This document shows positions 1 through 64,000 of a DNA stretch of 64,000 nt, piece by piece. The notes beneath the pieces were generated by a model. It did not search any database. It was not told where the DNA came from and saw nothing but the letters and a program-made list of their open reading frames with translations. The DNA lies in contig NZ_JAZGLW010000003.1 in assembly GCF_036409155.1 (NCBI RefSeq), positions 186,001-250,000 on the forward strand, in the 5' to 3' direction. The stretch comes from Mycobacterium sp. 050128 (GTDB taxonomy: Bacteria > Actinomycetota > Actinomycetes > Mycobacteriales > Mycobacteriaceae). Position numbers and translations under genes: made by a program. Each line of letters begins with the position of its first letter. Positions within the stretch are counted from its first letter, which is position 1.

Positions 1-916
1 GCAGATCGCCGACGCCGCGGGCCTCAACGAGCGTTACGTCCGGGAGTGGTTGGGCGGCATGACGACCGGACATGTCGTCGACTACGACCCGGGCACCGGA
101 ACCTACTCGCTGCCGGCCCATCGCGCGGCGGTGCTGACCCGTGCCGCCGGGCCCGACAACCTGGCTTTGGTGGCGATGTTCCTGCCGCAGCTCGGCGAGG
201 TGGAGCAGAAAATCATCGGCTGTTTCCGCGCGGGCGGCGGGCTGCCCTATAGCGAGTTTCCCCGCTTCCACGCGCTGATGGCCGAGCAGAGCGCCGCGGT
301 GTTCGACATCGCGCTGGTCGATGTCGTGCTGCCGTTGGTCGACGGCCTCCCGGACCGGCTGCGCTCCGGCGCCGACGTCGCCGATTTCGGGTGCGGCAGC
401 GGTCACGCGATCAACGTGATGGCAAAGGCCTTTCCGGCGAGCCGGTTCACCGGTATCGATTTCTCCGAGCAGGCCATCGCGACGGGTATCGCCGAGGCGG
501 CCAGCCTCGGCCTGACCAATGCGAGCTTCGAGGCCCACAACCTGACCGATCTGGACAAGACGGACGCCTACGACGTCATCACCGTCTTCGACGCGATCCA
601 CGACCAGGCGCAGCCGGCCCGGGTGCTGGAGAACATCCAACGCGCGCTGCGACCCGGCGGTGTGTTCTTGATGGCCGACATCAAGGCATCCAGCCGGCTC
701 GAGGAGAACGTCGACCTCCCGATGAGCACCTACCTCTATACCGTCTCGCTGATGCACTGCATGACGGTGTCGCTGGCGCTGGGCGGCGCCGGACTCGGTA
801 CGGCCTGGGGCACGCAGCTGGCCACCTCGATGCTCGTCGACGCCGGGTTCGACGACGTCCGGGTGCTCGAGATCGACTCCGACCCGATCAACAACTACTA
901 CATCGCCACGAAGTGA
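1..916 (+). CDS. SAM-dependent methyltransferase with N-terminal winged helix (5' truncated)
   Basis: The reading frame is open from base 2, so the start lies outside the window. The visible N-terminus ([18 protein letters not shown]) is the end of a winged-helix domain of the kind found before methyltransferase domains. A class I SAM-binding motif follows ([16 protein letters not shown]), with the acidic residue after beta-2 (GIDFSE) and a post-motif region ([12 protein letters not shown]). It resembles the mycobacterial Rv2258c family from recall. The methyl acceptor is unknown. An internal TTG at 50 is not the true start, because the homologous domain continues upstream of it. Confidence 0.85.
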
Positions 917-956
917 CCGTTAGTCGCTGATAGGCATTAACCTCTTGGCGGTGACC

Positions 957-1250
957 ATGCACCAGGACTACGACGCCATCCGCGCGGAGGAGATCCAACC
1001 GGGTGACAACATCGAGTTCCCTGCCGAGCACCCGGACGTGCAGTGGCGCGTCGAAGAGGAGAGGGCAACCAAGCCGCCTTCTAACGAGCCAGGCGTGCTG
1101 TGGTACATCGAGGAGCAGGTGGGCGAGGTGTTTCCCAGCCCGTTGGGTGATCTTTACAAATTCACGGTGAAGGCGGTGGGGGCGGCGGGCGTCGAAGTCG
1201 GTGTCCTCATCCGGGGCCATGTGCCCGTCCGCCGCTACCGGCGACGTTAG
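957..1250 (+). CDS. Small conserved-looking hypothetical protein
   Basis: A soluble protein of about 97 residues, acidic at first and ending in a basic tail (RRYRRR). It begins MHQDYDAIRAEEIQPGDNIEF and has no signal peptide or membrane span. The start may be ATG 957, GTG 951 or TTG 945; ATG is preferred by codon identity only, since no clear Shine-Dalgarno sequence precedes any of them. It lies 40 bp after the methyltransferase on the same strand and ends 16 bp before the beta-lactamase-fold gene. I do not recognise the family. It seems to be an addition to the usual Rv2258c-Rv2257c order. Confidence 0.6.
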   Translation: MHQDYDAIRAEEIQPGDNIEFPAEHPDVQWRVEEERATKPPSNEPGVLWYIEEQVGEVFPSPLGDLYKFTVKAVGAAGVEVGVLIRGHVPVRRYRRR

Positions 1251-1266
1251 TGACCCGCCCGATCTG

Positions 1267-2088
1267 ATGGCCGCTCTCGACGCGCTCGACGACTGGCCGG
1301 TGTCGGCTGCCGCCGCCGCGGTGGTCGGACCCGGCGGGGTGCTGGCCACGCACGGCGACACCGAGCGGGTGTTCACGCTGGCGTCGGTCACCAAGCCGGT
1401 GGTGGCCCGCGCCGCGCAGGTCGCGATCGAAGAGGGCGTCGTCGAGCTGGACACTCCGGCCGGCCCGCCCGGCGCGACGGTCCGGCATCTGCTGTCCCAC
1501 GCGTCGGGCCTGGCGATGCTGGACGGCCGGGTGCTGGCCAAGCCCGGCACCCGGCGCATGTATTCCAACTACGGCTTCGCCGTGCTGGCCGAGACTGTGG
1601 AGCGCGAGTCGGGCATCGACTTCAGCCGCTACCTCACCGAGGCGGTGTGCGAGCCGCTGAACATGGGCGCGACCCGGCTGGCCGGCGGCGCGGCGGAGGC
1701 CGGGTACGGGGCGACCTCGACGGTCGCGGATCTGGCGGCGTTCGCCGGCGACCTGTTGCGCCCGTCGACCGTGTCGGCCGAGATGCACGCCGAGGCGACG
1801 ACCGTGCAGTTTCCCGGCCTGGACGGGGTGCTGCCCGGCTACGGCGTGCAGCGGCCCAACGATTGGGGCCTGGGTTTCGAGATCCGGGACGGGAAATCGC
1901 CGCACTGGACCGGGGCGCGCAACTCGGCGCGAACCTACGGCCATTTCGGCCAAGCAGGCGGTTTCATCTGGGCAGATCCCGACGTGGACTTGGCGCTGGT
2001 GGTGCTCACGAACCGCGATTTCGGTGGCTGGGCGCTGGACTTGTGGCCGGCCCTCGCCGACGCGGTCCTACACCAATACATCAAATAG
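1267..2088 (+). CDS. Serine beta-lactamase/DD-peptidase fold protein
   Basis: 273 residues in the class C beta-lactamase family. The nucleophile motif SxxK is present as LASVTKP, the second motif YxN as YSNYGF, and the third as HFGQAGG (HxG). No signal peptide is seen, so the protein probably acts in the cytoplasm on an unknown ester or amide substrate rather than on peptidoglycan. Starts at 1201 (GTG) or 1219 (ATG) are possible, but they would overlap the upstream gene. ATG 1267 gives MAALDALDDWPV, close to the length and start of the Rv2257c family from recall. Confidence 0.8.
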   Translation: MAALDALDDWPVSAAAAAVVGPGGVLATHGDTERVFTLASVTKPVVARAAQVAIEEGVVELDTPAGPPGATVRHLLSHASGLAMLDGRVLAKPGTRRMYSNYGFAVLAETVERESGIDFSRYLTEAVCEPLNMGATRLAGGAAEAGYGATSTVADLAAFAGDLLRPSTVSAEMHAEATTVQFPGLDGVLPGYGVQRPNDWGLGFEIRDGKSPHWTGARNSARTYGHFGQAGGFIWADPDVDLALVVLTNRDFGGWALDLWPALADAVLHQYIK

Positions 2089-2215
2089 GCATCGAGCACT
2101 AGCGCAACACGGGTATCACAGGGCACAATAGACACGCACGAAACAAAATATCTGTTTGTCGGGTTCGCCAGGTCGTTGGGGAAGACGTCCCTCGTGGAAC
2201 CGAAGGAGCAGGTAT

Positions 2216-2728
2216 ATGCGTGCGTCGAATCAATTCGCCGACGTGACGGCAGGTGTGGTGTACATCCATGCCTCGCCCGCGGCGGTATGCCCGCATGTTG
2301 AGTGGGCGTTGTCGTCGACCCTGCAGTCCAAGGCCAACCTGGTCTGGACACCGCAGCCGGCGATGCCAGGACAGCTGCGTGCTGTCACCAACTGGGTCGG
2401 TCCGGTGGGTACCGGTGCCCGGTTGGCCAACGCGCTGCGGTCCTGGTCAGTGCTGCGGTTCGAGGTCACCGAGGACCCGAGCCCTGGCGTCGACGGCCAC
2501 CGCTTCAGCCACACGCCGCAACTGGGCTTGTGGACCGGGGCGATGAGCGCCAACGGCGACATCATGGTCGGGGAGATGCGGCTGCGGTCGATGATGGCGC
2601 AGGGTGCCGACACGCTGGCCGCCGAGCTGGACTCGGTGCTGGGCACCGCGTGGGACGAGGCGCTCGAGGTCTACCGCGACGGCGGCGACGCCGGCGAAGT
2701 CACCTGGCTCAACCGGGGCGTCGGCTAA
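2216..2728 (+). CDS. DUF3145 family protein
   Basis: 170 residues. Sequence such as GVVYIHASPAAVCPHVEWAL and a C-terminal WLNRGVG matches the actinobacterial DUF3145 family (Rv2256c-like, from recall). No membrane segment or signal peptide is seen, and function is unknown. ATG 2216 follows a good AAGGAG ribosome site at 2202-2207. The longer frame from 2156 begins with low-complexity arginine-rich residues unlike the family. The gene ends just before a 38-bp tandem repeat array and faces the secreted-protein gene at 2879. Confidence 0.85.
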   Translation: MRASNQFADVTAGVVYIHASPAAVCPHVEWALSSTLQSKANLVWTPQPAMPGQLRAVTNWVGPVGTGARLANALRSWSVLRFEVTEDPSPGVDGHRFSHTPQLGLWTGAMSANGDIMVGEMRLRSMMAQGADTLAAELDSVLGTAWDEALEVYRDGGDAGEVTWLNRGVG

Positions 2729-2733
2729 ACGCC

Positions 2734-2873
2734 CGGCGGGTTCGGTCGGCGAGTACGCCCGGCTTAACGACCGGCGGGTTCGGTCGGCGGGTACGCCCGG
2801 CTTAACGACCGGCGGGTTCGGTCGGCGGGTACGCCCGGCTTAACGACCGGCGGGTTCGGTCGGCGGGTACGCC
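2734..2873. repeat. 38-bp tandem repeat, 3.7 copies
   Basis: Units begin at 2734, 2772, 2810 and 2848. The first has one base change (GAGTACG for GGGTACG) and the last is cut at 26 bases. Each contains TTCGGTCGGCGGGTACGCCC, with a short CGGG-TACG-CCCG hairpin, and TTAACGAC. The array fills the whole space between two convergent stop codons. It is of the MIRU/VNTR type and copy number could vary between strains. Confidence 0.95.
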
Positions 2874-2878
2874 ACCGT

Positions 2879-3379
2879 TTAGGCGGGGGCGGCAGATACC
2901 GGCATGTCGACGTTGCCGTGACACGCTCCGCTGGTGATGTCGGTGTGAAAGACACCGGACAGTGTCCCGTCGGCGCCGGGTGTGAAGGCGACAACCGATT
3001 TAGCCGGGTCGTATTCGATTGTCCCGTCGGGCAATTGGCAGTCCCATTGCCAGGTTGTGGTGCGCACCCACTGAGACCCGTTCCAGGTGTAGGTGATCGG
3101 GCGCGGGATATACGGATTCTTTGGTGGCGGCGCGTCATACACCGTGGCGACACAGGTCCCGGTTGAGCAGCTGGACCTGAAGCCGTAGTCGACGACGCTG
3201 TTGCCTTCCGGTTTTCCCGCGGCAACGCTGGTGCCCGTCTTGGCGGTGCCGGCGAAGGTCACCTGATACTTGCCGTTCCACACGGGATCGGCCGCGAAAG
3301 CCGAGGGCGCAAGCCACAGCGAGCCGCCCAACGACATGACCGTTATGGCGACAAGCGCCGTGTTGCGATGTCCCGACAT
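2879..3379 (-). CDS. Secreted hypothetical protein (Rv2253-like)
   Basis: 166 residues with a Sec signal peptide (basic MSGHRN, hydrophobic TALVAITVMSLGG, cleavage after APSAFA). The mature part begins DPVWNGKYQVTF and has four cysteines (SSCSTGTC, WQWDC, SGACHG) suited to two disulphides in a small beta-rich extracellular domain. It lies 67 bp downstream of the lipid kinase gene on the same strand and could be cotranscribed. Function is unknown. The family resemblance to Rv2253 is from recall of gene order and length. Confidence 0.8.
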   Translation of the reverse strand: MSGHRNTALVAITVMSLGGSLWLAPSAFAADPVWNGKYQVTFAGTAKTGTSVAAGKPEGNSVVDYGFRSSCSTGTCVATVYDAPPPKNPYIPRPITYTWNGSQWVRTTTWQWDCQLPDGTIEYDPAKSVVAFTPGADGTLSGVFHTDITSGACHGNVDMPVSAAPA

Positions 3380-3446
3380 CGTTCCTCCCAGGGCAGCGCT
3401 CCCACGGCGCGTGTCTGCCCTGATGTCGCGTTTGTCGCGCGAGTTG

Positions 3447-4376
3447 TTACACGACTGGGCGCAGGATCTGCAGTGCGCCAGGCACCGCGGAGAGTTCGGC
3501 GGGCAGCGGGCACGCGTAGTCGCCGTCGGCGTAGACGTTGATGCCGGGGCTTTCGACGTGGATCGTTTTCGCGCGCGCCGTGGTGACCTCGTCGAGCTGG
3601 ACGTGGGTCCCCTTCAACACGGTGGGGAACAGCCGGACGAATTTCGTCCGGGATGCGGTGTGCGCCATCGTGATGTCGAGCAGGCCGTCGGTGTAATCCG
3701 CGTCCGGGCAGATCAGCAGGCCCCCGCCGTAGCTTCGGGTATTGCCGAAGGCCGCCAGCGTGATGTCGGCGTCGATCTCCTTCGTGCCGTCGAGCACCAT
3801 GCGGAATGGCAACATCCGCAGTTGGGTCAGCTCGGCGAGCATCGCGACGTAGTAGCGCAGCCGCCCGTGCGGCCAGCTCATCCGGTTGGCGCGATCGGTG
3901 ACCAGGGAATCGAAGCCGGCGGCCGCCACGGTGCCGAACCACTTGGCCTCTATTGTGCGGCCGTTGCCGCACTGGATGCGGCCCAGGTCGATGGTCTGGG
4001 TCCAGCCGTCGACGACGATGTCCGCGGCGGCCTCGGGATCCTTTGTGGGGATGCCGAATTCGCGGGCGTGGTCGTTGCCGGTGCCCGCCGGGATGATGCC
4101 CAGTGGAATGTCGGTGCCCGCCAACACTTGCAGCGCGTTGGAGATGACGCCGTCGCCACCGGTCGCCACCAGCGCGTCGGTGCCGCGTTCGATGGCCGCG
4201 GCGGCGAGATGGCGGGCGTCTTCGGCGTCGTCGCCGATGATCTCGTTGACTTCGACACCGCGGGCATGCAGTCGCGCGATGGCGGTCTGCGCCACGTGCA
4301 CGGCGGTGCCATGCCCCGAGAGGGGATTGGTCAGCGCGGTCACCTTGGCGATCTCACGCCGGCGCAGCTGGTTCAC
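3447..4376 (-). CDS. Diacylglycerol/lipid kinase (DAGK catalytic domain)
   Basis: 309 residues. The DAGK nucleotide-binding features are visible: KVTALTNPLSGHG near the N-terminus, then the glycine-rich GGDGVISNALQVL and GIIPAGTGNDHAREFGIP. Such enzymes phosphorylate diacylglycerol or related lipids with ATP. The Rv2252 homologue is linked in the literature I recall to phosphatidylinositol mannoside metabolism. GTG 4376 is chosen because it overlaps the upstream stop by four bases (GTGA) and gives the expected start VNQLRRREIAKV. The longer frame reaching 4655 is out-of-frame sequence of the oxidase gene. Confidence 0.88.
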   Translation of the reverse strand: MNQLRRREIAKVTALTNPLSGHGTAVHVAQTAIARLHARGVEVNEIIGDDAEDARHLAAAAIERGTDALVATGGDGVISNALQVLAGTDIPLGIIPAGTGNDHAREFGIPTKDPEAAADIVVDGWTQTIDLGRIQCGNGRTIEAKWFGTVAAAGFDSLVTDRANRMSWPHGRLRYYVAMLAELTQLRMLPFRMVLDGTKEIDADITLAAFGNTRSYGGGLLICPDADYTDGLLDITMAHTASRTKFVRLFPTVLKGTHVQLDEVTTARAKTIHVESPGINVYADGDYACPLPAELSAVPGALQILRPVV

Positions 4377-5989
4377 GGAATCAGCTTGCCGGGATTGAGG
4401 ATTCCCGCCGGATCCAGCGTGGCCTTGACCGCACGCAACACCTGCACGCCGAGGTCGCCGACCTCGTCGCGCATCCAGGGCCGGTGATCGGCACCGACGG
4501 CATGGTGATGGGTGATGGTGCCACCGGCGGCGATGATCGCGTCCGATGCGGCCTTTTTGGCGGCCTGCCACTGCTCGATCGGATTGCCCCGCTGCCCGGC
4601 GACGACGGTGAAGTACAACGATGCGCCGGTGGGGTACACGTGCGAAATGTGGCACATCACCAGTGCCGGTGTCCCGCTTTCGGCCAACGCGGTGGTCAGT
4701 GCCTCGGTGACGGCGGCCTTGAGGGCGCCGATGTTGGACCAGTCGGTGGCGGTCTCCAGCGTCTCGCAGAGTGCGCCCGCGGCGAGCAGCGAGTCGCGCA
4801 GGTATGGCGCGCCGAACCGGCCGCGCTCCCAGGCCTGCGCGGGACCCTCGCCCAACGACGTGCCGCCCTTTTCCGCCAGCAATTCGCGGGTTTCGGCGTG
4901 CCGACTCTCGACGTGTTCCTTGGTGCCCTCGAAGACCGTGATGCCCAGGCAGCCGCCGGTGATCTGGTTCTCGCCGATCGACTCGGTGGTAGCCAGGTTG
5001 ACTCCGGTCTCGGCCTCGTCGGAAAGCCGAATCACGGTGGGGCCGGTCGCATTTTGGGCGACCGCCCGTAAAGCGGCCGCTCCGGTCGCGAAGTCGGGGA
5101 ACGACCAGGCTTCGTAGCTGACGGCCTCCGGTACCGGATGCACCCGCAGCCGCACCTGGGTGATAACGCCGAAGGTGCCCTCCGACCCGATCAGCAGCTG
5201 ACGCAGATCGGGTCCGGCCGCCGACTCCGGTCCGCGGCCCAGGTCCAGCGTTCCGGCTGGAGTGATCACCCGCAGCCCGCGCACCATGTCGTTGAAGCGG
5301 CCGTAGCCGGCCGAGTCCTGACCAGAGGAGCGGGTCGCGGCGAAGCCGCCGATGGTGGCGAATTGGAAGCTCTGCGGGAAATGCCCGAGCGAGAAGCCGC
5401 GTTCGCCGAGCAGGCGTTCGGCGTCGGGACCGGTGAGGCCCGCCCCGAGGACGGCCTGCCCGGACTCCTCGTCGAGCGAGACGAGTTGGTCGAAGCGACG
5501 CAGGTCGAGTGAGATCACGGCGGTGAAGTCGCCGCGAATGGGGTCGAGGCCGCCGACCACGCTGGTGCCGCCGCCGAACGGGACCACGGCGATGCCGCGC
5601 TCGGAGCAGTAACGCAGAATTTTCAGGACGGTCTCGTCGTCACCGGGCAGCAGAATGGCGTCCGGCGCATCTTGAGCTGCGGCTTTTCGCTTCAGCAGGT
5701 CGAGGGTGGACTTGCCGCCGGCGTGCAGCAGCCGATCGCGATCGTCGGTGCGGCAATACTGGGCGCCGACGATCCCCGCGAGCGCATCGCGATCCTGCGT
5801 CGGCAGCGCGGACGGACGCAGCTGCACCTGATCGGGGCCGAGTTCGGCTTGATTCGAATCTTCTAGGCCGACAGCCTGGTTCAGCAGCGACCGAACGCCG
5901 TCCGAGAGCGGTTTGGCGCTAGCGGGATCTCCCCACGCGTTCCATTTCATCGGCGGAAGGAGTTGCTCGGTCCCAAGATCATGCGTCAT
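4373..5989 (-). CDS. FAD-linked oxidase, alkylglycerone-phosphate synthase-like
   Basis: 538 residues. The FAD_binding_4 (PP-loop) domain shows VVPFGGGTSVVGGLDP and a flavin-site segment GGFAATRSSGQDSAGYGRFND. The C-terminal half, with TITHHHAVGADHRPWM, matches the vanillyl-alcohol-oxidase/AgpS fold. It is Rv2251-like from recall. The likely substrate is an acyl- or alkyl-dihydroxyacetone phosphate or glycolate-type molecule, which fits its coupling to the lipid kinase. A start at 5950 (MKWNAWGDP) would give 525 residues and is well preceded by GGCGGAAGGAG. The gene is divergent from the TetR gene, only 17 bp away. Confidence 0.85.
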   Translation of the reverse strand: MTHDLGTEQLLPPMKWNAWGDPASAKPLSDGVRSLLNQAVGLEDSNQAELGPDQVQLRPSALPTQDRDALAGIVGAQYCRTDDRDRLLHAGGKSTLDLLKRKAAAQDAPDAILLPGDDETVLKILRYCSERGIAVVPFGGGTSVVGGLDPIRGDFTAVISLDLRRFDQLVSLDEESGQAVLGAGLTGPDAERLLGERGFSLGHFPQSFQFATIGGFAATRSSGQDSAGYGRFNDMVRGLRVITPAGTLDLGRGPESAAGPDLRQLLIGSEGTFGVITQVRLRVHPVPEAVSYEAWSFPDFATGAAALRAVAQNATGPTVIRLSDEAETGVNLATTESIGENQITGGCLGITVFEGTKEHVESRHAETRELLAEKGGTSLGEGPAQAWERGRFGAPYLRDSLLAAGALCETLETATDWSNIGALKAAVTEALTTALAESGTPALVMCHISHVYPTGASLYFTVVAGQRGNPIEQWQAAKKAASDAIIAAGGTITHHHAVGADHRPWMRDEVGDLGVQVLRAVKATLDPAGILNPGKLIP

Positions 5990-6027
5990 GCGTTACAGTA
6001 TTACACATGCTGTCAATCAGTAACGCA
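5989..6027. promoter_or_regulatory. Overlapping divergent promoter and inverted repeat (FAD oxidase / TetR)
   Basis: An 8-base inverted repeat TGCGTTAC (5989-5996) / GTAACGCA (6020-6027) spans the 17-bp gap and the start of the TetR gene. Between them TACAGTA (5994-6000) reads as a TANNNT -10 box on both strands: TACAGT 7 bases before the TetR ATG, and TACTGT 5 bases before the oxidase ATG. Both genes may therefore be nearly leaderless and share one promoter core that TetR could block. This is inference from the sequence. Confidence 0.55.
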
Positions 6028-6576
6028 GGTTTGGATGTGGCCGACCGGATCCTCGCGGCGGCCGCCAGCTGTGTGGTCGATTTCGGGGTCGACCGGGTGA
6101 CCCTCGCCGAAATCGCCCGGCGCGCGGGTGTGAGCCGGCCGACCGTGTACCGCCGTTGGCCGGACACGCCCGCGGTGGTGGCCGCGCTGCTGACCCAACG
6201 GATCACCGGTGTGATGCAAGAAGCGCCGCTGCTGGGAGAAGACCGTGAATCGCTGGTGCGCCAGATTGTTTCGGTGGCCAATCTGCTGCGCCGCGACGAG
6301 CTGATCATGTCGGTGATGCACTCGCACCTGGCGCCGATCTACATCACCGAGCGGCTCGGCGAAAGCCAGCAGATGCTGATCGGCGCGCTTGCCGACCGGT
6401 TGCGGGTGGCCCAGCGCCACGGCAGTGTGCGCGCGGGCGATCCGCTGCAGATGGCCACCATGGTGTTGCTGATCGCGCAGTCGACGATTCAGTCCGAGCG
6501 GATCGTGCGTCCGATTCTCGATGCCGATGCGCTGGCCGTCGAACTCACTCATTCGCTGAACGGATACCTGTCCTGA
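6007..6576 (+). CDS. TetR family transcriptional regulator
   Basis: 189 residues. The N-terminal helix-turn-helix reads VTLAEIARRAGVSRPTVYRRW. The C-terminal ligand domain has no recognised signature. It is Rv2250c-like from gene order. The stop overlaps the glpD start by one base (TGATG), so regulator and enzyme are translationally coupled. The inverted repeat at 5989-6027 is the natural candidate operator and would control both divergent units. If ATG 6007 is right, half the operator lies inside the coding sequence; TTG 6031 is an alternative start. Confidence 0.88.
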   Translation: MLSISNAGLDVADRILAAAASCVVDFGVDRVTLAEIARRAGVSRPTVYRRWPDTPAVVAALLTQRITGVMQEAPLLGEDRESLVRQIVSVANLLRRDELIMSVMHSHLAPIYITERLGESQQMLIGALADRLRVAQRHGSVRAGDPLQMATMVLLIAQSTIQSERIVRPILDADALAVELTHSLNGYLS

Positions 6577-8111
6577 TGACCGCTTTGAATGCTGCACGTC
6601 GTACCGCCGACCTGAGCGCACTGGCCGACGGCGCGCCGCTGGACGTGCTCGTGATCGGCGGCGGCATCACCGGGGCCGGAATCGCGCTGGACGCCGCGTC
6701 GCGCGGCCTGCGGGTGGCGCTGGTGGACAAACACGATCTGGCATTCGGCACCAGCCGCTGGAGCTCGAAACTGGTCCACGGTGGTCTGCGCTACCTGGCG
6801 ACCGGGAATGTGGGCATCGCTCGGCGCAGCGCCATCGAACGCGGAATCCTGATGACGCACAACGCCCCTCATCTCGTGCACGCGATGCCGCAACTGGTGC
6901 CGTTGCTGCCGTCCATGAGTCACCCGAAGCGTGCGCTGGTGCGTGCGGGATTTTTGGCCGGTGACGCGTTGCGTGCGCTGGCGGGAACGCCGTCGTCGAC
7001 CTTGCCGCGCTCGCGCCGGGTGTCCGCCCAGCGGGTGGCCGAGATGGCGCCCACGGTGCGTCGCGAGGGTCTCGACGGTGGACTGCTGGCCTACGACGGG
7101 CAGTTGATCGACGATGCGCGCCTGGTCACGGCGGTGGCACGGACCGCGGCTCAGCACGGCGCCCGGATCCTCACCTACGTCGCGGCATCCGAGGCCACCG
7201 GCACGTCCGCGCGGCTGACCGATCAGCGCACCGATCAGTCGTTCGACGTGTCCGCCCGCGCGGTGATCAATGCGGCCGGGGTGTGGGCGGCCGACATCGA
7301 CGGCTCACTGCGCCTGCGGCCCAGTCGTGGGACGCATTTGGTCTTCGACGCCGATGCTTTCGGGAATCCGGCTGCGGCGCTGACGATTCCGATTCCCGGC
7401 GAGCTCAATCGCTTCGTGTTCGCGATGCCCGAGCAACTGGGCCGGGTTTACCTCGGGCTCACCGATGAAGCCGCGCCGGGCCCGATTCCCGATGTGCCGG
7501 AGCCGTCTGCCGGTGAGGTCGAATTCCTGCTCGACACGGTGAACACCGCCGTGGGGACCGCGCTGCAGGCCGCCGACGTGATCGGCGCGTACGCCGGCCT
7601 GCGGCCGCTGATCGACACCGGGGAGGGCCGCACCGCCGACGTGTCGCGCGAGCACGCCGTCGTCGAGTCGCCCTCCGGGGTGATCAGCGTGATCGGCGGC
7701 AAGCTGACCGAATACCGCTTCATGGCCGAGGACGTCCTGGACCGCGCCGTCAGCCTGCGGCATCTAGCGGCCGCCACCTGCCGGACCCACAATCTGCCGC
7801 TGATCGGGGCGCCATCCAACCCCGGGCCGGTCGCGGGTTCGCCGGACGGGCTGCCCGCCTCGCTGATCGCCCGCTACGGCGCCGAGGCGCCCACCGTCGT
7901 CGCGACCGCCACCTGCGGGCGCCCGACCGAACCCGTCGCCGAGGGCATCGACGTGACCCGCGCGGAGTTCGAATACGCCGTCACCCACGAGTGCGCGCTC
8001 GACGTCGACGACATCCTCGACCGCCGAACCCGGATCGGCCTGGTGCCCCGCGATCGCGAGCGGGTAGTGGCCGTGGCGGCGGAGTTCCTCGCGGGGGTCG
8101 CCGGCAGCTAG
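6576..8111 (+). CDS. glpD: Glycerol-3-phosphate dehydrogenase (FAD)
   Basis: 511 residues. It has an N-terminal FAD Rossmann motif (VLVIGGGITGAGIALDAASR), the GlpD signature region (FGTSRWSSKLVHGGLRYL) and a C-terminal DAO_C domain (GRPTEPVAEGIDVTRAEFEYA). It oxidises sn-glycerol 3-phosphate to dihydroxyacetone phosphate at the membrane and passes electrons to quinone. It matches the glpD1 position in M. tuberculosis gene order (Rv2249c, from recall). The start overlaps the TetR stop by one base, so local control by that regulator is likely. Confidence 0.93.
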   Translation: MTALNAARRTADLSALADGAPLDVLVIGGGITGAGIALDAASRGLRVALVDKHDLAFGTSRWSSKLVHGGLRYLATGNVGIARRSAIERGILMTHNAPHLVHAMPQLVPLLPSMSHPKRALVRAGFLAGDALRALAGTPSSTLPRSRRVSAQRVAEMAPTVRREGLDGGLLAYDGQLIDDARLVTAVARTAAQHGARILTYVAASEATGTSARLTDQRTDQSFDVSARAVINAAGVWAADIDGSLRLRPSRGTHLVFDADAFGNPAAALTIPIPGELNRFVFAMPEQLGRVYLGLTDEAAPGPIPDVPEPSAGEVEFLLDTVNTAVGTALQAADVIGAYAGLRPLIDTGEGRTADVSREHAVVESPSGVISVIGGKLTEYRFMAEDVLDRAVSLRHLAAATCRTHNLPLIGAPSNPGPVAGSPDGLPASLIARYGAEAPTVVATATCGRPTEPVAEGIDVTRAEFEYAVTHECALDVDDILDRRTRIGLVPRDRERVVAVAAEFLAGVAGS

Positions 8112-8133
8112 CCAACTCTCGAATATGACATGA

Positions 8134-8160
8134 GCTATCATTTCATAGTGGCTATCATAT
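8134..8160 (+). promoter_or_regulatory. Direct repeat over a -10 box before the FAD monooxygenase
   Basis: GCTATCAT occurs at 8134-8141 and 8151-8158, 17 bp apart, within an AT-rich segment that is also bounded by ATATGA (8123) and TCATAT (8155). The first copy contains TATCAT (8136-8141), a TANNNT -10 exactly six bases before GTG 8148. This is the spacing of a leaderless mycobacterial promoter, and no Shine-Dalgarno sequence is visible. A regulator binding the repeats would cover the -10 and the start. No regulator gene lies next to it on this side. Confidence 0.5.
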
Positions 8161-9692
8161 TGCGGGTTCCAGTCCTGATTGTCGGCGCCGGCGCGGGCGG
8201 CCTGGCCATGTCTGCGCTGCTCGCCCAGCACGGCGTTCGGTCGCTGGTGGTCGAAAAGCGCCGCGAGGTGTTCATCTATCCCAAAGCCCGCAACCTGAGC
8301 TTCCGCAGCCTGGAGATCCTTCGCGGCCTCGGCCTGGGCGACGAGGTTCACGCGATCGGTGCGCACGAGCCGGTCGTGGTGACCAAACCGACCCTCAACA
8401 GCACGAGGGAAGAACCGGCGATCGACTTCGAGGCGATTTTCGGCGGCCTGGACGGGTTGAGCCCCGAGCCGGTCCTGCAGTACTGCCCGCAGAGCAGGTC
8501 CGAGCCCATGCTGCTGAGGGCAACGCGCCGCCACGGCAGCGAGGTGCGGTACGGCACCGAGCTGCTGTCGTTCGAATCGGACGCGACCGGCGTCACCGCG
8601 GTCATTCGCGACCGAGACTCGGGGGAGACGGAGACGGTCCGGGCCGACTATCTGGTCGGCGCAGACGGGGTGCACAGTCCTGTCCGCAAAGCGCTGGGCA
8701 TCGCGACCTCCGGCTACGGAGCGCTGCCAATCTTCGTGGTTTTCATGTATTTTCGGGCGCCCTGGCGCAAGTTCGTCGCGCACATCGGCGAGGGCGGCGG
8801 CGTGCAGGTCAAAAATGCTGACGTACAAGGCATCTTCATTGCCGCCGACGGCGACCTCGGGATGTTCATCACCACCTATTTTCCCGGCAAGGGCGAAACC
8901 GCGGACCAGTTCACCCCGGGGCGGTGCCGCGAGATGCTCACCCAAGCGATCGGTGAGCAGATGGACATCGACATCATCGAGATCGCGGCGTGGCAGCCGT
9001 ACGAGCAGGTGGCCAACCAATTCGCTTGTGGGCGAGTATTTCTCGTCGGAGATGCGGCGCACACCATGCCGCCGTTCAAAGCAGGGGGAGCCAACACCGC
9101 GATCCAGAGCGCACACAATCTGGCCTGGAAGCTGGCCGCGGTGCTGCAGGGTACGGCCGGGCCGGCGCTGCTGGATACCTACCAGACCGAACGGCATCCG
9201 GTCGGGCGGTTCGCCGCCCGCCAATCGCTTTCCGGCCCAACGATTCCCTTGCTCCGGCTCGAGGATGACCGGCCGCTGCTGCCGCCGCAGGAAGAGTGCT
9301 CGATGTTCGCGTTGCTGGTGGGCTACCGCTACCGCTCGGCCGCGATCGTCACGGATGATCCGTCCGATGGCGAGTTGGTGGAGGAGTTGCGCGGCCAGCC
9401 GGGCACCCGGGTGCCACACGTGTGGGTGGGCGACGGGGTCTCGACGCTTGATCTGATCGGCGGCGAGTTCACCGTGCTCAGCGGCGACGAGCGATGGTGT
9501 GCCGCCGCGGCTTCGGCGTCGATCGCCGCCCATCGCATCGACGGCGACGAGTGGGCGGCGGCGACCGGACTCTCGCCGCAAGGCGCGTTGCTCATCCGCC
9601 CGGACGACTTCGTCGGCTGGCGTGCCGAGCAGCTGCCCGCCGACCCGGAAGGCGAACTACGCCAGGTGCTTTCGACGTTGCTACGTCGATAG
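8148..9692 (+). CDS. FAD-dependent aromatic monooxygenase (PheA/TfdB type)
   Basis: 514 residues from GTG 8148 (520 from ATG 8130). It carries the FAD_binding_3 landmarks: dinucleotide fold LIVGAGAGGLAMSALLAQ, the DG motif YLVGADGVHSPVR, and the GD motif FLVGDAAHTMPPF. A C-terminal thioredoxin-like region follows (from about residue 390). Such enzymes hydroxylate phenolic or polyketide aromatic rings using NAD(P)H and oxygen; the substrate here is unknown. It is an addition between glpD and accD6 compared with the M. tuberculosis order I recall. It ends 17 bp from the convergent accD6 stop. Confidence 0.85.
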   Translation: MAIILRVPVLIVGAGAGGLAMSALLAQHGVRSLVVEKRREVFIYPKARNLSFRSLEILRGLGLGDEVHAIGAHEPVVVTKPTLNSTREEPAIDFEAIFGGLDGLSPEPVLQYCPQSRSEPMLLRATRRHGSEVRYGTELLSFESDATGVTAVIRDRDSGETETVRADYLVGADGVHSPVRKALGIATSGYGALPIFVVFMYFRAPWRKFVAHIGEGGGVQVKNADVQGIFIAADGDLGMFITTYFPGKGETADQFTPGRCREMLTQAIGEQMDIDIIEIAAWQPYEQVANQFACGRVFLVGDAAHTMPPFKAGGANTAIQSAHNLAWKLAAVLQGTAGPALLDTYQTERHPVGRFAARQSLSGPTIPLLRLEDDRPLLPPQEECSMFALLVGYRYRSAAIVTDDPSDGELVEELRGQPGTRVPHVWVGDGVSTLDLIGGEFTVLSGDERWCAAAASASIAAHRIDGDEWAAATGLSPQGALLIRPDDFVGWRAEQLPADPEGELRQVLSTLLRR

Positions 9693-9709
9693 TGAGTCGC
9701 GAGCAGAAA

Positions 9710-11131
9710 TTACAGCGGGATGTTCTTGTGGCGACCGCGGCGTGCGGGTGCCCCGGCCAGCGCCTCGCAGAGCTTGCTGCGGGTGTGTGCCGGATCGATC
9801 TTCTCGTCGACAACGCCGATTTCGATGGCGCTGTCGACGCCGCCGGCGATCCGCTCGTGCTCGGCGGCCAACTCGTCGTGCAGCGCTTCGCGCTCGTGGT
9901 CCGGCGCGGCGGCCAGCTTGCGCTTGTGCAGGATTCCGACCGCGGCCTTGGCGCCCATCACGGCGACCTCGGCTTCCGGCCATGCGAACACCTTGGTCGC
10001 GTTCAGCGAGCGGGAGTTCATCGCAATGTAGGCCCCGCCGTAGATCTTTCGGGTCACCAGCGTGACGCGGGGGACGGTGCACTCGCCGAAGGCGTGCAGC
10101 AGCTTCGCGCCGCGGCGCACCACGCCGCCCCACTCCTGGTCGACACCGGGCAGGTAGCCGGGCACGTCGACGATCACGACCAGCGGAACACCGAACGCGT
10201 CGCATAGCCGCACGAAACGTGCTGCCTTCTCCGCGCTTTCGGAGTTCAGGCAGCCACCCAGACGTAGCGGGTTGTTGGCCAGCACGCCGACGGTGCGACC
10301 CGACAACCGGCCCAGCCCGACCACCATCGACGGCGCCCACTTTTCCTGGAACTCCTCGAAGGGAGTGTCCTGGTCGAGAATCGCGGTCACGATCGGGTGC
10401 ACGTCGTAGGCCCGCCGCGACGACTCGGGCAGCAGCGCCTTGATGTCGGTGTCACCGGCCTCGGCCTTGGTGCGGTCGAAAAGCCCTTGCTGGCAGAACA
10501 ATCCGACCAACCGGCGGCCGCGCGCGTAGGCGTCGAGCTCGTCGTCGGCGACGATGTGGCAGACACCGGACTTCTTGTGGTGGGTCTCCGGGCCGCCGAG
10601 CGAGGCCATGTCCACGTCCTCGCCGGTGACGCTGCGCACCACGTCGGGCCCGGTGACGAACACCCGGCCCTCCGGCGCCATGATGATCACGTCGGTCAGC
10701 GCCGGCCCGTAGGCGGCACCGCCGGCGGCAAAGCCGACGACCACCGAGATCTGCGGGATGTAACCCGACGCGCGGATCATTGCCTCGAAAACCGTTCCGA
10801 CAGCGTGCAATGCCTTGACGCCCTCGGCCAGCCGCGCCCCGCCAGAGTGCCAGATGCCCACGATCGGGCTCTGCTCCTCGATGGCGGTGTCGTAGGCGTT
10901 GACGATGTGCTGGCATCCCTCGATGCCCATCGCGCCGCCCATCACGGTGCCGTCCGTGCAGAACGCGACGGTGCGTACGCCGTTGACGGTGCCCGCCGCG
11001 GAGAGCACACCCGAGCGGTCACGCTCGTGCAGCAGCTCGACGGTGCCGTCGTCGAAGAAGTTGCTCAGACGCAGCAACGGGTCTCGGGGGTCGAGCGACT
11101 CGCCGACCGCCTCGGGGGCCATGAGTGTCAT
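9710..11131 (-). CDS. accD6: Acetyl/propionyl-CoA carboxylase carboxyltransferase subunit AccD6
   Basis: 473 residues of a biotin-dependent carboxyltransferase beta subunit. Two crotonase-like halves are visible, with oxyanion loops at ISVVVGFAAGGAAYGPAL and TLVTRKIYGGAYIAMNS. AccD6 with AccA3 makes malonyl-CoA for fatty and mycolic acid elongation. The start at ATG 11131 (MTLMAPEAVGESLDP) has GGAG upstream and equals the family length; the frame upstream of it is not needed. It is the last gene of the leftward FAS-II operon, 48 bp after kasB. Confidence 0.95.
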   Translation of the reverse strand: MTLMAPEAVGESLDPRDPLLRLSNFFDDGTVELLHERDRSGVLSAAGTVNGVRTVAFCTDGTVMGGAMGIEGCQHIVNAYDTAIEEQSPIVGIWHSGGARLAEGVKALHAVGTVFEAMIRASGYIPQISVVVGFAAGGAAYGPALTDVIIMAPEGRVFVTGPDVVRSVTGEDVDMASLGGPETHHKKSGVCHIVADDELDAYARGRRLVGLFCQQGLFDRTKAEAGDTDIKALLPESSRRAYDVHPIVTAILDQDTPFEEFQEKWAPSMVVGLGRLSGRTVGVLANNPLRLGGCLNSESAEKAARFVRLCDAFGVPLVVIVDVPGYLPGVDQEWGGVVRRGAKLLHAFGECTVPRVTLVTRKIYGGAYIAMNSRSLNATKVFAWPEAEVAVMGAKAAVGILHKRKLAAAPDHEREALHDELAAEHERIAGGVDSAIEIGVVDEKIDPAHTRSKLCEALAGAPARRGRHKNIPL

Positions 11132-11179
11132 CGCAGATCTCCTGTTTCCGGTGTGCTCGGGGTTCAATACCGCTGGGTT

Positions 11180-12433
11180 CTAATACCGTCCATAGGTGAT
11201 CGCCACGTTGTGACCGCCGAATCCGAACGAGTTGTTGATCGCGTACCGGTAGTTGCCCGGCCGCGGCTTACCCGCCACCACGTCCAAATCGATTTCTGGA
11301 TCGAGGTTTTCCAAATTCAGTGTCGGCGGGATTACCTGCTCCCGCAACGCGAGGACCGTCAAGATCGATTCCAACGCACCGACCGCACCCACCGAGTGAC
11401 CCAGCGCCGCCTTGGGCGCGTAGATCGCGGGGTGGTTGCCGCCCAAGGCCCGGTTGATGGCCTTGCTTTCGGCGAGGTCGCCGACCTGGGTTCCGGTGGC
11501 GTGGGCGTTGATGTGGTCGATTTCGGCCGGGGTGATGCCCGCGAGCTGAATCGCCCGCTGCATCGCATGCGCGGCACGTTCCCCGTTGGGATCCGGTGCC
11601 ACCATGTGGAACCCGTCCGAGGTCACGCTGGCACCCATGATGCGGGCCAGGATGTTGGCGCCGCGAGCCTTCGCGTGCTCCTCGGTCTCGATCACCATCA
11701 GCGCGCCGGCCTCGCCGAACACGAAGCCATTGCGGTCCTTGTCGAACGGGCGGCACGCGCCGGCGGGGTTGTCGTTGGTGGTCGACATCACGACGCGCAT
11801 CGCGGCGAACGCCGCGATCGGCACCGCCTCGATCTGGGTCTCGACGCCACCGCAGATCGCGATGTCGGCCTCACCGAGCACGATCTGCTGCCAGGCCCGG
11901 GCGATGCCCTCGTTACCCGACGCGCACGCCGAAACCGGGGTCATCACACCGGCTTTGGCTTGCCGCTCCAGCCCGACCGCCGCGGCCGCACCGTTGGGCA
12001 TGTACTTCTGCACGCCCAACGGGGAGACCGCTTTCATGCCGCGCTGGCGCATGTCGTCGTAGCTGAACACCAATTCCTCGGACGAGCCGAGGCCGGTGCC
12101 GATCGACACCGCCAACCGGTTGGTGTCGACTTCCGGCGAACCTGCGTTCTCCCACACCCGGCGGCCCAGGATGGTCGACATTCTTTGCAGATAACCGGTG
12201 CGACGCAGCTCGATACGAGTGAGCTGACTGTCGAACTCCTCCACGAGATGCCCGCCGATGCGAACCGGCAGGTTGTACTCCTCAACGAACGGGTCGGTGA
12301 GGGTGCGGATTCCACTCTGGCCGTCTAGCAATAACTTCCAGGTTTCCTGCGCGTCGGGTGCCAAGGCAGTCGTCGCGGCAATGCCGGTGACGACTACGTT
12401 GGGGAAAGCTTTCCCCGTAACAAGTTCTGTCAT
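11180..12433 (-). CDS. kasB: 3-oxoacyl-ACP synthase KasB
   Basis: 417 residues of a thiolase-fold condensing enzyme. The active-site cysteine lies in [17 protein letters not shown], with the two histidines in [13 protein letters not shown] and [13 protein letters not shown]. KasB extends meromycolate chains to full length in FAS-II. ATG 12433 is the only start in frame: the codons upstream read [12 protein letters not shown], resembling the N-terminal extension annotated for M. tuberculosis KasB (recall), but no start codon occurs there. The ribosome site AAGGAA lies about 13 bases upstream. KasA is its immediate upstream paralogue. Confidence 0.95.
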
Positions 12434-12516
12434 GGGTGTGGCGAACGTTCCTTCCGTATTCGTCCGGCTCCTCCTCGGGCCGTTTGCGGCCCGCCTCGTC
12501 GCCGGACGTCGTGCTC

Positions 12517-13767
12517 TCAGTAACGCCCGAAGGCGAGGGCCACGTTGTGGCCGCCGAACCCGAATGAGTTGTTGATCGCGTAACGGAAATCGCCGGTGCG
12601 AGGTTCGCCCGCGACGACGTCCAACGAAATCTCGGGATCGGGGGTTTCATAGTTGAGGGTTGGCGGGATGACGCCATCCCGCAGGGTCAGCACTGTCAGC
12701 ACCGACTCGAGCGCCCCGACTGCGCCGATTGAGTGCCCCAGCGCCGATTTCGGCGCATACACGGCGGCCTGCTCGCATCCGGCAACCCGGATGGCATTGG
12801 CCTCTGCGGTGTCGCCGATCGGCGTCGCCGTCCCGTGTGCGTTCACGTGGTCGATGTCCTTGGGGGACAAGCCCGCAAGTTCCAGCGACCGGCTCATTGC
12901 GCGGCCGGCGCGCACGCCGTCCGCCGCGGGAGCCACCATGTGGAAGGCGTCCGAGGTGATACCGGCACCCATCAACCGGGCCAACGGCTTGGCGCCGCGG
13001 GCCTTGGCGTGCTCTTCGGTCTCGATGAGCATCAGGGCTCCGGCCTCGCCGAACACGAAGCCGTCGCGGTCCTTGTCGAACGGCCGCGACGCGCGCTCGG
13101 GCTCGTCGTTGCGGGTCGACATGGCCCGCATCATCGAGAACGCCGCGATGGGCAGCGCCTCGATCGGACCCTCGACACCGCCGCAGACGGCGACCTCCGC
13201 GTCACCCATGACGATCTGCCGCCAGGCGTGCGCGATTGCCTCGGAGCCGGACGAACACGCAGAGACCGGGGTGATGACCCCGGCCCGCGCTCCGAGCTCC
13301 AGACCGACCACGGCTGCGGCGCCGTTGGGCATGATCATCTGAACGGCGAGCGGCGACACCTTGCGGGGGCCGCCCTCGTTCATCAGGTCATAGCTCTCGA
13401 CGATCCGCTCGGCGCCGCCCAGACCGGTGCCAACGACGACGGTGAACCGGTCCGGATCGACCTCCGGGTTGCCGGCCGACTCCCACAGCTGGCCGCTGAG
13501 ATATTTGGCCAGGCGCTGGACATACGACATGCGTCGCAGGTCCAGTCGTCCCATGTGGTTATCGATCGGCTCCTTGAGGTGCCCCCCGATCTTGACGAGC
13601 AGATCCCATTTGTCGACGAATTCGTCTTCGAGGACGCGGATGCCGCTTTCGCCTGCCAGCAAGCCCTTCCACGTGCTCTCGATGTCCGGCGCGATCGACG
13701 TCGTCGCCGCGACAGCGGTTACCACAACATTGGGGTAACCGCCGTTAGCAGTGGAAGGCTTGGTCAC
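12517..13767 (-). CDS. kasA: 3-oxoacyl-ACP synthase KasA
   Basis: 416 residues, the same length as in M. tuberculosis. The catalytic cysteine (Cys171) lies in [17 protein letters not shown], and the histidines in [14 protein letters not shown] and [13 protein letters not shown]. KasA performs the early elongation steps of FAS-II from AcpM-bound acyl chains. GTG 13767 overlaps the acpM stop by four bases (GTGA), so the two are translationally coupled. kasB follows after 83 bp. Confidence 0.96.
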
Positions 13768-14111
13768 TTGCTGTCCGCTTCCAGCCTCGCCTGGACGTTG
13801 GCAGCAGCCTCGGGGTTCTCGGCGACCAGCTTGGAGCGCAGCGCCTCGGCAGCCTCGGGGTTCTCTTCTTCCAGCTTCTGGATGTAGGAGACGACGTCGC
13901 CGACGGTGCGCAGACCGGCAAGGTCCTCGTCCGGGATCTTCACGCCGTACTTGTCCTCGGTCTGCACGGCGATCTCAACCATCGACAGCGAGTCGATGTC
14001 CAGGTCGTCGACGAACGACTTCTCCGGGGTGACCTCAGAGGGCTCAATACCGGTGACCTCTTCGATGATCTCGGCGATACCGGCGATGATTTCTTCCTGC
14101 GAAACGGCCAC
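13764..14111 (-). CDS. acpM: Meromycolate extension acyl carrier protein AcpM
   Basis: 115 residues. The phosphopantetheine serine is Ser41 in the motif [11 protein letters not shown]. The protein is acidic, with the long C-terminal tail ([15 protein letters not shown]...) typical of AcpM. It carries growing acyl chains between the FAS-II enzymes. GTG 14111 is chosen over the upstream ATG 14147 because GAAGGGAAG sits just before it and the product then has the expected length. It lies 81 bp after fabD and is coupled to kasA. Confidence 0.96.
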
Positions 14112-14192
14112 AGCCTTTACTTCCCTTCGTAATATGTTGTGTTGCAATCGGTTTGATGTGCTTTTATGCGGTTGTACTGGCCGCGGCTGCTG

Positions 14193-15113
14193 TCAGATGT
14201 CAGCCAGCGCGTCCAGTTCTGCGGGCGACTTGACGGCACGTACCGTTACCCCCCGAAGTTCACGCTTGGCGATGCCGGCGAGAGTGCCCGCGGGCGGGAA
14301 CTCCACAATCGCTTTGACATCGTGCTCAGCCAGCGTTGCGGTGCACAGGTCCCACCGCACCGGCTGGATCAACTGAGCGACCAGCGTTTCCATCGCCTCC
14401 GCCGCCGAAGCGACCGGCTTTCCGTCGCGGTTGGACAGCAGCGTGGCAGTGGGCTCGGCGGTCGCAATGGCGGCCGCGGCGGCGGCGTAGCCCTCCATAG
14501 CGGACGCCATGTACTTGGTGTGGAACGCTCCGGCCACGCCGAGAGCGCGCACCCGGGCCTTGGCCGGCGGGTCTTCGGCGAGCTTTTCCAGCGCGGTCAG
14601 CGGACCCGCGGCGACAATCTGGCCGGCGGCGTTGCGGTTCGCGGGGAACAGGTCCAGCTGCTCGAGGCGGGCCAGGACTTCGGTCTCGTCCCCGCCCAGC
14701 ACCGCGGACATGCCGGTCGGCTCGGCGGCGCACGCCTTGGCCATCTCGGCGCCACGGGTGGCGGCCAGGGCGACGGCGTCATCGGCGGCCATTACACCGG
14801 CGATTGCGTAGGCCGCGATCTCGCCGACCGAGTGACCGGCCACGATGAGGTCTTCTGAGCCGTATTGGGAGGCGAGCACGTCGCGCTTGGTCAGCTCCTG
14901 GTGTGCGAGCAGGGTGGCCGCGACGACCAGGGGCTGAGTGACCGACGTGTCGGTGATCTCTTCGTTCGATGCGGTGGTGCCCAGCCGAACGAGGTCCAGG
15001 CCGCTGGCCTTGGACCACAGAGTGATCTGCTCGGTCGCCCCCGGCAATTCCAGCCACGGCGAGAGCATTCCCTCAGTCTGCGAGCCCTGTCCGGGCGCGA
15101 GTAATGCAATCAC
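14193..15113 (-). CDS. fabD: Malonyl-CoA:ACP transacylase FabD
   Basis: 306 residues. The acyltransferase nucleophile elbow is VAGHSVGEIAAYA (Ser95), the N-terminal GQGSQ oxyanion motif is LLAPGQGSQTEGM, and the catalytic histidine is in GVAGAFHTKYM. It loads malonyl groups onto AcpM for KasA/KasB. GTG 15113 starts the first gene of the FAS-II operon. A promoter with inverted repeats lies directly upstream. Confidence 0.95.
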   Translation of the reverse strand: MIALLAPGQGSQTEGMLSPWLELPGATEQITLWSKASGLDLVRLGTTASNEEITDTSVTQPLVVAATLLAHQELTKRDVLASQYGSEDLIVAGHSVGEIAAYAIAGVMAADDAVALAATRGAEMAKACAAEPTGMSAVLGGDETEVLARLEQLDLFPANRNAAGQIVAAGPLTALEKLAEDPPAKARVRALGVAGAFHTKYMASAMEGYAAAAAAIATAEPTATLLSNRDGKPVASAAEAMETLVAQLIQPVRWDLCTATLAEHDVKAIVEFPPAGTLAGIAKRELRGVTVRAVKSPAELDALADI

Positions 15114-15253
15114 GTGTCTAAGAGAACACTGTGGAAACGGTTTTAGCGGGTGTAACAGATTATGAACCTCGTCTTAGGTTTTTGTAGGTACTCCACAAAA
15201 CCGCTCCACAAGCTACGTATTCGATACCGTGCCGCGATCTGTTGCCTGGATCA
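15114..15253 (-). promoter_or_regulatory. FAS-II operon promoter with inverted repeats (likely MabR sites)
   Basis: On the minus strand TAATCT (15162-15157) fits a -10 box, giving a leader of about 37 bases before fabD. Two inverted arms flank it: TGTGGAAACGGTTTT at 15130-15144 and AAAACCGCTCCACA at 15197-15210, which is its reverse complement with one indel. A further TTTTGT / ACAAAA pair lies at 15180-15200. MabR is known to bind the FAS-II promoter at a long inverted repeat. The assignment of these arms to MabR is inference from their position. Confidence 0.65.
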
Positions 15254-16579
15254 CTATCGCACGGATGACGCCGCAGAACCTCCTCTGACCGGCAGCGGAA
15301 CCGCCGTTGCCGGGCTGTTACCAACACTAGAGGGGTTGGTGGGGTAGTTGAGTTGGCCGACTGTCGCGGCGACTCGTAACACGTACGCATCGCGTGGCTG
15401 AGTGGGATCACGCCCGGTGAAGTCGGTGATGCGCTTGAGTCGGTAGCGCACGGTGTTTGGATGAACGAACAACTTGCGCGCGCAGGCCTCAATCGCGCCG
15501 CCGCAATCTAAGTAAGCGTCAAGAGTTTCGATAAGAGTGGGCCCGGCGTCGGCCAGGGGTCCCATCACGTCGGTGTGCAACGCGACGATGGCCGAGGCAT
15601 CGCCCATCAGGGCACGTTCCGGCAGCAGCTCCCGGGCGTGCACGGGCCGCGGTGCACCGGCCCAGCCCGCGGCGGCATTCATGCCGGAGATCGCCTCGCT
15701 GGCGCTGTGATAAGCCGCGGTCAGCATCGGTGCGGTGGGCCCGATGACCACGGGGCCTTCGGCGAATGCGCTTAACAGATCGCCCAGAAACTTGTCGGTC
15801 GGCGACAACTGCCCCGACACGATGGCCACCAGCCAGGTGCCGTGCACGTCGGTGAGGGCATTGCGGCCGTGACGAGCGGCGGTGTCGCGGACGATTTGGC
15901 TGGCTCGTTCGCTGGCGACCTCGCCGTTGGTGTTGTCGCGGCTGGGGGCCGGGGTGCCGACCACCACCGTCGCCGGCGCGGTGGTGTCCCAGTTCAGCGC
16001 GGCCGCGCGGGATAGCAGCTCGGGGCCGGTATCGCCGCGCACCACCGCGTCGACGACGCTGGCCTCCATCCGGCTGTCCCAGCTGCCCCGAGCCTCGGCC
16101 GCGTCCGCGTAGGCCGAGGCGAAGCTGAACGCCAGGTCGCGGCTGTACTTCAAAATGCCCACCGTCAGGGCGGTCAGCTGCTCCTCGGAGCGGGCCAGTA
16201 GCGGCACGACCTCTTCGAAGAACTCCATGGTCACCCGCACCATGTCCACGCTGTGGCGCAATGCGATGCGGCGGGTGAGCTCCTGGGGCACCAGTTCGAA
16301 GGCCTGCGCGGTGTAGCTGACGTTGCTGTGTGGGTCCTGCATCCACTCGACGAAGTTCACGACGGCGGTCTGCACCACCAGCGCCACGCTGGCCCGCTGG
16401 GAAGCTTCCAGCTCGGCGAAGAACGGCAACCGCTCGCCCATGGCATTGACGGCCTCGGTGGCCAGCCGCCCGGAGTACTGCTTGAGCCGCCGCAGCACGG
16501 AGTCCGGGACCGTGTCCAAGGTTTCGAGCGGCGACCTCGGATGCTTGGCGAACGGGCCGGCAAAGGGATTGTCATTCAC
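15254..16579 (-). CDS. mabR: PucR/CdaR-type regulator of mycolic acid synthesis MabR
   Basis: 441 residues. The C-terminus holds a PucR-type helix-turn-helix (EACARKLFVHPNTVRYRLKR). The middle is a GGDEF-like CdaR region and the N-terminus is helical (RLKQYSGRLATEAVNAM). It controls the adjacent FAS-II operon. The last 30 or so residues (NYPTNPSSVGNSPATAV...) seem a species-specific tail. GTG 16579 is the start: TAGGTT at 16591-16586 lies exactly six bases before it, which suggests a leaderless transcript. An ATG four bases further in is out of frame. Confidence 0.93.
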   Translation of the reverse strand: MNDNPFAGPFAKHPRSPLETLDTVPDSVLRRLKQYSGRLATEAVNAMGERLPFFAELEASQRASVALVVQTAVVNFVEWMQDPHSNVSYTAQAFELVPQELTRRIALRHSVDMVRVTMEFFEEVVPLLARSEEQLTALTVGILKYSRDLAFSFASAYADAAEARGSWDSRMEASVVDAVVRGDTGPELLSRAAALNWDTTAPATVVVGTPAPSRDNTNGEVASERASQIVRDTAARHGRNALTDVHGTWLVAIVSGQLSPTDKFLGDLLSAFAEGPVVIGPTAPMLTAAYHSASEAISGMNAAAGWAGAPRPVHARELLPERALMGDASAIVALHTDVMGPLADAGPTLIETLDAYLDCGGAIEACARKLFVHPNTVRYRLKRITDFTGRDPTQPRDAYVLRVAATVGQLNYPTNPSSVGNSPATAVPLPVRGGSAASSVR

Positions 16580-16585
16580 CCCTAA

Positions 16586-16591
16586 AACCTA
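16586..16591 (-). promoter_or_regulatory. -10 box for leaderless mabR
   Basis: TAGGTT occupies -12 to -7 relative to the first base of the mabR GTG codon, with TTAGGG between. This is the spacing expected for a leaderless mycobacterial transcript, and the only purine-rich stretch (AGGG) abuts the start too closely to serve as a normal ribosome site. Confidence 0.45.
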
Positions 16592-16686
16592 CGCCCGATT
16601 TATGGAACTTTCCGCCAAAGGGGGTCGGGTGTCGGCCGCTCGGCGGGACGGGGGCGCGGCGTGGCCGACGGGCGAGGGCGCGCCGG

Positions 16687-19476
16687 TCAGGCGACGCCGG
16701 GGTCGGACGTCTGCTTCGGCGCGGCCTGGACGTCGTCGATCTTGTACTGGCGCGCCGCCGCGAGCGGCACCGACGGGTCGATCTCGCCGTCGCGGGCCAG
16801 CGCCTCGAGAACCGCCACCACCTGCGACTCCGCGTCAGTGTTGAAGAACCGCCGGGCCGCCGGGCGGGTGTCGGAAAAGCCGAACCCGTCGGTGCCCAGC
16901 GTGACGAAGGTGTTCGGCACCCACTGCCGGATCTGCTCGGGCACGCCCCGCATCCAGTCCGAGACGGCGATCACCGGCCCGCCGGCGCCTTCGAGCGCTT
17001 TCGTGACGTACGGGACGCCGGCCGGCTTGTCGGGATAACGCAACTGAGCCTGCTGGATCGCCAGCCCGTCGCGATTGAGCTCACCCCAACTGGTCACCGA
17101 CCACACGTCGGCGGCGACGTCCCACTCGGCGGCCAGCATCTCGGCTGCCTTCACCGCCGACGGCATCGCCACCCCGGAGGCCAGGATCTGCGCGGTGTTG
17201 GTGCGCCGCTCGCTGGCCATCTGGTACCGGTAGATCCCGCGCAGCACGCCCTCGGGATCGAGGTTGTGCGGTTCGGCCGGCTGTACGTAGGGCTCGTTGT
17301 AGATGGTGATGTAGAAGTAGATGTTCTCCGGGTTCGGGCCGAACATCCGCGCCAGCCCGCTCTCGACGATGTAGGCGATCTCGTAGGCGAACGCCGGGTC
17401 GTACGAGACGACCGCCGGGTTCGTGGCGGCCAACAGCAGCGAGTGACCGTCGGCGTGCTGCAAGCCCTCCCCGGTCAGCGTGGTGCGACCGGCGGTGGCG
17501 CCCAACACAAATCCGCGTGCCATCTGGTCGGCCGCGGCCCACAGGCCGTCGCCGGTGCGCTGGAACCCGAACATCGAGTAGAAGATGTAGAGCGGGATCA
17601 TCGGCTCGTTGTGCGTCGCGTAAGACGTGCCGGCCGCCGTGAACGACGCCGTCGAGCCCGCCTCGTTGATGCCCTCGTGCAGGATCTGGCCGGTCTCACT
17701 TTCCTTGTACGCCAACATCAATTCGGCGTCCACGGCCGTGTAGAGCTGTCCTAGGCGGTTGTAGATCTTCAGCGACGGGAACCACGAGTCCATGCCGAAC
17801 GTGCGGGCCTCGTCGGGAATGATCGGCACGATACGCGGGCCAATCTCCTTGTCCCGCATCACTTCTTTGAAGGTGCGCACCAGTGCCATCGTGGTGGCGA
17901 CCTCTTGGTGCCCCGAGCCTTTCTTCAGTGGGGCGTAGATGTCGCGGCTCGGAAGCTTGAGTGCCTTGGCTTTCGTCGGGCGCTCGGGCAGGAAGCCGCC
18001 CAGCTGGCGACGCCGGTCCAGCATGTAGCGGATCTCGGGGGCGTCGGGTCCGGGATGGTAGTAGGGCGGGAGGTAGGGGTCTTCCTCGAGTTGAGCGTCG
18101 CTGATCGGAATCCGGATGGCGTCGCGGAAATACTTAAGGTCTTCTATCGCAAGCTTTTTCATCTGATGCGTGGCGTTACGGCCCTGGAAGTGCGCGCCCA
18201 GCGAGTAGCCCTTGATGGTCTTGGCCAGGATCACCGTCGGCTGTCCCTTGTGGTCGACGGCGGCGCGGTAGGCGGCATAGACCTTGCGGTAGTCGTGGCC
18301 ACCGCGCTTGAGATTCCAGATCTCCGAATCGGTCATCGATTCGACGAGCGCCTTGGTGCGCGGATCGCGGCCGAAGAAGTGGTCGCGGACGTAGGCGCCG
18401 TCGTTGGCCTTGTAGGTCTGGTAATCGCCGTCGGGCGTGGTGTTCATCAGGTTCACCAGCGCGCCGTCGCGGTCGGCGTGCAGCAGGGCGTCCCACTCGC
18501 GGCCCCAGACCACCTTGATGACGTTCCATCCGGCGCCGCGGAAGAACGACTCCAGCTCCTGAATGATCTTGCCGTTTCCGCGCACCGGGCCGTCGAGGCG
18601 TTGCAGGTTGCAGTTGATGACGAAGGTCAGGTTGTCCAGCGCCTCGTTGGCCGCCACCTGGATCAGGCCGCGGCTCTCCGGTTCGTCCATCTCGCCGTCG
18701 CCGAGGAATGCCCACACATGCTGATCCGCGGTGTCCTTGATGCCACGGTCGTGCAGGTAGTGATTGAAGCGGGCCTGGTAGATGGCGTTCATCGGGCCCA
18801 GGCCCATCGACACCGTCGGGAACTCCCAGAAGTCGGGCATCAGCCGCGGGTGGGGATACGACGGCAGCCCGCCGCCCGGGTGGCTGTGCTCCTGCCGGAA
18901 GCCGTCGAGGCGGTCAGCGGTCAGCCGGCCTTCCAGGAACGCGCGCGCGTAAATCCCGGGGGACGCGTGCCCCTGGATGAACACCTGGTCGCCGCCGCCG
19001 GAGTGCGCCTTGCCGCGGAAGAAGTGGTTGAAACCGACCTCGTAGAGCGCCGCCGACGAAGCGTACGTCGAAATGTGGCCGCCCACACCGATTCCCGGAC
19101 GCTGGGCGCGGTGCACCATGATCGCGGCGTTCCAGCGGATCCAGGCCCGGAAGCGACGTTCGACGTCCTCGTCGCCGGGGAACCACGGTTCCAGCTCGGT
19201 CGGGATGGTATTGACGTAGTCGGTTGACGTCAGCGCCGGCAGCGACACCCGCTGTTCGCCCGCTCGTTCCAGCAACCGCAACATCAGGTAGCGGGCCCGC
19301 GCCGGACCCGAGCGCTCCAGCAGTGCGTCGAAAGACTCCAGCCACTCCGACGTTTCCTCGGGATCGATGTCGGGTAGATACGACGCGACACCGTCTCGGA
19401 TCACCCGGACGCGGTCGGGTTCGCTTCCATTGCTTGGGGTTTTGGCCAGATCGTGGCGCGCGAACTCGGTCGTCAA
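16687..19476 (-). CDS. aceE: Pyruvate dehydrogenase E1 component (homodimeric type)
   Basis: 929 residues, the expected length for the single-chain E1. The thiamine-diphosphate motif is [20 protein letters not shown]...NCNLQ, and the E1 signature [20 protein letters not shown] is present. It decarboxylates pyruvate and passes the acetyl group to the E2 lipoyl domain. TTG 19476 is the start: AGGAG lies six to seven bases upstream and the product then begins (L)[11 protein letters not shown] as in M. tuberculosis. The 106 extra residues upstream in frame are low-complexity and not family-like. mabR follows 107 bp downstream. Confidence 0.95.
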
Positions 19477-19648
19477 CTTCCGCTCCTGTTGTCGGCGGTT
19501 ACCTGCACGGGTGTCGGTCTCTCTATCGTGCCGTACCGGCGCCTCGGGCGGGTAGCCGCAATCGGATCGCTGGCGAACATCACGCGGCGACACGAAACCT
19601 CGGTGCGTTGACGGCACCGGCAATCGCCACCCGGTAACGTCAGAAACC

Positions 19649-20239
19649 GTGCTCACCGGATGGAAAGTCGTCCCTCGGACGCGCGGGGGACAGTTCCCCA
19701 AGCGTGGCGTGCTGGCGCTTGGCTGCATCGCCACCGCGCTGATGGGCATCGTGGGGTGCACCACCGTCACGAACGGCACGGCCACACCCGACACGAAGGT
19801 CGCTCCCGCCTACCGGCAGTCGGTCTCGTCGTCGGTGTCGGCCTCGATCGCGACGTCCAGCGTCCGGGAGTCTCAGCGGCAGCAATCGCTGACCACCAAG
19901 GCGATCCGCAGCTCGTGCGACTCGATGGCCACCACCAGCAAGGAAGCCATCGACAAGGTGAACGCCTATGTCGGGGCGTTCAACGGCGGCCGCGGTACCG
20001 GCCCGTTCGAGGGCCCGGCCATCGACGCCCTCAACAACAGCGCCTCCACGGTGAGCAACAATTTCAACGATGCGCTATCGGCCCAGCTGAAGGACGCGTT
20101 CAACGCTTACATCGACGCCGCGCGCGGCGTGGCCAACGCGATCGGCACCCACGCGGGGACCGGTGAATTCAACCGTCGGGTCGACCAACTCAACGACACC
20201 AAGACCAAGGCGCTGAAATTGTGCCTGGCGTCCTTCTGA
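19649..20239 (+). CDS. Putative lipoprotein (Rv2240c-like)
   Basis: 196 residues. A twin-basic N-terminus and hydrophobic stretch end in a lipobox-like LMGIVGC followed by TTVTNG, so the mature protein would be lipid-anchored at Cys37. The mature part is helical and serine-rich ([19 protein letters not shown]). Function is unknown. GTG 19649 lies 8 bases after TAACGT, a possible -10. The gene diverges from aceE across 172 bp, which shows no other gene. Confidence 0.7.
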
Positions 20240-20323
20240 GGCGGAGTGTGAACCAGCTTTTGGCTGTGCGACGATAATCCCCAATCGCATGGCGCGCAGG
20301 TTGTTGTTGAAGGAGGTTCCACG

Positions 20324-20746
20324 GTGGTCGCGGCGGATGACGCCTCGAACTTCGCTCGCAAGCTGGGCGTCCAACGAGACCAGGTTGTCCAGGAGTTCGG
20401 TTGGGACGAGGACACCGACGACGACATCCGCGCGGCGGTCGAGGAGGCCTGCGGCTCCGAGCTGCTCGATGAGGACACCGACGAGGTGGTCGACGTCGTG
20501 CTGCTGTGGTGGCGCGACGGCGACGGTGACCTGGTGGACACCCTGATGGACGCGATCAGCCCGCTGGCCGAGGACGGCGTGATCTGGGTGCTGACGCCCA
20601 AGACCGGTAAGCCCGGCCACGTGCTGCCGGCCGAGATCGCCGAAGCGGCTCCGACCGCCGGCCTGATGCCGACGTCGTCGGTCAACCTGGGGGACTGGAG
20701 CGCCAGCCGGCTGGTGCAACCGAAGTCGCGCGCCGGGAAGCGTTAA
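20324..20746 (+). CDS. DUF3052 family protein
   Basis: 140 residues. The sequence (SNFARKLGVQRDQVVQEFGWDEDTDDDIRAAVEE) matches the actinobacterial DUF3052 family, Rv2239c-like. It is soluble and acidic, and its function is unknown. GTG 20324 follows a strong AAGGAGG ribosome site. The stop overlaps the ahpE start (TAATG), so the two are translated together. The constant pairing with ahpE suggests a shared role, which is unproven. Confidence 0.87.
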   Translation: MVAADDASNFARKLGVQRDQVVQEFGWDEDTDDDIRAAVEEACGSELLDEDTDEVVDVVLLWWRDGDGDLVDTLMDAISPLAEDGVIWVLTPKTGKPGHVLPAEIAEAAPTAGLMPTSSVNLGDWSASRLVQPKSRAGKR

Positions 20747-21207
20747 TGCTGCCCGTCGGGACGACGGCCCCCGATTTCACGCTGCGTGACCAGAACCAGC
20801 AGCGCGTCACCCTGAGCAGCTATCGCGGCGACAAGAACGTGCTGCTGGTGTTCTTCCCGTTGGCGTTCACCGGGATCTGCCAGGGTGAGCTGGACTTGCT
20901 GCGGGATCACCTGCCCGAATTCGAAAACGACGAGAGTGTGGTGTTGGCGATCTCGGTGGGGCCACCGCCGACGCACAAGATCTGGTCCATCGAGAGCGGC
21001 TTCTTGTTTCCGGTGCTCTCGGACTTCTGGCCGCACGGCGAGGTCTGCCAGGCCTACGGCGTGTTCAACGACCACGGCGGCTATCCCAACCGCGGCACGT
21101 TCGTGGTCGACCGGTCCGGGATCATCCAGTTCGCCGAGATGAAAGAGCCCGGTGAGGCTCGTGATCAGCGGTTGTGGACCGAGGCGCTGGCCGCGTTGCG
21201 GGCCTGA
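20746..21207 (+). CDS. ahpE: One-cysteine peroxiredoxin AhpE
   Basis: 153 residues of thioredoxin-fold peroxiredoxin. The peroxidatic cysteine is Cys45 in FPLAFTGICQGELD, with the threonine at -3 that activates it. No resolving cysteine is seen, as expected for AhpE, which is reduced by mycoredoxin/mycothiol. It detoxifies peroxides and peroxynitrite in the cytoplasm. It is coupled to the DUF3052 gene by a TAATG overlap. Confidence 0.94.
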   Translation: MLPVGTTAPDFTLRDQNQQRVTLSSYRGDKNVLLVFFPLAFTGICQGELDLLRDHLPEFENDESVVLAISVGPPPTHKIWSIESGFLFPVLSDFWPHGEVCQAYGVFNDHGGYPNRGTFVVDRSGIIQFAEMKEPGEARDQRLWTEALAALRA

Positions 21208-21255
21208 GGGTTTGGGGTCCTGGCCGACGGGCGTGTAGCCTGCGTCCGGCGTGAA

Positions 21256-21327
21256 GGGCGCGTAGCTCAGTGGTAGAGCTCTGGTTTTACACACCAGCGG
21301 TCGGCGGTTCGATACCGTCCGCGCCCA
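21256..21327 (+). tRNA. tRNA-Val (anticodon TAC)
   Basis: A full cloverleaf: acceptor arms GGGCGCG (21256) and CGCGCCC (21320-21326), D arm GCTC..GAGC, anticodon stem CTGGT / ACCAG around TTTACAC (anticodon TAC), and T arm GGCGG-TTCGATA-CCGTC. The discriminator is A. CCA is not encoded (CCC follows). It lies 48 bp after ahpE, at the left edge of an accessory block. Confidence 0.95.
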
Positions 21328-21362
21328 CCCAATCAGAGGTGCGGCTCACTTCCTGCCCACCG

Positions 21363-21968
21363 TCAATCCTCCAGCGCGTGCCCGATGCGTTGCATGACAT
21401 GGGTGGTGGCGCGGTCGAGCACATCCGGCGCCAACTGCAGTCTGCCGACGACGTCGCCGTTCAACGCACCGGCCAGTCCGTGCATCGATGACCAAATGAA
21501 CAGCGCGTCGAGGTCAACCTGATCTGAGCTCGACGTTGCGGGGCCGTGGATGCGACGCAAGGCTTGCCGTAGTACGTCAAATGCGTGAATCGCGTCACGC
21601 ACCAACTCGGGGCCTTCGGCCGTTTCCGGCCAGGGGGTGGAGAACATCAGCCGATATTCCAATGGGTGCTGTTGGGCGTAGCTGAGGTAGCGGCGTCCCA
21701 GCGAGGCTAATTCGTCGCCGGGGTCATCGAAATGCTCTCGGGCGTCCAGATATTCGGCGAACCGTTGAAAGCAGCGGCGCATCACCTCGGCCAGCAGATG
21801 GTCGCGGCTGGGGTAATGCTTGTACGGCGCCTGATGAGAGACGCCGAGTTTGCGTGCCACCTCGCGCAAGCTCAGATTCTCCACACCGCGCTCTGCGATC
21901 ACTTGCTGAGCCGCCACGATGTAGGCCTCACGGGCGCTGGCAGTGTTGTCTGACTGGCTGGCGGTCAC
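21363..21968 (-). CDS. TetR family transcriptional regulator
   Basis: 201 residues. The helix-turn-helix is LSLREVARKLGVSHQAPYKHYPSRDHLLAEV. The HQAPYKHY variant places it in the branch with a WHG/TetR_C_13-like ligand domain (PLEYRLMFSTPWPE). GTG 21968 is three bases after the SDR stop, so the two form one transcript. A pair of palindromes in the promoter of that transcript (22838-22885) is the likely operator, giving autoregulation. The inducing ligand is unknown. Confidence 0.9.
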   Translation of the reverse strand: MTASQSDNTASAREAYIVAAQQVIAERGVENLSLREVARKLGVSHQAPYKHYPSRDHLLAEVMRRCFQRFAEYLDAREHFDDPGDELASLGRRYLSYAQQHPLEYRLMFSTPWPETAEGPELVRDAIHAFDVLRQALRRIHGPATSSSDQVDLDALFIWSSMHGLAGALNGDVVGRLQLAPDVLDRATTHVMQRIGHALED

Positions 21969-21971
21969 GAC

Positions 21972-22814
21972 CTAGATTAACGAGGCGGGCGCCGGCTGCG
22001 GCTTTTCTGCGTCGACCGCCATCGATTTCATCACCTGCGCCAACACCAGGACCTGAAGCGGTCGCGGCAGCAGCGACAGGGACCAGCCCAGTAGCTTCGC
22101 CAGCCCGCCCGGCCGGGTGGTGCTGCGATGACCCAGGGCGTTCAACGTCGCGCGGGCGACCACCGCGGGTTTCGTCGCGGCGGCGATGTGCATATTCGCG
22201 CGAGCCGCGAAACCGCTGTGCACCGGCCCGGGCGCGGACGAGATGACGTCGACGCCCCTGGGGGCGAATTCTCGGCTCAGGCCCTCGGCGAGGCTTTGAA
22301 TGTAGGCTTTGGTGGCGGCGTAGTTGGCGGCTTGTGGAACGCCGGCGAAACCCAGCAACGAGCTCATGAGGACGATGCCACCGCGGCCCCGCTCGGCAAG
22401 CCGGCGCCCGTAGTGCCACGTCATCTCAAGTACTGCAGCGCAATTCACGGTCAACAGCTCGACTTCGGCAGTCAAAGGTGCGTCGATCAATCGCCCTGAT
22501 GTCCCAAAGCCGGCCGCTGCCACGACGAGTCCTATATCGAGGTCGCTGGTTGCTGCGACCAGCCGGTCGACTGAGTGGGGTTGCGACAAGTCCAAAGGGA
22601 CCACACGGCACGAAACATGTTGTTGCTCAACGATTTCAGCGGACAAGGCCTCCAGCATCGCCGCGCGGCGGGCCACCAGAACGACATTCAGACCTCGTGC
22701 CGCCAACTGAGTGACGAACTCGCGGCCGATGCCGTCGCTGGCGCCGGTCACAAGCGCCCACGGTCCATAGCGACGCGCAAACGCCGACGTCGTCGCAGTC
22801 GCTCTAGTCTGCAT
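21972..22814 (-). CDS. Short-chain dehydrogenase/reductase
   Basis: 280 residues. The NAD(P)-binding motif is LVTGASDGIGREFV (TGxxxGxG) and the active site is S...YAATK (MSSLLGFAGVPQAANYAATKAY), both intact. It is a classical SDR acting on an unknown alcohol or ketone, possibly a lipid. A hydrophobic, basic C-terminal region (LLGWSLSLLPRPLQVLVLAQVMK) could associate with membrane. ATG 22814 follows GGGAG; the longer frame to 22904 would translate the operators. Confidence 0.88.
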   Translation of the reverse strand: MQTRATATTSAFARRYGPWALVTGASDGIGREFVTQLAARGLNVVLVARRAAMLEALSAEIVEQQHVSCRVVPLDLSQPHSVDRLVAATSDLDIGLVVAAAGFGTSGRLIDAPLTAEVELLTVNCAAVLEMTWHYGRRLAERGRGGIVLMSSLLGFAGVPQAANYAATKAYIQSLAEGLSREFAPRGVDVISSAPGPVHSGFAARANMHIAAATKPAVVARATLNALGHRSTTRPGGLAKLLGWSLSLLPRPLQVLVLAQVMKSMAVDAEKPQPAPASLI

Positions 22815-22837
22815 GGCTGCTCCCGTTTCCCGAGCCT

Positions 22838-22885
22838 GGTTGACACTGTCTACCAGAGTAGGCACCATGGTTGACACTGTCAACC
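22838..22885 (-). promoter_or_regulatory. Consensus promoter with two palindromic operators (SDR-TetR)
   Basis: GGTTGACACTGTCAACC at 22869-22885 is a perfect 17-bp palindrome. A second copy at 22838-22854 (GGTTGACACTGTCTACC) has one mismatch; the copies start 31 bp apart. On the minus strand the first contains TTGACA (22883-22878), and 17 bases later comes TACTCT (22860-22855), a near-consensus -35/-10 pair. The second palindrome covers the predicted start point. A repressor bound at both would block transcription; the TetR protein of the same operon is the obvious candidate. Confidence 0.8.
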
Positions 22886-23069
22886 AGCTCAGGATGGTGC
22901 GCATGCTGCCCGCGGTGCTGCCCTGCCGCCGCGTCCGCCGACATCGCCAGCGCAGGCCGCGTCCACCAATGTTCGTCCCGTTCAGCGTGATGTCGCGCGA
23001 CCATTAGCATGGTTTTGAGTGGCCGTCGTGCCGGGTAGCCGGAAGGGCACCGTTACACAAAGGTGCAAC

Positions 23070-23780
23070 ATGTCATCTGAACATGCGCCGCCCCCGCCCA
23101 AGTCGGCGCCGGGATGGTACCCAGACCCTGCCGGGGTCGGCCATGGGTTGCAGCGGTACTTCGACGGCCGGCAGTGGACCAGCGAGTGGGCTTTCGCCGC
23201 GGAGCCGCTCAAGGACTCACCCGCGGACCCGTCGAAGAAGGACATCTCGAGAAAGGCGGCCCTGGCCGTGGCGGCACTCGTCGCGCTCGGTCTGCTCATC
23301 ATCATCGGCAAAAGCTGGGGTTTCGACGATAGGAATGACAGCCAGGCGACGTCGTCGTCGAGCGGTCCGGGCGCGGCTGGACCGTCGACACTGACCGAGG
23401 CGATGCCACCGACCCCGATCGGCCCCAAGAAGCCAGACGGAGTGGCCTTCGCCATTTCTCGCGGCCCGGATGGCGACGTCGTCGACGCCCGATTCGCCAT
23501 TCGGGACAATTACACCGAGACGATGATCAAAGACGGTGCGCGGCACGACACCATCGACATTCTCCGATACGCACGAGCGACCTACCCGGACGCTTCCGCC
23601 GTGAATGTTCAGGGCACCTTCCCGATGACCGATCCATACGGCAATACCGCAACTCACGTTGCCATCGACCTCACGTATTCGCGAGAAACGTTGAACAAGA
23701 TCAACTTCGATGGCGTGAGCAAGAACAGCATCTGGGAGATTCGCGATTCCGGCTCTATTCTTCCTGCTTTTCAGCCCTAG
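23070..23780 (+). CDS. DUF2510 membrane protein
   Basis: 236 residues. The N-terminal DUF2510 motif is visible (APGWYPDPAGVGHGLQRYFDGRQWT), followed by one membrane span (ALAVAALVALGLLIIIG, about residues 70-87) and an extracytoplasmic domain of about 140 residues, which begins after a serine-rich linker. The external part (DGVAFAISRGPDGDVVDARFAI) is not recognised. ATG 23070 is chosen for its proline-rich N-terminus; GTG 23019 is possible. It diverges from the SDR-TetR unit. Confidence 0.75.
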   Translation: MSSEHAPPPPKSAPGWYPDPAGVGHGLQRYFDGRQWTSEWAFAAEPLKDSPADPSKKDISRKAALAVAALVALGLLIIIGKSWGFDDRNDSQATSSSSGPGAAGPSTLTEAMPPTPIGPKKPDGVAFAISRGPDGDVVDARFAIRDNYTETMIKDGARHDTIDILRYARATYPDASAVNVQGTFPMTDPYGNTATHVAIDLTYSRETLNKINFDGVSKNSIWEIRDSGSILPAFQP

Positions 23781-24010
23781 CCGGGAAGCCCATGTCGAGG
23801 TGCGTTCCGGTCGCAGCGCTCGCCGGATGGGTGGTCACGGGAATGCTCGCCGACACGTTCATCGCCAAGAGGCACTTGCGTGCCAATGGCTCTGCCGGTT
23901 TGGTCGTCAATTCGGTCGAGGACACGCGCGAGCAGGACCTGCTGGCTAGCGATAGCGAGGGCAATGCGGTTGTGTTCTCCGAATACAACAACTACTTAGC
24001 AGGAGTGTCC

Positions 24011-25141
24011 GTGAAGTTCGTGCTGGCCGGCTACGGCACTCGCGGCGATGTCGAGCCATTCGCCGCGCTCGCTCGCGAGCTGCGCAGCCGGGGTCACGAC
24101 GTGTGCCTGGCGGTCCCGCCCTGGATGCTCGGCTTCGTCGAGTCGACGGGGCTTGCCGCGGTCGCGTTCGGCACGAATCCGCCGCCGCTGGGCGGCGTGG
24201 ACGACGTCGTGCGGCGCGTCACCCAGATCCTGGCGGACTGGAGCACGGGCTTCAAGGCGCTGGCGAATGGGGCCGACCTGCTGGTGACGGGCAAGGGCGA
24301 GCAACGCGTGGCCGCCAATGTCGCGGAATACTACGGAATCCCGCATGCGGCATTGCATTTCTTCCCTGGCGACCCCGCGATCCCGGGCGGCCTGATGGGG
24401 GAGCTGACCCAGCAGGCGCACAACGCTCAACGTCGCGATCTGAGCCTGCCCGACGTCGCCGCGCCCGCGCGAGAACCCTTGGAAATCCAGGCATATGACG
24501 AGTTCTGCTTTCCCGGGCTGGCCGCCGAATGGGCGCAACGGGGTAAGCGGCGGCCCTTCGTCGGGGCACTGACGATGGAGTTGCCGACGGACGCCGACGC
24601 GGAGGTGTTGTCGTGGATCGCCGCGGGAACGCCGCCGATCTACTTCGGGTTCGGCGGCGCCATGACGCTGCCCAATCCCGCCGAGACGGTGGCCGTGATC
24701 ACCGCGGCGTGTGCGCAGTTGGGGGAGCGGGCGTTGATCGGTGGCGGGCCGCCCGGCATTGCACCTGCCGGTCACGTGAAGTTGGTGGACGCGGTGAATC
24801 ATGCGGCGGTTTTCCCGGCCTGTCGGGCGGTCGTCCACCATGGCGGTGCCGGAACCACGGCCACTGCGATGCGCGCCGGCGTTCCGACGTTGATCCTGTG
24901 GCATGCCGGCGACGATCAACCGGTGTGGGCGGCGGCGGTCACCCGGCTGGGAGTCGGCTTCGGGCGCGAATTCTGGTCCACCACTCCGGATTTGCTGATC
25001 GCGGGGCTGCGCTCGATTCTCGCGCCGGACTGCGTTGCGCGGGCCCGCGAGCTAGCGACCACCACGACCGCACCCGCCGAAAGCGTTGCGCGGGCAGCCG
25101 ATCTTCTCGAGGACGCCGCCGGTGCAGGACGGGGCGGCTAG
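24011..25141 (+). CDS. GT1 glycosyltransferase (UGT/MGT-like)
   Basis: 376 residues. The N-terminus (VKFVLAGYGTRGDVEPFAAL) and the C-terminal sugar-nucleotide motif (VHHGGAGTTATAMRAGVP) mark the glycolipid glycosyltransferase family that includes Rv1524/Rv1526c and the Gtf/Rtf enzymes of glycopeptidolipid producers (recall). It would transfer a sugar to a lipid or natural product in the cytoplasm. It is roughly 40 residues shorter than the usual 414-428. GTG 24011 follows AGGAG by five bases. The frame upstream to 23792 lacks family sequence. It is isolated, with no other sugar gene nearby. Confidence 0.85.
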   Translation: MKFVLAGYGTRGDVEPFAALARELRSRGHDVCLAVPPWMLGFVESTGLAAVAFGTNPPPLGGVDDVVRRVTQILADWSTGFKALANGADLLVTGKGEQRVAANVAEYYGIPHAALHFFPGDPAIPGGLMGELTQQAHNAQRRDLSLPDVAAPAREPLEIQAYDEFCFPGLAAEWAQRGKRRPFVGALTMELPTDADAEVLSWIAAGTPPIYFGFGGAMTLPNPAETVAVITAACAQLGERALIGGGPPGIAPAGHVKLVDAVNHAAVFPACRAVVHHGGAGTTATAMRAGVPTLILWHAGDDQPVWAAAVTRLGVGFGREFWSTTPDLLIAGLRSILAPDCVARARELATTTTAPAESVARAADLLEDAAGAGRGG

Positions 25142-25213
25142 GCCGCGACGACGGGTGAATGCGCGGTAGCCGTTCGGATAACGCGGCGTTCCGTTGTCGC
25201 TGCTTGCCTGGGT

Positions 25214-25477
25214 ATGGCATTGTCTGGGAGCGTGAGCGAGGTACCCGGTTCTCAGAGCGCCAGTGCGGCCCACACGGCACCTGGCGTCGGGCCGCTGTCG
25301 GCGGCGAATCAACCGGCTACCAAGGCCGATCTGTACGCCGCCGTCGATGCCTTGCGCGCCGACATGCGCGAGCTGATGAACGAGGTCCGCAAGCTGATTC
25401 AGGAAGCGGATCGTCAGGTGACCGACGCCGAGCGCGCGACGGGCGACGATCGCGACGGTCTCGACGACGCGTGGTGA
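25214..25477 (+). CDS. Small coiled-coil hypothetical protein
   Basis: 87 residues from ATG 25214, or 81 from GTG 25232. The first half is Ser/Ala/Pro-rich. The second is a probable coiled coil (TKADLYAAVDALRADMRELMNEVRKL, then QEADRQVTDAERA). There is no signal or membrane segment, and the family is not recognised. Support is moderate: it shows clear heptad-like composition, but no convincing ribosome site. Confidence 0.5.
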   Translation: MALSGSVSEVPGSQSASAAHTAPGVGPLSAANQPATKADLYAAVDALRADMRELMNEVRKLIQEADRQVTDAERATGDDRDGLDDAW

Positions 25478-25781
25478 TGGGTCTCCGTCGGCGGGATCGT
25501 CGCGCTGTGCCGGTGTTATAGCACCCTAACCAGCCGATTCGCCGCTCGAAAGACGTTCGTTCAGTTGATGTTTCACAATCGGCAAAACATCTTTCGCAGC
25601 TCGTACTCACAGTCAGCCAACGCCGAGCGCCGGCGGTACGATCTTGCTATGTCGTTGGCCAGCGGCAGTGCGATTGCCAGGCGCATCGTCCTGCGGCTGC
25701 TGGGATGCATTGAGATGGACGAAGTTCACTTCGCCCGTCATCTCCGTTTGCCCGGCGGCACATCGCTCAGAATACCGAGCA
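25478..25781. other. Non-coding stretch before the DUF732 gene leader
   Basis: No convincing gene is seen here. A frame at 25565-25942 has irregular codon use and no family resemblance. The right part merges into the hairpin-rich leader at 25782-25931. The AT-rich segment around 25560-25610 could hold a promoter, but no clear -35/-10 pair is visible. Confidence 0.5.
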
Positions 25782-25931
25782 CCGGCGACTTCGCCGGACG
25801 ACGCCTACTGCCGATGTCTCCTGAGAGACGGATCCGGCGCCCGTCAACGACGACACCCGCAGGCGATCACACCTGCGGCCTAGGTGATTATCCGAAGTCC
25901 GTCGGGACGGGCTCTTGCAGAATGGAAGCCC
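25782..25931 (+). promoter_or_regulatory. Hairpin-rich leader upstream of the DUF732 gene
   Basis: Three perfect stem-loops occur in series: CCGGCG-ACTT-CGCCGG (25782-25797), GTCTC-CTGA-GAGAC (25816-25829) and CCGCAGG-8-CCTGCGG (25857-25878). A fourth, GGGCT (25909-25913) with AGCCC (25927-25931), would hold part of the GGAAG ribosome site (25924-25928) of the gene starting at 25936. The order resembles a structured regulatory leader. It does not clearly match a riboswitch class I know. Confidence 0.45.
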
Positions 25932-25935
25932 TCTC

Positions 25936-26808
25936 ATGTTAACCGGCACCTCCCGATTCAATGGCATCACCAGCTATGTCGGCATTCCGATTGCCGCCAT
26001 CGCGTTGCTCGGCGGCGTTGCAATAGTGCGCGGCGGTGCAGCAGCGGCTGACCCAAACGACGACAAATTTCTGGCGCTTCTCGATGATGAAGGCGTCCCC
26101 GCCGTGGCAGGCGTGCCAAGCCTCGTCGAGACGGCTCACAAGGTTTGTCAGGCACTGGATAACGGCACGCCGGCGAACCGCGTTGTGGACACTCTGGTTG
26201 ACAATGCCGTGAGCGATGATCCGTCCCAGAGCCAGATCGCCCGCGGCCCCCTCACACGCACCGAGGGGCGCTTCGTCATTGCAGCAGTCGGGGCCTACTG
26301 CCCATACGACAAGAGCAAACTCGCGGTCCTCATCACCCGTCCCAAAGCGGGATGGAATGAGCCGACCCGGCGGGCCGCCGACGGCATTCACCCGGCGGGT
26401 TTTCAGGTTCATGGCAGCGCGCCCGTCTCGCTGATCGGAATTGTTCGCCCCGCAGGGATCGCCGATCCGGACCCGCCGACGATTCCCGAACCACCGCCTT
26501 TGGCGCACCTCCAGGCACCACCGCCGCCGATCGCGGCACCGCCTCGACCACAGCAGCCGTTACCTCAACGTTTGCCTGCGCCTCCGCCACAGGAGCCACC
26601 GCCTCCGCAACAGTTGCCTGCGCCTCCGCAGCAGCTGCCGCCCGCGCCGCAGGAGCCGCCGCCTCCTCCGCAACAAGTGGCTCCGCCTCCGCCACAGGAA
26701 CCGCCGCCGCCTCCTCCGCAACAGTTGCCGCCGCCCTCGCCGCCCGCGCCACCGCCTCCGCCGACTTCGCCACCGAAGGAGCCGGGGTTGATCAGGGTCG
26801 CACCTTGA
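25936..26808 (+). CDS. Exported DUF732 protein with proline-rich tail
   Basis: 290 residues. A hydrophobic N-terminal segment (YVGIPIAAIALLGGVAIVRG) ends near AAAADP, a likely signal peptide. A DUF732 domain follows (DDKFLALLDDEGVPAVAGVPSLVETAHKVC, with cysteines in KVC and AYCPYD). Residues from about 185 on are an almost pure Pro/Gln/Ala repeat (PPQEPPPPQQ type), which suggests a wall-spanning or wall-bound tail. ATG 25936 follows GGAAG. Function is unknown. Translation may be controlled by the folded leader. Confidence 0.8.
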   Translation: MLTGTSRFNGITSYVGIPIAAIALLGGVAIVRGGAAAADPNDDKFLALLDDEGVPAVAGVPSLVETAHKVCQALDNGTPANRVVDTLVDNAVSDDPSQSQIARGPLTRTEGRFVIAAVGAYCPYDKSKLAVLITRPKAGWNEPTRRAADGIHPAGFQVHGSAPVSLIGIVRPAGIADPDPPTIPEPPPLAHLQAPPPPIAAPPRPQQPLPQRLPAPPPQEPPPPQQLPAPPQQLPPAPQEPPPPPQQVAPPPPQEPPPPPPQQLPPPSPPAPPPPPTSPPKEPGLIRVAP

Positions 26809-26843
26809 GACCGGGCAGTGCCAACCCCGACCAGCAGCCCGCT

Positions 26844-27584
26844 CTATTCGCAGAGATCGTCGGCGGGCGGCCGCACCGCGACGGTGTGGAAGATCGGCAG
26901 CAGCTCCGCGACGTCCCCTTCCCAGGGCAGGGTCGCCAGCTGACGACGGCTGCGCCGCCCGCCGAAGACGCGTAGCGCCTCGAAATCGCTGAGCTCAACC
27001 GCGATTTGGCCGGGCGCCTTGGCGGGGTCGCCGAGCTGCGTGGTTCCCGTGGTCGGGGTCGTCAATTGCAGGCATGGAAGCGCATTGCGCCGGATGGTCC
27101 GGTCGATCATCGTCGTCAAGAATCCGACGGCCACGGCGAACGCCGGATCCGCTGTCCGAGAACCGGGTTCGGCGAGCGCGCCGCGGATGTCGTGTTCGTG
27201 GATGAGGGCATCGAAAACTGCTTGGGCACCAACGAGTTTCGGGCTCGCCGCCAAGAATTCGGTGACCGCCTCGGTCGCCGTCGCCCACAGGTCCAGCACC
27301 TCGTCGAGGCTGTGGCCGGCCAGACGGTCGAGCTGGGCCTGGGTCCATTCGTCGGTGCCCGCGTTGTCGAGGTTGGCCGCGACCGCGTCCTGGGCGATGC
27401 CGGCCAGGTGGCACACCGTCTGGCGAATCGACCACGCGGGGCAGGCCGGCACGGCGCGCTCGCACACGTCGGTGCGGCCCCGCAGCAGCGCATCGACGCG
27501 TCCCTGCACGAGGCGGTACGCCGCCGCGGCGTCGGCGCTGGAGCGCAGGTGGCGGTGCGCGCCGGTCGCGATCGCTTCGGCCAT
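26844..27584 (-). CDS. Mycothiol-dependent isomerase/DinB-fold protein
   Basis: 246 residues. The MDMPI_N (maleylpyruvate isomerase, DinB-like) fold is shown by VPACPAWSIRQTVCHLAG and ALIHEHDIRGALAEPG, which hold the expected metal-binding histidines. Family members use mycothiol in isomerase or transferase reactions; the substrate here is unknown. ATG 27584 lies 7 bases after TAACGT (27597-27592), so the transcript is probably leaderless. It faces the DUF732 gene with 35 bp between stops. Confidence 0.8.
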   Translation of the reverse strand: MAEAIATGAHRHLRSSADAAAAYRLVQGRVDALLRGRTDVCERAVPACPAWSIRQTVCHLAGIAQDAVAANLDNAGTDEWTQAQLDRLAGHSLDEVLDLWATATEAVTEFLAASPKLVGAQAVFDALIHEHDIRGALAEPGSRTADPAFAVAVGFLTTMIDRTIRRNALPCLQLTTPTTGTTQLGDPAKAPGQIAVELSDFEALRVFGGRRSRRQLATLPWEGDVAELLPIFHTVAVRPPADDLCE

Positions 27585-27689
27585 GGCGGACACGTTACAC
27601 AAATATTAAGAGAACGGTAAGAGCGACGCGGCCGTGACCGCAGACGGGGCGGCTGCCGCCAGGTCCAACCCCGGCGGCACTATGAATGC

Positions 27690-28802
27690 GTGAAGCCGTT
27701 TCGAATCGACGTTCCCGACGACGTACTCGATGATCTGCGGTCGCGCCTCGCGCGGACTCGATGGCCGGAAGCCGAATGTGTGGACGACTGGAGTCAGGGC
27801 ATTCCGCTGGCCTACACCCGCGAGCTGGCCGACTACTGGGCCAACGAATACGACTGGCGGCCTCGCGAGGCCGCGCTCAACCGCTTCGACCAGTTCGTCA
27901 CCGATATCGACGGGCTGGACATTCATTTCATTCACCAGCGATCCCCGCACCCCGACGCCTTCCCGCTGGTGATCACGCATGGCTGGCCGGGCTCAATTGT
28001 GGAGTTCCACAAGGTGATTGAGCCGCTGACCAATCCGGCGTCCGGCCGTGCCGAAGACGCGTTTCATGTCGTGTGTCCGTCGCTGCCCGGCTACGGGTTT
28101 TCCGGCAAGCCCACCCGCACCGGGTGGGGCGTGGAGAAGATCGCGCAGGCCTGGGAGCAGCTGATGCGTCGCCTCGGCTACGACCGCTACGGCGCTCAGG
28201 GCGGCGATTGGGGTGCCGCCGTCACCACGCAGATCGGCCGAAACGGTGGCCATTGCGCGGGGATTCACCTGAACATGCCGATCGGCCGTCCGGGTAACCT
28301 CGACAATCCGACCGAGCAGGAGAAAGCCGCTCTGGCCGGGCTGGCCAACCACCGCAAGTGGGGCACCGGCTATTCCAAGCAGCAGTCCACCCGGCCGCAG
28401 ACGCTCGGCTACGGTCTGGCCGACTCGCCCGTCGGGCAGCTGGCGTGGATCGTCGAGAAGTTCTGGGACTGGGCCGATTGCGACGGTCACCCCGAGAACG
28501 CGGTGAGCCGAGACGAGCTGCTCGACAACGTGATGGTGTACTGGGTGACCAACACCGCCGCGTCGTCGGCTCGGCTGTACTGGGAGAGCTTCAGCGTCTG
28601 GGGCGGGGGTGGCCGCGTCGAATTGCCCACCGGCGTAGCCGCTTTCCCGGGTGAGCTGCTGAAGTCACCCCGCAGCTGGTGCGAGCCGAACTACAACATC
28701 ACGCACTGGACCGACATGCCGCGCGGCGGTCACTTCGCCGCGTTCGAACAACCCGAGCTGTTCGTCGAGGACCTGCGTGCGTTCTTCGGCACGGTTCGCT
28801 GA
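27690..28802 (+). CDS. Epoxide hydrolase (EHN plus alpha/beta-hydrolase)
   Basis: 370 residues. The EHN domain (about 1-110: FRIDVPDDVLDDLRSRLART) is typical of microsomal-type epoxide hydrolases. The hydrolase domain has the oxyanion motif HGWPGS, the nucleophile Asp in AQGGDWGAAV and the terminal histidine in PRGGHFAAFEQPE. It opens epoxides to diols; the substrate is unknown. GTG 27690 is the start. A three-codon frame (ATG AAT GCG TGA, 27682-27693) overlaps it and might affect initiation. Confidence 0.88.
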   Translation: MKPFRIDVPDDVLDDLRSRLARTRWPEAECVDDWSQGIPLAYTRELADYWANEYDWRPREAALNRFDQFVTDIDGLDIHFIHQRSPHPDAFPLVITHGWPGSIVEFHKVIEPLTNPASGRAEDAFHVVCPSLPGYGFSGKPTRTGWGVEKIAQAWEQLMRRLGYDRYGAQGGDWGAAVTTQIGRNGGHCAGIHLNMPIGRPGNLDNPTEQEKAALAGLANHRKWGTGYSKQQSTRPQTLGYGLADSPVGQLAWIVEKFWDWADCDGHPENAVSRDELLDNVMVYWVTNTAASSARLYWESFSVWGGGGRVELPTGVAAFPGELLKSPRSWCEPNYNITHWTDMPRGGHFAAFEQPELFVEDLRAFFGTVR

Positions 28803-28837
28803 GCCCTCAGCCGTCCACGGTGCTCGAGTGTGCATTT

Positions 28838-28867
28838 CACGACGCAACACGCCGGGTGTGCGTCGTG
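28838..28867. terminator. Hairpin between convergent genes
   Basis: CACGACGC (28838-28845) pairs with GCGTCGTG (28860-28867), then a single bulged A, then ACAC/GTGT around a GCCGG loop: 12 base pairs in all. It lies between the epoxide hydrolase and VOC stops. There is no U-tract, so termination would depend on the stem alone or Rho. GAGTGTGC, the core of the repeat arrays at 31.2 and 38.1 kb, stands just beside it at 28826-28833. Confidence 0.6.
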
Positions 28868-28901
28868 GAGTTCACGCTCGGCGGGTGCGGGGCCCGCTGC
28901 G

Positions 28902-29297
28902 TCACCCCGGCGGCGCGAAGAACTCCAGCGCGATGCCGTCGGGGTCTCGAAAGCTCAACCCCGAGCCGTACGATTCGTCGACGATGCCGCCGTGCGCGAT
29001 ACCCAGCTCGTCGAGCCGGTCGACCCAGCTCTGCAACTCCGCACGGTTGGCGCAGCCGAAGCCGACATGGTCCAGGCCAACGCGGTGCTCGCTGAACTTC
29101 TCGTCGGGCGCCTGGTGATCGTGCTGATGGATGCCGAACACCGTGCCGTCGTGCAGCAGCCACACCTGATGACGAAATCCGGCGTCGGTGTGTTCGTCGA
29201 GCATGGGATCGGTGCCGAGAAGTCTGCGGTACCAAGGGCCGCTGACGCCGATGTCACGCACCGTGACCGCGACGTGGTTGAGGGCGGGGAAGGTCAT
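28902..29297 (-). CDS. VOC/glyoxalase family protein
   Basis: 131 residues, one vicinal-oxygen-chelate domain of two beta-alpha-beta-beta-beta units. The start LNHVAVTVRDIGVSGPWYRRLLG, the centre VGLDHVGFGCANRAEL and the end SFRDPDGIALEFFAP are typical, and the His and Glu residues could bind a metal. The substrate is unknown. It ends facing the epoxide hydrolase and is the last gene of the accessory block before the conserved order resumes. Confidence 0.85.
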   Translation of the reverse strand: MTFPALNHVAVTVRDIGVSGPWYRRLLGTDPMLDEHTDAGFRHQVWLLHDGTVFGIHQHDHQAPDEKFSEHRVGLDHVGFGCANRAELQSWVDRLDELGIAHGGIVDESYGSGLSFRDPDGIALEFFAPPG

Positions 29298-29364
29298 GAT
29301 TCGACTGTACGGGCGCGGCCCAGCATCGGGCCGCTGGCCGAGCCACCGTCGACGGCGTCGTCAT

Positions 29365-30177
29365 CTAGACGATCCGCCAGCCGCGGCGGGCCCGAAATCG
29401 CATGTCCCACAGGTAAAGCTGATAGCCGAAGATCCACGCGCGGTGCGGGATGAACAGGTCGGCCAGCCGCAAGGCGGACAGCAGCCACTCGAACCGGCGC
29501 TGCTGACGTTGCGACCAGTCCAGCTGCATCATCGCCCGGAACTCCGGGGCCAAGAACCCCGTCGTCGCGAACAGGTTGAGCGGACCGGCCAGCATCCGCA
29601 GCGGCCACGGCAGAAACGCCATGGCGGCCACGCCGCGCAGATGCTCGCGCACCGGCGGGTCGATGCGCAGCGCGTCGAGCGAACGCTTCCAGTACTCGTC
29701 GAACGCGACGAGGTCCGGCGGCCACATCCGCTCGGGCACCTGCAACGTCGTGCCCAACCGTTTGGCGTCCTGATAGACCGCCTCGGCGCTGGCCTCGTCC
29801 AGTGGGCCATTGAGGAACTCGTGCTGATCGACGAAGTAGCGATACAGGCAGGCGGCCACCCACAGCTGCAGCGTGGGGTCGAACGCGTTGTAGGACACCG
29901 GGCTGACGGCCGTGGACCGCACCTGGCGGTGTGCGACGTCGACGGCGTCACGGATCAGCGCCCGGTCGGACTCGGTCCCGATGGTCGCCACCGCCAGGTA
30001 GGTGCCGGTGGTGCGGGCCCGCTTGAACGGGTGCTTGTAGACGTTGCCGCTGTCGACCGGGCTTTCCAGCACGCCGTAGCCGACCCCCGGCAGGGACAGC
30101 TGCATGATCACGTTCGCGGCGGGCAGCAGCGGCGCGGCCGCGTTGAGCAGGTCGGCGACCCGGGTCACGGGCTTCAT
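29365..30177 (-). CDS. DUF2236 (MpaB/latex-clearing-like) oxygenase family protein
   Basis: 270 residues. The DUF2236 pattern is visible: [41 protein letters not shown] and YFVDQHEFL. Members are thought to be haem-binding oxygenases, using conserved Arg and His residues. It is Rv2237-like by position (cobD divergent on the right). ATG 30177 starts [11 protein letters not shown]. The substrate is unknown. Confidence 0.8.
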
Positions 30178-30279
30178 ACAGGCGAGTAGACCACGTCGAC
30201 GGCCCAGACGTTAGGTCCCGCCCAAAGTGGGCAGAGCGCAATGATGCGACGCGCAAGGCGCATGTGAGACGCTGCCGAA

Positions 30280-31227
30280 GTGCGTGCGATGCGGACCCGG
30301 ATCGTCGGCGTGCTGGTCGGCTGCCTGGCCGATCTCGCGCTGAGCGACCCGAAACGGGGCCATCCCGTCGCGGCATTCGGCGACGGGGCGGCCTGGCTGG
30401 AGCGGTTCACCTACCGCGACGCGAAGATCGCCGGCGTACTGCACGTCAGCCTCGCGGTCGGCACGGTGGGCCTGATCGGCACGGCGGTACAGCGGGCCAC
30501 CGCGAACCGGAACCCGCTGTGGTCGATCGCCGCCACCGCCACCGCGACCTGGGTCGCGCTGGGCGGAACCTCGCTGGCGCGCACCGGCCTGGACATGGCG
30601 CAGCTGCTCGACCGCAATGACATCGAGGCCGCGCGGCGGCTGCTGCCGTCGCTGTGTGGGCGCGACCCGTCCCGGCTGGACGGCTCGGGGCTGACCCGCG
30701 CGGCGCTGGAGTCCGTCGCGGAGAACACCTCCGATGCGCAGGTGGCCCCGCTGCTGTGGGCGAGCGCGAGCGGGGTACCCGGTGTGCTGATGTACCGCGC
30801 GATCAACACCCTGGACGCGATGATCGGCCACCGCTCGCCGCGCTACATCCGATTCGGTTGGGCCGCAGCACGATTGGACGACGTGGCCAATTACGTCGCG
30901 GCCCGGATAACCGCGGGGCTGGTGGTGGCGTGCGCTCCACTGGTCGGCGGGTCGGCGTTGGGCGCGGCCGCGGCTTGGCACCGCGACGCGGTTCGCCATC
31001 CCAGCCCCAACGCCGGCGTCGTCGAGGCGGCTTTCGCGGGCGCGCTGGGTGTGCGGCTGGGCGGGCCCACGCAGTATCACCACGAGCTGCAGATCCGCCC
31101 GACCCTGGGCGACGGGCGTCAGCCCATCGCGGCCGATCTGCGCCGCGCGGTCGCGCTGTCGCGGGTTGTGCAGCTGGGGGCCGCGGCATTGCTGGCCGCG
31201 CTATCGAGTGCGCGCCCAGGGCGTTGA
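30280..31227 (+). CDS. cobD: Adenosylcobinamide-phosphate synthase CobD
   Basis: 315 residues of a CobD/CbiB membrane protein. The start VGVLVGCLADLALSDPKRGHPVAAFG and the internal SVAENTSDAQVAPLLWA and HHELQIRPTLGDGRQP are diagnostic. It attaches the aminopropanol arm to cobyric acid in cobalamin synthesis. GTG 30280 and ATG 30289 are both possible starts. The stop lies inside a 20-bp repeat array shared with the junction to SURF1. cobC sits about 2 kb to the right. Confidence 0.92.
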   Translation: MRAMRTRIVGVLVGCLADLALSDPKRGHPVAAFGDGAAWLERFTYRDAKIAGVLHVSLAVGTVGLIGTAVQRATANRNPLWSIAATATATWVALGGTSLARTGLDMAQLLDRNDIEAARRLLPSLCGRDPSRLDGSGLTRAALESVAENTSDAQVAPLLWASASGVPGVLMYRAINTLDAMIGHRSPRYIRFGWAAARLDDVANYVAARITAGLVVACAPLVGGSALGAAAAWHRDAVRHPSPNAGVVEAAFAGALGVRLGGPTQYHHELQIRPTLGDGRQPIAADLRRAVALSRVVQLGAAALLAALSSARPGR

Positions 31228-31279
31228 GTGCGCGCGGATGGCGGCCAGTGCGCGGCTAGGGCGCCCGCACCGCACACTC
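31206..31279. repeat. 20-bp tandem repeat at the cobD/SURF1 junction
   Basis: GAGTGCGCGC, GAGTGCGCGC and CAGTGCGCGG begin at 31206, 31226 and 31246, a 20-bp period, and are followed by an inverted GCACACTC at 31272-31279. The array covers the last codons of cobD and the gap to the SURF1 stop at 31278. The core and period match the array at 38078-38152. Confidence 0.7.
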
Positions 31280-32102
31280 AACGGCGGCGGCCGTAGCGGT
31301 CGGCGAGTTTCTCCTCGACGGTCATCGGGGTTTCGGGCGCTTTCGCTTGCTTTTCCTGACGCCGGATCCGGATTTCGGAGTAGGCGAAATAGCCCAGCCC
31401 GATCGGGGCCAGGATGCCGAACGAAATCCACTGGATGCCGTAGGACAGGAACGGTCCGGCGTCGAGGTGCGGCACGCCGATCAAGCCGAGACCGCCCGGC
31501 TGGTCTTCGACCAGTTGCAGATACGACCCGGCCAGCGGCACCTTGGTCAGCACCGAGACCTGATCGGTGTTGATCGAATACACCTGCTGCACACCGTCTC
31601 TGGAGAAGGGCTCCTTGTCGGTAACGGCGGGCTCGGAGTCACGCAGCCGCGCCGTGATGGTCACCTTGTCCTGTGGCGGGCGGGGGATCGGCGGGACGTG
31701 CGAGCCGGGCTCGGGGCGCACGTAACCGCGGTCGACGAGCACCGTCGGCCCGTCGTCGACGACAAACGGGACCAGCACCTCGAAGGCCTGATCTCCCTCG
31801 ACGACCCGCAAGCGGGCCAGCACCTGCACGTCGGGCAGGTAATGGCCGGTCGCGGTCACGCGTCGCCACTGCGCCGCCGACGCCGACGAATCCTGCTGCG
31901 GCAACAAGGTTTTCAACGGGACCGGGGCGGTGTTCAGCGAGTTCTCGATCTGGTGGTTTTCGCGTGAGGTGCGGGCGTTCTTGCCCAGCTGCCACGGCGC
32001 GAGCACCATGAAGCACAGGTAGGTGAACGCGATGACCACCAGGATCAGCGCTATCCAGCCGGGCCGGAGCAAAAATGCCAACCGTGCGAGAAAGTGACGC
32101 AT
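31278..32102 (-). CDS. SURF1 family protein (cytochrome oxidase assembly)
   Basis: 274 residues with two membrane spans, one near the N-terminus (GWIALILVVIAFTYLCFMVLAPWQLG) and one near the C-terminus (YGIQWISFGILAPIGLGYFAY). Between them is the SURF1 external domain (VTATGHYLPDVQVL, VDRGYVRP). SURF1 helps insert haem a into cytochrome aa3 oxidase. ATG 32102 overlaps the ptpA stop (TGATG). It is Rv2235-like. Confidence 0.9.
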   Translation of the reverse strand: MRHFLARLAFLLRPGWIALILVVIAFTYLCFMVLAPWQLGKNARTSRENHQIENSLNTAPVPLKTLLPQQDSSASAAQWRRVTATGHYLPDVQVLARLRVVEGDQAFEVLVPFVVDDGPTVLVDRGYVRPEPGSHVPPIPRPPQDKVTITARLRDSEPAVTDKEPFSRDGVQQVYSINTDQVSVLTKVPLAGSYLQLVEDQPGGLGLIGVPHLDAGPFLSYGIQWISFGILAPIGLGYFAYSEIRIRRQEKQAKAPETPMTVEEKLADRYGRRR

Positions 32103-32593
32103 CAACCGTGCCCGTTTTGCGCTAGCTGTTCGTCGACCCAGTCGTGTAGGCCGGGTAATGCGGCCTCGATGACGGCCAACACCTCTTCGAAGTCCGCGTG
32201 GTCGCCGTAGTAGGGATCCTCGACGTCGAGGGCATGGACGCCCGATCGCGGGTCGAACGAGCGCAGCATCCTGATCCGGTCGTTCTCGACACCGAGCTGC
32301 TGCAGCATCCGAAGATGGTTGCGGCCCAAGGCCACCACCAGGTCGGCACCCAGGTGGTCGTCGTCGACCTGCGCGGCGCGGTGAGCGGTGGAGTACCCGT
32401 GGGCCCGCAGCACCTTGGCCGCCCGCTCGTCGGCGCCACTGCCGACGTGCCAGTTTCCGGTACCCGCGCTGGTCACCCGCACCGCGTCGGCGAGACCGCG
32501 CTGCCGCAGCTGATCGGCGAACATCTTCTCGGCCATCGGCGAGCGGCAGATGTTGCCGCTGCAGACGAAAGTGACGTGCAATGCCTCAGACAC
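32102..32593 (-). CDS. ptpA: Low-molecular-weight protein tyrosine phosphatase PtpA
   Basis: 163 residues. The P-loop is VCSGNICRS (Cys11, Arg17) and the general acid is Asp126 in VEDPYYGD, with Tyr128/Tyr129 that PtkA phosphorylates. In M. tuberculosis PtpA is secreted into macrophages and blocks phagosome maturation. Differences from the M. tuberculosis sequence as I recall it: Ser12 for Thr, Gly53 for Cys and Gly90 for Asp. GTG 32593 overlaps the end of ptkA by eight bases. Confidence 0.93.
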   Translation of the reverse strand: MSEALHVTFVCSGNICRSPMAEKMFADQLRQRGLADAVRVTSAGTGNWHVGSGADERAAKVLRAHGYSTAHRAAQVDDDHLGADLVVALGRNHLRMLQQLGVENDRIRMLRSFDPRSGVHALDVEDPYYGDHADFEEVLAVIEAALPGLHDWVDEQLAQNGHG

Positions 32594-33257
32594 CCAGCGC
32601 CCTCCGCAGATCGGAGATCGTCGCCGCGTGGGTAACTCCGGTTACGGCGTAGCCGTCGGCGAAGTCGGCCTTGCCATAGCCCCAGCCGACCACGACCGTG
32701 TCGATGCCGTGTGCGGCCGCCCCGTCGACGTCGTGGCTGCGATCACCGACCATCAGCACGCGCTCGGGCAGCGGCTGCAGCTGAGTGAGCGCATGGGCCA
32801 GCACCTCTTCCTTATTACGGCGCGTGCCGTCCGGGCACGCGCCCGCGATGACCTCGAAATGGTGATCGAGCGCGAAGTGGGCAAGGACGCGGCGTGCTGT
32901 CGGCTCCAGCTTGGAGGTGGCCACCGCCAGCCGCACGCCGGCTGCGCGCAGATCGGCCAGCAGCGGCTCGATCCCCTCGAACAGGCTGTTGTTCGACCAG
33001 CCCCGGGCGCCGTATTCGGCCCGGAACGCCGTGAACGCCGCGTCGGCGTCCTCGCCGAGCATCAGCTGGAACGTTTCGTCCATCGGCGGGCCGACGATCT
33101 GGGCCACCAGGTCACCCTCGGGCACCTTGGCGCCGACGTGCTCGAGTGCATGGGTGAAGCTGGCGACGATCCCCGCCGCGGAATCGGTCAGGGTGCCGTC
33201 GAGATCGAAGATCACCAACTGGGGGGCCTGGCCATCGGCCGAAACTGCACCTGTCAC
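32586..33257 (-). CDS. ptkA: HAD-family tyrosine kinase PtkA
   Basis: 223 residues of a HAD hydrolase fold: motif I VIFDLDGTLTDS, motif II VATSKLEPT, and motif III/IV MVGDRSHDVDGA. In M. tuberculosis PtkA autophosphorylates and phosphorylates PtpA. The annotated M. tuberculosis protein (291 residues, recall) has a disordered N-terminal extension of about 70 residues that is absent here, and no in-frame start exists upstream of GTG 33257. It is coupled to ptpA by an eight-base overlap. Confidence 0.88.
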   Translation of the reverse strand: MTGAVSADGQAPQLVIFDLDGTLTDSAAGIVASFTHALEHVGAKVPEGDLVAQIVGPPMDETFQLMLGEDADAAFTAFRAEYGARGWSNNSLFEGIEPLLADLRAAGVRLAVATSKLEPTARRVLAHFALDHHFEVIAGACPDGTRRNKEEVLAHALTQLQPLPERVLMVGDRSHDVDGAAAHGIDTVVVGWGYGKADFADGYAVTGVTHAATISDLRRALGV

Positions 33258-33340
33258 GCCACCATTGTCCTGGATGGGCAGCGACGCGGTGTGACGGTGT
33301 TCCTGCCGGGCTCCCAGGACGGCGCACTAGTGTTTCACGG

Positions 33341-34408
33341 ATGGCGAGTCCAGACCCGAGCCCGCTTGCGATGGCGCGCTATCACGGTGATCAGGCCGCC
33401 ACGCCGGGCATGCTCGATTTCGCCGTCAACGTCCGTCCTGCGCAGCCACCGCACTGGCTGATCGAGCGGCTGGCCGCGCGGCTGCCCGATCTGGGGCGCT
33501 ACCCCGGCATCGAGGACCTGCGCCGGGCGCAAGACGCGGTCGCGCGTCGGCACGGCCGGGCCCGCGACGAGGTGCTGCCGCTGGCCGGGGGCGCCGAAGG
33601 GTTCGCGTTGCTGCCCAACCTGCGGCCGGTCCGGGCGGCGCTGATCGCGCCCTCGTTCACCGAGCCGGCCGTCGCGCTGGGCGCGGCCGGCGTGCCGGTG
33701 CACCACGTCGTCCTCGACCCGCCGTTCGGCCTTGACGCAGCGTTGGAGGCTTCAGATGTGCCCGATGACGCCGACCTCGTCGTGGTGGGCAATCCGACCA
33801 ACCCGACCGGGGTGCTGCACCGCCGCGAGCAGCTGCTGGCGCTGCGGCGGCCCGGACGAATCCTGGTGGTCGACGAGGCGTTCGCGGATTCGATTCCCGG
33901 CGAGCCGGAATCACTGGCCGCCGACTCGCTGGCCGACGTCCTGGTGCTGCGCAGTCTGACCAAGACCTGGGCGCTGGCCGGATTGCGGGTGGGCTATGCG
34001 CTGGGCGCCCCAGAGGTGTTGGCGCGGTTGACCGCCCGGCGCGCGCACTGGCCGGTGGGCACGCTGCAACTGGCGGCCATCGACGCCTGCTGTGCCGCGG
34101 ATGCGGTTGCCGATGCGCAAGCCGACGCCGCGCGGCTGGCGCCCTTGCGCACCGAGATGGTGGCCGCTCTGACGGCGGTGGGCGCCGAGGTGGTCGGTGG
34201 CCGGGCCCCGTTTGTGCTGTTCCGCGTCCCCGATGCTGTCAACGTGCGGAACAAACTGCACGACAAGGGGATTGCCGTGCGCCGCTGTGACACGTTCGTC
34301 GGCTTGGACGAGAGCTATCTGCGGGTCGCCGTGCGCCGGGAGTGGCCGCTGCTGGTCCAGGCGATCTCGGCGGCCCTGCCCGTCTCGAACAGTGGGAGGC
34401 AACGGTGA
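33341..34408 (+). CDS. cobC: Aminotransferase-fold cobalamin enzyme CobC
   Basis: 355 residues of a PLP fold type I enzyme. The PLP lysine is in [20 protein letters not shown]. Other landmarks are [18 protein letters not shown] and VVDEAFADS. It resembles histidinol-phosphate aminotransferase and threonine-phosphate decarboxylase, and supplies aminopropanol phosphate for cobalamin in the CobC assignment. Its stop overlaps the next start by four bases (GTGA), opening a run of four tightly packed genes. Confidence 0.87.
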
Positions 34409-35544
34409 GCGCACGGCTATCCGACGTGATCGAGGTATTGGACGAGGTCTACCCGCCCCGGCTTGCCCAATCATGGGACTCGGTTGGCCTGGTGTGCGGC
34501 GACCCCGGCGACGTGCTGGATTCGGTGACGATCGCCGTCGATGCCACACCGGCGGTCGTCGACGAAGTCCCCGAGGGGGGCCTGCTGCTGGCTCATCACC
34601 CGCTGCTGTTGCGCGGGGTCGACACGGTCGCGGCCAACACGCCCAAGGGCGCGCTGGTGCACCGGCTGATCCGAAGCGGGCGTTCGCTGTTCACCGCGCA
34701 CACCAACGCCGACTCGGCATCGCCCGGTGTCTCCGACGCGCTCGCACACGCTCTTGGTCTCACCGTCGAAGCTGTGCTCGAACCGCTGTCGGAGCCGGCC
34801 GATCTCGATAAGTGGGTGATCTATGTGCCGCGCGCGAACGCAGAAGCGGTGCAGGCGGCCGTGTTCGAGGCCGGCGCCGGCCATATCGGCGACTACTCGC
34901 ACTGCAGCTGGAGCGTCAGCGGTATCGGGCAATTCCTGCCGCATGACGGCGCCACACCCGCGGTGGGCAGCGTCGGGACCCTCGAGCGGGTGGACGAAGA
35001 CCGGTTCGAGGTCATCGCACCCGCGCGGGCCCGAGCGGCCGTGCTGGCCGCGATGCGCGCCGCCCACCCCTACGAGGAGCCCGCGTTCGACATCCTCGCC
35101 TTGGTGCCTGCGCCGGGCGCGGCCGGATTGGGCCGCATCGGCACGCTGGCCCAACCCGAATCGTTGCGCGCCTTCGTATCCCGCATCGGTGCTGCGTTGC
35201 CGAAGACGTCCTGGGGCGTGCGCGCCGCCGGCGACCCCGACAGCGTCGTGTCGCGGGTCGCGGTGTGCGGCGGCGCCGGAGATTCGTTGCTGGGCCTTGT
35301 TGCCCGCGCCGACGTACAGGCCTATGTGACCGCCGACCTGCGCCACCATCCGGCCGACGAGCATCGCCGGGCTTCGGAGGTGGCGCTGATCGACGTCGCG
35401 CATTGGGCCAGCGAATTCCCCTGGTGCGCACAAGCCGCCGAGGTACTGCGCTCCCGTTTCGGCGCGGACTTCCCGGTACACGTGTCCGCGACTCGTACCG
35501 ACCCCTGGAATCTCGGCCACGGAACATGTGGAGATAATTCATGA
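34405..35544 (+). CDS. NIF3/DUF34 family protein
   Basis: 379 residues, the length I recall for Rv2230c. N- and C-terminal metal-binding halves are visible: [14 protein letters not shown] and [13 protein letters not shown] in the first, [15 protein letters not shown] and [12 protein letters not shown] in the last. Between them is the inserted PII-like region ([23 protein letters not shown]). Biochemical role is uncertain. GTG 34405 overlaps cobC by four bases, and its stop overlaps the next gene (ATGA). Confidence 0.9.
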
Positions 35545-36278
35545 AAGCCGAAGTAGCACAGCAGCGTTCGCTCCTGGAGTTGTCCGAGCTGGACGCGGAG
35601 CTGTCCCGGATAGCGCACCGGGCCACTCGTCTGCCGCAGCGCGAGGCAATCGAGCGGATGCGGCGCGAACACGACGCCGCCAACGACCGACTGAGCGCGA
35701 CGCGAATCGCGTTGGAGGACTTGGACACTCAGGTGTCGCGCTACGAGTCGGAGATCACGGCGGTGCGCCAGCGCGAAGACCGCGACCGGTCGTTGCTGGA
35801 CTCGGGAGCCACCGACGCCAAGCAACTGGCGGATCTGCAGCACGAACTGGAAACCCTGACGCGTCGTCAGCGCAGCCTGGAAGATTCGCTGCTGGAAGTC
35901 ATGGAACGTCGTGAGGAGTTGCAGGCCCAGGTGAGCGCCGAGCAGGACGCGATGGAGACGCTGCAGGCCGAGCTGGCCGGCGCACAGCAGGGGCTTGACG
36001 CCGCCCTGGCCGAAATCGACCAGACCCGCCAGGCGCACGCGTCGCAACGGGACCGGCTGGCCGCGGCCCTGGATCCCGACTTGTCGGCCCTCTACGAGCG
36101 GCAGCGCGCCGGGGGAGGACCGGGTGCCGGGCCGCTGCTCGGGCATCGGTGTGGCGCGTGCCGGATCGAGATCGACCGGGGAGAGCTGGCCCGCATCTCC
36201 GCGGCGGCCGACGACGACGTGGTGCGCTGCCCGGAATGTGGCGCGATCCTGTTGCGAGTCAAGGGGCCCGGCCAGTGA
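35541..36278 (+). CDS. Coiled-coil protein with C4 zinc ribbon
   Basis: 245 residues. About residues 10-185 are a long antiparallel coiled coil rich in Glu, Gln and Arg. The C-terminus has a four-cysteine zinc ribbon ([11 protein letters not shown] ... [10 protein letters not shown]). It is Rv2229c-like, of the zf-RING_7 family. It may bind nucleic acid; function is unknown. ATG 35541 overlaps the NIF3 stop, and its own stop overlaps the RNase H start (GTGA). Confidence 0.9.
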
Positions 36279-37414
36279 AGGTCGTCATCGAAGCCGACGG
36301 CGGGTCCCGCGGCAATCCCGGGCCGGCCGGCTACGGTGCGGTGGTGCACGCCGAGGGTCGCGGCACCGTGCTGGCCGAAAGCAAGCAGGCCATCGGCCGG
36401 GCGACCAACAACGTCGCCGAATACCGCGGGCTGATAGCCGGTTTGGAAGACGCCGCGAAGCTCGGTGCCAGTGAGGCTGACGTCTTCATGGATTCCAAGC
36501 TGGTGGTGGAGCAGATGTCGGGGCGGTGGAAAGTCAAGCACCCCGACCTGATTGAGTTGCACGCGCAGGCCCGGAAGCTGGCGGTGCGCTTCGAACGGGT
36601 CAGCTACACGTGGATACCGCGCGAACGCAACAAGCATGCCGATCGGCTGGCCAACGAAGCGATGGACGCCGCGGCCGAAGTGTGTTCGCAGGACGGCGAG
36701 TCGGCGGTCGCCGAGCCGGCGCCGACCGAACCCGCAGCGGCTCCCGCCGCGAAATCCGCTGCGACGCAATCGTCGTCGCCACCGGGCTGGACCGGAGCGC
36801 GTGGCACCCCGACCAGGCTGTTGTTGTTGCGCCACGGGCAGACCGCGCTGTCGGTGCAGCGGCGCTATTCCGGGCGCGGCAATCCGGAACTGACCGACCT
36901 GGGCCGCCGGCAGGCCCAAGCGGCGGCGCGGTATCTGGCCGAGCGGGGCGGCATCGCCGCCGTGATCTCCTCGCCATTGCAGCGTGCCTACGACACCGCG
37001 TCCGCGGCGGCCAAGGCGCTGGGCCTGGACGTGACCGTGGACGACGACCTGATCGAGACCGACTTCGGCGGCTGGGAGGGGCTGACGTTCGGCGAGGCTG
37101 CCGAACGCGATCCCGAACTACACACCCGCTGGCTGCGCGACACCAGCACGGAGCCGCCCGGCGGCGAGAGCTTCGATGCCGCGCTCGAACGCGTGTATCA
37201 GGCGCGGGAGCGAATCATGGCCAGCCATCCCGGCGCCACGGTGCTGGTCGTCTCGCACGTCACGCCGATCAAGATGTTGCTGCGCCTGGCGCTGGATGCC
37301 GGACCCGGGATCCTGTACAGATTGCATCTTGACCTGGCATCCTTGAGCATCGCTGAGTTCTATTCGGATGGGGCGTCTTCGGTGCGACTCGTGAATCAAA
37401 CCGGCTACCTTTAG
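36275..37414 (+). CDS. Bifunctional RNase HI / alpha-ribazole phosphatase-type protein
   Basis: 379 residues in two domains joined by an Ala/Pro linker (about 145-175). The N-terminal RNase HI domain has its acidic residues in EADGGSRGNPGPAG, NVAEYRGL, FMDSKLVVEQM and HADRLANEAMD. The C-terminal histidine-phosphatase domain has LLLRHGQTALS and VLVVSHVTPIKM. The Rv2228c homologue degrades RNA in hybrids and dephosphorylates alpha-ribazole phosphate for cobalamin. Gene context (cobC, cobD) fits. GTG 36275 overlaps the zinc-ribbon stop. Confidence 0.93.
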   Translation: MKVVIEADGGSRGNPGPAGYGAVVHAEGRGTVLAESKQAIGRATNNVAEYRGLIAGLEDAAKLGASEADVFMDSKLVVEQMSGRWKVKHPDLIELHAQARKLAVRFERVSYTWIPRERNKHADRLANEAMDAAAEVCSQDGESAVAEPAPTEPAAAPAAKSAATQSSSPPGWTGARGTPTRLLLLRHGQTALSVQRRYSGRGNPELTDLGRRQAQAAARYLAERGGIAAVISSPLQRAYDTASAAAKALGLDVTVDDDLIETDFGGWEGLTFGEAAERDPELHTRWLRDTSTEPPGGESFDAALERVYQARERIMASHPGATVLVVSHVTPIKMLLRLALDAGPGILYRLHLDLASLSIAEFYSDGASSVRLVNQTGYL

Positions 37415-37430
37415 CCGCTAGGAGTAGTAG

Positions 37431-38021
37431 ATGCCGCCGGATCAACCACCCGACGAATTGCCGGACGCCGTCTCGGCAGATATCCGGGCGCAGGTGATGC
37501 CGGCGGTGCTCGACGAGTTGGCCCGCTGGGGCGTCGAGCGATTCAGCATCGAGGCACTGGCCGAGCGTCATCGCATCGACGCGGAAATGATCTACCGCCA
37601 CTGGGGCGATCGTCAACGGCTGATCGTCGATGCGGCGCTCGCTGATCTCGAGACCTGGGGTGACGTGCCGGACACGGGCTCGTTGCGCGGGGACCTGGAA
37701 GCATTGGCCATCAGCGTCGCCAAGCGCGTCAACACCGAAGTGGGCCGCGCATTCCTGCGGGCGTTGGTGATGGGGCCGCGCGGGCGTCACGACGAAGAAA
37801 CCCGAATGATGTTCTGGCGGGCCCGTTTCGGGGTGGTGCGCCGGATCATCGACCGGGCTAGGCAGCGCGGCGAACTACGCGACGGAATCACCACGGTGGC
37901 CGCCACCCAGGTTCTCTTGGCGCCCATCAACATTCGCGCGCTCTACTCCGACGCTCCTGTCGAAGAGGAATATTGTGCGGCGATCGTCGACATGGCCTAC
38001 CACGCGATTGCCCGCAAATAG
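37431..38021 (+). CDS. TetR family transcriptional regulator
   Basis: 196 residues. The helix-turn-helix is FSIEALAERHRIDAEMIYRHWGDRQRL, with a TetR_C-type helical region after it. ATG 37431 follows AGGAG by seven bases. It lies 16 bp after the RNase H gene on the same strand but belongs to the block that differs from M. tuberculosis. A role in controlling the facing ferredoxin-P450 pair is possible; no operator is evident. Confidence 0.85.
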   Translation: MPPDQPPDELPDAVSADIRAQVMPAVLDELARWGVERFSIEALAERHRIDAEMIYRHWGDRQRLIVDAALADLETWGDVPDTGSLRGDLEALAISVAKRVNTEVGRAFLRALVMGPRGRHDEETRMMFWRARFGVVRRIIDRARQRGELRDGITTVAATQVLLAPINIRALYSDAPVEEEYCAAIVDMAYHAIARK

Positions 38022-38030
38022 GCGGGCATT

Positions 38031-38152
38031 GAGTGTGCGTCCCGGGCGGAGAAATCGCCCAAATTCCGCCCTGCGTGCACACTCGAAGCCGCCCGCGCAC
38101 ACTCGAAGCCGTCAGTGCCCACTCCTAGCCGTCAGCGCACACTCCCGGGCGG
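38031..38152. repeat. Inverted repeat plus 20-bp tandem repeat
   Basis: Arms of 20 bases, 38031-38050 and 38065-38084, are complementary at 16 positions (outer GAGTGTGC/GCACACTC, inner GGGCGGA/TCCGCCC) with a 14-base loop. The right arm leads into units starting at 38078, 38098, 38118 and 38138 with a CACACTCGAAGCCG-type core and exact 20-bp period. It fills the gap between convergent TetR and ferredoxin genes and may act as a two-way terminator. Confidence 0.85.
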
Positions 38153-38167
38153 CCCCGGGTGGTCTAT

Positions 38168-38362
38168 TCAGCGCGACAGCGTGATCGCTTGCTCGGGGCA
38201 GTTCTTCTCCCCGACGGCGGCCTGCTCTTCCAGCTCACCCGAGACGTCCTCGACGAGCACCACGCAATGGCCGACGTCGTCGGCGTCGAAGACCTCGGGT
38301 GCCAGGCTGTAGCAGCGTCCGTGCCCGGTGCACAGGTCGGGGTCGACGGACACCCGACTCAT
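38168..38362 (-). CDS. Ferredoxin (3Fe-4S type) partner of P450
   Basis: 64 residues. Cysteines lie in LCTGHGRCYSL and KNCPEQAI. The CxxHxxC spacing, where a histidine replaces a cluster cysteine, is typical of mycobacterial P450-linked ferredoxins. It passes single electrons to the P450 encoded just upstream; its ATG overlaps the P450 stop by four bases (ATGA). Confidence 0.92.
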   Translation of the reverse strand: MSRVSVDPDLCTGHGRCYSLAPEVFDADDVGHCVVLVEDVSGELEEQAAVGEKNCPEQAITLSR

Positions 38363-39534
38363 GACACTTCGAAGACCAGCGGCAGCGACTCCACCGATCT
38401 CAGTGCGGCCGTGTAAGTCAGCTGAGTGCCGGGTTTGATCTCGTAATCCGGTATGCGCCGATGGAACTCGCGCAACGCCACCCGCAGCTCCATCCGGGCC
38501 AGGTGAGATCCGAGGCAGCGGTGCGGTCCACCGCCGAACGCGCGGTGCCGGTTCGGGTTGCGGTTGAAGTCCACCAACTCGGGGTCGGGGAACTCGGCGG
38601 GGTCGGTGTTGGCGGCGCCGAGCAGCGGGCTGACCCGCTCACCCTTGCTGATCGGGCATCCGCCCACCTCGACGTCTTGCATGGCAACGCGGGCAACACC
38701 GGGAACCGGTGTCTCCCAACGCAACAGCTCTTCGACCGCGTGCGGCAGCACATCGGGCTGCTCGACGAGCTGATGACGGTGCTGGGGATGACGCGCCAGA
38801 TACACGAAGAAACAGTCGAGCGAGTCGGTGACCGTGTCCAGGCCCGCGATCAGGAACAGGAAACAGATGTCGAGCAACTCCTCGCGCGAGAGCGGGCGGC
38901 CCTCCGCGCTCAGGTTCGCCGCGATCATCGCGGACAGCACGTCGTCGCGCGGGACGGCGATGTGGTCGTCGATGGCACGGTCGAAGTACTCGTAGATCTG
39001 TTGTGCCACGGGCGCGGAACTCTCGTGGCGGCGGTCGAACCCGGAGTCGCCCTCAGGGCGGATCACGCCGTCCTTCCATTCCAGGAATTTGTCGAGGTCT
39101 GCCAATGGCAGGCCGAGAAGTTGTAGGAAGACGGTGCAGGGCAGCGGCACGGCGAATTCGGCGTGGAAGTCGCATTCGCCCCGCCCGGCGAAGCGGTCGA
39201 TCATCTCGTTCATCAGCTCCGTGACGCGTGGTTCACGTCGGGCCATCTCCCGCGGAGTGAACAGCGGGTCGAGGACACGGCGGTACTTCGCGTGCTCGGG
39301 AGGATCGACTTGCAACGGAATCAGCGGTCGAATGTTGCCGAGGTTGACCGCGTCCATGTTCGACGAAAACAGCTCAGTGTGCTTGAGTGCCATCTCGATA
39401 TCGGCGAGGCGGCTGAGCACCACCGCCTGTTCCGATCGGAATACCGGGTTCGATTCGCGCAACACCTTGTACATGGGCTGCGGCTCCGCGAGACCCGTGA
39501 CCGACTGGTCGACGAACCCTTGGGCATCTGTCAT
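38359..39534 (-). CDS. Cytochrome P450
   Basis: 391 residues. The haem loop FGGGPHRCLGSHLAR carries the axial cysteine. The I-helix oxygen-binding region is FLIAGLDTVTDS, which has Asp rather than Glu before the conserved Thr, and the K-helix ExxR is EELLR. It is a soluble class I P450, coupled to the ferredoxin. The substrate is unknown. No ferredoxin reductase is encoded nearby, so a general one must serve. ATG 39534 is the start; the AT-rich stretch upstream (39550-39595) probably holds its promoter. Confidence 0.93.
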   Translation of the reverse strand: MTDAQGFVDQSVTGLAEPQPMYKVLRESNPVFRSEQAVVLSRLADIEMALKHTELFSSNMDAVNLGNIRPLIPLQVDPPEHAKYRRVLDPLFTPREMARREPRVTELMNEMIDRFAGRGECDFHAEFAVPLPCTVFLQLLGLPLADLDKFLEWKDGVIRPEGDSGFDRRHESSAPVAQQIYEYFDRAIDDHIAVPRDDVLSAMIAANLSAEGRPLSREELLDICFLFLIAGLDTVTDSLDCFFVYLARHPQHRHQLVEQPDVLPHAVEELLRWETPVPGVARVAMQDVEVGGCPISKGERVSPLLGAANTDPAEFPDPELVDFNRNPNRHRAFGGGPHRCLGSHLARMELRVALREFHRRIPDYEIKPGTQLTYTAALRSVESLPLVFEVS

Positions 39535-39671
39535 GCGGTCAGCGTCGCACCAACTTCTTATTTAGGCAATGATTTGAAAAATTGTGTAATAGCCGGGCAG
39601 CCGCGATCGGTCGCCCACACCGCCGTCGTGGCGCTGGCCAGGAGGTTAACCAGCGAGTACGGTGTTCGTGC

Positions 39672-40078
<407 letters not shown>

Positions 40079-40093
40079 CTTAGTCAGCGCTAG

Positions 40094-41659
40094 TCAGCGC
40101 GCTTTTTTCACCGACTTGTCGAGCTTGCGCAGCGCCTCGTCGAGCTGCTGGCGGCAGCTCTCGGCCAGATCGGACTCCTGCTGGTAGAGCAGACCGTAGG
40201 TGAAGGTGTCCTCGCCCGCGGCGTGCGCGGCATCGGCCTGCTGCAGCAGGTGGTCGCGGCTGACCACGCTGTCCTGATGATCGCCGAGCAACGTTTGGAT
40301 GGCCTTGGCCTGCTTGGAGACGTCCTCCGCCCCGGTCGCCGCCGCGGTGTAGCGAAGTCGCTTGGCGCGCTTACGAATTACGTGCAGCGCCTCGTCACGA
40401 TCGTGCTCTTCGTCGTCGTCCTGATCCTCGTCGACGCCGGCGGCGACCTGCTCCTCGTGCGCCTGAGCGGCCTGGTCTGCTTCGGCGGCCGCCTTGGCGG
40501 CCTTGCGTACCTTCTTGTAAGCGGCGTCGATGGTGACCGGTGCCGGCTGCTCTCCGGTAGCGGTAGTCGGGCGTTCGGCCACTATCGAATCGAGCGCGTC
40601 GAGCAGCCGGAAGTAGCGCTGCGACCGCATTGCGATCAGCGACCGCCGCAGCCCCGACTGGTAGCGGCGCTTGGCGCCCTCGACCAGGCGTTCGCGCACC
40701 GGTCCACGCACCAACTCCGGCGAAAGCCGGTCGAGCTCTTGCTCGTAGCGCTGCGCGAGCACCTCGGCATCGCGTGCCACGCCCAAGACGCCGGCGAGCT
40801 CGCGCAGTTCGTCGAGGACCCAGGCGTGGGTTTCGTCGGACAATCCCGCTTGGGCGTCCTTGAGCAGGCTGCGGATTTTGCGAGTGGTGACCCGCATCTG
40901 GTGTACGGAGTCGAAGACGTCGGCGCGCACCGCGCGGTCCCACACGATTAGCTCGTCGATTTGCTCGGCGATCGCGCGCTGCACCGGATCTTCGGGCGGC
41001 TCAGACCCGTTGGTCGGCAACGTTGTACCGAGCACCCGCGCCAGCTTGGACGCATGATTTGCGGGTTCGCCGCCGGCGTCCAGCAGCCGGTTGCTCAACC
41101 GACTCAGCAGCTCGGTGTCGGTCGCCCCACGGGATTCGTCGAGCTCGAGTTCCCACTCGCGCCACTCCTGGACGACGGGCTCCGAGTCGGGGCTGTCTGT
41201 CGCATTGGCCGACCAGGCTCGCACGTGGTCGTTGCTGAACTCCGCGAACGGTGCGCCCTCGATGCTGTACAGCACCTGGCTTTCACGTTGAGTCGTGATC
41301 CGGGCAACGGGTCGCAGCGGCCGGTCGCGGACGATCGCCAGCACCACGTCCAGCAACTGGCTGGGCACGGTGTCGTCGTCCGCGGAGCCCAGGGGCATGC
41401 GGATCTCGGTGCGGGCGTCGGGCCCGGCCGGCAACTTGAGGTGCCAGCCGGCATCATGGCCGCCGGTGCGGCGACGCAATGTGATCTTGTTGCGGGCGAG
41501 GTCCTGCGTCTGCGTGTCGAAGTACATCGCGTCCAGCGATTGCGTCGGCAACTTCTCTACCCGGGCCACCGTCGCGATGCCTTCGAACGACGGTGTGACC
41601 GTCGAATCGAGGACGTCGAACTTGCGCTCGACCTCCAGATGGCGCGAGGTTTCTGGCAT
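40094..41659 (-). CDS. CYTH and CHAD domain protein
   Basis: 521 residues. The N-terminal CYTH domain begins with the ExExK signature (HLEVERKFDV) and has further basic/acidic strands (NKITLRRRTGG, WHLKLPAG). The C-terminal half is a CHAD helical domain with many His/Arg/Lys residues (VHQMRVTTRKIRSLL, ALHVIRKRAKRLRY). Such proteins act on or bind polyphosphates or triphosphates. An acidic, Ala-rich insertion (DEDQDDDEEHDRDEA) sits in CHAD. It is Rv2226-like by position. Confidence 0.92.
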   Translation of the reverse strand: MPETSRHLEVERKFDVLDSTVTPSFEGIATVARVEKLPTQSLDAMYFDTQTQDLARNKITLRRRTGGHDAGWHLKLPAGPDARTEIRMPLGSADDDTVPSQLLDVVLAIVRDRPLRPVARITTQRESQVLYSIEGAPFAEFSNDHVRAWSANATDSPDSEPVVQEWREWELELDESRGATDTELLSRLSNRLLDAGGEPANHASKLARVLGTTLPTNGSEPPEDPVQRAIAEQIDELIVWDRAVRADVFDSVHQMRVTTRKIRSLLKDAQAGLSDETHAWVLDELRELAGVLGVARDAEVLAQRYEQELDRLSPELVRGPVRERLVEGAKRRYQSGLRRSLIAMRSQRYFRLLDALDSIVAERPTTATGEQPAPVTIDAAYKKVRKAAKAAAEADQAAQAHEEQVAAGVDEDQDDDEEHDRDEALHVIRKRAKRLRYTAAATGAEDVSKQAKAIQTLLGDHQDSVVSRDHLLQQADAAHAAGEDTFTYGLLYQQESDLAESCRQQLDEALRKLDKSVKKAR

Positions 41660-41830
41660 TTTTTCGGCTCCGTAGGGGGGCGCGCCGACGTGGCATTACA
41701 CGGTCATCGACGCTCGTAAATGGTTACCCATAGGGTGCCACACCACACTTGCGCCGCCCGCAGCGATCGTTGCTGCGGCGTGTCCGCGACCGTTGGCCTG
41801 GGCGGACGGATTGGCCCGCCGGGCGACCGA

Positions 41831-42073
41831 CTACGGGGGCGGGGGAGGCGGCGGAGTGTCCTCCGGCATCGGCGCGTAATCCCCCGGTGGCGGCACGTAA
41901 CGCTGGATCGCGTCGCCGACGTTGGCGCAACCGCTGACCGATACACGTCGGCCCGCGCCGACACAGACCGTGGCTTGCGCCTGCCCGGCAGATCCCGTCG
42001 CGACAACGATTCCGGGAATTGGCATCATCGCCAACACTGCCAGCAGTGTCCCGATCCAGCGGCGCCGATTCAT
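41831..42073 (-). CDS. Small exported protein with polyproline end
   Basis: 80 residues. A basic start (MNRRRW) and hydrophobic stretch (IGTLLAVLAMMPIPGIVVA) form a signal peptide, ending near AQA. The mature part has two cysteines (TVCVGAG, SGCANVGD) and ends in seven prolines. Function is unknown. ATG 42073 is preferred because the longer frame to 42148 would put a hydrophilic, non-signal segment ahead of the signal peptide. Confidence 0.65.
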   Translation of the reverse strand: MNRRRWIGTLLAVLAMMPIPGIVVATGSAGQAQATVCVGAGRRVSVSGCANVGDAIQRYVPPPGDYAPMPEDTPPPPPPP

Positions 42074-42214
42074 TTCGCAAGCATATCGGCCCCGGCGGCC
42101 ACCGCGGCGGGGTTTTGCTTCTTTGCCACATGAATGGATTTGGTCCATGGAATCGCAGAACCGCCTATGGTTTGCGTGCGGGTAAGTATCGGATACCTGA
42201 TGGAGGAGCTAACG

Positions 42215-42583
42215 ATGGTGTTTTTCGCTCTCGCCACTTCGCGCGCGGTCGTCGGCGGAATTGCCGCCGGCGCTATCGGCGGTGCCATCCTTTTGGCCGC
42301 CGCGGGCTCGGCTCAAGCGGACCCCGACGCGGGGCCGCCGCCACCGAACTGCACGGCAGCCGATCTCGCCCAGGTTTCGTCGGGCGTCGCGGCCGCGACG
42401 TCGGTGTATCTGTTCAGCCACCCGGACGTCAACGCATACTTCACCAGCCTAAAAGGCCAGCCACGCAGCGAAATTGGCGATCAGATCAAGCAGTACATGG
42501 ACGCCAACCCGCAGGCGCACGCCGACCTTGAAGCAATTCGGCAGCCGCTGACCGACTTCAAGAGTCGATGCCAAATGCAGTAG
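42215..42583 (+). CDS. Haemophore-type (MHB domain) exported protein
   Basis: 122 residues with a signal peptide (AVVGGIAAGAIGGAILLAAAGSAQA) and a short helical domain closed by two cysteines (PNCTAADLAQV and DFKSRCQ). The pattern SVYLFSHPDVNAYFTSLKG matches mycobacterial haemophore-related MHB proteins such as Rv0203. It may carry haem outside the cell. ATG 42215 follows GGAGGA. Its stop is one base from the convergent panB stop. Confidence 0.8.
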   Translation: MVFFALATSRAVVGGIAAGAIGGAILLAAAGSAQADPDAGPPPPNCTAADLAQVSSGVAAATSVYLFSHPDVNAYFTSLKGQPRSEIGDQIKQYMDANPQAHADLEAIRQPLTDFKSRCQMQ

Positions 42584-42584
42584 C

Positions 42585-43436
42585 TCAGAAGCAGTGTTCG
42601 TCGGCGGGAAAGACTCCGCCGGCCACTTCTTCCGCGTATTGAGTAGCGGCCCGGCGCAATTCGTCGCCGACGTTCGCGAATCGCTTGACGAATCGTGCTG
42701 ACTTGCCGCTGCTCATTCCGGCCATGTCCTGCCAGACCAGCACCTGCGCGTCGCAGTTCGGGCCAGCTCCGATCCCGACGGTCGGGATGGTCAGCTTGCC
42801 GGTGATCTGGGTGGCCAATTCGGCGGGCACCATTTCCATCACGACGGAGAATGCGCCGGCTTCGGCCACGGCGATCGCGTCGTGCACGGTCTGCTCGGCC
42901 GCGTCGCCGCGGCCCTGCACCTTGAAGCCGCCCAGGCTGTTGACGCTTTGCGGCGTGAAGCCGATGTGGGCCATCACCGGGATGCCGGCCGCGGTCAGGC
43001 AGGCGATCTGCTCGGCGACCCGCTCGCCGCCCTCCAGCTTGACGGCGTGCGCGCCGCCTTCCTTCATGAAGCGGGTGGCGGACGCCAGCGCGGCGGCGGG
43101 CCCGGCCTCGTAGCTGCCGAAGGGCAGGTCGGCGACGACCAGCGCGTGTGGTGCGCCCCGGACAACCCCGCGAACCAGCGGGATCAGCTCGTCGATGGAG
43201 ACTGGGACGGTGGTGTCGTAGCCGTACACGACGTTGGCCGCCGAGTCGCCGACCAGCAGCACCGGAATGCCGGCCTCGTCGAACACGCGGGCGGTCGAAT
43301 AGTCGTAGGCCGTGAGCATCGCCCACTTGTGGCCTTCGGCCTTCATTTTCTGTAAGTGATGTGTGCGGATTTTGGTTCGGGGCGCTTTGGACGCTTCACC
43401 CGACGCGTTTGCACCGTAAACGTTCTGCTCAGACAT
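42585..43436 (-). CDS. panB: Ketopantoate hydroxymethyltransferase PanB
   Basis: 283 residues, TIM-barrel. Metal and substrate residues lie in [16 protein letters not shown] (Asp), [21 protein letters not shown] and [11 protein letters not shown]. It makes ketopantoate from ketoisovalerate and methylene-tetrahydrofolate for pantothenate and CoA. ATG 43436 ([12 protein letters not shown]) is chosen over the adjacent ATG 43439; AGGGA lies upstream. The product is close to the M. tuberculosis length of 281. Confidence 0.95.
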
Positions 43437-43657
43437 CATTGTCCCTAAATGGTGGTCGGGTCGATCCTCGTGGCCGTTAAAGGTCCCCGGGTTCGTCTGA
43501 CTTTCGCTATTCTGCCATCTCTTGGGTGCAGTTGCACCGTCGCGAGAGTGTGAGACGTGCCATTGCGCGCGCCGGGGGACAGGGGATAACCACTGGTAGC
43601 CGACCTGCCGCGGCCGCACACGAAAGTCTCAGGTTCTCTCTGGCAGCATGTGTTGGC

Positions 43658-45214
43658 ATGAGTCTGACTCGCCGCGACAGGTTCGCGCGCATGCTTGTTG
43701 TCTCGACAGCGATCGCTGCCGTGACGCTGTTGCTGGGGGGCTGCGTACGCGTTGTCGCCGGACATCCGCTGATGGCGGGCCCCAAATTGGGGCAGCCAGT
43801 GGAGTGGACGCCGTGTCGGGTCGTCAGCGGATCGGTGAAACTTCCCGGCGGCGCGATGTGCGGCAGGCTCGCCGTGCCGGTCGACTACGACCACCCGGGC
43901 GGCGATGTCGCGACGCTGGCGATGATTCGTTTCCCCGCGACGGGCGACAAACTCGGTTCGCTGGTGATCAACCCCGGCGGCCCCGGCGAATCCGGCATCG
44001 AGGCCGCGCTCGGCGTCGTCCAGTCGTTGCCCAAGCGGGTCCGCGAGCGGTTCGACCTGGTCGGGTTCGACCCGCGCGGGGTGGGGTCGTCGCGCCCGGC
44101 GATCTGGTGTAACTCCGATGCCGACAACGACCGGCTGCGCACCGAGCCGAACGTCGACTACAGTCCGGCCGGCGTCTCGCACATGGAGGACGAGACCAAG
44201 CAGTTCGTCGGCCGCTGCCTCGACAAGATGGGCAAGGACTTTCTGGCCAACGTCGGGACCGTCAACGTCGCCAAGGATCTGGACACCATCCGCGCGGCCC
44301 TCGGCGACGACAAACTGACCTACCTGGGCTACTCATACGGCACCCGGATCGGGGCGGCGTACGCCGAGGCCTTCCCGCACAACGTGCGGGCGATGATCCT
44401 CGACGGTGCCGTCGACCCCAACGCCGACCCGATCGAGGCCGATCTGCGGCAAGCCAAGGGATTCCAGGACGCGTTCAACGATTACGCCGCCGACTGCGCC
44501 AAGCAGGCGAACTGCCCGTTGGGTACCGACCCGGCCAAGGCCGTCGACGTTTACCACAGCCTGATCGATCCGATGGTCGACCCGACCAATGAACTAGTCG
44601 GCAGGCCGATCCCGACCAAAGACCCGCGCGGGTTGAGCTACAGCGACGCCGTCGTGGGCACGATCATGGCGCTGTATTCGCCGACGCTGTGGCACCACCT
44701 CACCGACGGCCTGCGGGAACTGACCGACAACCACGGCGACACGATGCTGGCGCTGGCCGACATGTACATGCGCCGCGATCAGAAGGGGCACTACACCAAC
44801 GCCACCGACGCGCGGGTCGCGATCAACTGCGTCGACCAGCCGCCAATTACCGACCGCGCCAAGGTAATTGACGAAGATCGCCGCTCCCGCGAGATCGCCC
44901 CGTTCATGAGCTACGGCAAGTTCACCGGTGACGCCCCGCTGGGCACCTGCGCGTTCTGGCCGGTGCCGCCCACCAGCAAGCCGCACTCGGTGTCAGCGCC
45001 GGGCCTCGCCCCGACCGTCGTGGTGTCAACCACGCACGATCCGGCGACGCCGTACAAGGCCGGCGTCGATCTGGCCAACCAGCTGCGCGGCTCGTTGCTC
45101 ACCTTCGACGGCACGCAGCACACGGTCGTGTTCCAGGGCGACAGCTGCGTCGACGACTACGTGACGGCGTATCTGATCGGCGGCACCACCCCGCCGAACG
45201 GCGCGAAGTGCTAG
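43658..45214 (+). CDS. caeA: Cell-envelope serine protease CaeA (Hip1)
   Basis: 518 residues. A lipoprotein signal ends in LLLGGCVRV. The alpha/beta-hydrolase body has the nucleophile elbow LGYSYGTRIG, an acid in STTHDPATPYKAG and a histidine in FDGTQHTVVF. In M. tuberculosis this enzyme cleaves GroEL2 and shapes envelope and immune responses. ATG 43658 gives the expected start MSLTRRDRFARML. A paralogue follows 104 bp downstream in the same direction. The 221 bp upstream hold no gene. Confidence 0.93.
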   Translation: MSLTRRDRFARMLVVSTAIAAVTLLLGGCVRVVAGHPLMAGPKLGQPVEWTPCRVVSGSVKLPGGAMCGRLAVPVDYDHPGGDVATLAMIRFPATGDKLGSLVINPGGPGESGIEAALGVVQSLPKRVRERFDLVGFDPRGVGSSRPAIWCNSDADNDRLRTEPNVDYSPAGVSHMEDETKQFVGRCLDKMGKDFLANVGTVNVAKDLDTIRAALGDDKLTYLGYSYGTRIGAAYAEAFPHNVRAMILDGAVDPNADPIEADLRQAKGFQDAFNDYAADCAKQANCPLGTDPAKAVDVYHSLIDPMVDPTNELVGRPIPTKDPRGLSYSDAVVGTIMALYSPTLWHHLTDGLRELTDNHGDTMLALADMYMRRDQKGHYTNATDARVAINCVDQPPITDRAKVIDEDRRSREIAPFMSYGKFTGDAPLGTCAFWPVPPTSKPHSVSAPGLAPTVVVSTTHDPATPYKAGVDLANQLRGSLLTFDGTQHTVVFQGDSCVDDYVTAYLIGGTTPPNGAKC

Positions 45215-45318
45215 TGGCACCCGAAAGCTGATTCGCTGTGGCGACGCGCCGGCCCCGAGACCAAGGCGTGACCGATTCGCGCCGTCACAGGTACCGAAGG
45301 CTGCGACGATTGACAGCC

Positions 45319-46869
45319 ATGTCGCGCCTGAGATCGCTGAGCTCTGCGCTGCTGTCGTTAGGCCTCTTGGTTGCCGTCGAGCCGTCCCTGCCCGTGGCCG
45401 GCGCAACGCCGGAACCCGGGGCCGGCCAGACCCCGAACCCGGCGCCGCCGGCCGCGGCTTCGCCGGCGAACTGGGGTAGTTGCAGCCAAGTTCTCACCGA
45501 CAGCAGCGACGTTCCCACCGCACAGTGCACCACCGTGTCGGTCCCGATTGATTACAACAATCCCACTGGGGCACAAGCGAAGTTGGCGGTCATTCGGGTG
45601 CCGGCGACGGGCCAGCGCATCGGGTCGCTGTTGGTCAATCCGGGCGGACCCGGCGGGTCGGCCGTCGACATGGTGGCCGGGATGGCACCGGATCTGCAGA
45701 ACAGTGACATCACCCGCCACTTCGATCTGGTCGGATTCGATCCGCGCGGCGTCGGGCACTCCACGCCCGCGCTGCGCTGCCGCACCGACGCCGAGTTCGA
45801 CGCCTACCGCACCGAACCGATGGTCGATTACAGCCCGACAGGCGTGTCGCACATCGAGCAGATCTACCGGCAACTGGCGCAAGAATGCGTGGGCCGGATG
45901 GGCAAAGACTTCCTGGCCAACGCCGGCACCGCGTCCGTCGCGCGCGACATGGACATGGTGCGTCAGGCGCTGGGCGACGAGCAGATCAACTATCTCGGCT
46001 TCAGCTACGGCACCGAGCTGGGCACCACGTACCTCGAGCATTTCGCCGACCGCGTGCGGACGATGGTGCTCGACGGTGCCATCGACCCGACCGTCGACCC
46101 GATCCAGGAAAACATCAGCCAGACAGCGGGATTCCAAACCGCTTTCAACGACTACGCGGCGGACTGTGCTCGCTCGCCGGCGTGCCCGCTGGGCACCGAC
46201 CCGGCCCAGTTCGTCAACCGCTACCACGCATTGATCGACCCGCTCGTCGCCAAGCCGGGACGCACGTCGGACCCGCGCGGCCTGAGTTATGCCGACGCGA
46301 CCACCGGGACGATCAATGCGCTTTATACCCCGCAGCATTGGAAGTACCTGACCAGCGGCCTGCTCGGGTTGCAGCGCGGCAGTGACGCGGGGGACCTGTT
46401 GCTGCTCGCCGACGACTATCAGGGCCGCGACAAGCAGGGGCACTACGACAACGACCAAGACGCATTCAACGCCATCCGGTGTGTCGATGCGCCGGCGCCA
46501 ACGGATGCCGCGACCTGGATAGCCGCCGACCAACAGATCCGCCAGGCCGCGCCGTTCCTCAGCTACGGCCAGTTCACCGGCGACGCGCCGCGCGATCTGT
46601 GCGGACTGTGGCCGGTGCCGGCGACGTCCGCGCCGCACGCCGCTCCGGCGATGCCGCCCGGCAAGGTCGTCGTGGTCTCCACCACGCATGACCCCGCAAC
46701 CCCGTATCAGGCGGGCGTGAGCCTGGCCCGTCAGCTAGGTGCACCGCTGATCACCTTCGACGGGACGCAGCACACCGCGGTATTCGGCGGGAACCAATGC
46801 GTGGACAGCTCCGTCATGCGCTATTTCGTAACGGGCACACCGCCACCGGCGTTGCATTGCCGACCCTGA
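45319..46869 (+). CDS. CaeA-type exported protease (second copy)
   Basis: 516 residues, clearly homologous along its length to the preceding protease. Catalytic landmarks are LGFSYGTELG, STTHDPATPYQAG and FDGTQHTAVF. Unlike the first copy it has a plain Sec signal (SALLSLGLLVAVEPSLPVAGA) with no lipobox cysteine, so it should be released or wall-associated. A Pro/Ala-rich linker follows. It is Rv2223c-like. ATG 45319 is chosen for the signal peptide; GTG 45238 is in frame upstream. Confidence 0.9.
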   Translation: MSRLRSLSSALLSLGLLVAVEPSLPVAGATPEPGAGQTPNPAPPAAASPANWGSCSQVLTDSSDVPTAQCTTVSVPIDYNNPTGAQAKLAVIRVPATGQRIGSLLVNPGGPGGSAVDMVAGMAPDLQNSDITRHFDLVGFDPRGVGHSTPALRCRTDAEFDAYRTEPMVDYSPTGVSHIEQIYRQLAQECVGRMGKDFLANAGTASVARDMDMVRQALGDEQINYLGFSYGTELGTTYLEHFADRVRTMVLDGAIDPTVDPIQENISQTAGFQTAFNDYAADCARSPACPLGTDPAQFVNRYHALIDPLVAKPGRTSDPRGLSYADATTGTINALYTPQHWKYLTSGLLGLQRGSDAGDLLLLADDYQGRDKQGHYDNDQDAFNAIRCVDAPAPTDAATWIAADQQIRQAAPFLSYGQFTGDAPRDLCGLWPVPATSAPHAAPAMPPGKVVVVSTTHDPATPYQAGVSLARQLGAPLITFDGTQHTAVFGGNQCVDSSVMRYFVTGTPPPALHCRP

Positions 46870-46938
46870 GCCGACCTACCGATCAGCGACCCTCAGCGAC
46901 GTCAGAATCAGACGCCCCCGGTCGATGCGCTCGTCGTC

Positions 46939-47136
46939 TCACCTGTTGAGCGCGTCTTGCAGACCCTGATTGATCCGGTCCTCGGTGGTCTGGCCCGGGA
47001 CTGGCGGCGGCGCCTGGCAGGTGCAGCTGAGGTCGTGAAACGCGGGATCCGCCACGACGGGTGCGGCCTGGCTTGGGCCTTGTCCGATAACGACACCGAG
47101 ACCGATAGCTCCGACGGCCAGAAGTTTGGTGACCAC
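46939..47136 (-). CDS. Small exported cysteine-containing protein
   Basis: 65 residues. A signal peptide (MVTKLLAVGAIGLGVVIGQG, cleavage near SQA) is followed by DPAFHDLSCTCQ, a proline stretch and a short helix (EDRINQGLQDALNR). The C-x-C pair could form a thiolate or metal site. GTG 47136 follows a strong AGGAGG. A 23-bp palindrome lies 34 bp upstream of the start (47170-47192). Function is unknown. Confidence 0.75.
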   Translation of the reverse strand: MVTKLLAVGAIGLGVVIGQGPSQAAPVVADPAFHDLSCTCQAPPPVPGQTTEDRINQGLQDALNR

Positions 47137-47541
47137 GTTCAGTACCTCCTGCTAATGCATCTTACTGCGTGTAACCACTTTAACAGGTTACATATTTCGG
47201 ATGAAGACCGAGTCGGTTATGGGTTTGTCAGTGCCGTGGTGGGGCCACGTAACCCCGTGTTGCTCTTGGCGCCCGACGGTACGGATTCGTCGGTGAGCCG
47301 GCGCTGAGGAATCATCGGAATGCGGCTTTCGACGCCGTTTGCTGTCGTGGCGCGACGACGTTTCCAGCGTCCGCTCACCGGCCGGCCTGGGCATGGTTGC
47401 GGGGTTGGGGCGAGCGACACGCCAGGCGTCTCGCAACGGTGGAAGCCGGCGCGGCGCCCGGTGGGGCTGTTTGCGCTGGTGGCTGTAACAAGGGTGCCGA
47501 GCACTAAGCACCCGTGTAACACGGAATTAACAGCAATTGCC
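47137..47541. other. Intergenic region between exported peptide and glnA2
   Basis: The left end holds the palindrome at 47170-47192 and the promoter side of the 65-residue exported protein. The right end holds the GlnR-type box before glnA2. The middle (about 47200-47500) has frames on both strands but none with family resemblance, a ribosome site or regular codon use, so I see no gene in it. Confidence 0.5.
47170..47192. promoter_or_regulatory. 23-bp palindrome upstream of small exported protein
   Basis: TGTAACC (47170-47176) and GGTTACA (47186-47192) form a perfect 7-bp inverted repeat with a 9-base AT-rich spacer. It lies 34 bp upstream of the start of the leftward exported-protein gene, where a repressor or activator would act. 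The binding factor is unknown. Confidence 0.55.
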
Positions 47542-47547
47542 TACTGT
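47516..47547 (+). promoter_or_regulatory. GlnR-like box and leaderless -10 of glnA2
   Basis: GTAAC-6-TTAAC (47516-47531) fits the actinobacterial GlnR pattern gTnAC-n6-GaAAC apart from the first base of the second half. TACTGT (47542-47547) is a TANNNT -10 box seven bases before the glnA2 ATG, which points to a leaderless transcript. The box would sit just upstream of or over the -35 region. Assignment to GlnR is inference. Confidence 0.5.
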
Positions 47548-47554
47548 TCGACGT

Positions 47555-48895
47555 ATGGATCGACAGAAGGAATTCGTCCTCCGCACGCTGGAGGAACGGG
47601 ACATTCGCTTCGTCCGGTTGTGGTTCACGGACGTGCTCGGCTACCTGAAGTCGGTCGCCATCGCCCCGGCCGAACTCGAGGGCGCTTTCGAAGAAGGCAT
47701 CGGCTTCGACGGTTCCTCGATCGAGGGCTTTTCACGCGTCTCGGAATCCGACACCGTGGCCAACCCCGATCCGTCGACCTTCCAGGTGCTGCCGTGGGCC
47801 TCGCCCAGCGGCCACCACCACTCGGCGCGGATGTTCTGCGACATCACCATGCCCGACGGTTCGCCATCCTGGGCCGATCCGCGGCACGTGCTGCGACGTC
47901 AGCTGCAGAAGGCCAATGACCTTGGTTTCTCCTGCTACGTGCACCCCGAGATCGAATTCTTCTTGCTGAAGCCCGGCCCCAACGACGGAACCCCGCCGGA
48001 ACCCGTCGACAACGCCGGCTACTTCGACCAGGCGATCCACGACTCCGCGTCCAACTTCCGCCGGCACGCCATCGAGGCGCTCGAATTCATGGGCATCTCA
48101 GTGGAGTTCAGCCACCACGAGGGCGCGCCCGGCCAGCAGGAGATCGACCTGCGTTTCGCCGACGCGCTGTCCATGGCAGACAACGTGATGACGTTCCGCT
48201 ACGTCATTAAAGAAGTCGCGATCGAAAATGGCGCGCGGGCGTCGTTCATGCCCAAGCCATTCGGCGAACACCCCGGCTCGGCCATGCACACGCACATGAG
48301 CCTGTTCGAGGGCGACGTCAACGCCTTCCACAGCCCGGACGACCCGCTGCAGCTGTCGGATGTGGGCAAGTCGTTCATCGCCGGGATCCTCGAGCACGCC
48401 TCGGAGATCAGCGCGGTCACCAACCAATGGGTCAACTCCTACAAGCGCCTGGTGCACGGCGGCGAGGCGCCCACCGCGGCGTCGTGGGGCGCGGCCAACC
48501 GGTCCGCGCTGGTGCGGGTGCCGATGTACACGCCGCACAAGACGTCGTCACGGCGCATCGAAGTCCGCAGCCCCGACTCGGCGTGCAACCCTTATCTGGC
48601 GTTCGCCGTGTTGCTGGCCGCCGGACTGCGCGGGGTGGAGAAGGGCTATGTCCTCGGTCCGCAGGCCGAGGACAACGTCTGGGACCTCACCCCCGAAGAG
48701 CGCCGCACGATGGGTTACCGCGAGCTGCCCACCAGCCTCGACAGCGCGCTACACGCCATGGAGGCCTCCGAGCTCGTCGCGGAAACGTTGGGGGAGCACG
48801 TCTTTGACTTCTTCCTGCGCAACAAGCGCCGGGAGTGGGCGAACTACCGCAGCCACGTCACGCCCTTCGAGCTGAGCACCTACCTGTCGCTGTAG
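47555..48895 (+). CDS. glnA2: Glutamine synthetase GlnA2 (type I)
   Basis: 446 residues. Active-site segments are IGFDGSSIEGF, HPEIEFFLLK, GSAMHTHMSLF and NPYLAFAVLLAAG. It makes glutamine from glutamate, ammonia and ATP. It is the short type lacking the adenylylated tyrosine loop of GlnA1. ATG 47555 (MDRQKEFVLRTLEERD) is chosen over the upstream 47537 because it gives the M. tuberculosis length. glnE follows 57 bp downstream. Confidence 0.95.
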   Translation: MDRQKEFVLRTLEERDIRFVRLWFTDVLGYLKSVAIAPAELEGAFEEGIGFDGSSIEGFSRVSESDTVANPDPSTFQVLPWASPSGHHHSARMFCDITMPDGSPSWADPRHVLRRQLQKANDLGFSCYVHPEIEFFLLKPGPNDGTPPEPVDNAGYFDQAIHDSASNFRRHAIEALEFMGISVEFSHHEGAPGQQEIDLRFADALSMADNVMTFRYVIKEVAIENGARASFMPKPFGEHPGSAMHTHMSLFEGDVNAFHSPDDPLQLSDVGKSFIAGILEHASEISAVTNQWVNSYKRLVHGGEAPTAASWGAANRSALVRVPMYTPHKTSSRRIEVRSPDSACNPYLAFAVLLAAGLRGVEKGYVLGPQAEDNVWDLTPEERRTMGYRELPTSLDSALHAMEASELVAETLGEHVFDFFLRNKRREWANYRSHVTPFELSTYLSL

Positions 48896-48939
48896 CTCAC
48901 AGACGCTGCCGGTTGGTCTAAGAGATCGGCGGCTTGCGC

Positions 48940-48945
48940 TACCGT
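48940..48945 (+). promoter_or_regulatory. -10 box for leaderless glnE
   Basis: TACCGT lies seven bases before the glnE GTG (48953), the same arrangement as at glnA2. No purine-rich ribosome site is seen between the glnA2 stop and this start except GGGC. It suggests glnE also has its own leaderless promoter. Confidence 0.45.
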
Positions 48946-48952
48946 TTTGGGC

Positions 48953-51931
48953 GTGACCAGACCCACGACCGAGCGCCCCCGGCTGCCCAGCGTCGGGCGG
49001 CTCGGTCTGGTGGATCCGCCCGCGGGTGACCGCCTGGCGCAGTTGGGCTGGACGGCCCAGGACGACAAGGCGCACATCGAGCTGCTGTGGGCTTTGTCGC
49101 GAGCACCCGATCCGGACGCCGCGCTGCGGGCATTGGTTCGGCTCTCGGAGAACCCGGACACCGGATGGGACGAGCTCAACGCCGCGCTGCTCCGCGAGCG
49201 CAGCCTGCGCGGGCGACTGTTCTCGGTGCTGGGCTCGTCGCTGACCCTGGGTGATCATCTGGTCGCAAACCCGAAGTCGTGGAAGCTGCTGCGGGGCAAC
49301 GTCAAATTGCCGACGCGCGACGAGCTGCACGAAGCGTTCATCGGGTGCGTCGAAGACGCGCTGGCCGTGCCGAATTCGGTGGTGCCGCGGTTGTCCACGT
49401 TGTACCGCGACCATCTGCTGGTGCTGGCGGCGCTCGACCTGGCGGCGACGGTCGAGGACGAGCCGGTGGTGCCGTTCACCGTGGTCGGCGCCCAGCTGTC
49501 CGACACCGCCGACGCCGTGCTGGCGGCCTCGCTGCGGGCCGCGGAGGCGACCGTCTGCGGCGACAAGACGCCGCCGCGGCTGGCGGTGATCGCGATGGGC
49601 AAATGCGGTGCCCGCGAATTGAACTACGTCAGCGACGTCGACATCATTTTCGTCTCCGAGCAGGCCGACGGGCTGTCCACCCGGGTGGCCACCGAGATGA
49701 TGCGGGTCGCGTCGACCGCATGCTTCCAAGTCGACGCCGGACTGCGCCCGGAGGGCCGCAGTGGTGAGCTGGTCCGTACGGTCGAATCGCACGTCGCCTA
49801 CTACAAGCGCTGGGCGAAGACCTGGGAATTCCAGGCACTGCTGAAAGCCCGCGCCGCCGTGGGCGATGCCGAACTGGGCAAGCGCTACCTCGACGAGTTG
49901 ATGCCGATGGTCTGGATCGCCTGCGAGCGCGAGGACTTCGTGGGCGAAGTGCAGGCGATGCGGCGGCGGGTGGAGCAGCTGGTGCCTTCCGAGGTCCGCG
50001 CTCGCGAGCTCAAGCTCGGCAGCGGCGGACTGCGCGATGTCGAATTCGCCGTGCAGCTACTGCAGTTGGTGCACGGCCGCGGCGACGAGTCCCTGCACGT
50101 GGCCTCCACGGTCGATGCGCTGGCGGCGTTGGGTGCGGGCGGCTACGTCGGACGCGAGGACGCGGCGAACCTGACTGCCTCGTATGAGTTTCTGCGGTTG
50201 CTCGAACACCGCCTGCAGCTGCAACGGCTCAAGCGCACGCACCTGCTGCCGGAGGCCGACGACGAGGAGGCGGTGCGCTGGCTGGCGCGCGCGGCCCACA
50301 TCCGTCCGGACGGCAGCCACGACGCGGCCGGGGTGCTGCGCGAGGAGCTCAAGCACCAGAACGTGCGGGTGTCCCAGCTGCACGCCAAGCTCTTCTACCA
50401 GCCGCTGCTGGAGTCGATCGGGCCGCCCGGCCTGGAGATTTCGCACGGCATGACGTCGGAAGCCGCCGAGCGCCAGCTGGCCGCACTGGGCTACGAGGGG
50501 CCGCAGACGGCGCTGAAACACATGTCGGCGTTGGTGAACCAGAGCGGCCGCCGCGGCCGGGTGCAGTCGGTGCTGCTGCCCAGGCTGCTGAACTGGATGT
50601 CGTACACACCGGATCCCGACGCCGGATTGCTGGCCTACCGGCGCCTGTCCGAGGCGCTGGCTTCCGAGACCTGGTATCTGGCCACGCTGCGTGACAAGCC
50701 CGCGGTGGCCAGGCGGCTGATGAACGTGCTGGGGACTTCCACCTACGTGCCGGACCTATTGATGCGCGCGCCCAGGGTGATTCAGGACTATGGCGACGGC
50801 CCGGCCGGCCCGAAGCTGATCGAGACCGAGCCCGCCGTGGTGGCACGCGGGCTGATCGCCTCGGCGGCCCGTCATCCCGACCCGGTGCGCGCCATCGCCG
50901 CCGCCCGCACGCTGCGCCGCCGAGAACTGGCCCGCATCGGTTCGGCGGATCTGCTCGGCATGCTCGAGGTACGAGACGTCTGCACGGCGCTGACGTCGGT
51001 GTGGGTGGCAGTGCTGCAGGCGGCCCTGGACGCGCTGACCCGGGCCAACCTCCCCGAAGATGGCCGCGCGCCCGCGGCGATCGCGGTCATCGGCATGGGC
51101 AGGTTGGGCGGCGCCGAGCTGGGCTACGGCTCGGATGCCGACGTGATGTTCGTCTGCGAACCCGCCAGTGGCGTCGAAGATTCCGCAGCGGTCAAGTGGG
51201 CGACCACGATCGCCGAGCAGGTGCGCACCCTGTTGGGGACACCGAGCGTCGACCCGCCGCTGGAAGTCGACGCGAACCTGCGACCCGAGGGCCGCAGCGG
51301 TGCGCTGGTCCGCACCCTGGGCTCCTACGCCGCCTACTACGACCAGTGGGCACAGCCGTGGGAGATCCAGGCACTGCTGCGCGCCCACGCCGTCGCCGGT
51401 GACGCCGAACTGGGTCAGCGCTTCTTGCTGATGGCGGACAAGACGCGCTACCCGGCCGACGGCGTGTCCGCCGAGACGGTGCACGAGATCCGCCGGATGA
51501 AGGCCCGTGTCGAATCGGAACGATTGCCGCGTGGCGCCGACCCCAAAACCCATACCAAGCTGGGGCGTGGGGGACTGGCCGACATCGAGTGGACGGTGCA
51601 GCTGCTGCAGCTGCAGCACGCGCACGAGATCCCGGCGCTGCACAACACCTCGACGCTGGAATCGCTCGACGTGATCGCCGAGACGGGGCTGGTTCCCGCC
51701 GACGAGGTGGAGCTGCTGCGGCTGGCCTGGCTGACCGCCACGCGGGCGCGCAACGCGCTGGTGCTGGTGCGGGGCAAGGCGACCGATCAGCTGCCAGGGC
51801 CCGGACGTCAGCTGAATGCGGTCGCGGTCGCGGCGGGCTGGCACAACGATGATGGAAGTGAGTTCTTGGACAACTATTTGCGGGTGACGCGACATGCAAA
51901 AGCGGTGGTGCGCAAGGTGTTCGGGAGTTGA
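48953..51931 (+). CDS. glnE: Glutamine synthetase adenylyltransferase GlnE
   Basis: 992 residues with two nucleotidyltransferase halves. The N-terminal (deadenylylation) site is [20 protein letters not shown] and the C-terminal (adenylylation) site is [20 protein letters not shown]; both keep the G-G/S-DxD pattern, joined by a helical middle. It modifies the tyrosine of GlnA1 according to nitrogen status. GTG 48953 is the likely start. The stop overlaps the next start (TTGA). Confidence 0.95.
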
Positions 51932-52572
51932 GCCAGGGAGCCGGCGCGTTCGAGGCGATGTTCGAGGTGCTCAGCACCGCAGAGGCTGATCGGGTGACGG
52001 GTCTCTACGCGCCGTTGGCCGACGCGGTTCGCGAGCTCATCGACGCCACCATCCGGACCGAGGCCGACGACGACGTCGTCGCCAAGGCGCGCACCGAGAT
52101 CGAGGCCGTCACCCGGTTGCTGCGGCAACGGACCAGGCCGGTCGGCGTCAGCTTTCGCGTGGATGACCGTCCGCTGCCGCTGGGCAATGCCGTCGTCGGT
52201 GCCTGCAATCCGATCGCGCCGCCCGTCGTCGTCCAACACGACGGAGACGGGCGCTGCCACAGCGAGTTCGTGCTGGGAACCGCGTACGAGGGCCCGCCCG
52301 GCCTGGTGCACGGCGGCGTCAGCGCACTGGTGCTCGACCACATGCTCGGCGAGGCGGCCAGCGACGGATTGTCCAAGGCGCGTTTCACCGGAACCATCAG
52401 CGTGAAGTACCTGCGCGGCACTCCGTTGGGCCCGCTCCGTTGCGATGCGTGGATCGACCGCGCGGAGGGCGTCAAAGTCTTTGCGAGGGGCACTATTTCG
52501 GATTCGAAAGGGGTGACCGTGGAGGCTGACGGCGTCTTCATCGAACCGGCGTGGGCGCGGGACGGCCAATGA
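51928..52572 (+). CDS. PaaI-type hotdog thioesterase
   Basis: 214 residues. The hotdog (4HBT) region in the second half reads [28 protein letters not shown], with the HGG motif typical of PaaI-like acyl-CoA thioesterases. The first 80 residues are helical and not recognised. TTG 51928 overlaps the glnE stop; ATG 51958 is a possible later start. It is coupled to the downstream luciferase-like gene (ATGA overlap). Confidence 0.78.
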
Positions 52573-53429
52573 AGTTCTACGTCAGCAGTGCGTTTCTGAA
52601 CACCCGAGAGATCATCGAGATCGCCAGGGCTGCAGACGAACTCGGTTACGACGGCATCGGTATACCCGATCATGTGGTTAACCTGGAGACCCTCGAGACG
52701 CCGTACCCGTACACCAAAGACGGACAACGGCGCTGGCAGCCGTTCACGGACTGGCTCGATCCCTGGGTGTTGGCCGGCGCGCTGGCCCAGGTCACCACTC
52801 GGTTGCGGTTCGTCACCACGGTCTACATTCCCGCGATGCGCAATCCGTACTCGGCCGCCAAAGCCATTGGCACTGCGGCTGTTTTGGCGTCGGGACGTCT
52901 TGAGCTCGGCATCGGAGTCGGCTGGTGCCGTGAGGAATTCGCGCTGATGGGCGAAGAATTCGACCGCCGCGGCAAGCGCACCGACGAGATGATCGAATTG
53001 ATGCGCGCACTGTGGTCGCCGGGCTGGACGGAATTCGACGGCGAGTTCTACCAGACGCCACGGCTGGAGATGCAACCGACTCCGCCGCCGATACCGGTCT
53101 ACGTCGGCGGGCTCAGTGATGCCGCATTGCGCCGGGCCGCGCGCAACGACGGTTGGATCGGCGACCTGATCAAGACCGAGCATGCGATCGAGGCGGTCGG
53201 CAAGCTGCGTGAACTGCGCGCTCAAAAGGGTTTGTCGATGGACGATTTCACCATTCTCACGCCGCTGACCGACGCCTTCACCACCGCCGACTATCAACGT
53301 GTCGCGGATGCCGGTATCACCGGGATCATCACGATGCCGTGGATGTTCTACTCCGGACCCGACGCGACGCTCGACGACAAGATCGACGGTCTGCAGCGCT
53401 TCCGCAAGGATCTCGCGCTCGACGGCTAG
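52569..53429 (+). CDS. F420-dependent luciferase-like oxidoreductase
   Basis: 286 residues of a TIM-barrel LLM family protein. Landmarks are ARAADELGYDGIGIPDHVV, LELGIGVGWCREEFALMG and PTPPPIPVYVGGLSDAALRR. It resembles the TIGR03619 group that uses cofactor F420. The substrate is unknown. ATG 52569 overlaps the thioesterase stop by four bases, so the two probably act on one pathway. Confidence 0.87.
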   Translation: MKFYVSSAFLNTREIIEIARAADELGYDGIGIPDHVVNLETLETPYPYTKDGQRRWQPFTDWLDPWVLAGALAQVTTRLRFVTTVYIPAMRNPYSAAKAIGTAAVLASGRLELGIGVGWCREEFALMGEEFDRRGKRTDEMIELMRALWSPGWTEFDGEFYQTPRLEMQPTPPPIPVYVGGLSDAALRRAARNDGWIGDLIKTEHAIEAVGKLRELRAQKGLSMDDFTILTPLTDAFTTADYQRVADAGITGIITMPWMFYSGPDATLDDKIDGLQRFRKDLALDG

Positions 53430-53462
53430 ACGGCGAGTTCGGTCGCGGCCATACTCGAACCC

Positions 53463-53684
53463 ATGCCTTTCACGGTTGTGTTCAGCAACGGCGAACCGCG
53501 CGACTATGGAGCATTCGATAGGTACGAAGTCACGGATGCGGGCGTGTTGGTGATCGACATGCACCGGGCGGACGTCAAGCGGCACTACATCGCTCCGGGA
53601 AGTTGGCTCGAGCTTGTCGACATGGCCGACGGGCAGCCCGCCGGCGCATCGCGCGGGATCTTGGGTGTCAGACCGACTCGTTAG
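53463..53684 (+). CDS. Small hypothetical protein
   Basis: 73 residues, probably beta-rich (TVVFSNGEPRDYGAFDRYEVTD, GVLVIDM, HYIAPGSWLELVD). No signal peptide or membrane span. It lies 33 bp after the luciferase-like gene on the same strand. No ribosome site is clear. The family is not recognised, but codon use and the lack of low complexity favour a real gene. Confidence 0.6.
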   Translation: MPFTVVFSNGEPRDYGAFDRYEVTDAGVLVIDMHRADVKRHYIAPGSWLELVDMADGQPAGASRGILGVRPTR

Positions 53685-53722
53685 AGTGGCCTGAGGCCCG
53701 AAGATCGCACGAAGGGGTGGAC

Positions 53723-53803
53723 GTGAGACATCAGTCGTACATCGCGGCGGCCGTCGCGATGACCGTGCCTGTGGCCAACCCGACCTGCGGCCACCACCAA
53801 TAA
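53723..53803 (+). CDS. Possible 26-residue peptide
   Basis: GTG 53723 follows AGGGGTGG. The frame encodes a basic, then hydrophobic stretch (SYIAAAVAMTVPVA) and ends in PTCGHHQ. It could be a small secreted or membrane peptide, or a leader peptide for the gene at 53825, which begins 21 bp after its stop. Evidence is only the ribosome site and composition. Confidence 0.3.
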   Translation: MRHQSYIAAAVAMTVPVANPTCGHHQ

Positions 53804-53824
53804 CGAACTAGCTGCAGGAGAATC

Positions 53825-55279
53825 GTGACACAACGTGGCCGGGGCTTTGCACTGATCCCGATCAGCATGGCGCTGGCTTTGCTGTTCGCGCCGTCCGCGG
53901 TGGCCGACACCTACACGGATCAGGTGGTGGCGCGCTTCAACGCGCAGACGCACGTGGTGGCGGACTCGGCGGGCAGGCCGCCGCTGCAGAATGCCGACCA
54001 GGTCAACCAGCAGATTCTGACCACCCGTTGGGCGTGGAGCAGTGCACCGCCGCTGTGGGTTGCGGCGGTTGCGCCCGACCAGACCGGGGTGACCACACCG
54101 GACGCCATCCACGACGTCATCCTGGGTCGCCATCCGGATTTCAGTGGCGTCATCTTGGTCATCGACGCCAAGGGCTACCACGTGCGCGCCTATAACGTGC
54201 CGAAGCCCGTTGCCGACAACGTCGACCCACTTCTGAGTCAGTCGGCCAGAGATCACCGCAATGATCCCTTCGGTGCGACCAGTGAGTTCGTCGGGAAGCT
54301 GGCGAACGTCGACGTGGCATCCGGTTCACGTGTCACCACGTCTCCTGTTTCGAGCCAGAAGCACACCAGCTGGGCGTGGCTGTGGACGATGCTGATCGTC
54401 ATCGGGGTTGTGCTGGCGTTGGTGGGTCTGATCGTGTTCGCCGTGAGCCGAAATGGTAAGCGCCGCAGGGACGCCGAGGCGGAAGACCAAATCAAGCAAG
54501 AGTTGATCAACGCCGAATCCGGTGTCACCGATATCAACAATGCGCTGGTCACCGGCAGCGATGTCGACGTCAGTGCCGAAGCGACGAAGGCTAATTCAAG
54601 CCTCTACGAGGCGCGGCACGCCTACCAGTCCGGTGACTACTCCGCCGCGCGGGCGCACCTGCGGGTCGTGCAGGCGACGGTGGCCAGGGCCTACCAGAAG
54701 CTGTACCCGGACGCCAAACCCGATGTGAACGCCGTGAATTCAGTCCCGGTGGCGGACCGCAAGCAGGCGAGCGTGCAGACGACCAACCCGGAAACCGGTC
54801 AGAGCGTGACGATCAACAACAACAATTACAGCACCTCGCCGCAGCCGGGATACCCGCACTACTACGGCGGCGGCTACTACAACGGGATGTTTTTCTATCC
54901 GGGCTTTTATCCGTACGCGTTCTGGGGGCCGGGCTGGGGCTGGGGGCTCACCGATGTCCTGCTGATGGACGCGCTCCTGGACGACCATTGGGGCGGCAGC
55001 TACGAGCACGGCTTCGAGGCGGGTCGCGACTCGGCATGGACGGACAGCGGCTACGGCGGCGGCCAGAACGTTGACTACGACAGCCAGCAGGGAAACGTCG
55101 GGTTCGACGGAAACTACCAAGGCTCGGACGATTCCTACTCCGGCGGCGGCGACGTCAGCTTCGCCGGTGGTAGTGACGGCGGGGGTTACGACTCCGGTGG
55201 CAGCGTTGACTTCGGTGGCGGATTCGATTCGGGTGGTGGCGGATTCGACTCCGGTGGTGGCGGAGACTCCGGATTCTGA
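53825..55279 (+). CDS. Membrane protein with exported N-terminal domain and Gly-rich tail
   Basis: 484 residues. A signal peptide (ALIPISMALALLFAPSAVA) leads an external domain of about 150 residues (TPM-like in layout: GVTTPDAIHDVILGRHPDFSGVILVID). One membrane span follows (WLWTMLIVIGVVLALVGLIVFAV, about 180-202), then a helical cytoplasmic part, a Tyr/Trp/Gly-rich patch (YYGGGYYNGMFFYPGFYP) and a Gly/Ser/Asp tail. GTG 53825 follows AGGAG. It converges on the TIR gene, 64 bp apart. Function is unknown. Confidence 0.72.
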   Translation: MTQRGRGFALIPISMALALLFAPSAVADTYTDQVVARFNAQTHVVADSAGRPPLQNADQVNQQILTTRWAWSSAPPLWVAAVAPDQTGVTTPDAIHDVILGRHPDFSGVILVIDAKGYHVRAYNVPKPVADNVDPLLSQSARDHRNDPFGATSEFVGKLANVDVASGSRVTTSPVSSQKHTSWAWLWTMLIVIGVVLALVGLIVFAVSRNGKRRRDAEAEDQIKQELINAESGVTDINNALVTGSDVDVSAEATKANSSLYEARHAYQSGDYSAARAHLRVVQATVARAYQKLYPDAKPDVNAVNSVPVADRKQASVQTTNPETGQSVTINNNNYSTSPQPGYPHYYGGGYYNGMFFYPGFYPYAFWGPGWGWGLTDVLLMDALLDDHWGGSYEHGFEAGRDSAWTDSGYGGGQNVDYDSQQGNVGFDGNYQGSDDSYSGGGDVSFAGGSDGGGYDSGGSVDFGGGFDSGGGGFDSGGGGDSGF

Positions 55280-55343
55280 GCGTTCGCGGGGTATGCGGTG
55301 GGGTCGATACTCCGTCGGGGTCAGGCAGTGTCAACAGCCCGGA

Positions 55344-56918
55344 TCACTGCTTGACGTTGTTTGCCATCTGATCGGCGATCTCGACACCCCGGTTCTGGAC
55401 GGCGGGGGCGCAGGCCAGCACGTCGAGGACGACACTGGACACCGCGCTCAGCACGCGCTGGCATTGATTGGTGCCATCTTTACGGGTGCGTTCCAGCGTA
55501 ATCTTGGGGGCGGCCCCGGCGGGGTTCCCGAAATTCCAGTGAGCCGTACCGGCGGCGGCGGTTACGGTCACGGTTGATCCGGCGCACGCTTTCCAATTGT
55601 TCGCCGATGCCGCCACAAAGGCGTTGGCCGCGTCGGCGGTCGGGAAACTCACCGCGGCCTCGTAGACTCGATAATCGCCGCCGGCATGCAACAACTGGCC
55701 GCGCACCCCGGTGAAGCCGCTGCCCGCGTAAGCCGGATCCTGGGTGGGATAAAACGCGTTGAGGCAGTTCGGGTTTGACAGTTGCCATTCCGGGGCCATT
55801 TGCTGCGTCTGATTGCCGATGTCCAGACTCGGTACCCCCATGATGGTGGCGACTTCCGGAGCGCCGAGGAGGACATAGTCCAGGGGGGTGGACGGTGTCG
55901 GCGTGGGGACCACGCCGCCCGGTGCTGCCGGAGGTGCTCCGCCCGCCACGGCGGAGCCGGGCGGTGTTGGTGCCGGTTGCGCGGCTCTCGGTGTCGCCGC
56001 CGGCTTCTTTCCCGAGCCCTGGGTGACGAGCACAATTGCCGCGACGATCGCGACGACGACCGCGGCCGCGGCACCGCCGATGATGACTAGTCGCTTGCGG
56101 GAATCCCGGGTGGCGCTTGCGCTGCGGGCTTGTGTCGATGAAACTCCTTGTGCTGCAGGTAAAGTAACCGCATCCGGGCTGCTGTCGCGTGGGCCGGCCG
56201 GATTGGGTTGGGTAGCGATCATCGACGCCTCGATGGTGGCCGATGGATCCGCTACGGAGTCGGAAGGCTCGATCGAAGCGAGGACGTTGTCGATGTCGTT
56301 TCGGGTGCGGTAGGTAACGTCGTGCCGCATACGCATCATGCGCAGCAGTTGGGCGATATCGCCGCGGGCGCTGGGGTCGTCGCCGTCCTCGTCGAGTCCG
56401 GATCTGAGTTCGACCAAGAGTTGCAGCTGCTGCTGCGGGCTCAGCTCCTTTTCGGAGAGCTGGTTGCCTAACCGCGTGATGTAGCCGAATGGCACCGGCG
56501 GCTCGTCGGGCAGCGGATCGGGCAGCGGTTGGGGATTACTGACGAGCGAGTGGATGGCGGTGACCAATTGGATGCTGGCGTCAACCGTGGGGTCCCGGTA
56601 GTCGATGATCTGCAGCGCGGCAAGGGGATTGACACGCATGCTGCCGATGTCGCCAATCCGAACGGGAAGGATCGGCCGGTTCAGGGCCTGCGCGTAACGC
56701 AGCTCGGACTGGCTGGGTTTGGACTGTAACCAGTTGCTCGACAGTGCCACAACGAACACATCGCAGGCGCGGATCTGCTCCAGGATCTGGGCCCACCAGG
56801 AATCGCCGCCGCCGAGCTCTTGGTCTAACCAAACCTGTTGATGGGCCCGCCGAAGAGTTGCCGCCAGTGCGTCGACCGGTGACCGATCCTGGCTCGAGTA
56901 GCTCACGAATAAAGTCAT
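55344..56918 (-). CDS. TIR domain, one membrane span and PknH_C-type external sensor domain
   Basis: 524 residues. Residues 1-about 110 are a TIR_2 domain: MTLFVSYSSQDRS, then VWLDQELGGGDSWW and VVALSSNWLQS, with Glu72 in SQSELRYAQAL placed like the catalytic Glu of TIR NADases. Residues 140-216 are a helical linker (LRMMRMRHDVTYRTRNDID). A single span follows at about 277-300, then a Pro/Ala linker. The last 175 residues match the PknH sensor domain (GFTGVRGQLLHAGGDYRVYE, NQCQRVLSAVSSVVLDVLAC). ATG 56918 follows GAGGAA. It lies 52 bp downstream of a receptor kinase gene. Confidence 0.85.
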   Translation of the reverse strand: MTLFVSYSSQDRSPVDALAATLRRAHQQVWLDQELGGGDSWWAQILEQIRACDVFVVALSSNWLQSKPSQSELRYAQALNRPILPVRIGDIGSMRVNPLAALQIIDYRDPTVDASIQLVTAIHSLVSNPQPLPDPLPDEPPVPFGYITRLGNQLSEKELSPQQQLQLLVELRSGLDEDGDDPSARGDIAQLLRMMRMRHDVTYRTRNDIDNVLASIEPSDSVADPSATIEASMIATQPNPAGPRDSSPDAVTLPAAQGVSSTQARSASATRDSRKRLVIIGGAAAAVVVAIVAAIVLVTQGSGKKPAATPRAAQPAPTPPGSAVAGGAPPAAPGGVVPTPTPSTPLDYVLLGAPEVATIMGVPSLDIGNQTQQMAPEWQLSNPNCLNAFYPTQDPAYAGSGFTGVRGQLLHAGGDYRVYEAAVSFPTADAANAFVAASANNWKACAGSTVTVTAAAGTAHWNFGNPAGAAPKITLERTRKDGTNQCQRVLSAVSSVVLDVLACAPAVQNRGVEIADQMANNVKQ

Positions 56919-56970
56919 TGCGGGTTCCTCAGTTACGGCTGAATTCGGTGTGTTGGTGACAGTCAATGGA

Positions 56971-58452
56971 TCATTGATATTGGGCAGCCCACCATTGGTA
57001 CACGTTGTCGAGGCTCGCATTTGGTGGCTGGCCTCGTGCGTCACCGGTGACCAGTTGGGATTGAATCGTCCAAATCACTTCGAATCCGTCACTGACCAGG
57101 CACCCCACCTGACCCTCTGTGTGCTGGGCCGAAGGACGTTGCCACGGTTGGGGCGACGAGGCCGCTCCCGGGCACGGCACAAAGTTGAGGTTATTGAAGG
57201 CGTCGTTCTGCGTGGCTTGGTCCGGAAATAGGTGATACACCACCTCCAAATAGCTGTTGCCGCTTATCGCCGTCGGGCAATGTACAGCCGCCAGCGACCC
57301 GGGGTGGGCCGGCGCAACGGGTGTGCAACGTTCGCTGTTGGGCACCACGGCCAGCAATCGCGACACGGGGTTGCCGGCTGGCGCTGCCCCCGTACCGCGG
57401 GCCGTCGAAACTCGCGACGACGACGCGACTCCACCGCCCGACGATGACGTCGTTGCGATGACGATGACCATGACGACGGTCGCGACGGCGAGCAGGCCGA
57501 CCGCACCGACGACGAGCTTGGTACGTCCGGGTGATGCCGGAGTCGGTGGGAGAGGTTGAGCCGTGTTGGGGACCGCAGCGAATTGGGTGGGTACGCCCGC
57601 GGTCGCCGAAGTCTGGGGCGAGTCCGCCTCGCGTTGACCCGAGGTTGTCAGCGCGGCGCGCGCGGCTTGGGCGAGGTCCTTGGCCGTCGCGTACCGGTGG
57701 TCGGGATCTTTGGCCATACCGGTGGCGACGACGGCGTCCATCGCTTCCGGCACTCCCGGTTGCAGCGTGGACGGCCGGGGCGGAGGCGAGGTCAGGTGCC
57801 CGACGAGCTGTTGTTCGAGGCTTTCACCCGGGTAGGGGCGTTGGGCGGTCAGCGCCTCATGCAGTACGCACGCCAAGGCGTAGATATCAGCGCGGGCGTC
57901 GGCGCGGCCCGCGTTGAGCCGCTCCGGTGACATGTAAGCCGGCGTACCCAGCGTCGCGCCGGTGATGGTCATGCTGGATTCCGCTGCGGCTCGGGCAATT
58001 CCGAAGTCGATCAGATAGGCGAAGTCGTCTTCGGCAACCAAGATGTTGGACGGTTTGACGTCGCGGTGCACCAGCCCAATTTCGTGCGCGGCGTGCAGCG
58101 CCGAGGCGATCTGTTCGATGATCCCGACTGCACGCGCTGGGGGCAACGGACCGTCGTTGAGGAGATCGCGTAGGTCGCGGCCATGGATCAGCCGCATGGT
58201 CACGTACAGCCGACCGTCGACCTCACCGAAGTCGTGTATCGGGACTACGTGCGGTTCGTCGAGCCCGGCGGCTGATCGCGCTTCGCGGCGGAACCGCTCT
58301 TGGAACGCCTGATCGTCGGCAAAGCTGGGCGCCAACACTTTCAGCGCCACAACGCGGTTCATTTCCGGGTCGTAGGCGCGCCACACCTCGCCCATGCCGC
58401 CGCGGCCCAGCAACTCGGTCAGCCGGTAGCGGCCGAACGGCGTTCCGTCCAC
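56971..58452 (-). CDS. Transmembrane Ser/Thr protein kinase
   Basis: 493 residues. Kinase landmarks are GRGGMGEVW, Lys38 (VALKVL), HRDVKPSNIL (Asp131), DFGIA (Asp149) and GTPAYMSPE; the activation loop holds Thr/Ser residues (SSMTITGATLGT). A Thr/Pro-rich juxtamembrane part is followed by one span (KLVVGAVGLLAVATVVMVIVIA) and an external domain of about 130 residues with four cysteines (ERCTPV, VHCPTA, VPCPGA, VGCLVS). It is of the PknB/PknH type. GTG 58452 follows GGAAGGGGAG; the longer frame upstream is not kinase-like. It is cotranscribed with the TIR gene. Confidence 0.9.
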   Translation of the reverse strand: MDGTPFGRYRLTELLGRGGMGEVWRAYDPEMNRVVALKVLAPSFADDQAFQERFRREARSAAGLDEPHVVPIHDFGEVDGRLYVTMRLIHGRDLRDLLNDGPLPPARAVGIIEQIASALHAAHEIGLVHRDVKPSNILVAEDDFAYLIDFGIARAAAESSMTITGATLGTPAYMSPERLNAGRADARADIYALACVLHEALTAQRPYPGESLEQQLVGHLTSPPPRPSTLQPGVPEAMDAVVATGMAKDPDHRYATAKDLAQAARAALTTSGQREADSPQTSATAGVPTQFAAVPNTAQPLPPTPASPGRTKLVVGAVGLLAVATVVMVIVIATTSSSGGGVASSSRVSTARGTGAAPAGNPVSRLLAVVPNSERCTPVAPAHPGSLAAVHCPTAISGNSYLEVVYHLFPDQATQNDAFNNLNFVPCPGAASSPQPWQRPSAQHTEGQVGCLVSDGFEVIWTIQSQLVTGDARGQPPNASLDNVYQWWAAQYQ

Positions 58453-58665
58453 TGCTCCCCTTCCGACGTCATCGACGATCAGGGATAACGCGACCTTAAG
58501 CTCTGTTCCTCGCGCTCGCTGCATTTCGGCAGAGTCGGTGCGAGGCCGTGGCCAGCACCGGATCAGCGCTAATCCCGGATCGGGGAGTATCGCCACATTG
58601 TCGGGCGATTGGTCGATACGCGGCGCCGGTCCCGGGCGGCGAGGCGGGATCCGTGTCACATAAAC

Positions 58666-58703
58666 GACAACACCCGCGCGGCGACTGCCACGCGGGTGTT
58701 GTC
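58666..58703 (-). terminator. Intrinsic-type terminator after glnA1
   Basis: A perfect 13-bp stem, GACAACACCCGCG (58666-58678) with CGCGGGTGTTGTC (58691-58703), around a 12-base loop. It starts 20 bp past the glnA1 stop on the minus strand. The following tract (CGTTTATG) is only weakly U-rich, as is common in mycobacteria. Confidence 0.85.
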
Positions 58704-58723
58704 TTAAGCCGACTTGGACGTCC

Positions 58724-60160
58724 TTAAACGTCGTAGTACAGCGCGAACTCGTAGGGGTGCGGCCGGATCTGGACCGGCAGAATCTCGTTCTCGCGCTTGA
58801 AGTTGATCCACGTCTCAATCAGGTCGGGCGTGAAAACGCCTCCCTCGGTGAGGTATTCGTGGTCCTCTTCCAGCCGGTCGATCACCGCGGACAGCTGAGT
58901 GGGCGCCTGCGGGATGTTGGCGGCCTCTTCCGGCGGCAGCTCGTAGAGGTCCTTGTCGACCGGCGCCTGCGGCTCGATCTTGTTCTTGATGCCGTCCAGG
59001 CCGGCCATCAGCATGGCCGAGAACGCCAGGTACGGGTTGCCCGACGAGTCGGGGCAACGGAACTCGAGCCGCTTGGCCTTCGGGTTGCTGCCGGTGATCG
59101 GGATACGCACACAGGCCGACCGGTTGCGCTGGCTGTACACCAGGTTGATCGGGGCCTCGTAGCCGGGCACCAGACGCTTGTAGGAGTTCACCGTCGGGTT
59201 GGTGAACGCCAGCAGCGACGGCGCGTGGTGCAGCAGTCCGCCGATGTAGTAGCGCGCGGTGTCGGACAGGCCGGCGTACCCGGTCTCGTCGTACATCAAC
59301 GGGCTGCCGTCTTTCCACAGCGACTGGTGGGTGTGCATGCCGGATCCGTTGTCACCGAACAGCGGCTTGGGCATGAACGTGACGGTCTTGCCGTTCTGCC
59401 AAGCGGTGTTCTTGACGATGTACTTGTACAACTGCATGTCGTCGGCCGCGTGCAACAGGGTGTTGAACTTGTAGTTGATCTCGGCCTGACCGCCGGTGCC
59501 CACCTCGTGGTGGCCCTTCTCCAGGCTGAAGCCCGCTTCGATCAGATTCGACAGCATCTGGGCGCGCAGGTCCACGTAGTGGTCGACGGGCGCCACCGGG
59601 AAGTACCCACCCTTGGGACGGACCTTGTAGCCGCGGTTGGGGGTGCCGTCGTTCTCGGTGGGTTCGCCGGTGTTCCACCAGCCGGAGATCGCGTCCACCT
59701 CGTAGAACGAGCCGTTGGTGCGGGAGTCGAAGCTCACCGAGTCGAAGATGTAGAACTCTGCCTCGGCGCCGAAGTACGCCGTGTCGGCGACGCCGGTGCT
59801 GATCAAGTAGTTCTCCGCCTTGCGTGCCACGTTGCGTGGGTCGCGCGAGTACGCCTCGAGGGTGAAGGGGTCGTGCACGAAGAAGTTGAGGTTCAGCGTC
59901 TTGTGTTGGGTGAACAGATCGATTTGCGCGGTAGCCGGGTCGGGCAGGAGCAACATGTCCGATTCGTGGATCGACTGGAACCCGCGAATCGACGAGCCGT
60001 CGAAGGCCAGACCGTCTTCGAAAACGCTCTCGTCGAAAAACGAAATCGGAATCGTGAAGTGCTGCATGATGCCGGGCAGGTCACAGAATCGGACGTCGAC
60101 GAATTCGACGTTTGCGTCCTTGGCGAGTTTGAAGACGTCGTCCTGCGTCTTTTCCGTCAC
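58724..60160 (-). CDS. glnA1: Glutamine synthetase GlnA1 (type I-beta)
   Basis: 478 residues. Active-site segments are [34 protein letters not shown] and [16 protein letters not shown]. The adenylylation tyrosine is in [14 protein letters not shown], the target of GlnE. It is the main assimilatory glutamine synthetase; in pathogenic species it is also released and supports wall poly-glutamate/glutamine. ATG 60160 follows AAAGGAG. A GlnR-like box lies 72 bp upstream of the start. Confidence 0.97.
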
Positions 60161-60231
60161 TGAATGCTCCTTTGCTTGGTAATCCGCGGCCTGACGCTAT
60201 GGAGATGATGTTGCCCGCCCATCAACCCCGT

Positions 60232-60247
60232 GTTGCGCGGAGGTTAC
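60232..60247 (-). promoter_or_regulatory. GlnR-like box upstream of glnA1
   Basis: Reading on the minus strand, GTAAC-6-GCAAC fits the actinobacterial GlnR consensus gTnAC-n6-GaAAC at all but one defined position. It ends 72 bp before the glnA1 start, a usual distance for activation. Binding is inferred from the pattern and from known GlnR control of glnA. Confidence 0.55.
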
Positions 60248-60393
60248 GTGACCACGCGTCCCACAGATCGGAGTGCAGCAACGGCGGGTTCTATTGTGAG
60301 GCCCATGGACCGCAAAATCGTATCTGGTCGGCCACGCGGGCGCAGCAACCCGTCCCTGCCCTTCGCGGCCGGCCCCGACCCGGCGAAGAGGCG

Positions 60394-60810
60394 ATGATGC
60401 CGGAGTCGCGCCCGGCGTACGCCGGCGAGACGCTCGGCCTGCCGAAGAGCGGCCCGGGCTCACTGGCGTCGCTGGGACGCCGGCTGGCGGCATTGATGGT
60501 CGACTGGCTGATCGCGTACGGTCTGGCGGCGCTGGCGATGGCGTTCGGCATGTTCTCCGAACGGATGTTGTCGACGGCGGTGCTGGTGATCTGGCTTCTG
60601 CTGGGTGTGGTGGCGGTGCGGCTGTACGGATTCACGCCCGGTCAGCTGGCGCTCGGCCTTCGGGTGACCGCACTGGACGGACGCCTGGGCGTGGGCCGCG
60701 TGGTGGTGCGCGGGCTGCTGGTCGCCCTGGTGGTGCCGGCGTTGTTCACCGACTGGGACGGGCGGGGCATTCAGGACCGGGTGACGAACACCGCCGTGGT
60801 TCGCCGCTGA
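60394..60810 (+). CDS. RDD family membrane protein
   Basis: 138 residues. The RDD-type start (SLGRRLAALMVDWLIAYGLAAL, with Arg and Asp) is followed by two further spans (LSTAVLVIWLLLGVVAV and GRVVVRGLLVALVVPALF). The C-terminus (DRGIQDR-like, WDGRGIQDRVTNTAVV) is typical of the family. Role unknown. It sits beside glnA1, as Rv2219A does from recall. ATG 60394 or 60397 is the start; the upstream frame to 60172 is not family-like. Confidence 0.85.
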   Translation: MMPESRPAYAGETLGLPKSGPGSLASLGRRLAALMVDWLIAYGLAALAMAFGMFSERMLSTAVLVIWLLLGVVAVRLYGFTPGQLALGLRVTALDGRLGVGRVVVRGLLVALVVPALFTDWDGRGIQDRVTNTAVVRR

Positions 60811-60879
60811 GTCTGATGGCGACGACCCGCCGGCGCCCGGCTTCGCCGCGCTTGCGATCGCCGCTGAGCCGCGAAGCGC

Positions 60880-61632
60880 CTACTTGCGGCGCACCGTCCG
60901 CTGTACGCCGCGCATCTTGCCGGAGTTGGGCAGCGGCCCCTTCGGCATGACGGCCGCGCCGGCGCGCGACCCGAGCGCGGCCAGCCGCGACTCCAGGGTG
61001 TCCATCTGCTTGACGCTGATGTTGGCCGGCAGCTTGGTCAGGTGACGCTCCAGCTTGGACAGCGGAACCTCGCCCTCGCCGTTGCCGACGACGATGTCGT
61101 AGATCGGGATGTCGCCGACCAGCCGCGCGGTGCGCTTCTTCTCTTGGGCCAGAAGCGGTTTGACGCGGGTCGTCGCTCCCTCGCCGACTAAGACGACGCC
61201 CGGCCGGCCGATCACGCGGTGCACCGCGTCGAAGTGGCCGGTCGCGGCCACCCCCGGCGTGACCCGCCACTTGCCGCGCAGGTTGTCCAGCACCCAGGCC
61301 GCCGCGCCGGTTTGCCCCTCGGCCTGGCGGTAGATCGATTTCTGAGCCCGGCGCCCGAAGATGATGAACGCCACCAACGCGCCCAGCACCACGCCGAGCG
61401 GGATCAGGGTGAACATGGTGAACCCGCCGACCAGCACGCCGACCGTCGTCGAGACGGCCACGATCAGGACGAAGGCGCCGATCATGTACGGGAGCAGGCG
61501 CTTGTCCTGCTTGCGCTGAACGTTGAACGCCTGCCACAGCTGGCCGCGGCGCTCCTTGGCCGCGGCCTTGCGTTCGGCGGCCGCCGCTGCCCGGGCGGCC
61601 TTGCTCTCGGCGGTATTGCGGGGTTTAGCCAT
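60880..61632 (-). CDS. DUF4191 membrane protein
   Basis: 250 residues. A basic Ala/Lys/Arg-rich N-terminus (KAARAAAAAERKAAAKERR) precedes two spans (LLPYMIGAFVLIVAVSTTVG and FTMFTLIPLGVVLGALVAFIIF). A cytoplasmic domain follows (QTGAAAWVLDNLRGKWRVTPGVAA) that matches DUF4191, Rv2219-like. ATG 61632 is chosen; a longer frame to 62523 is the lipA gene in another frame. Function unknown. Confidence 0.88.
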   Translation of the reverse strand: MAKPRNTAESKAARAAAAAERKAAAKERRGQLWQAFNVQRKQDKRLLPYMIGAFVLIVAVSTTVGVLVGGFTMFTLIPLGVVLGALVAFIIFGRRAQKSIYRQAEGQTGAAAWVLDNLRGKWRVTPGVAATGHFDAVHRVIGRPGVVLVGEGATTRVKPLLAQEKKRTARLVGDIPIYDIVVGNGEGEVPLSKLERHLTKLPANISVKQMDTLESRLAALGSRAGAAVMPKGPLPNSGKMRGVQRTVRRK

Positions 61633-61664
61633 AATCACCAAGGATACGAGGCGACGGCGCCGAG

Positions 61665-62603
61665 TTACCCCAGGGCGTCGGAGGCGCGGCCGCGTACCAC
61701 CTGCTCGTAGAGCCGGCCGGCCCGATATGACGAGCGCACCAGCGGCCCGGCCAGCACGCCCGCGAAGCCCAGCCCCTCGGCGTAGGCCGCGAACTCGTCG
61801 AACTCCTCGGGTTTCACCCAGCGCTGGACCGGGTGGTGGCGCGCCGACGGGCGCAGGTACTGGGTGATCGTGACGATGTCGCAGCCGGCGGCGTGCAGAT
61901 CGGCCAGCGCGATGCGCACCTCGTCGGGAGTCTCGCCGAGGCCGAGGATCAGGTTGCTCTTGGTGACCAGCCCGTCCTCGCGGGCCGCGGTGAGCACGCC
62001 CAGGCTGCGCTGGTAGGTGAACGCCGGCCGAATCCGCTTGAAGATACGCGGCACCGTTTCGACGTTGTGCGCCAACACTTCTGGACGCGACTCGAACACC
62101 TCCGCCAGGCGGGCGGGCTCGCCGTTGAAGTCGGGAACCAACAGCTCGACGCCGGTCGACGGGTTGAGCTCCTTGATGGCGCGCACCGTTTCGGCGTACA
62201 GCCACGCCCCGCCGTCGGGCAGGTCGTCGCGGGCGACGCCGGTGACGGTGGCATACCGCAATCCCATCGTCTGCACGCTTTCGGCGACGCGCCTGGGCTC
62301 GTCCCGGTCCAGCTCGGCGGGCTTCCCGGTGTCGATCTGGCAGAAGTCGCAGCGGCGGGTGCACTGGTCGCCGCCGATCAGGAAGGTGGCTTCCCGGTCC
62401 TCCCAGCATTCGAAGATGTTGGGGCAGCCGGCCTCTTCGCAGACGGTGTGCAGCCCCTCGCGTTTGACCAGGCTTTTGAGCTCGGTGTACTCCGGCCCCA
62501 TCCGGACCCGCGTCTTGATCCACGGCGGCTTGCGCTCGATCGGGGTCTGCGCGTTGCGCACTTCCAGCCGCAGCAGTTTGCGGCCTTCCGGAGCGACAGT
62601 CAC
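61665..62603 (-). CDS. lipA: Lipoyl synthase LipA
   Basis: 312 residues of a radical SAM enzyme. The auxiliary cluster cysteines are in [16 protein letters not shown], and the radical SAM CxxxCxxC is CTRRCDFC. The C-terminal RSSYRAG motif is present. It inserts two sulphurs into octanoyl-protein to make lipoate for E2 enzymes such as that served by aceE. GTG 62603 overlaps the lipB stop by four bases (GTGA). Confidence 0.96.
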
Positions 62604-63289
62604 ATGGCAGATGTTACGCGGGCGGCGTCGTGTGCCCCCACCGGTAAGACCCCGTCCAGGGCGTCGCACACGGCCGCGGCGACGGCCGCGCGGACCTCGT
62701 CAACGGTCACAGTGCGCCCGAGTTCGGCGGACAACGACGTCACCCCGGCATCGGTGATGCCGCAGGGCACGATGGCCCCGAAGGCGTCCAGATCGCAGTT
62801 GCAGTTGAGCGCGAACCCGTGCAGGGCCGTCGCCCGGGATACCCGCACGCCGATCGCGGCGATCTTGCGCGCGGGCCGGCCGGGCAGCCAGACGCCGGAA
62901 CGGCCGTCGACCCGGCCCGCATCCAGGCCCAGATCGCGGCACACTTTGATCAGCGATTCCTCAAGGCGCCGAACGTAATTCACCACATCCAAGGGTTCGG
63001 CCAGCCCGATCACCGGATACCCGACCAACTGTCCCGGCCCGTGCCAGGTGATCTTGCCGCCGCGGTCGGTGTCGACGACGGGAGTTCCGTCCACCGGTCG
63101 CTCGTGCGGCTCGGTGCGCCGCCCGGCGGTGTAGACCGCGGGGTGTTCCAACAGCAACAGGGTGTCGCCGCCGCCGCCGACCCTGGTGTCGGCCAGGTCG
63201 CGCTGCAGCTGCCAGGCGGTGCGGTATTCGACCGTCCCCAGTTGACGGACGTCGATCGCGGTGGTCTGCGACCGGATGGAACTTGTCAC
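62600..63289 (-). CDS. lipB: Octanoyl-[ACP]-protein transferase LipB
   Basis: 229 residues. The catalytic lysine is in [14 protein letters not shown] and the cysteine in [14 protein letters not shown]. It transfers octanoyl groups from acyl carrier protein to lipoyl domains, the step before LipA. GTG 63289 is the start ([13 protein letters not shown]). Translational coupling to lipA through a GTGA overlap. Confidence 0.95.
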
Positions 63290-63455
63290 GTTGGCGAGGT
63301 TACTCGGGTGGGCGTCGCGCCGGACACCGGATGGGCGGCGTGGTGATTTTGCCTGCCTTCGAGCGACAAACGATGACCACCGTGAATACTGAAATACCTT
63401 GCGCCACTTTGGTTCCAGTGGTCACAAGGTGGCATTTTCTGTCGGTGCCTGCGGA

Positions 63456-63461
63456 TAGTTT
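63456..63461 (+). promoter_or_regulatory. -10 box for leaderless DUF222 gene
   Basis: TAGTTT occupies -12 to -7 relative to the A of ATG 63468, with CACGGT between, the spacing of a leaderless transcript. No ribosome site is present. The 178 bp upstream to lipB hold partly complementary segments around 63398-63436 but no gene. Confidence 0.4.
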
Positions 63462-63467
63462 CACGGT

Positions 63468-64000
63468 ATGTGTTCCGCGGCTGTCATGGATCGTGAGGAG
63501 GTCACGGCGGCCTTCGATGCGTTGGACGCCGCGGTCGACGGTGTGCTCGGGCTGGATCTTGACGCCTTGACCACGCCGGAATGGTTGGCGCTGTTGGAGC
63601 GCACCGAGCGAGTGCGGCGGCGATTGCCGGCCATCGACCATCGGCTGATCAACCAGATTGCCCGTCAAGCCACTCCAGCGGAGTTAGGCGGCAAACTCTC
63701 CCACGCGATCGCCGAGTCGGCGTTGATCAGCCGTGCCGAGGCCGCCCGCCGGATCCGGGAAGCGGCCGATCTGGGTGAGCGATGCGGACTGACCGGTGAG
63801 CCGTTGGCACCGGTGTTGGCTGCTGCTGCCGCCGCGCAACGGGACGGCATGTTGGGTTCGGGGCAGATCGCGGTGATCCGGCGGTTCTATCACCAGTTGC
63901 CCGGCTGGATCGACGCCGTGACGCGCGAGCAGGTCGAGGCGAAGTTGGCCAAGGAGGGCACCCAATATCGTCCCGAGCAGTTGGCCGGGCTGGCCGACAC
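63468..64000 (+). CDS. DUF222/HNH endonuclease family protein (3' truncated by window)
   Basis: The frame is open from ATG 63468 to the window end (177 codons). The sequence MDREEVTAAFDALDAAVDG, RRLPAIDHRLINQIARQ and AEAARRIREAADLGER matches the DUF222 domain found in mycobacterial 13E12-repeat proteins, which usually end in an HNH nuclease domain outside this window. These genes are multicopy in mycobacteria and often linked to repeat or mobile sequences. Function is unproven. Confidence 0.85.
   Translation, partial: MCSAAVMDREEVTAAFDALDAAVDGVLGLDLDALTTPEWLALLERTERVRRRLPAIDHRLINQIARQATPAELGGKLSHAIAESALISRAEAARRIREAADLGERCGLTGEPLAPVLAAAAAAQRDGMLGSGQIAVIRRFYHQLPGWIDAVTREQVEAKLAKEGTQYRPEQLAGLAD

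Follow-up and report, generated by a model that had tools for sequence, protein, structure and literature searches.

TIR signalling through isomers of cyclic ADP-ribose (cADPR) is known in bacteria and plants, where it is mostly triggered inside the cell. In bacteria, the Thoeris system brings together a TIR protein (ThsB), cADPR signals, and a SLOG effector (ThsA). A 2015 study by Burroughs et al. is said to link nucleotide signalling with RyR-type and TIR domains of prokaryotes, so that the general idea developed here may have a printed forerunner. PMC13232231 describes the mycobacteriophage protein RyDEP, an RyR-domain protein that cleaves 2' and 3'cADPR; six of the eight homologues tested bind 2'/3'cADPR, and homologues sequester cADPR isomers. 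The ligand contacts given there for RyDEP are H75, W78, H100, and D117, of which D117 is catalytic. The same paper reports that the mycobacteriophage DyoEdafos encodes an RyR protein that removes cADPR signals, and leaves the direct action of cADPR on the RyR domain of the animal channel to future studies.

The window, meaning the whole stretch of DNA that was analyzed, covers 64,000 nucleotides of Mycobacterium sp. 050128 (GCF_036409155.1), positions 186,001 to 250,000 of the forward strand of NZ_JAZGLW010000003.1. An earlier note on this DNA had described a transmembrane Ser/Thr kinase followed, after 52 bp, by a protein with a TIR domain, a helical region, one membrane span, and a PknH-type sensor, and this pair is borne out by ORFs, Pfam matches, and hydropathy, with both genes on the minus strand (Table 1). 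The interval between the TIR gene and glnE holds further ORFs. The reading that we favour, at a probability of about one half, is that envelope receptors of this type make a cADPR-type signal that would gate an RyR-domain channel, and that the copy in the window is a duplicate with a new input.

Table 1. Features of the gene pair and its flanks, in window coordinates.
Feature	Position	Strand	Basis
TIR receptor gene, 524 aa (TIR - helical module - linker - TM - PknH_C)	55344..56918	-	ORFs, Pfam, purifying selection; ATG start 56918
TIR_2 domain, residues 4-110	56589..56909	-	Pfam 79 bits (cut-off 28)
Glu72 codon, putative NADase glutamate	56703..56705	-	Glu in 94/94 TIR+module ORFs (among matches listed)
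Helical module after TIR, residues 129-217	56268..56534	-	Conservation; no Pfam match at E<=1
TIR receptor transmembrane segment, residues about 278-296	56031..56087	-	Hydropathy
Extracytoplasmic PknH_C sensor domain, residues 342-520	55359..55895	-	Pfam 137 bits (cut-off 27); 4esq_A E 8e-49
Transmembrane Ser/Thr kinase gene, 493 aa from GTG at 58452	56971..58452	-	ORF, Pfam; nearest solved kinase domain PknE, 2h34
Protein kinase domain	57688..58428	-	Pfam Pkinase 145 bits; K, HRD, DFG motifs read in protein
Kinase transmembrane segment	57457..57513	-	Hydropathy
Kinase outer domain, unlike PknH_C	56974..57345	-	No PknH_C match; matches in 146/198 genus genomes
glnA (type I glutamine synthetase), flank marking insertion site	58724..60160	-	TIGR00653 681 bits
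glnE, other flank of site	48947..51931	+	NF010707 1392 bits

Both terminal domains that the earlier note had read in the TIR protein score well above their Pfam cut-offs, and the outer domain matches 4esq, a kinase sensor of solved structure, when searched with a profile built from 88 relatives. Like the receptor kinases PknH and PknE, the TIR protein has one transmembrane segment and a PknH_C outer domain; unlike them, it has no kinase domain (the 566-aa ORF that contains it gives no Pkinase match in Pfam), and the TIR domain and helical module stand in its place. Among solved chains, the kinase domain of the adjacent kinase is closest to PknE. The module itself was rejected as a known Pfam domain.

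Relatives of the TIR receptor were sought in 297 genomes of the genus, with matches in 277, many of them to the PknH_C part only, and loci were taken as the places among the matches listed that cover the TIR part. Profiles for the TIR domain, the helical module (LNK), and PknH_C were run over ORFs, while the kinase, glnA, and glnE were sought in ORFs by single-sequence queries. Among the matches listed, at least 94 ORFs combine TIR and LNK. For 84 of these, PknH_C is present as well, either within the ORF itself or in one close by, and these 84 loci come from 74 genomes. The conserved glutamate expected by the earlier note is present without exception (Table 1), and Trp42 and Ser60 are each kept just as strictly, in 94 of 94 ORFs among the matches listed. 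Glu72 belongs to the S-x-W...E motif that characterizes TIR NADases.

Comparison with three orthologues (in G277, G110, and G244) demonstrates that the TIR receptor and kinase genes are under purifying selection. The lowest dN/dS of all parts is that of the helical module (0.03-0.06, with 98-99% identity), followed by the kinase domain at 0.08-0.17, the TIR domain at 0.11-0.16, and PknH_C at 0.12-0.19. Constraint is looser in the linker of the receptor, at 0.41-0.55, and in the outer domain of the kinase, at 0.66, 0.23, and 0.24 against G277, G110, and G244, respectively. The low values in the TIR domain, module, PknH_C, and kinase domain argue that the gene pair is not a product of chance. 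Many TIR domains work through assembly, and the low dN/dS of the module could be taken to mean that the TIR domain here is non-enzymatic, with the receptor acting as a scaffold for the channel or the kinase. We consider this quite improbable, given that Glu72, Ser60, and Trp42 are all invariant among the matches listed and that phage relatives of the partner's RyR domain bind NAD-derived nucleotides, as described in PMC13232231. Because the protein couples a TIR domain whose Glu never varies to a PknH-type sensor outside the membrane, it is reasonable to suppose that an envelope signal controls NAD+ cleavage.

The usual neighbour of these receptors is a gene that lies outside the window, and for that reason the earlier note missed it. 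The same genome has a sister receptor, 58% identical to that of the window, located by purF-purM-ygfZ-pabC and directly downstream of P0121, a 790-aa membrane protein with an RyR domain (PF02026, 32 bits against a cut-off of 27.4; TrkA_N reaches 15 bits, under its cut-off of 23.8). Homologues of P0121, here called family e, have matches in 110 of the 297 genus genomes and lie within 1 kb of 66 of the 84 receptor loci among the matches listed, counting L106, where the contig stops short of the RyR region. A second family, e2, adjoins eight of the other 18 loci and its proteins there share 48-95% identity with three scanned members whose TrkA_N and RyR matches are clear (59-65 and 35-46 bits, respectively). 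An RyR-domain gene is thus seen within 1 kb at 73 of the 84 TIR-module-PknH_C loci among the matches listed, on the same strand as the receptor in 59 cases and on the opposite strand in 14. The 11 loci where none was seen are five of the window type, L106, L096 (the second of two tandem receptors), and L086, L103, L110, and L111, which have e elsewhere in their genomes. All 74 receptor genomes match the channel among the matches listed, 69 through e and 5 through e2 beside the TIR gene, and co-occurrence of receptor and e across genomes gives a Fisher p of 4e-32 with kinship ignored. TIR-LNK ORFs without PknH_C have an RyR neighbour in 2 of 10 cases (L099, L102, and L114 being short or at a contig end), which indicates that pairing with RyR goes with the PknH_C architecture.

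Proteins of the channel family are mostly 580-940 aa long and have a transmembrane region followed by probable TrkA_N/RCK-like domains, with an RyR match in 29 of 29 and a TrkA_N match in 7 of 29 (E<=0.01). Among solved structures, the family profile finds animal RyR2 (5l1d, 1.2e-17), an RyR1 chimera (6uhi, 1.6e-23), KefC (0.0034), and 35tm (1.6e-7), a 139-aa RyR protein whose length suggests that it is the RyDEP structure. The usual partner combines RCK-like and RyR domains in one membrane protein, putatively a cation channel or its gate. It probably resembles RCK-gated cation channels and KefC in the order of its transmembrane and TrkA_N/RCK-like parts, and differs from them in its added RyR domain and in the position of its gene beside a TIR receptor. 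In the PADLOC comparison, neither a ThsA-type SLOG protein nor another listed effector is the usual TIR neighbour, a place held by the RyR-RCK protein.

Aligned with RyDEP, the RyR profile of the channel proteins runs free of gaps, placing H75, W78, and H100 at H592, W595, and H617, and D117 at position 634. In the main family the three ligand residues are kept in 23 of 23 proteins and 20 of 23 have Asn at position 634, a combination that would suit binding better than catalysis. In the wider set, H592 is present in 28 of 29, W595 in 29 of 29, and H617 in 22 of 29 (partly reflecting alignment gaps), and position 634 is varied. The partner thus shares the H, W, H ligand residues of the RyR/Repeat12 domain with animal ryanodine receptors and phage RyDEP; it differs from both as a bacterial membrane protein with RCK-like domains and, in the main family, a mostly Asn residue at the D117 position. 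The cleavage of cADPR isomers by RyDEP and their sequestration by its homologues, as given in PMC13232231, also suggest another arrangement, in which the TIR domain acts by NAD+ depletion and growth arrest and the RyR protein, like the glycosidase RyDEP, is a brake or product handler without any gated channel. Asp at position 634 in 10 of 29 proteins of the wider set would suit such a role, while the prevalence of Asn in the main family and the fusion of RyR to membrane and RCK-like parts, which a brake would not need, make this arrangement unlikely.

In the receptor-channel reading that we prefer, the outer PknH_C domain would sense an envelope ligand or state, and the transmembrane segment and linker would relay the signal so that the assembly of the inner TIR domain and helical module changes. 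The TIR domain would then cleave NAD+ at Glu72 to give a cADPR-type product, which in most relatives would be received by the next-door RCK/TrkA-like and RyR membrane protein. Binding of the product to RyR would open or close the putative cation channel. The TIR domain would here be the inner half of an envelope receptor, with a channel-like RyR-domain protein as the likely receiver, and this suggests an envelope-driven bacterial counterpart of cyclic ADP-ribose signalling. A small bacterial two-gene unit of this kind would make the direct cADPR-RyR question testable with purified parts, and it offers a mycobacterial host pathway as a possible target of the DyoEdafos RyR-domain protein. A literature search found no paper on PknH with a TIR domain, and the titles and abstract openings of the matches listed, in two cases the best 15 of 570 and the best 10 of 19, showed neither a TIR receptor with PknH_C nor a pair of TIR gene and RyR channel.

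How often the coupling arose separately affects its weight. Within the largest clade, conservation extends to the other neighbours, so that adjacency there is not independent evidence and counts as one event. Distinct arrangements include both genes on one strand at the purF-purM-pabC site, a receptor and e encoded on opposite strands between different flanking genes, e2 beside divergent receptors, and e adjoining TIR-nSTAND1-WD40 genes, some with a patatin gene. Among 107 e loci examined, 67 have a receptor within 1.5 kb, 26 have a neighbour of TIR-nSTAND1-WD40 type within 5 kb (many of these assignments being weak or partial matches), one has another TIR gene, and in 13 no TIR gene was found nearby. 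Pfam confirmed nSTAND1 and WD40 in three scanned neighbours (L140, L142, and L155), and TIR_2 exceeded its cut-off in all seven that were scanned (these three together with L131, L137, L139, and L141). In a class-wide sample the RyR domain occurs in 37 of 296 genomes. Twenty such loci were examined: the one from the genus (L216) has its RyR gene beside a TIR gene, and the 19 from outside have a TIR gene within 5 kb in two cases (L203 and L208). L200 shows a weak TIR match slightly beyond 5 kb, and in G387, which is not among the 20 loci, the RyR-TIR distance is about 0.85 kb. Many RyR genomes outside the genus carry 16-43 TIR genes. Coupling as a rule for all actinobacteria is unsupported by these two of 19 loci; it is strong in mycobacteria and occasional elsewhere.

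The removal of cADPR signals by the DyoEdafos protein, reported in PMC13232231, suggests that the unit may be a Thoeris-type anti-phage defence with a transmembrane sensor. Pairing of the channel family with TIR-nSTAND1-WD40 and patatin genes points the same way, since these make up a set that looks like defence, and within it L131 also matches the ThsB TIR profile at 26 bits. The unit shares with Thoeris a TIR domain with a conserved Glu and an NAD-derived signal that would be expected to reach a separate receiver protein; unlike in Thoeris, the presumed enzyme spans the membrane once as a receptor and carries a sensor outside, and the presumed receiver is a membrane RCK-RyR protein. PADLOC matches of the window TIR protein are weak (26 bits at best, 18 bits for ThsB) and the channel has none, so neither was assigned to a known defence system. 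The main locus keeps a stable place among housekeeping genes, and an outward-facing sensor is unusual in phage defence, which also counts against this explanation. We regard it as doubtful.

The window receptor is itself a duplicate of a channel-linked receptor. Its TIR domain and module are 81% and 89% identical to those of the sister in its own genome, compared with 38% for the sensor. The five kinase-linked receptors, those of the window, G277, G110, G244, and G143, form one clade (100/98) nested inside channel-linked receptors in the tree, and share the glnA/glnE site (the G110 stretch shows glnE only). All five genomes carry e. The window genome has one RyR match, beside the sister receptor, and the neighbour survey found no RyR gene beside the window receptor. 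As the sensor has diverged, the TIR domain and module are nearly unchanged, and the single RyR match adjoins the sister, the window copy, which now has a kinase as neighbour, probably connects a new signal from the envelope to the old output. The gene would have left the side of the channel after duplication, kept its TIR domain and module, changed its sensor, and joined an operon-like unit with a sensor kinase. More tentatively, the whole could be a bacterial form of the disputed cADPR-ryanodine-receptor pathway that diversifies by receptor duplication, with the output kept, the sensor changed, and a kinase added.

The earlier note had made the kinase a partner of the TIR receptor, suggesting that both proteins may read an envelope signal and that the kinase phosphorylates the TIR linker or sets a threshold for NAD+ cleavage. 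The 52-bp gap on one strand, the uninterrupted state of both genes in four genomes (the window, G277, G110, and G244), and purifying selection on both are consistent with this. However, a kinase lies within 1 kb at only 6 of the 84 TIR-module-PknH_C loci among the matches listed, five of them from the single clade above and the sixth, L089, with a PknK-like kinase-cyclase as neighbour, and in G143 both genes are in pieces. The two genes therefore rarely occur together, and an obligate kinase partner is rejected as a general rule. A sensor common to both proteins is likewise rejected: the outer part of the kinase has no PknH_C match and belongs to another mycobacterial outer domain, which leaves one signal read by both without support. 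What stands of the earlier interpretation is the union of a PknH-type sensor with a TIR domain that always keeps its Glu; the kinase as defining partner and the shared sensor fall away, and we think a kinase-TIR module improbable. In the window-type sub-lineage the kinase may phosphorylate the TIR protein, and it may tune the window receptor. The window kinase also gives strong PADLOC matches, to PD-T4-6 models, and G244 has an additional PknH-type kinase on the other side.

The TIR domain and the conserved helical module that follows it (together TIR-LNK) are also joined to C-terminal parts other than PknH_C, and LpqN, RDD and a DUF308-like region are found attached across the open reading frames of three loci (L126, L120, and L119). 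TIR-LNK also begins two much larger proteins, both within a range of 1349–1353 amino acids. In the one scanned with Pfam (L123), it is followed by a cyclase domain, AAA_16, and TPR; the other (L124) resembles it in appearance. The same layout occurs with a kinase in place of TIR (L089), and kinase domains and TIR-LNK seem to be interchangeable in mycobacterial signalling proteins.

Coordinates of open reading frames and loci discussed in the text
Locus	Genome	Coordinates	Strand	Feature
L126		5944-8184		TIR-LNK fusion
L120		5614-7059		TIR-LNK fusion
L119		5762-7501		TIR-LNK fusion
L123	G102	5985-10031		starts with TIR-LNK
L124	G114	5963-10021		starts with TIR-LNK
L089		878-5065	minus	kinase-headed
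L037	G244	4113-9140		TIR gene with kinases
L096	G218	6024-9114		tandem receptors
L155		7159-12582		TIR-nSTAND1-WD40, patatin, RyR channel
L131	G110	1949-4882		978 aa; adjoins second, interrupted channel gene
Window		58452-56971	minus	kinase

The PD-T4-6 models of PADLOC match the window kinase with up to 431 bits across its kinase domain and transmembrane region, which probably reflects a general likeness among kinases.

Several receptor loci vary in composition. Kinases flank the TIR gene on both sides in L037, the downstream one carrying a PknH_C of its own, and a tandem pair of TIR-PknH_C receptors adjoins one divergent channel gene in L096. In a 3.27-Mb genome (L125, G115), the usual site yielded the TIR receptor and the C-terminal end of the channel only as decayed fragments.

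Genes for the channel-like RyR protein also occur beside other TIR genes. A patatin gene sits between the RyR channel and TIR-nSTAND1-WD40 genes in L155, L156, and L158, and this set is possibly a second immune-type unit. At its N-terminal end, the L131 protein scores 46 bits against TIR_2 and 26 bits against the TIR profile for ThsB of Thoeris. In phage DyoEdafos (gp77–gp79; L218), the phage's own RyR gene is flanked by genes for ribose-phosphate pyrophosphokinase and nicotinamide phosphoribosyltransferase.
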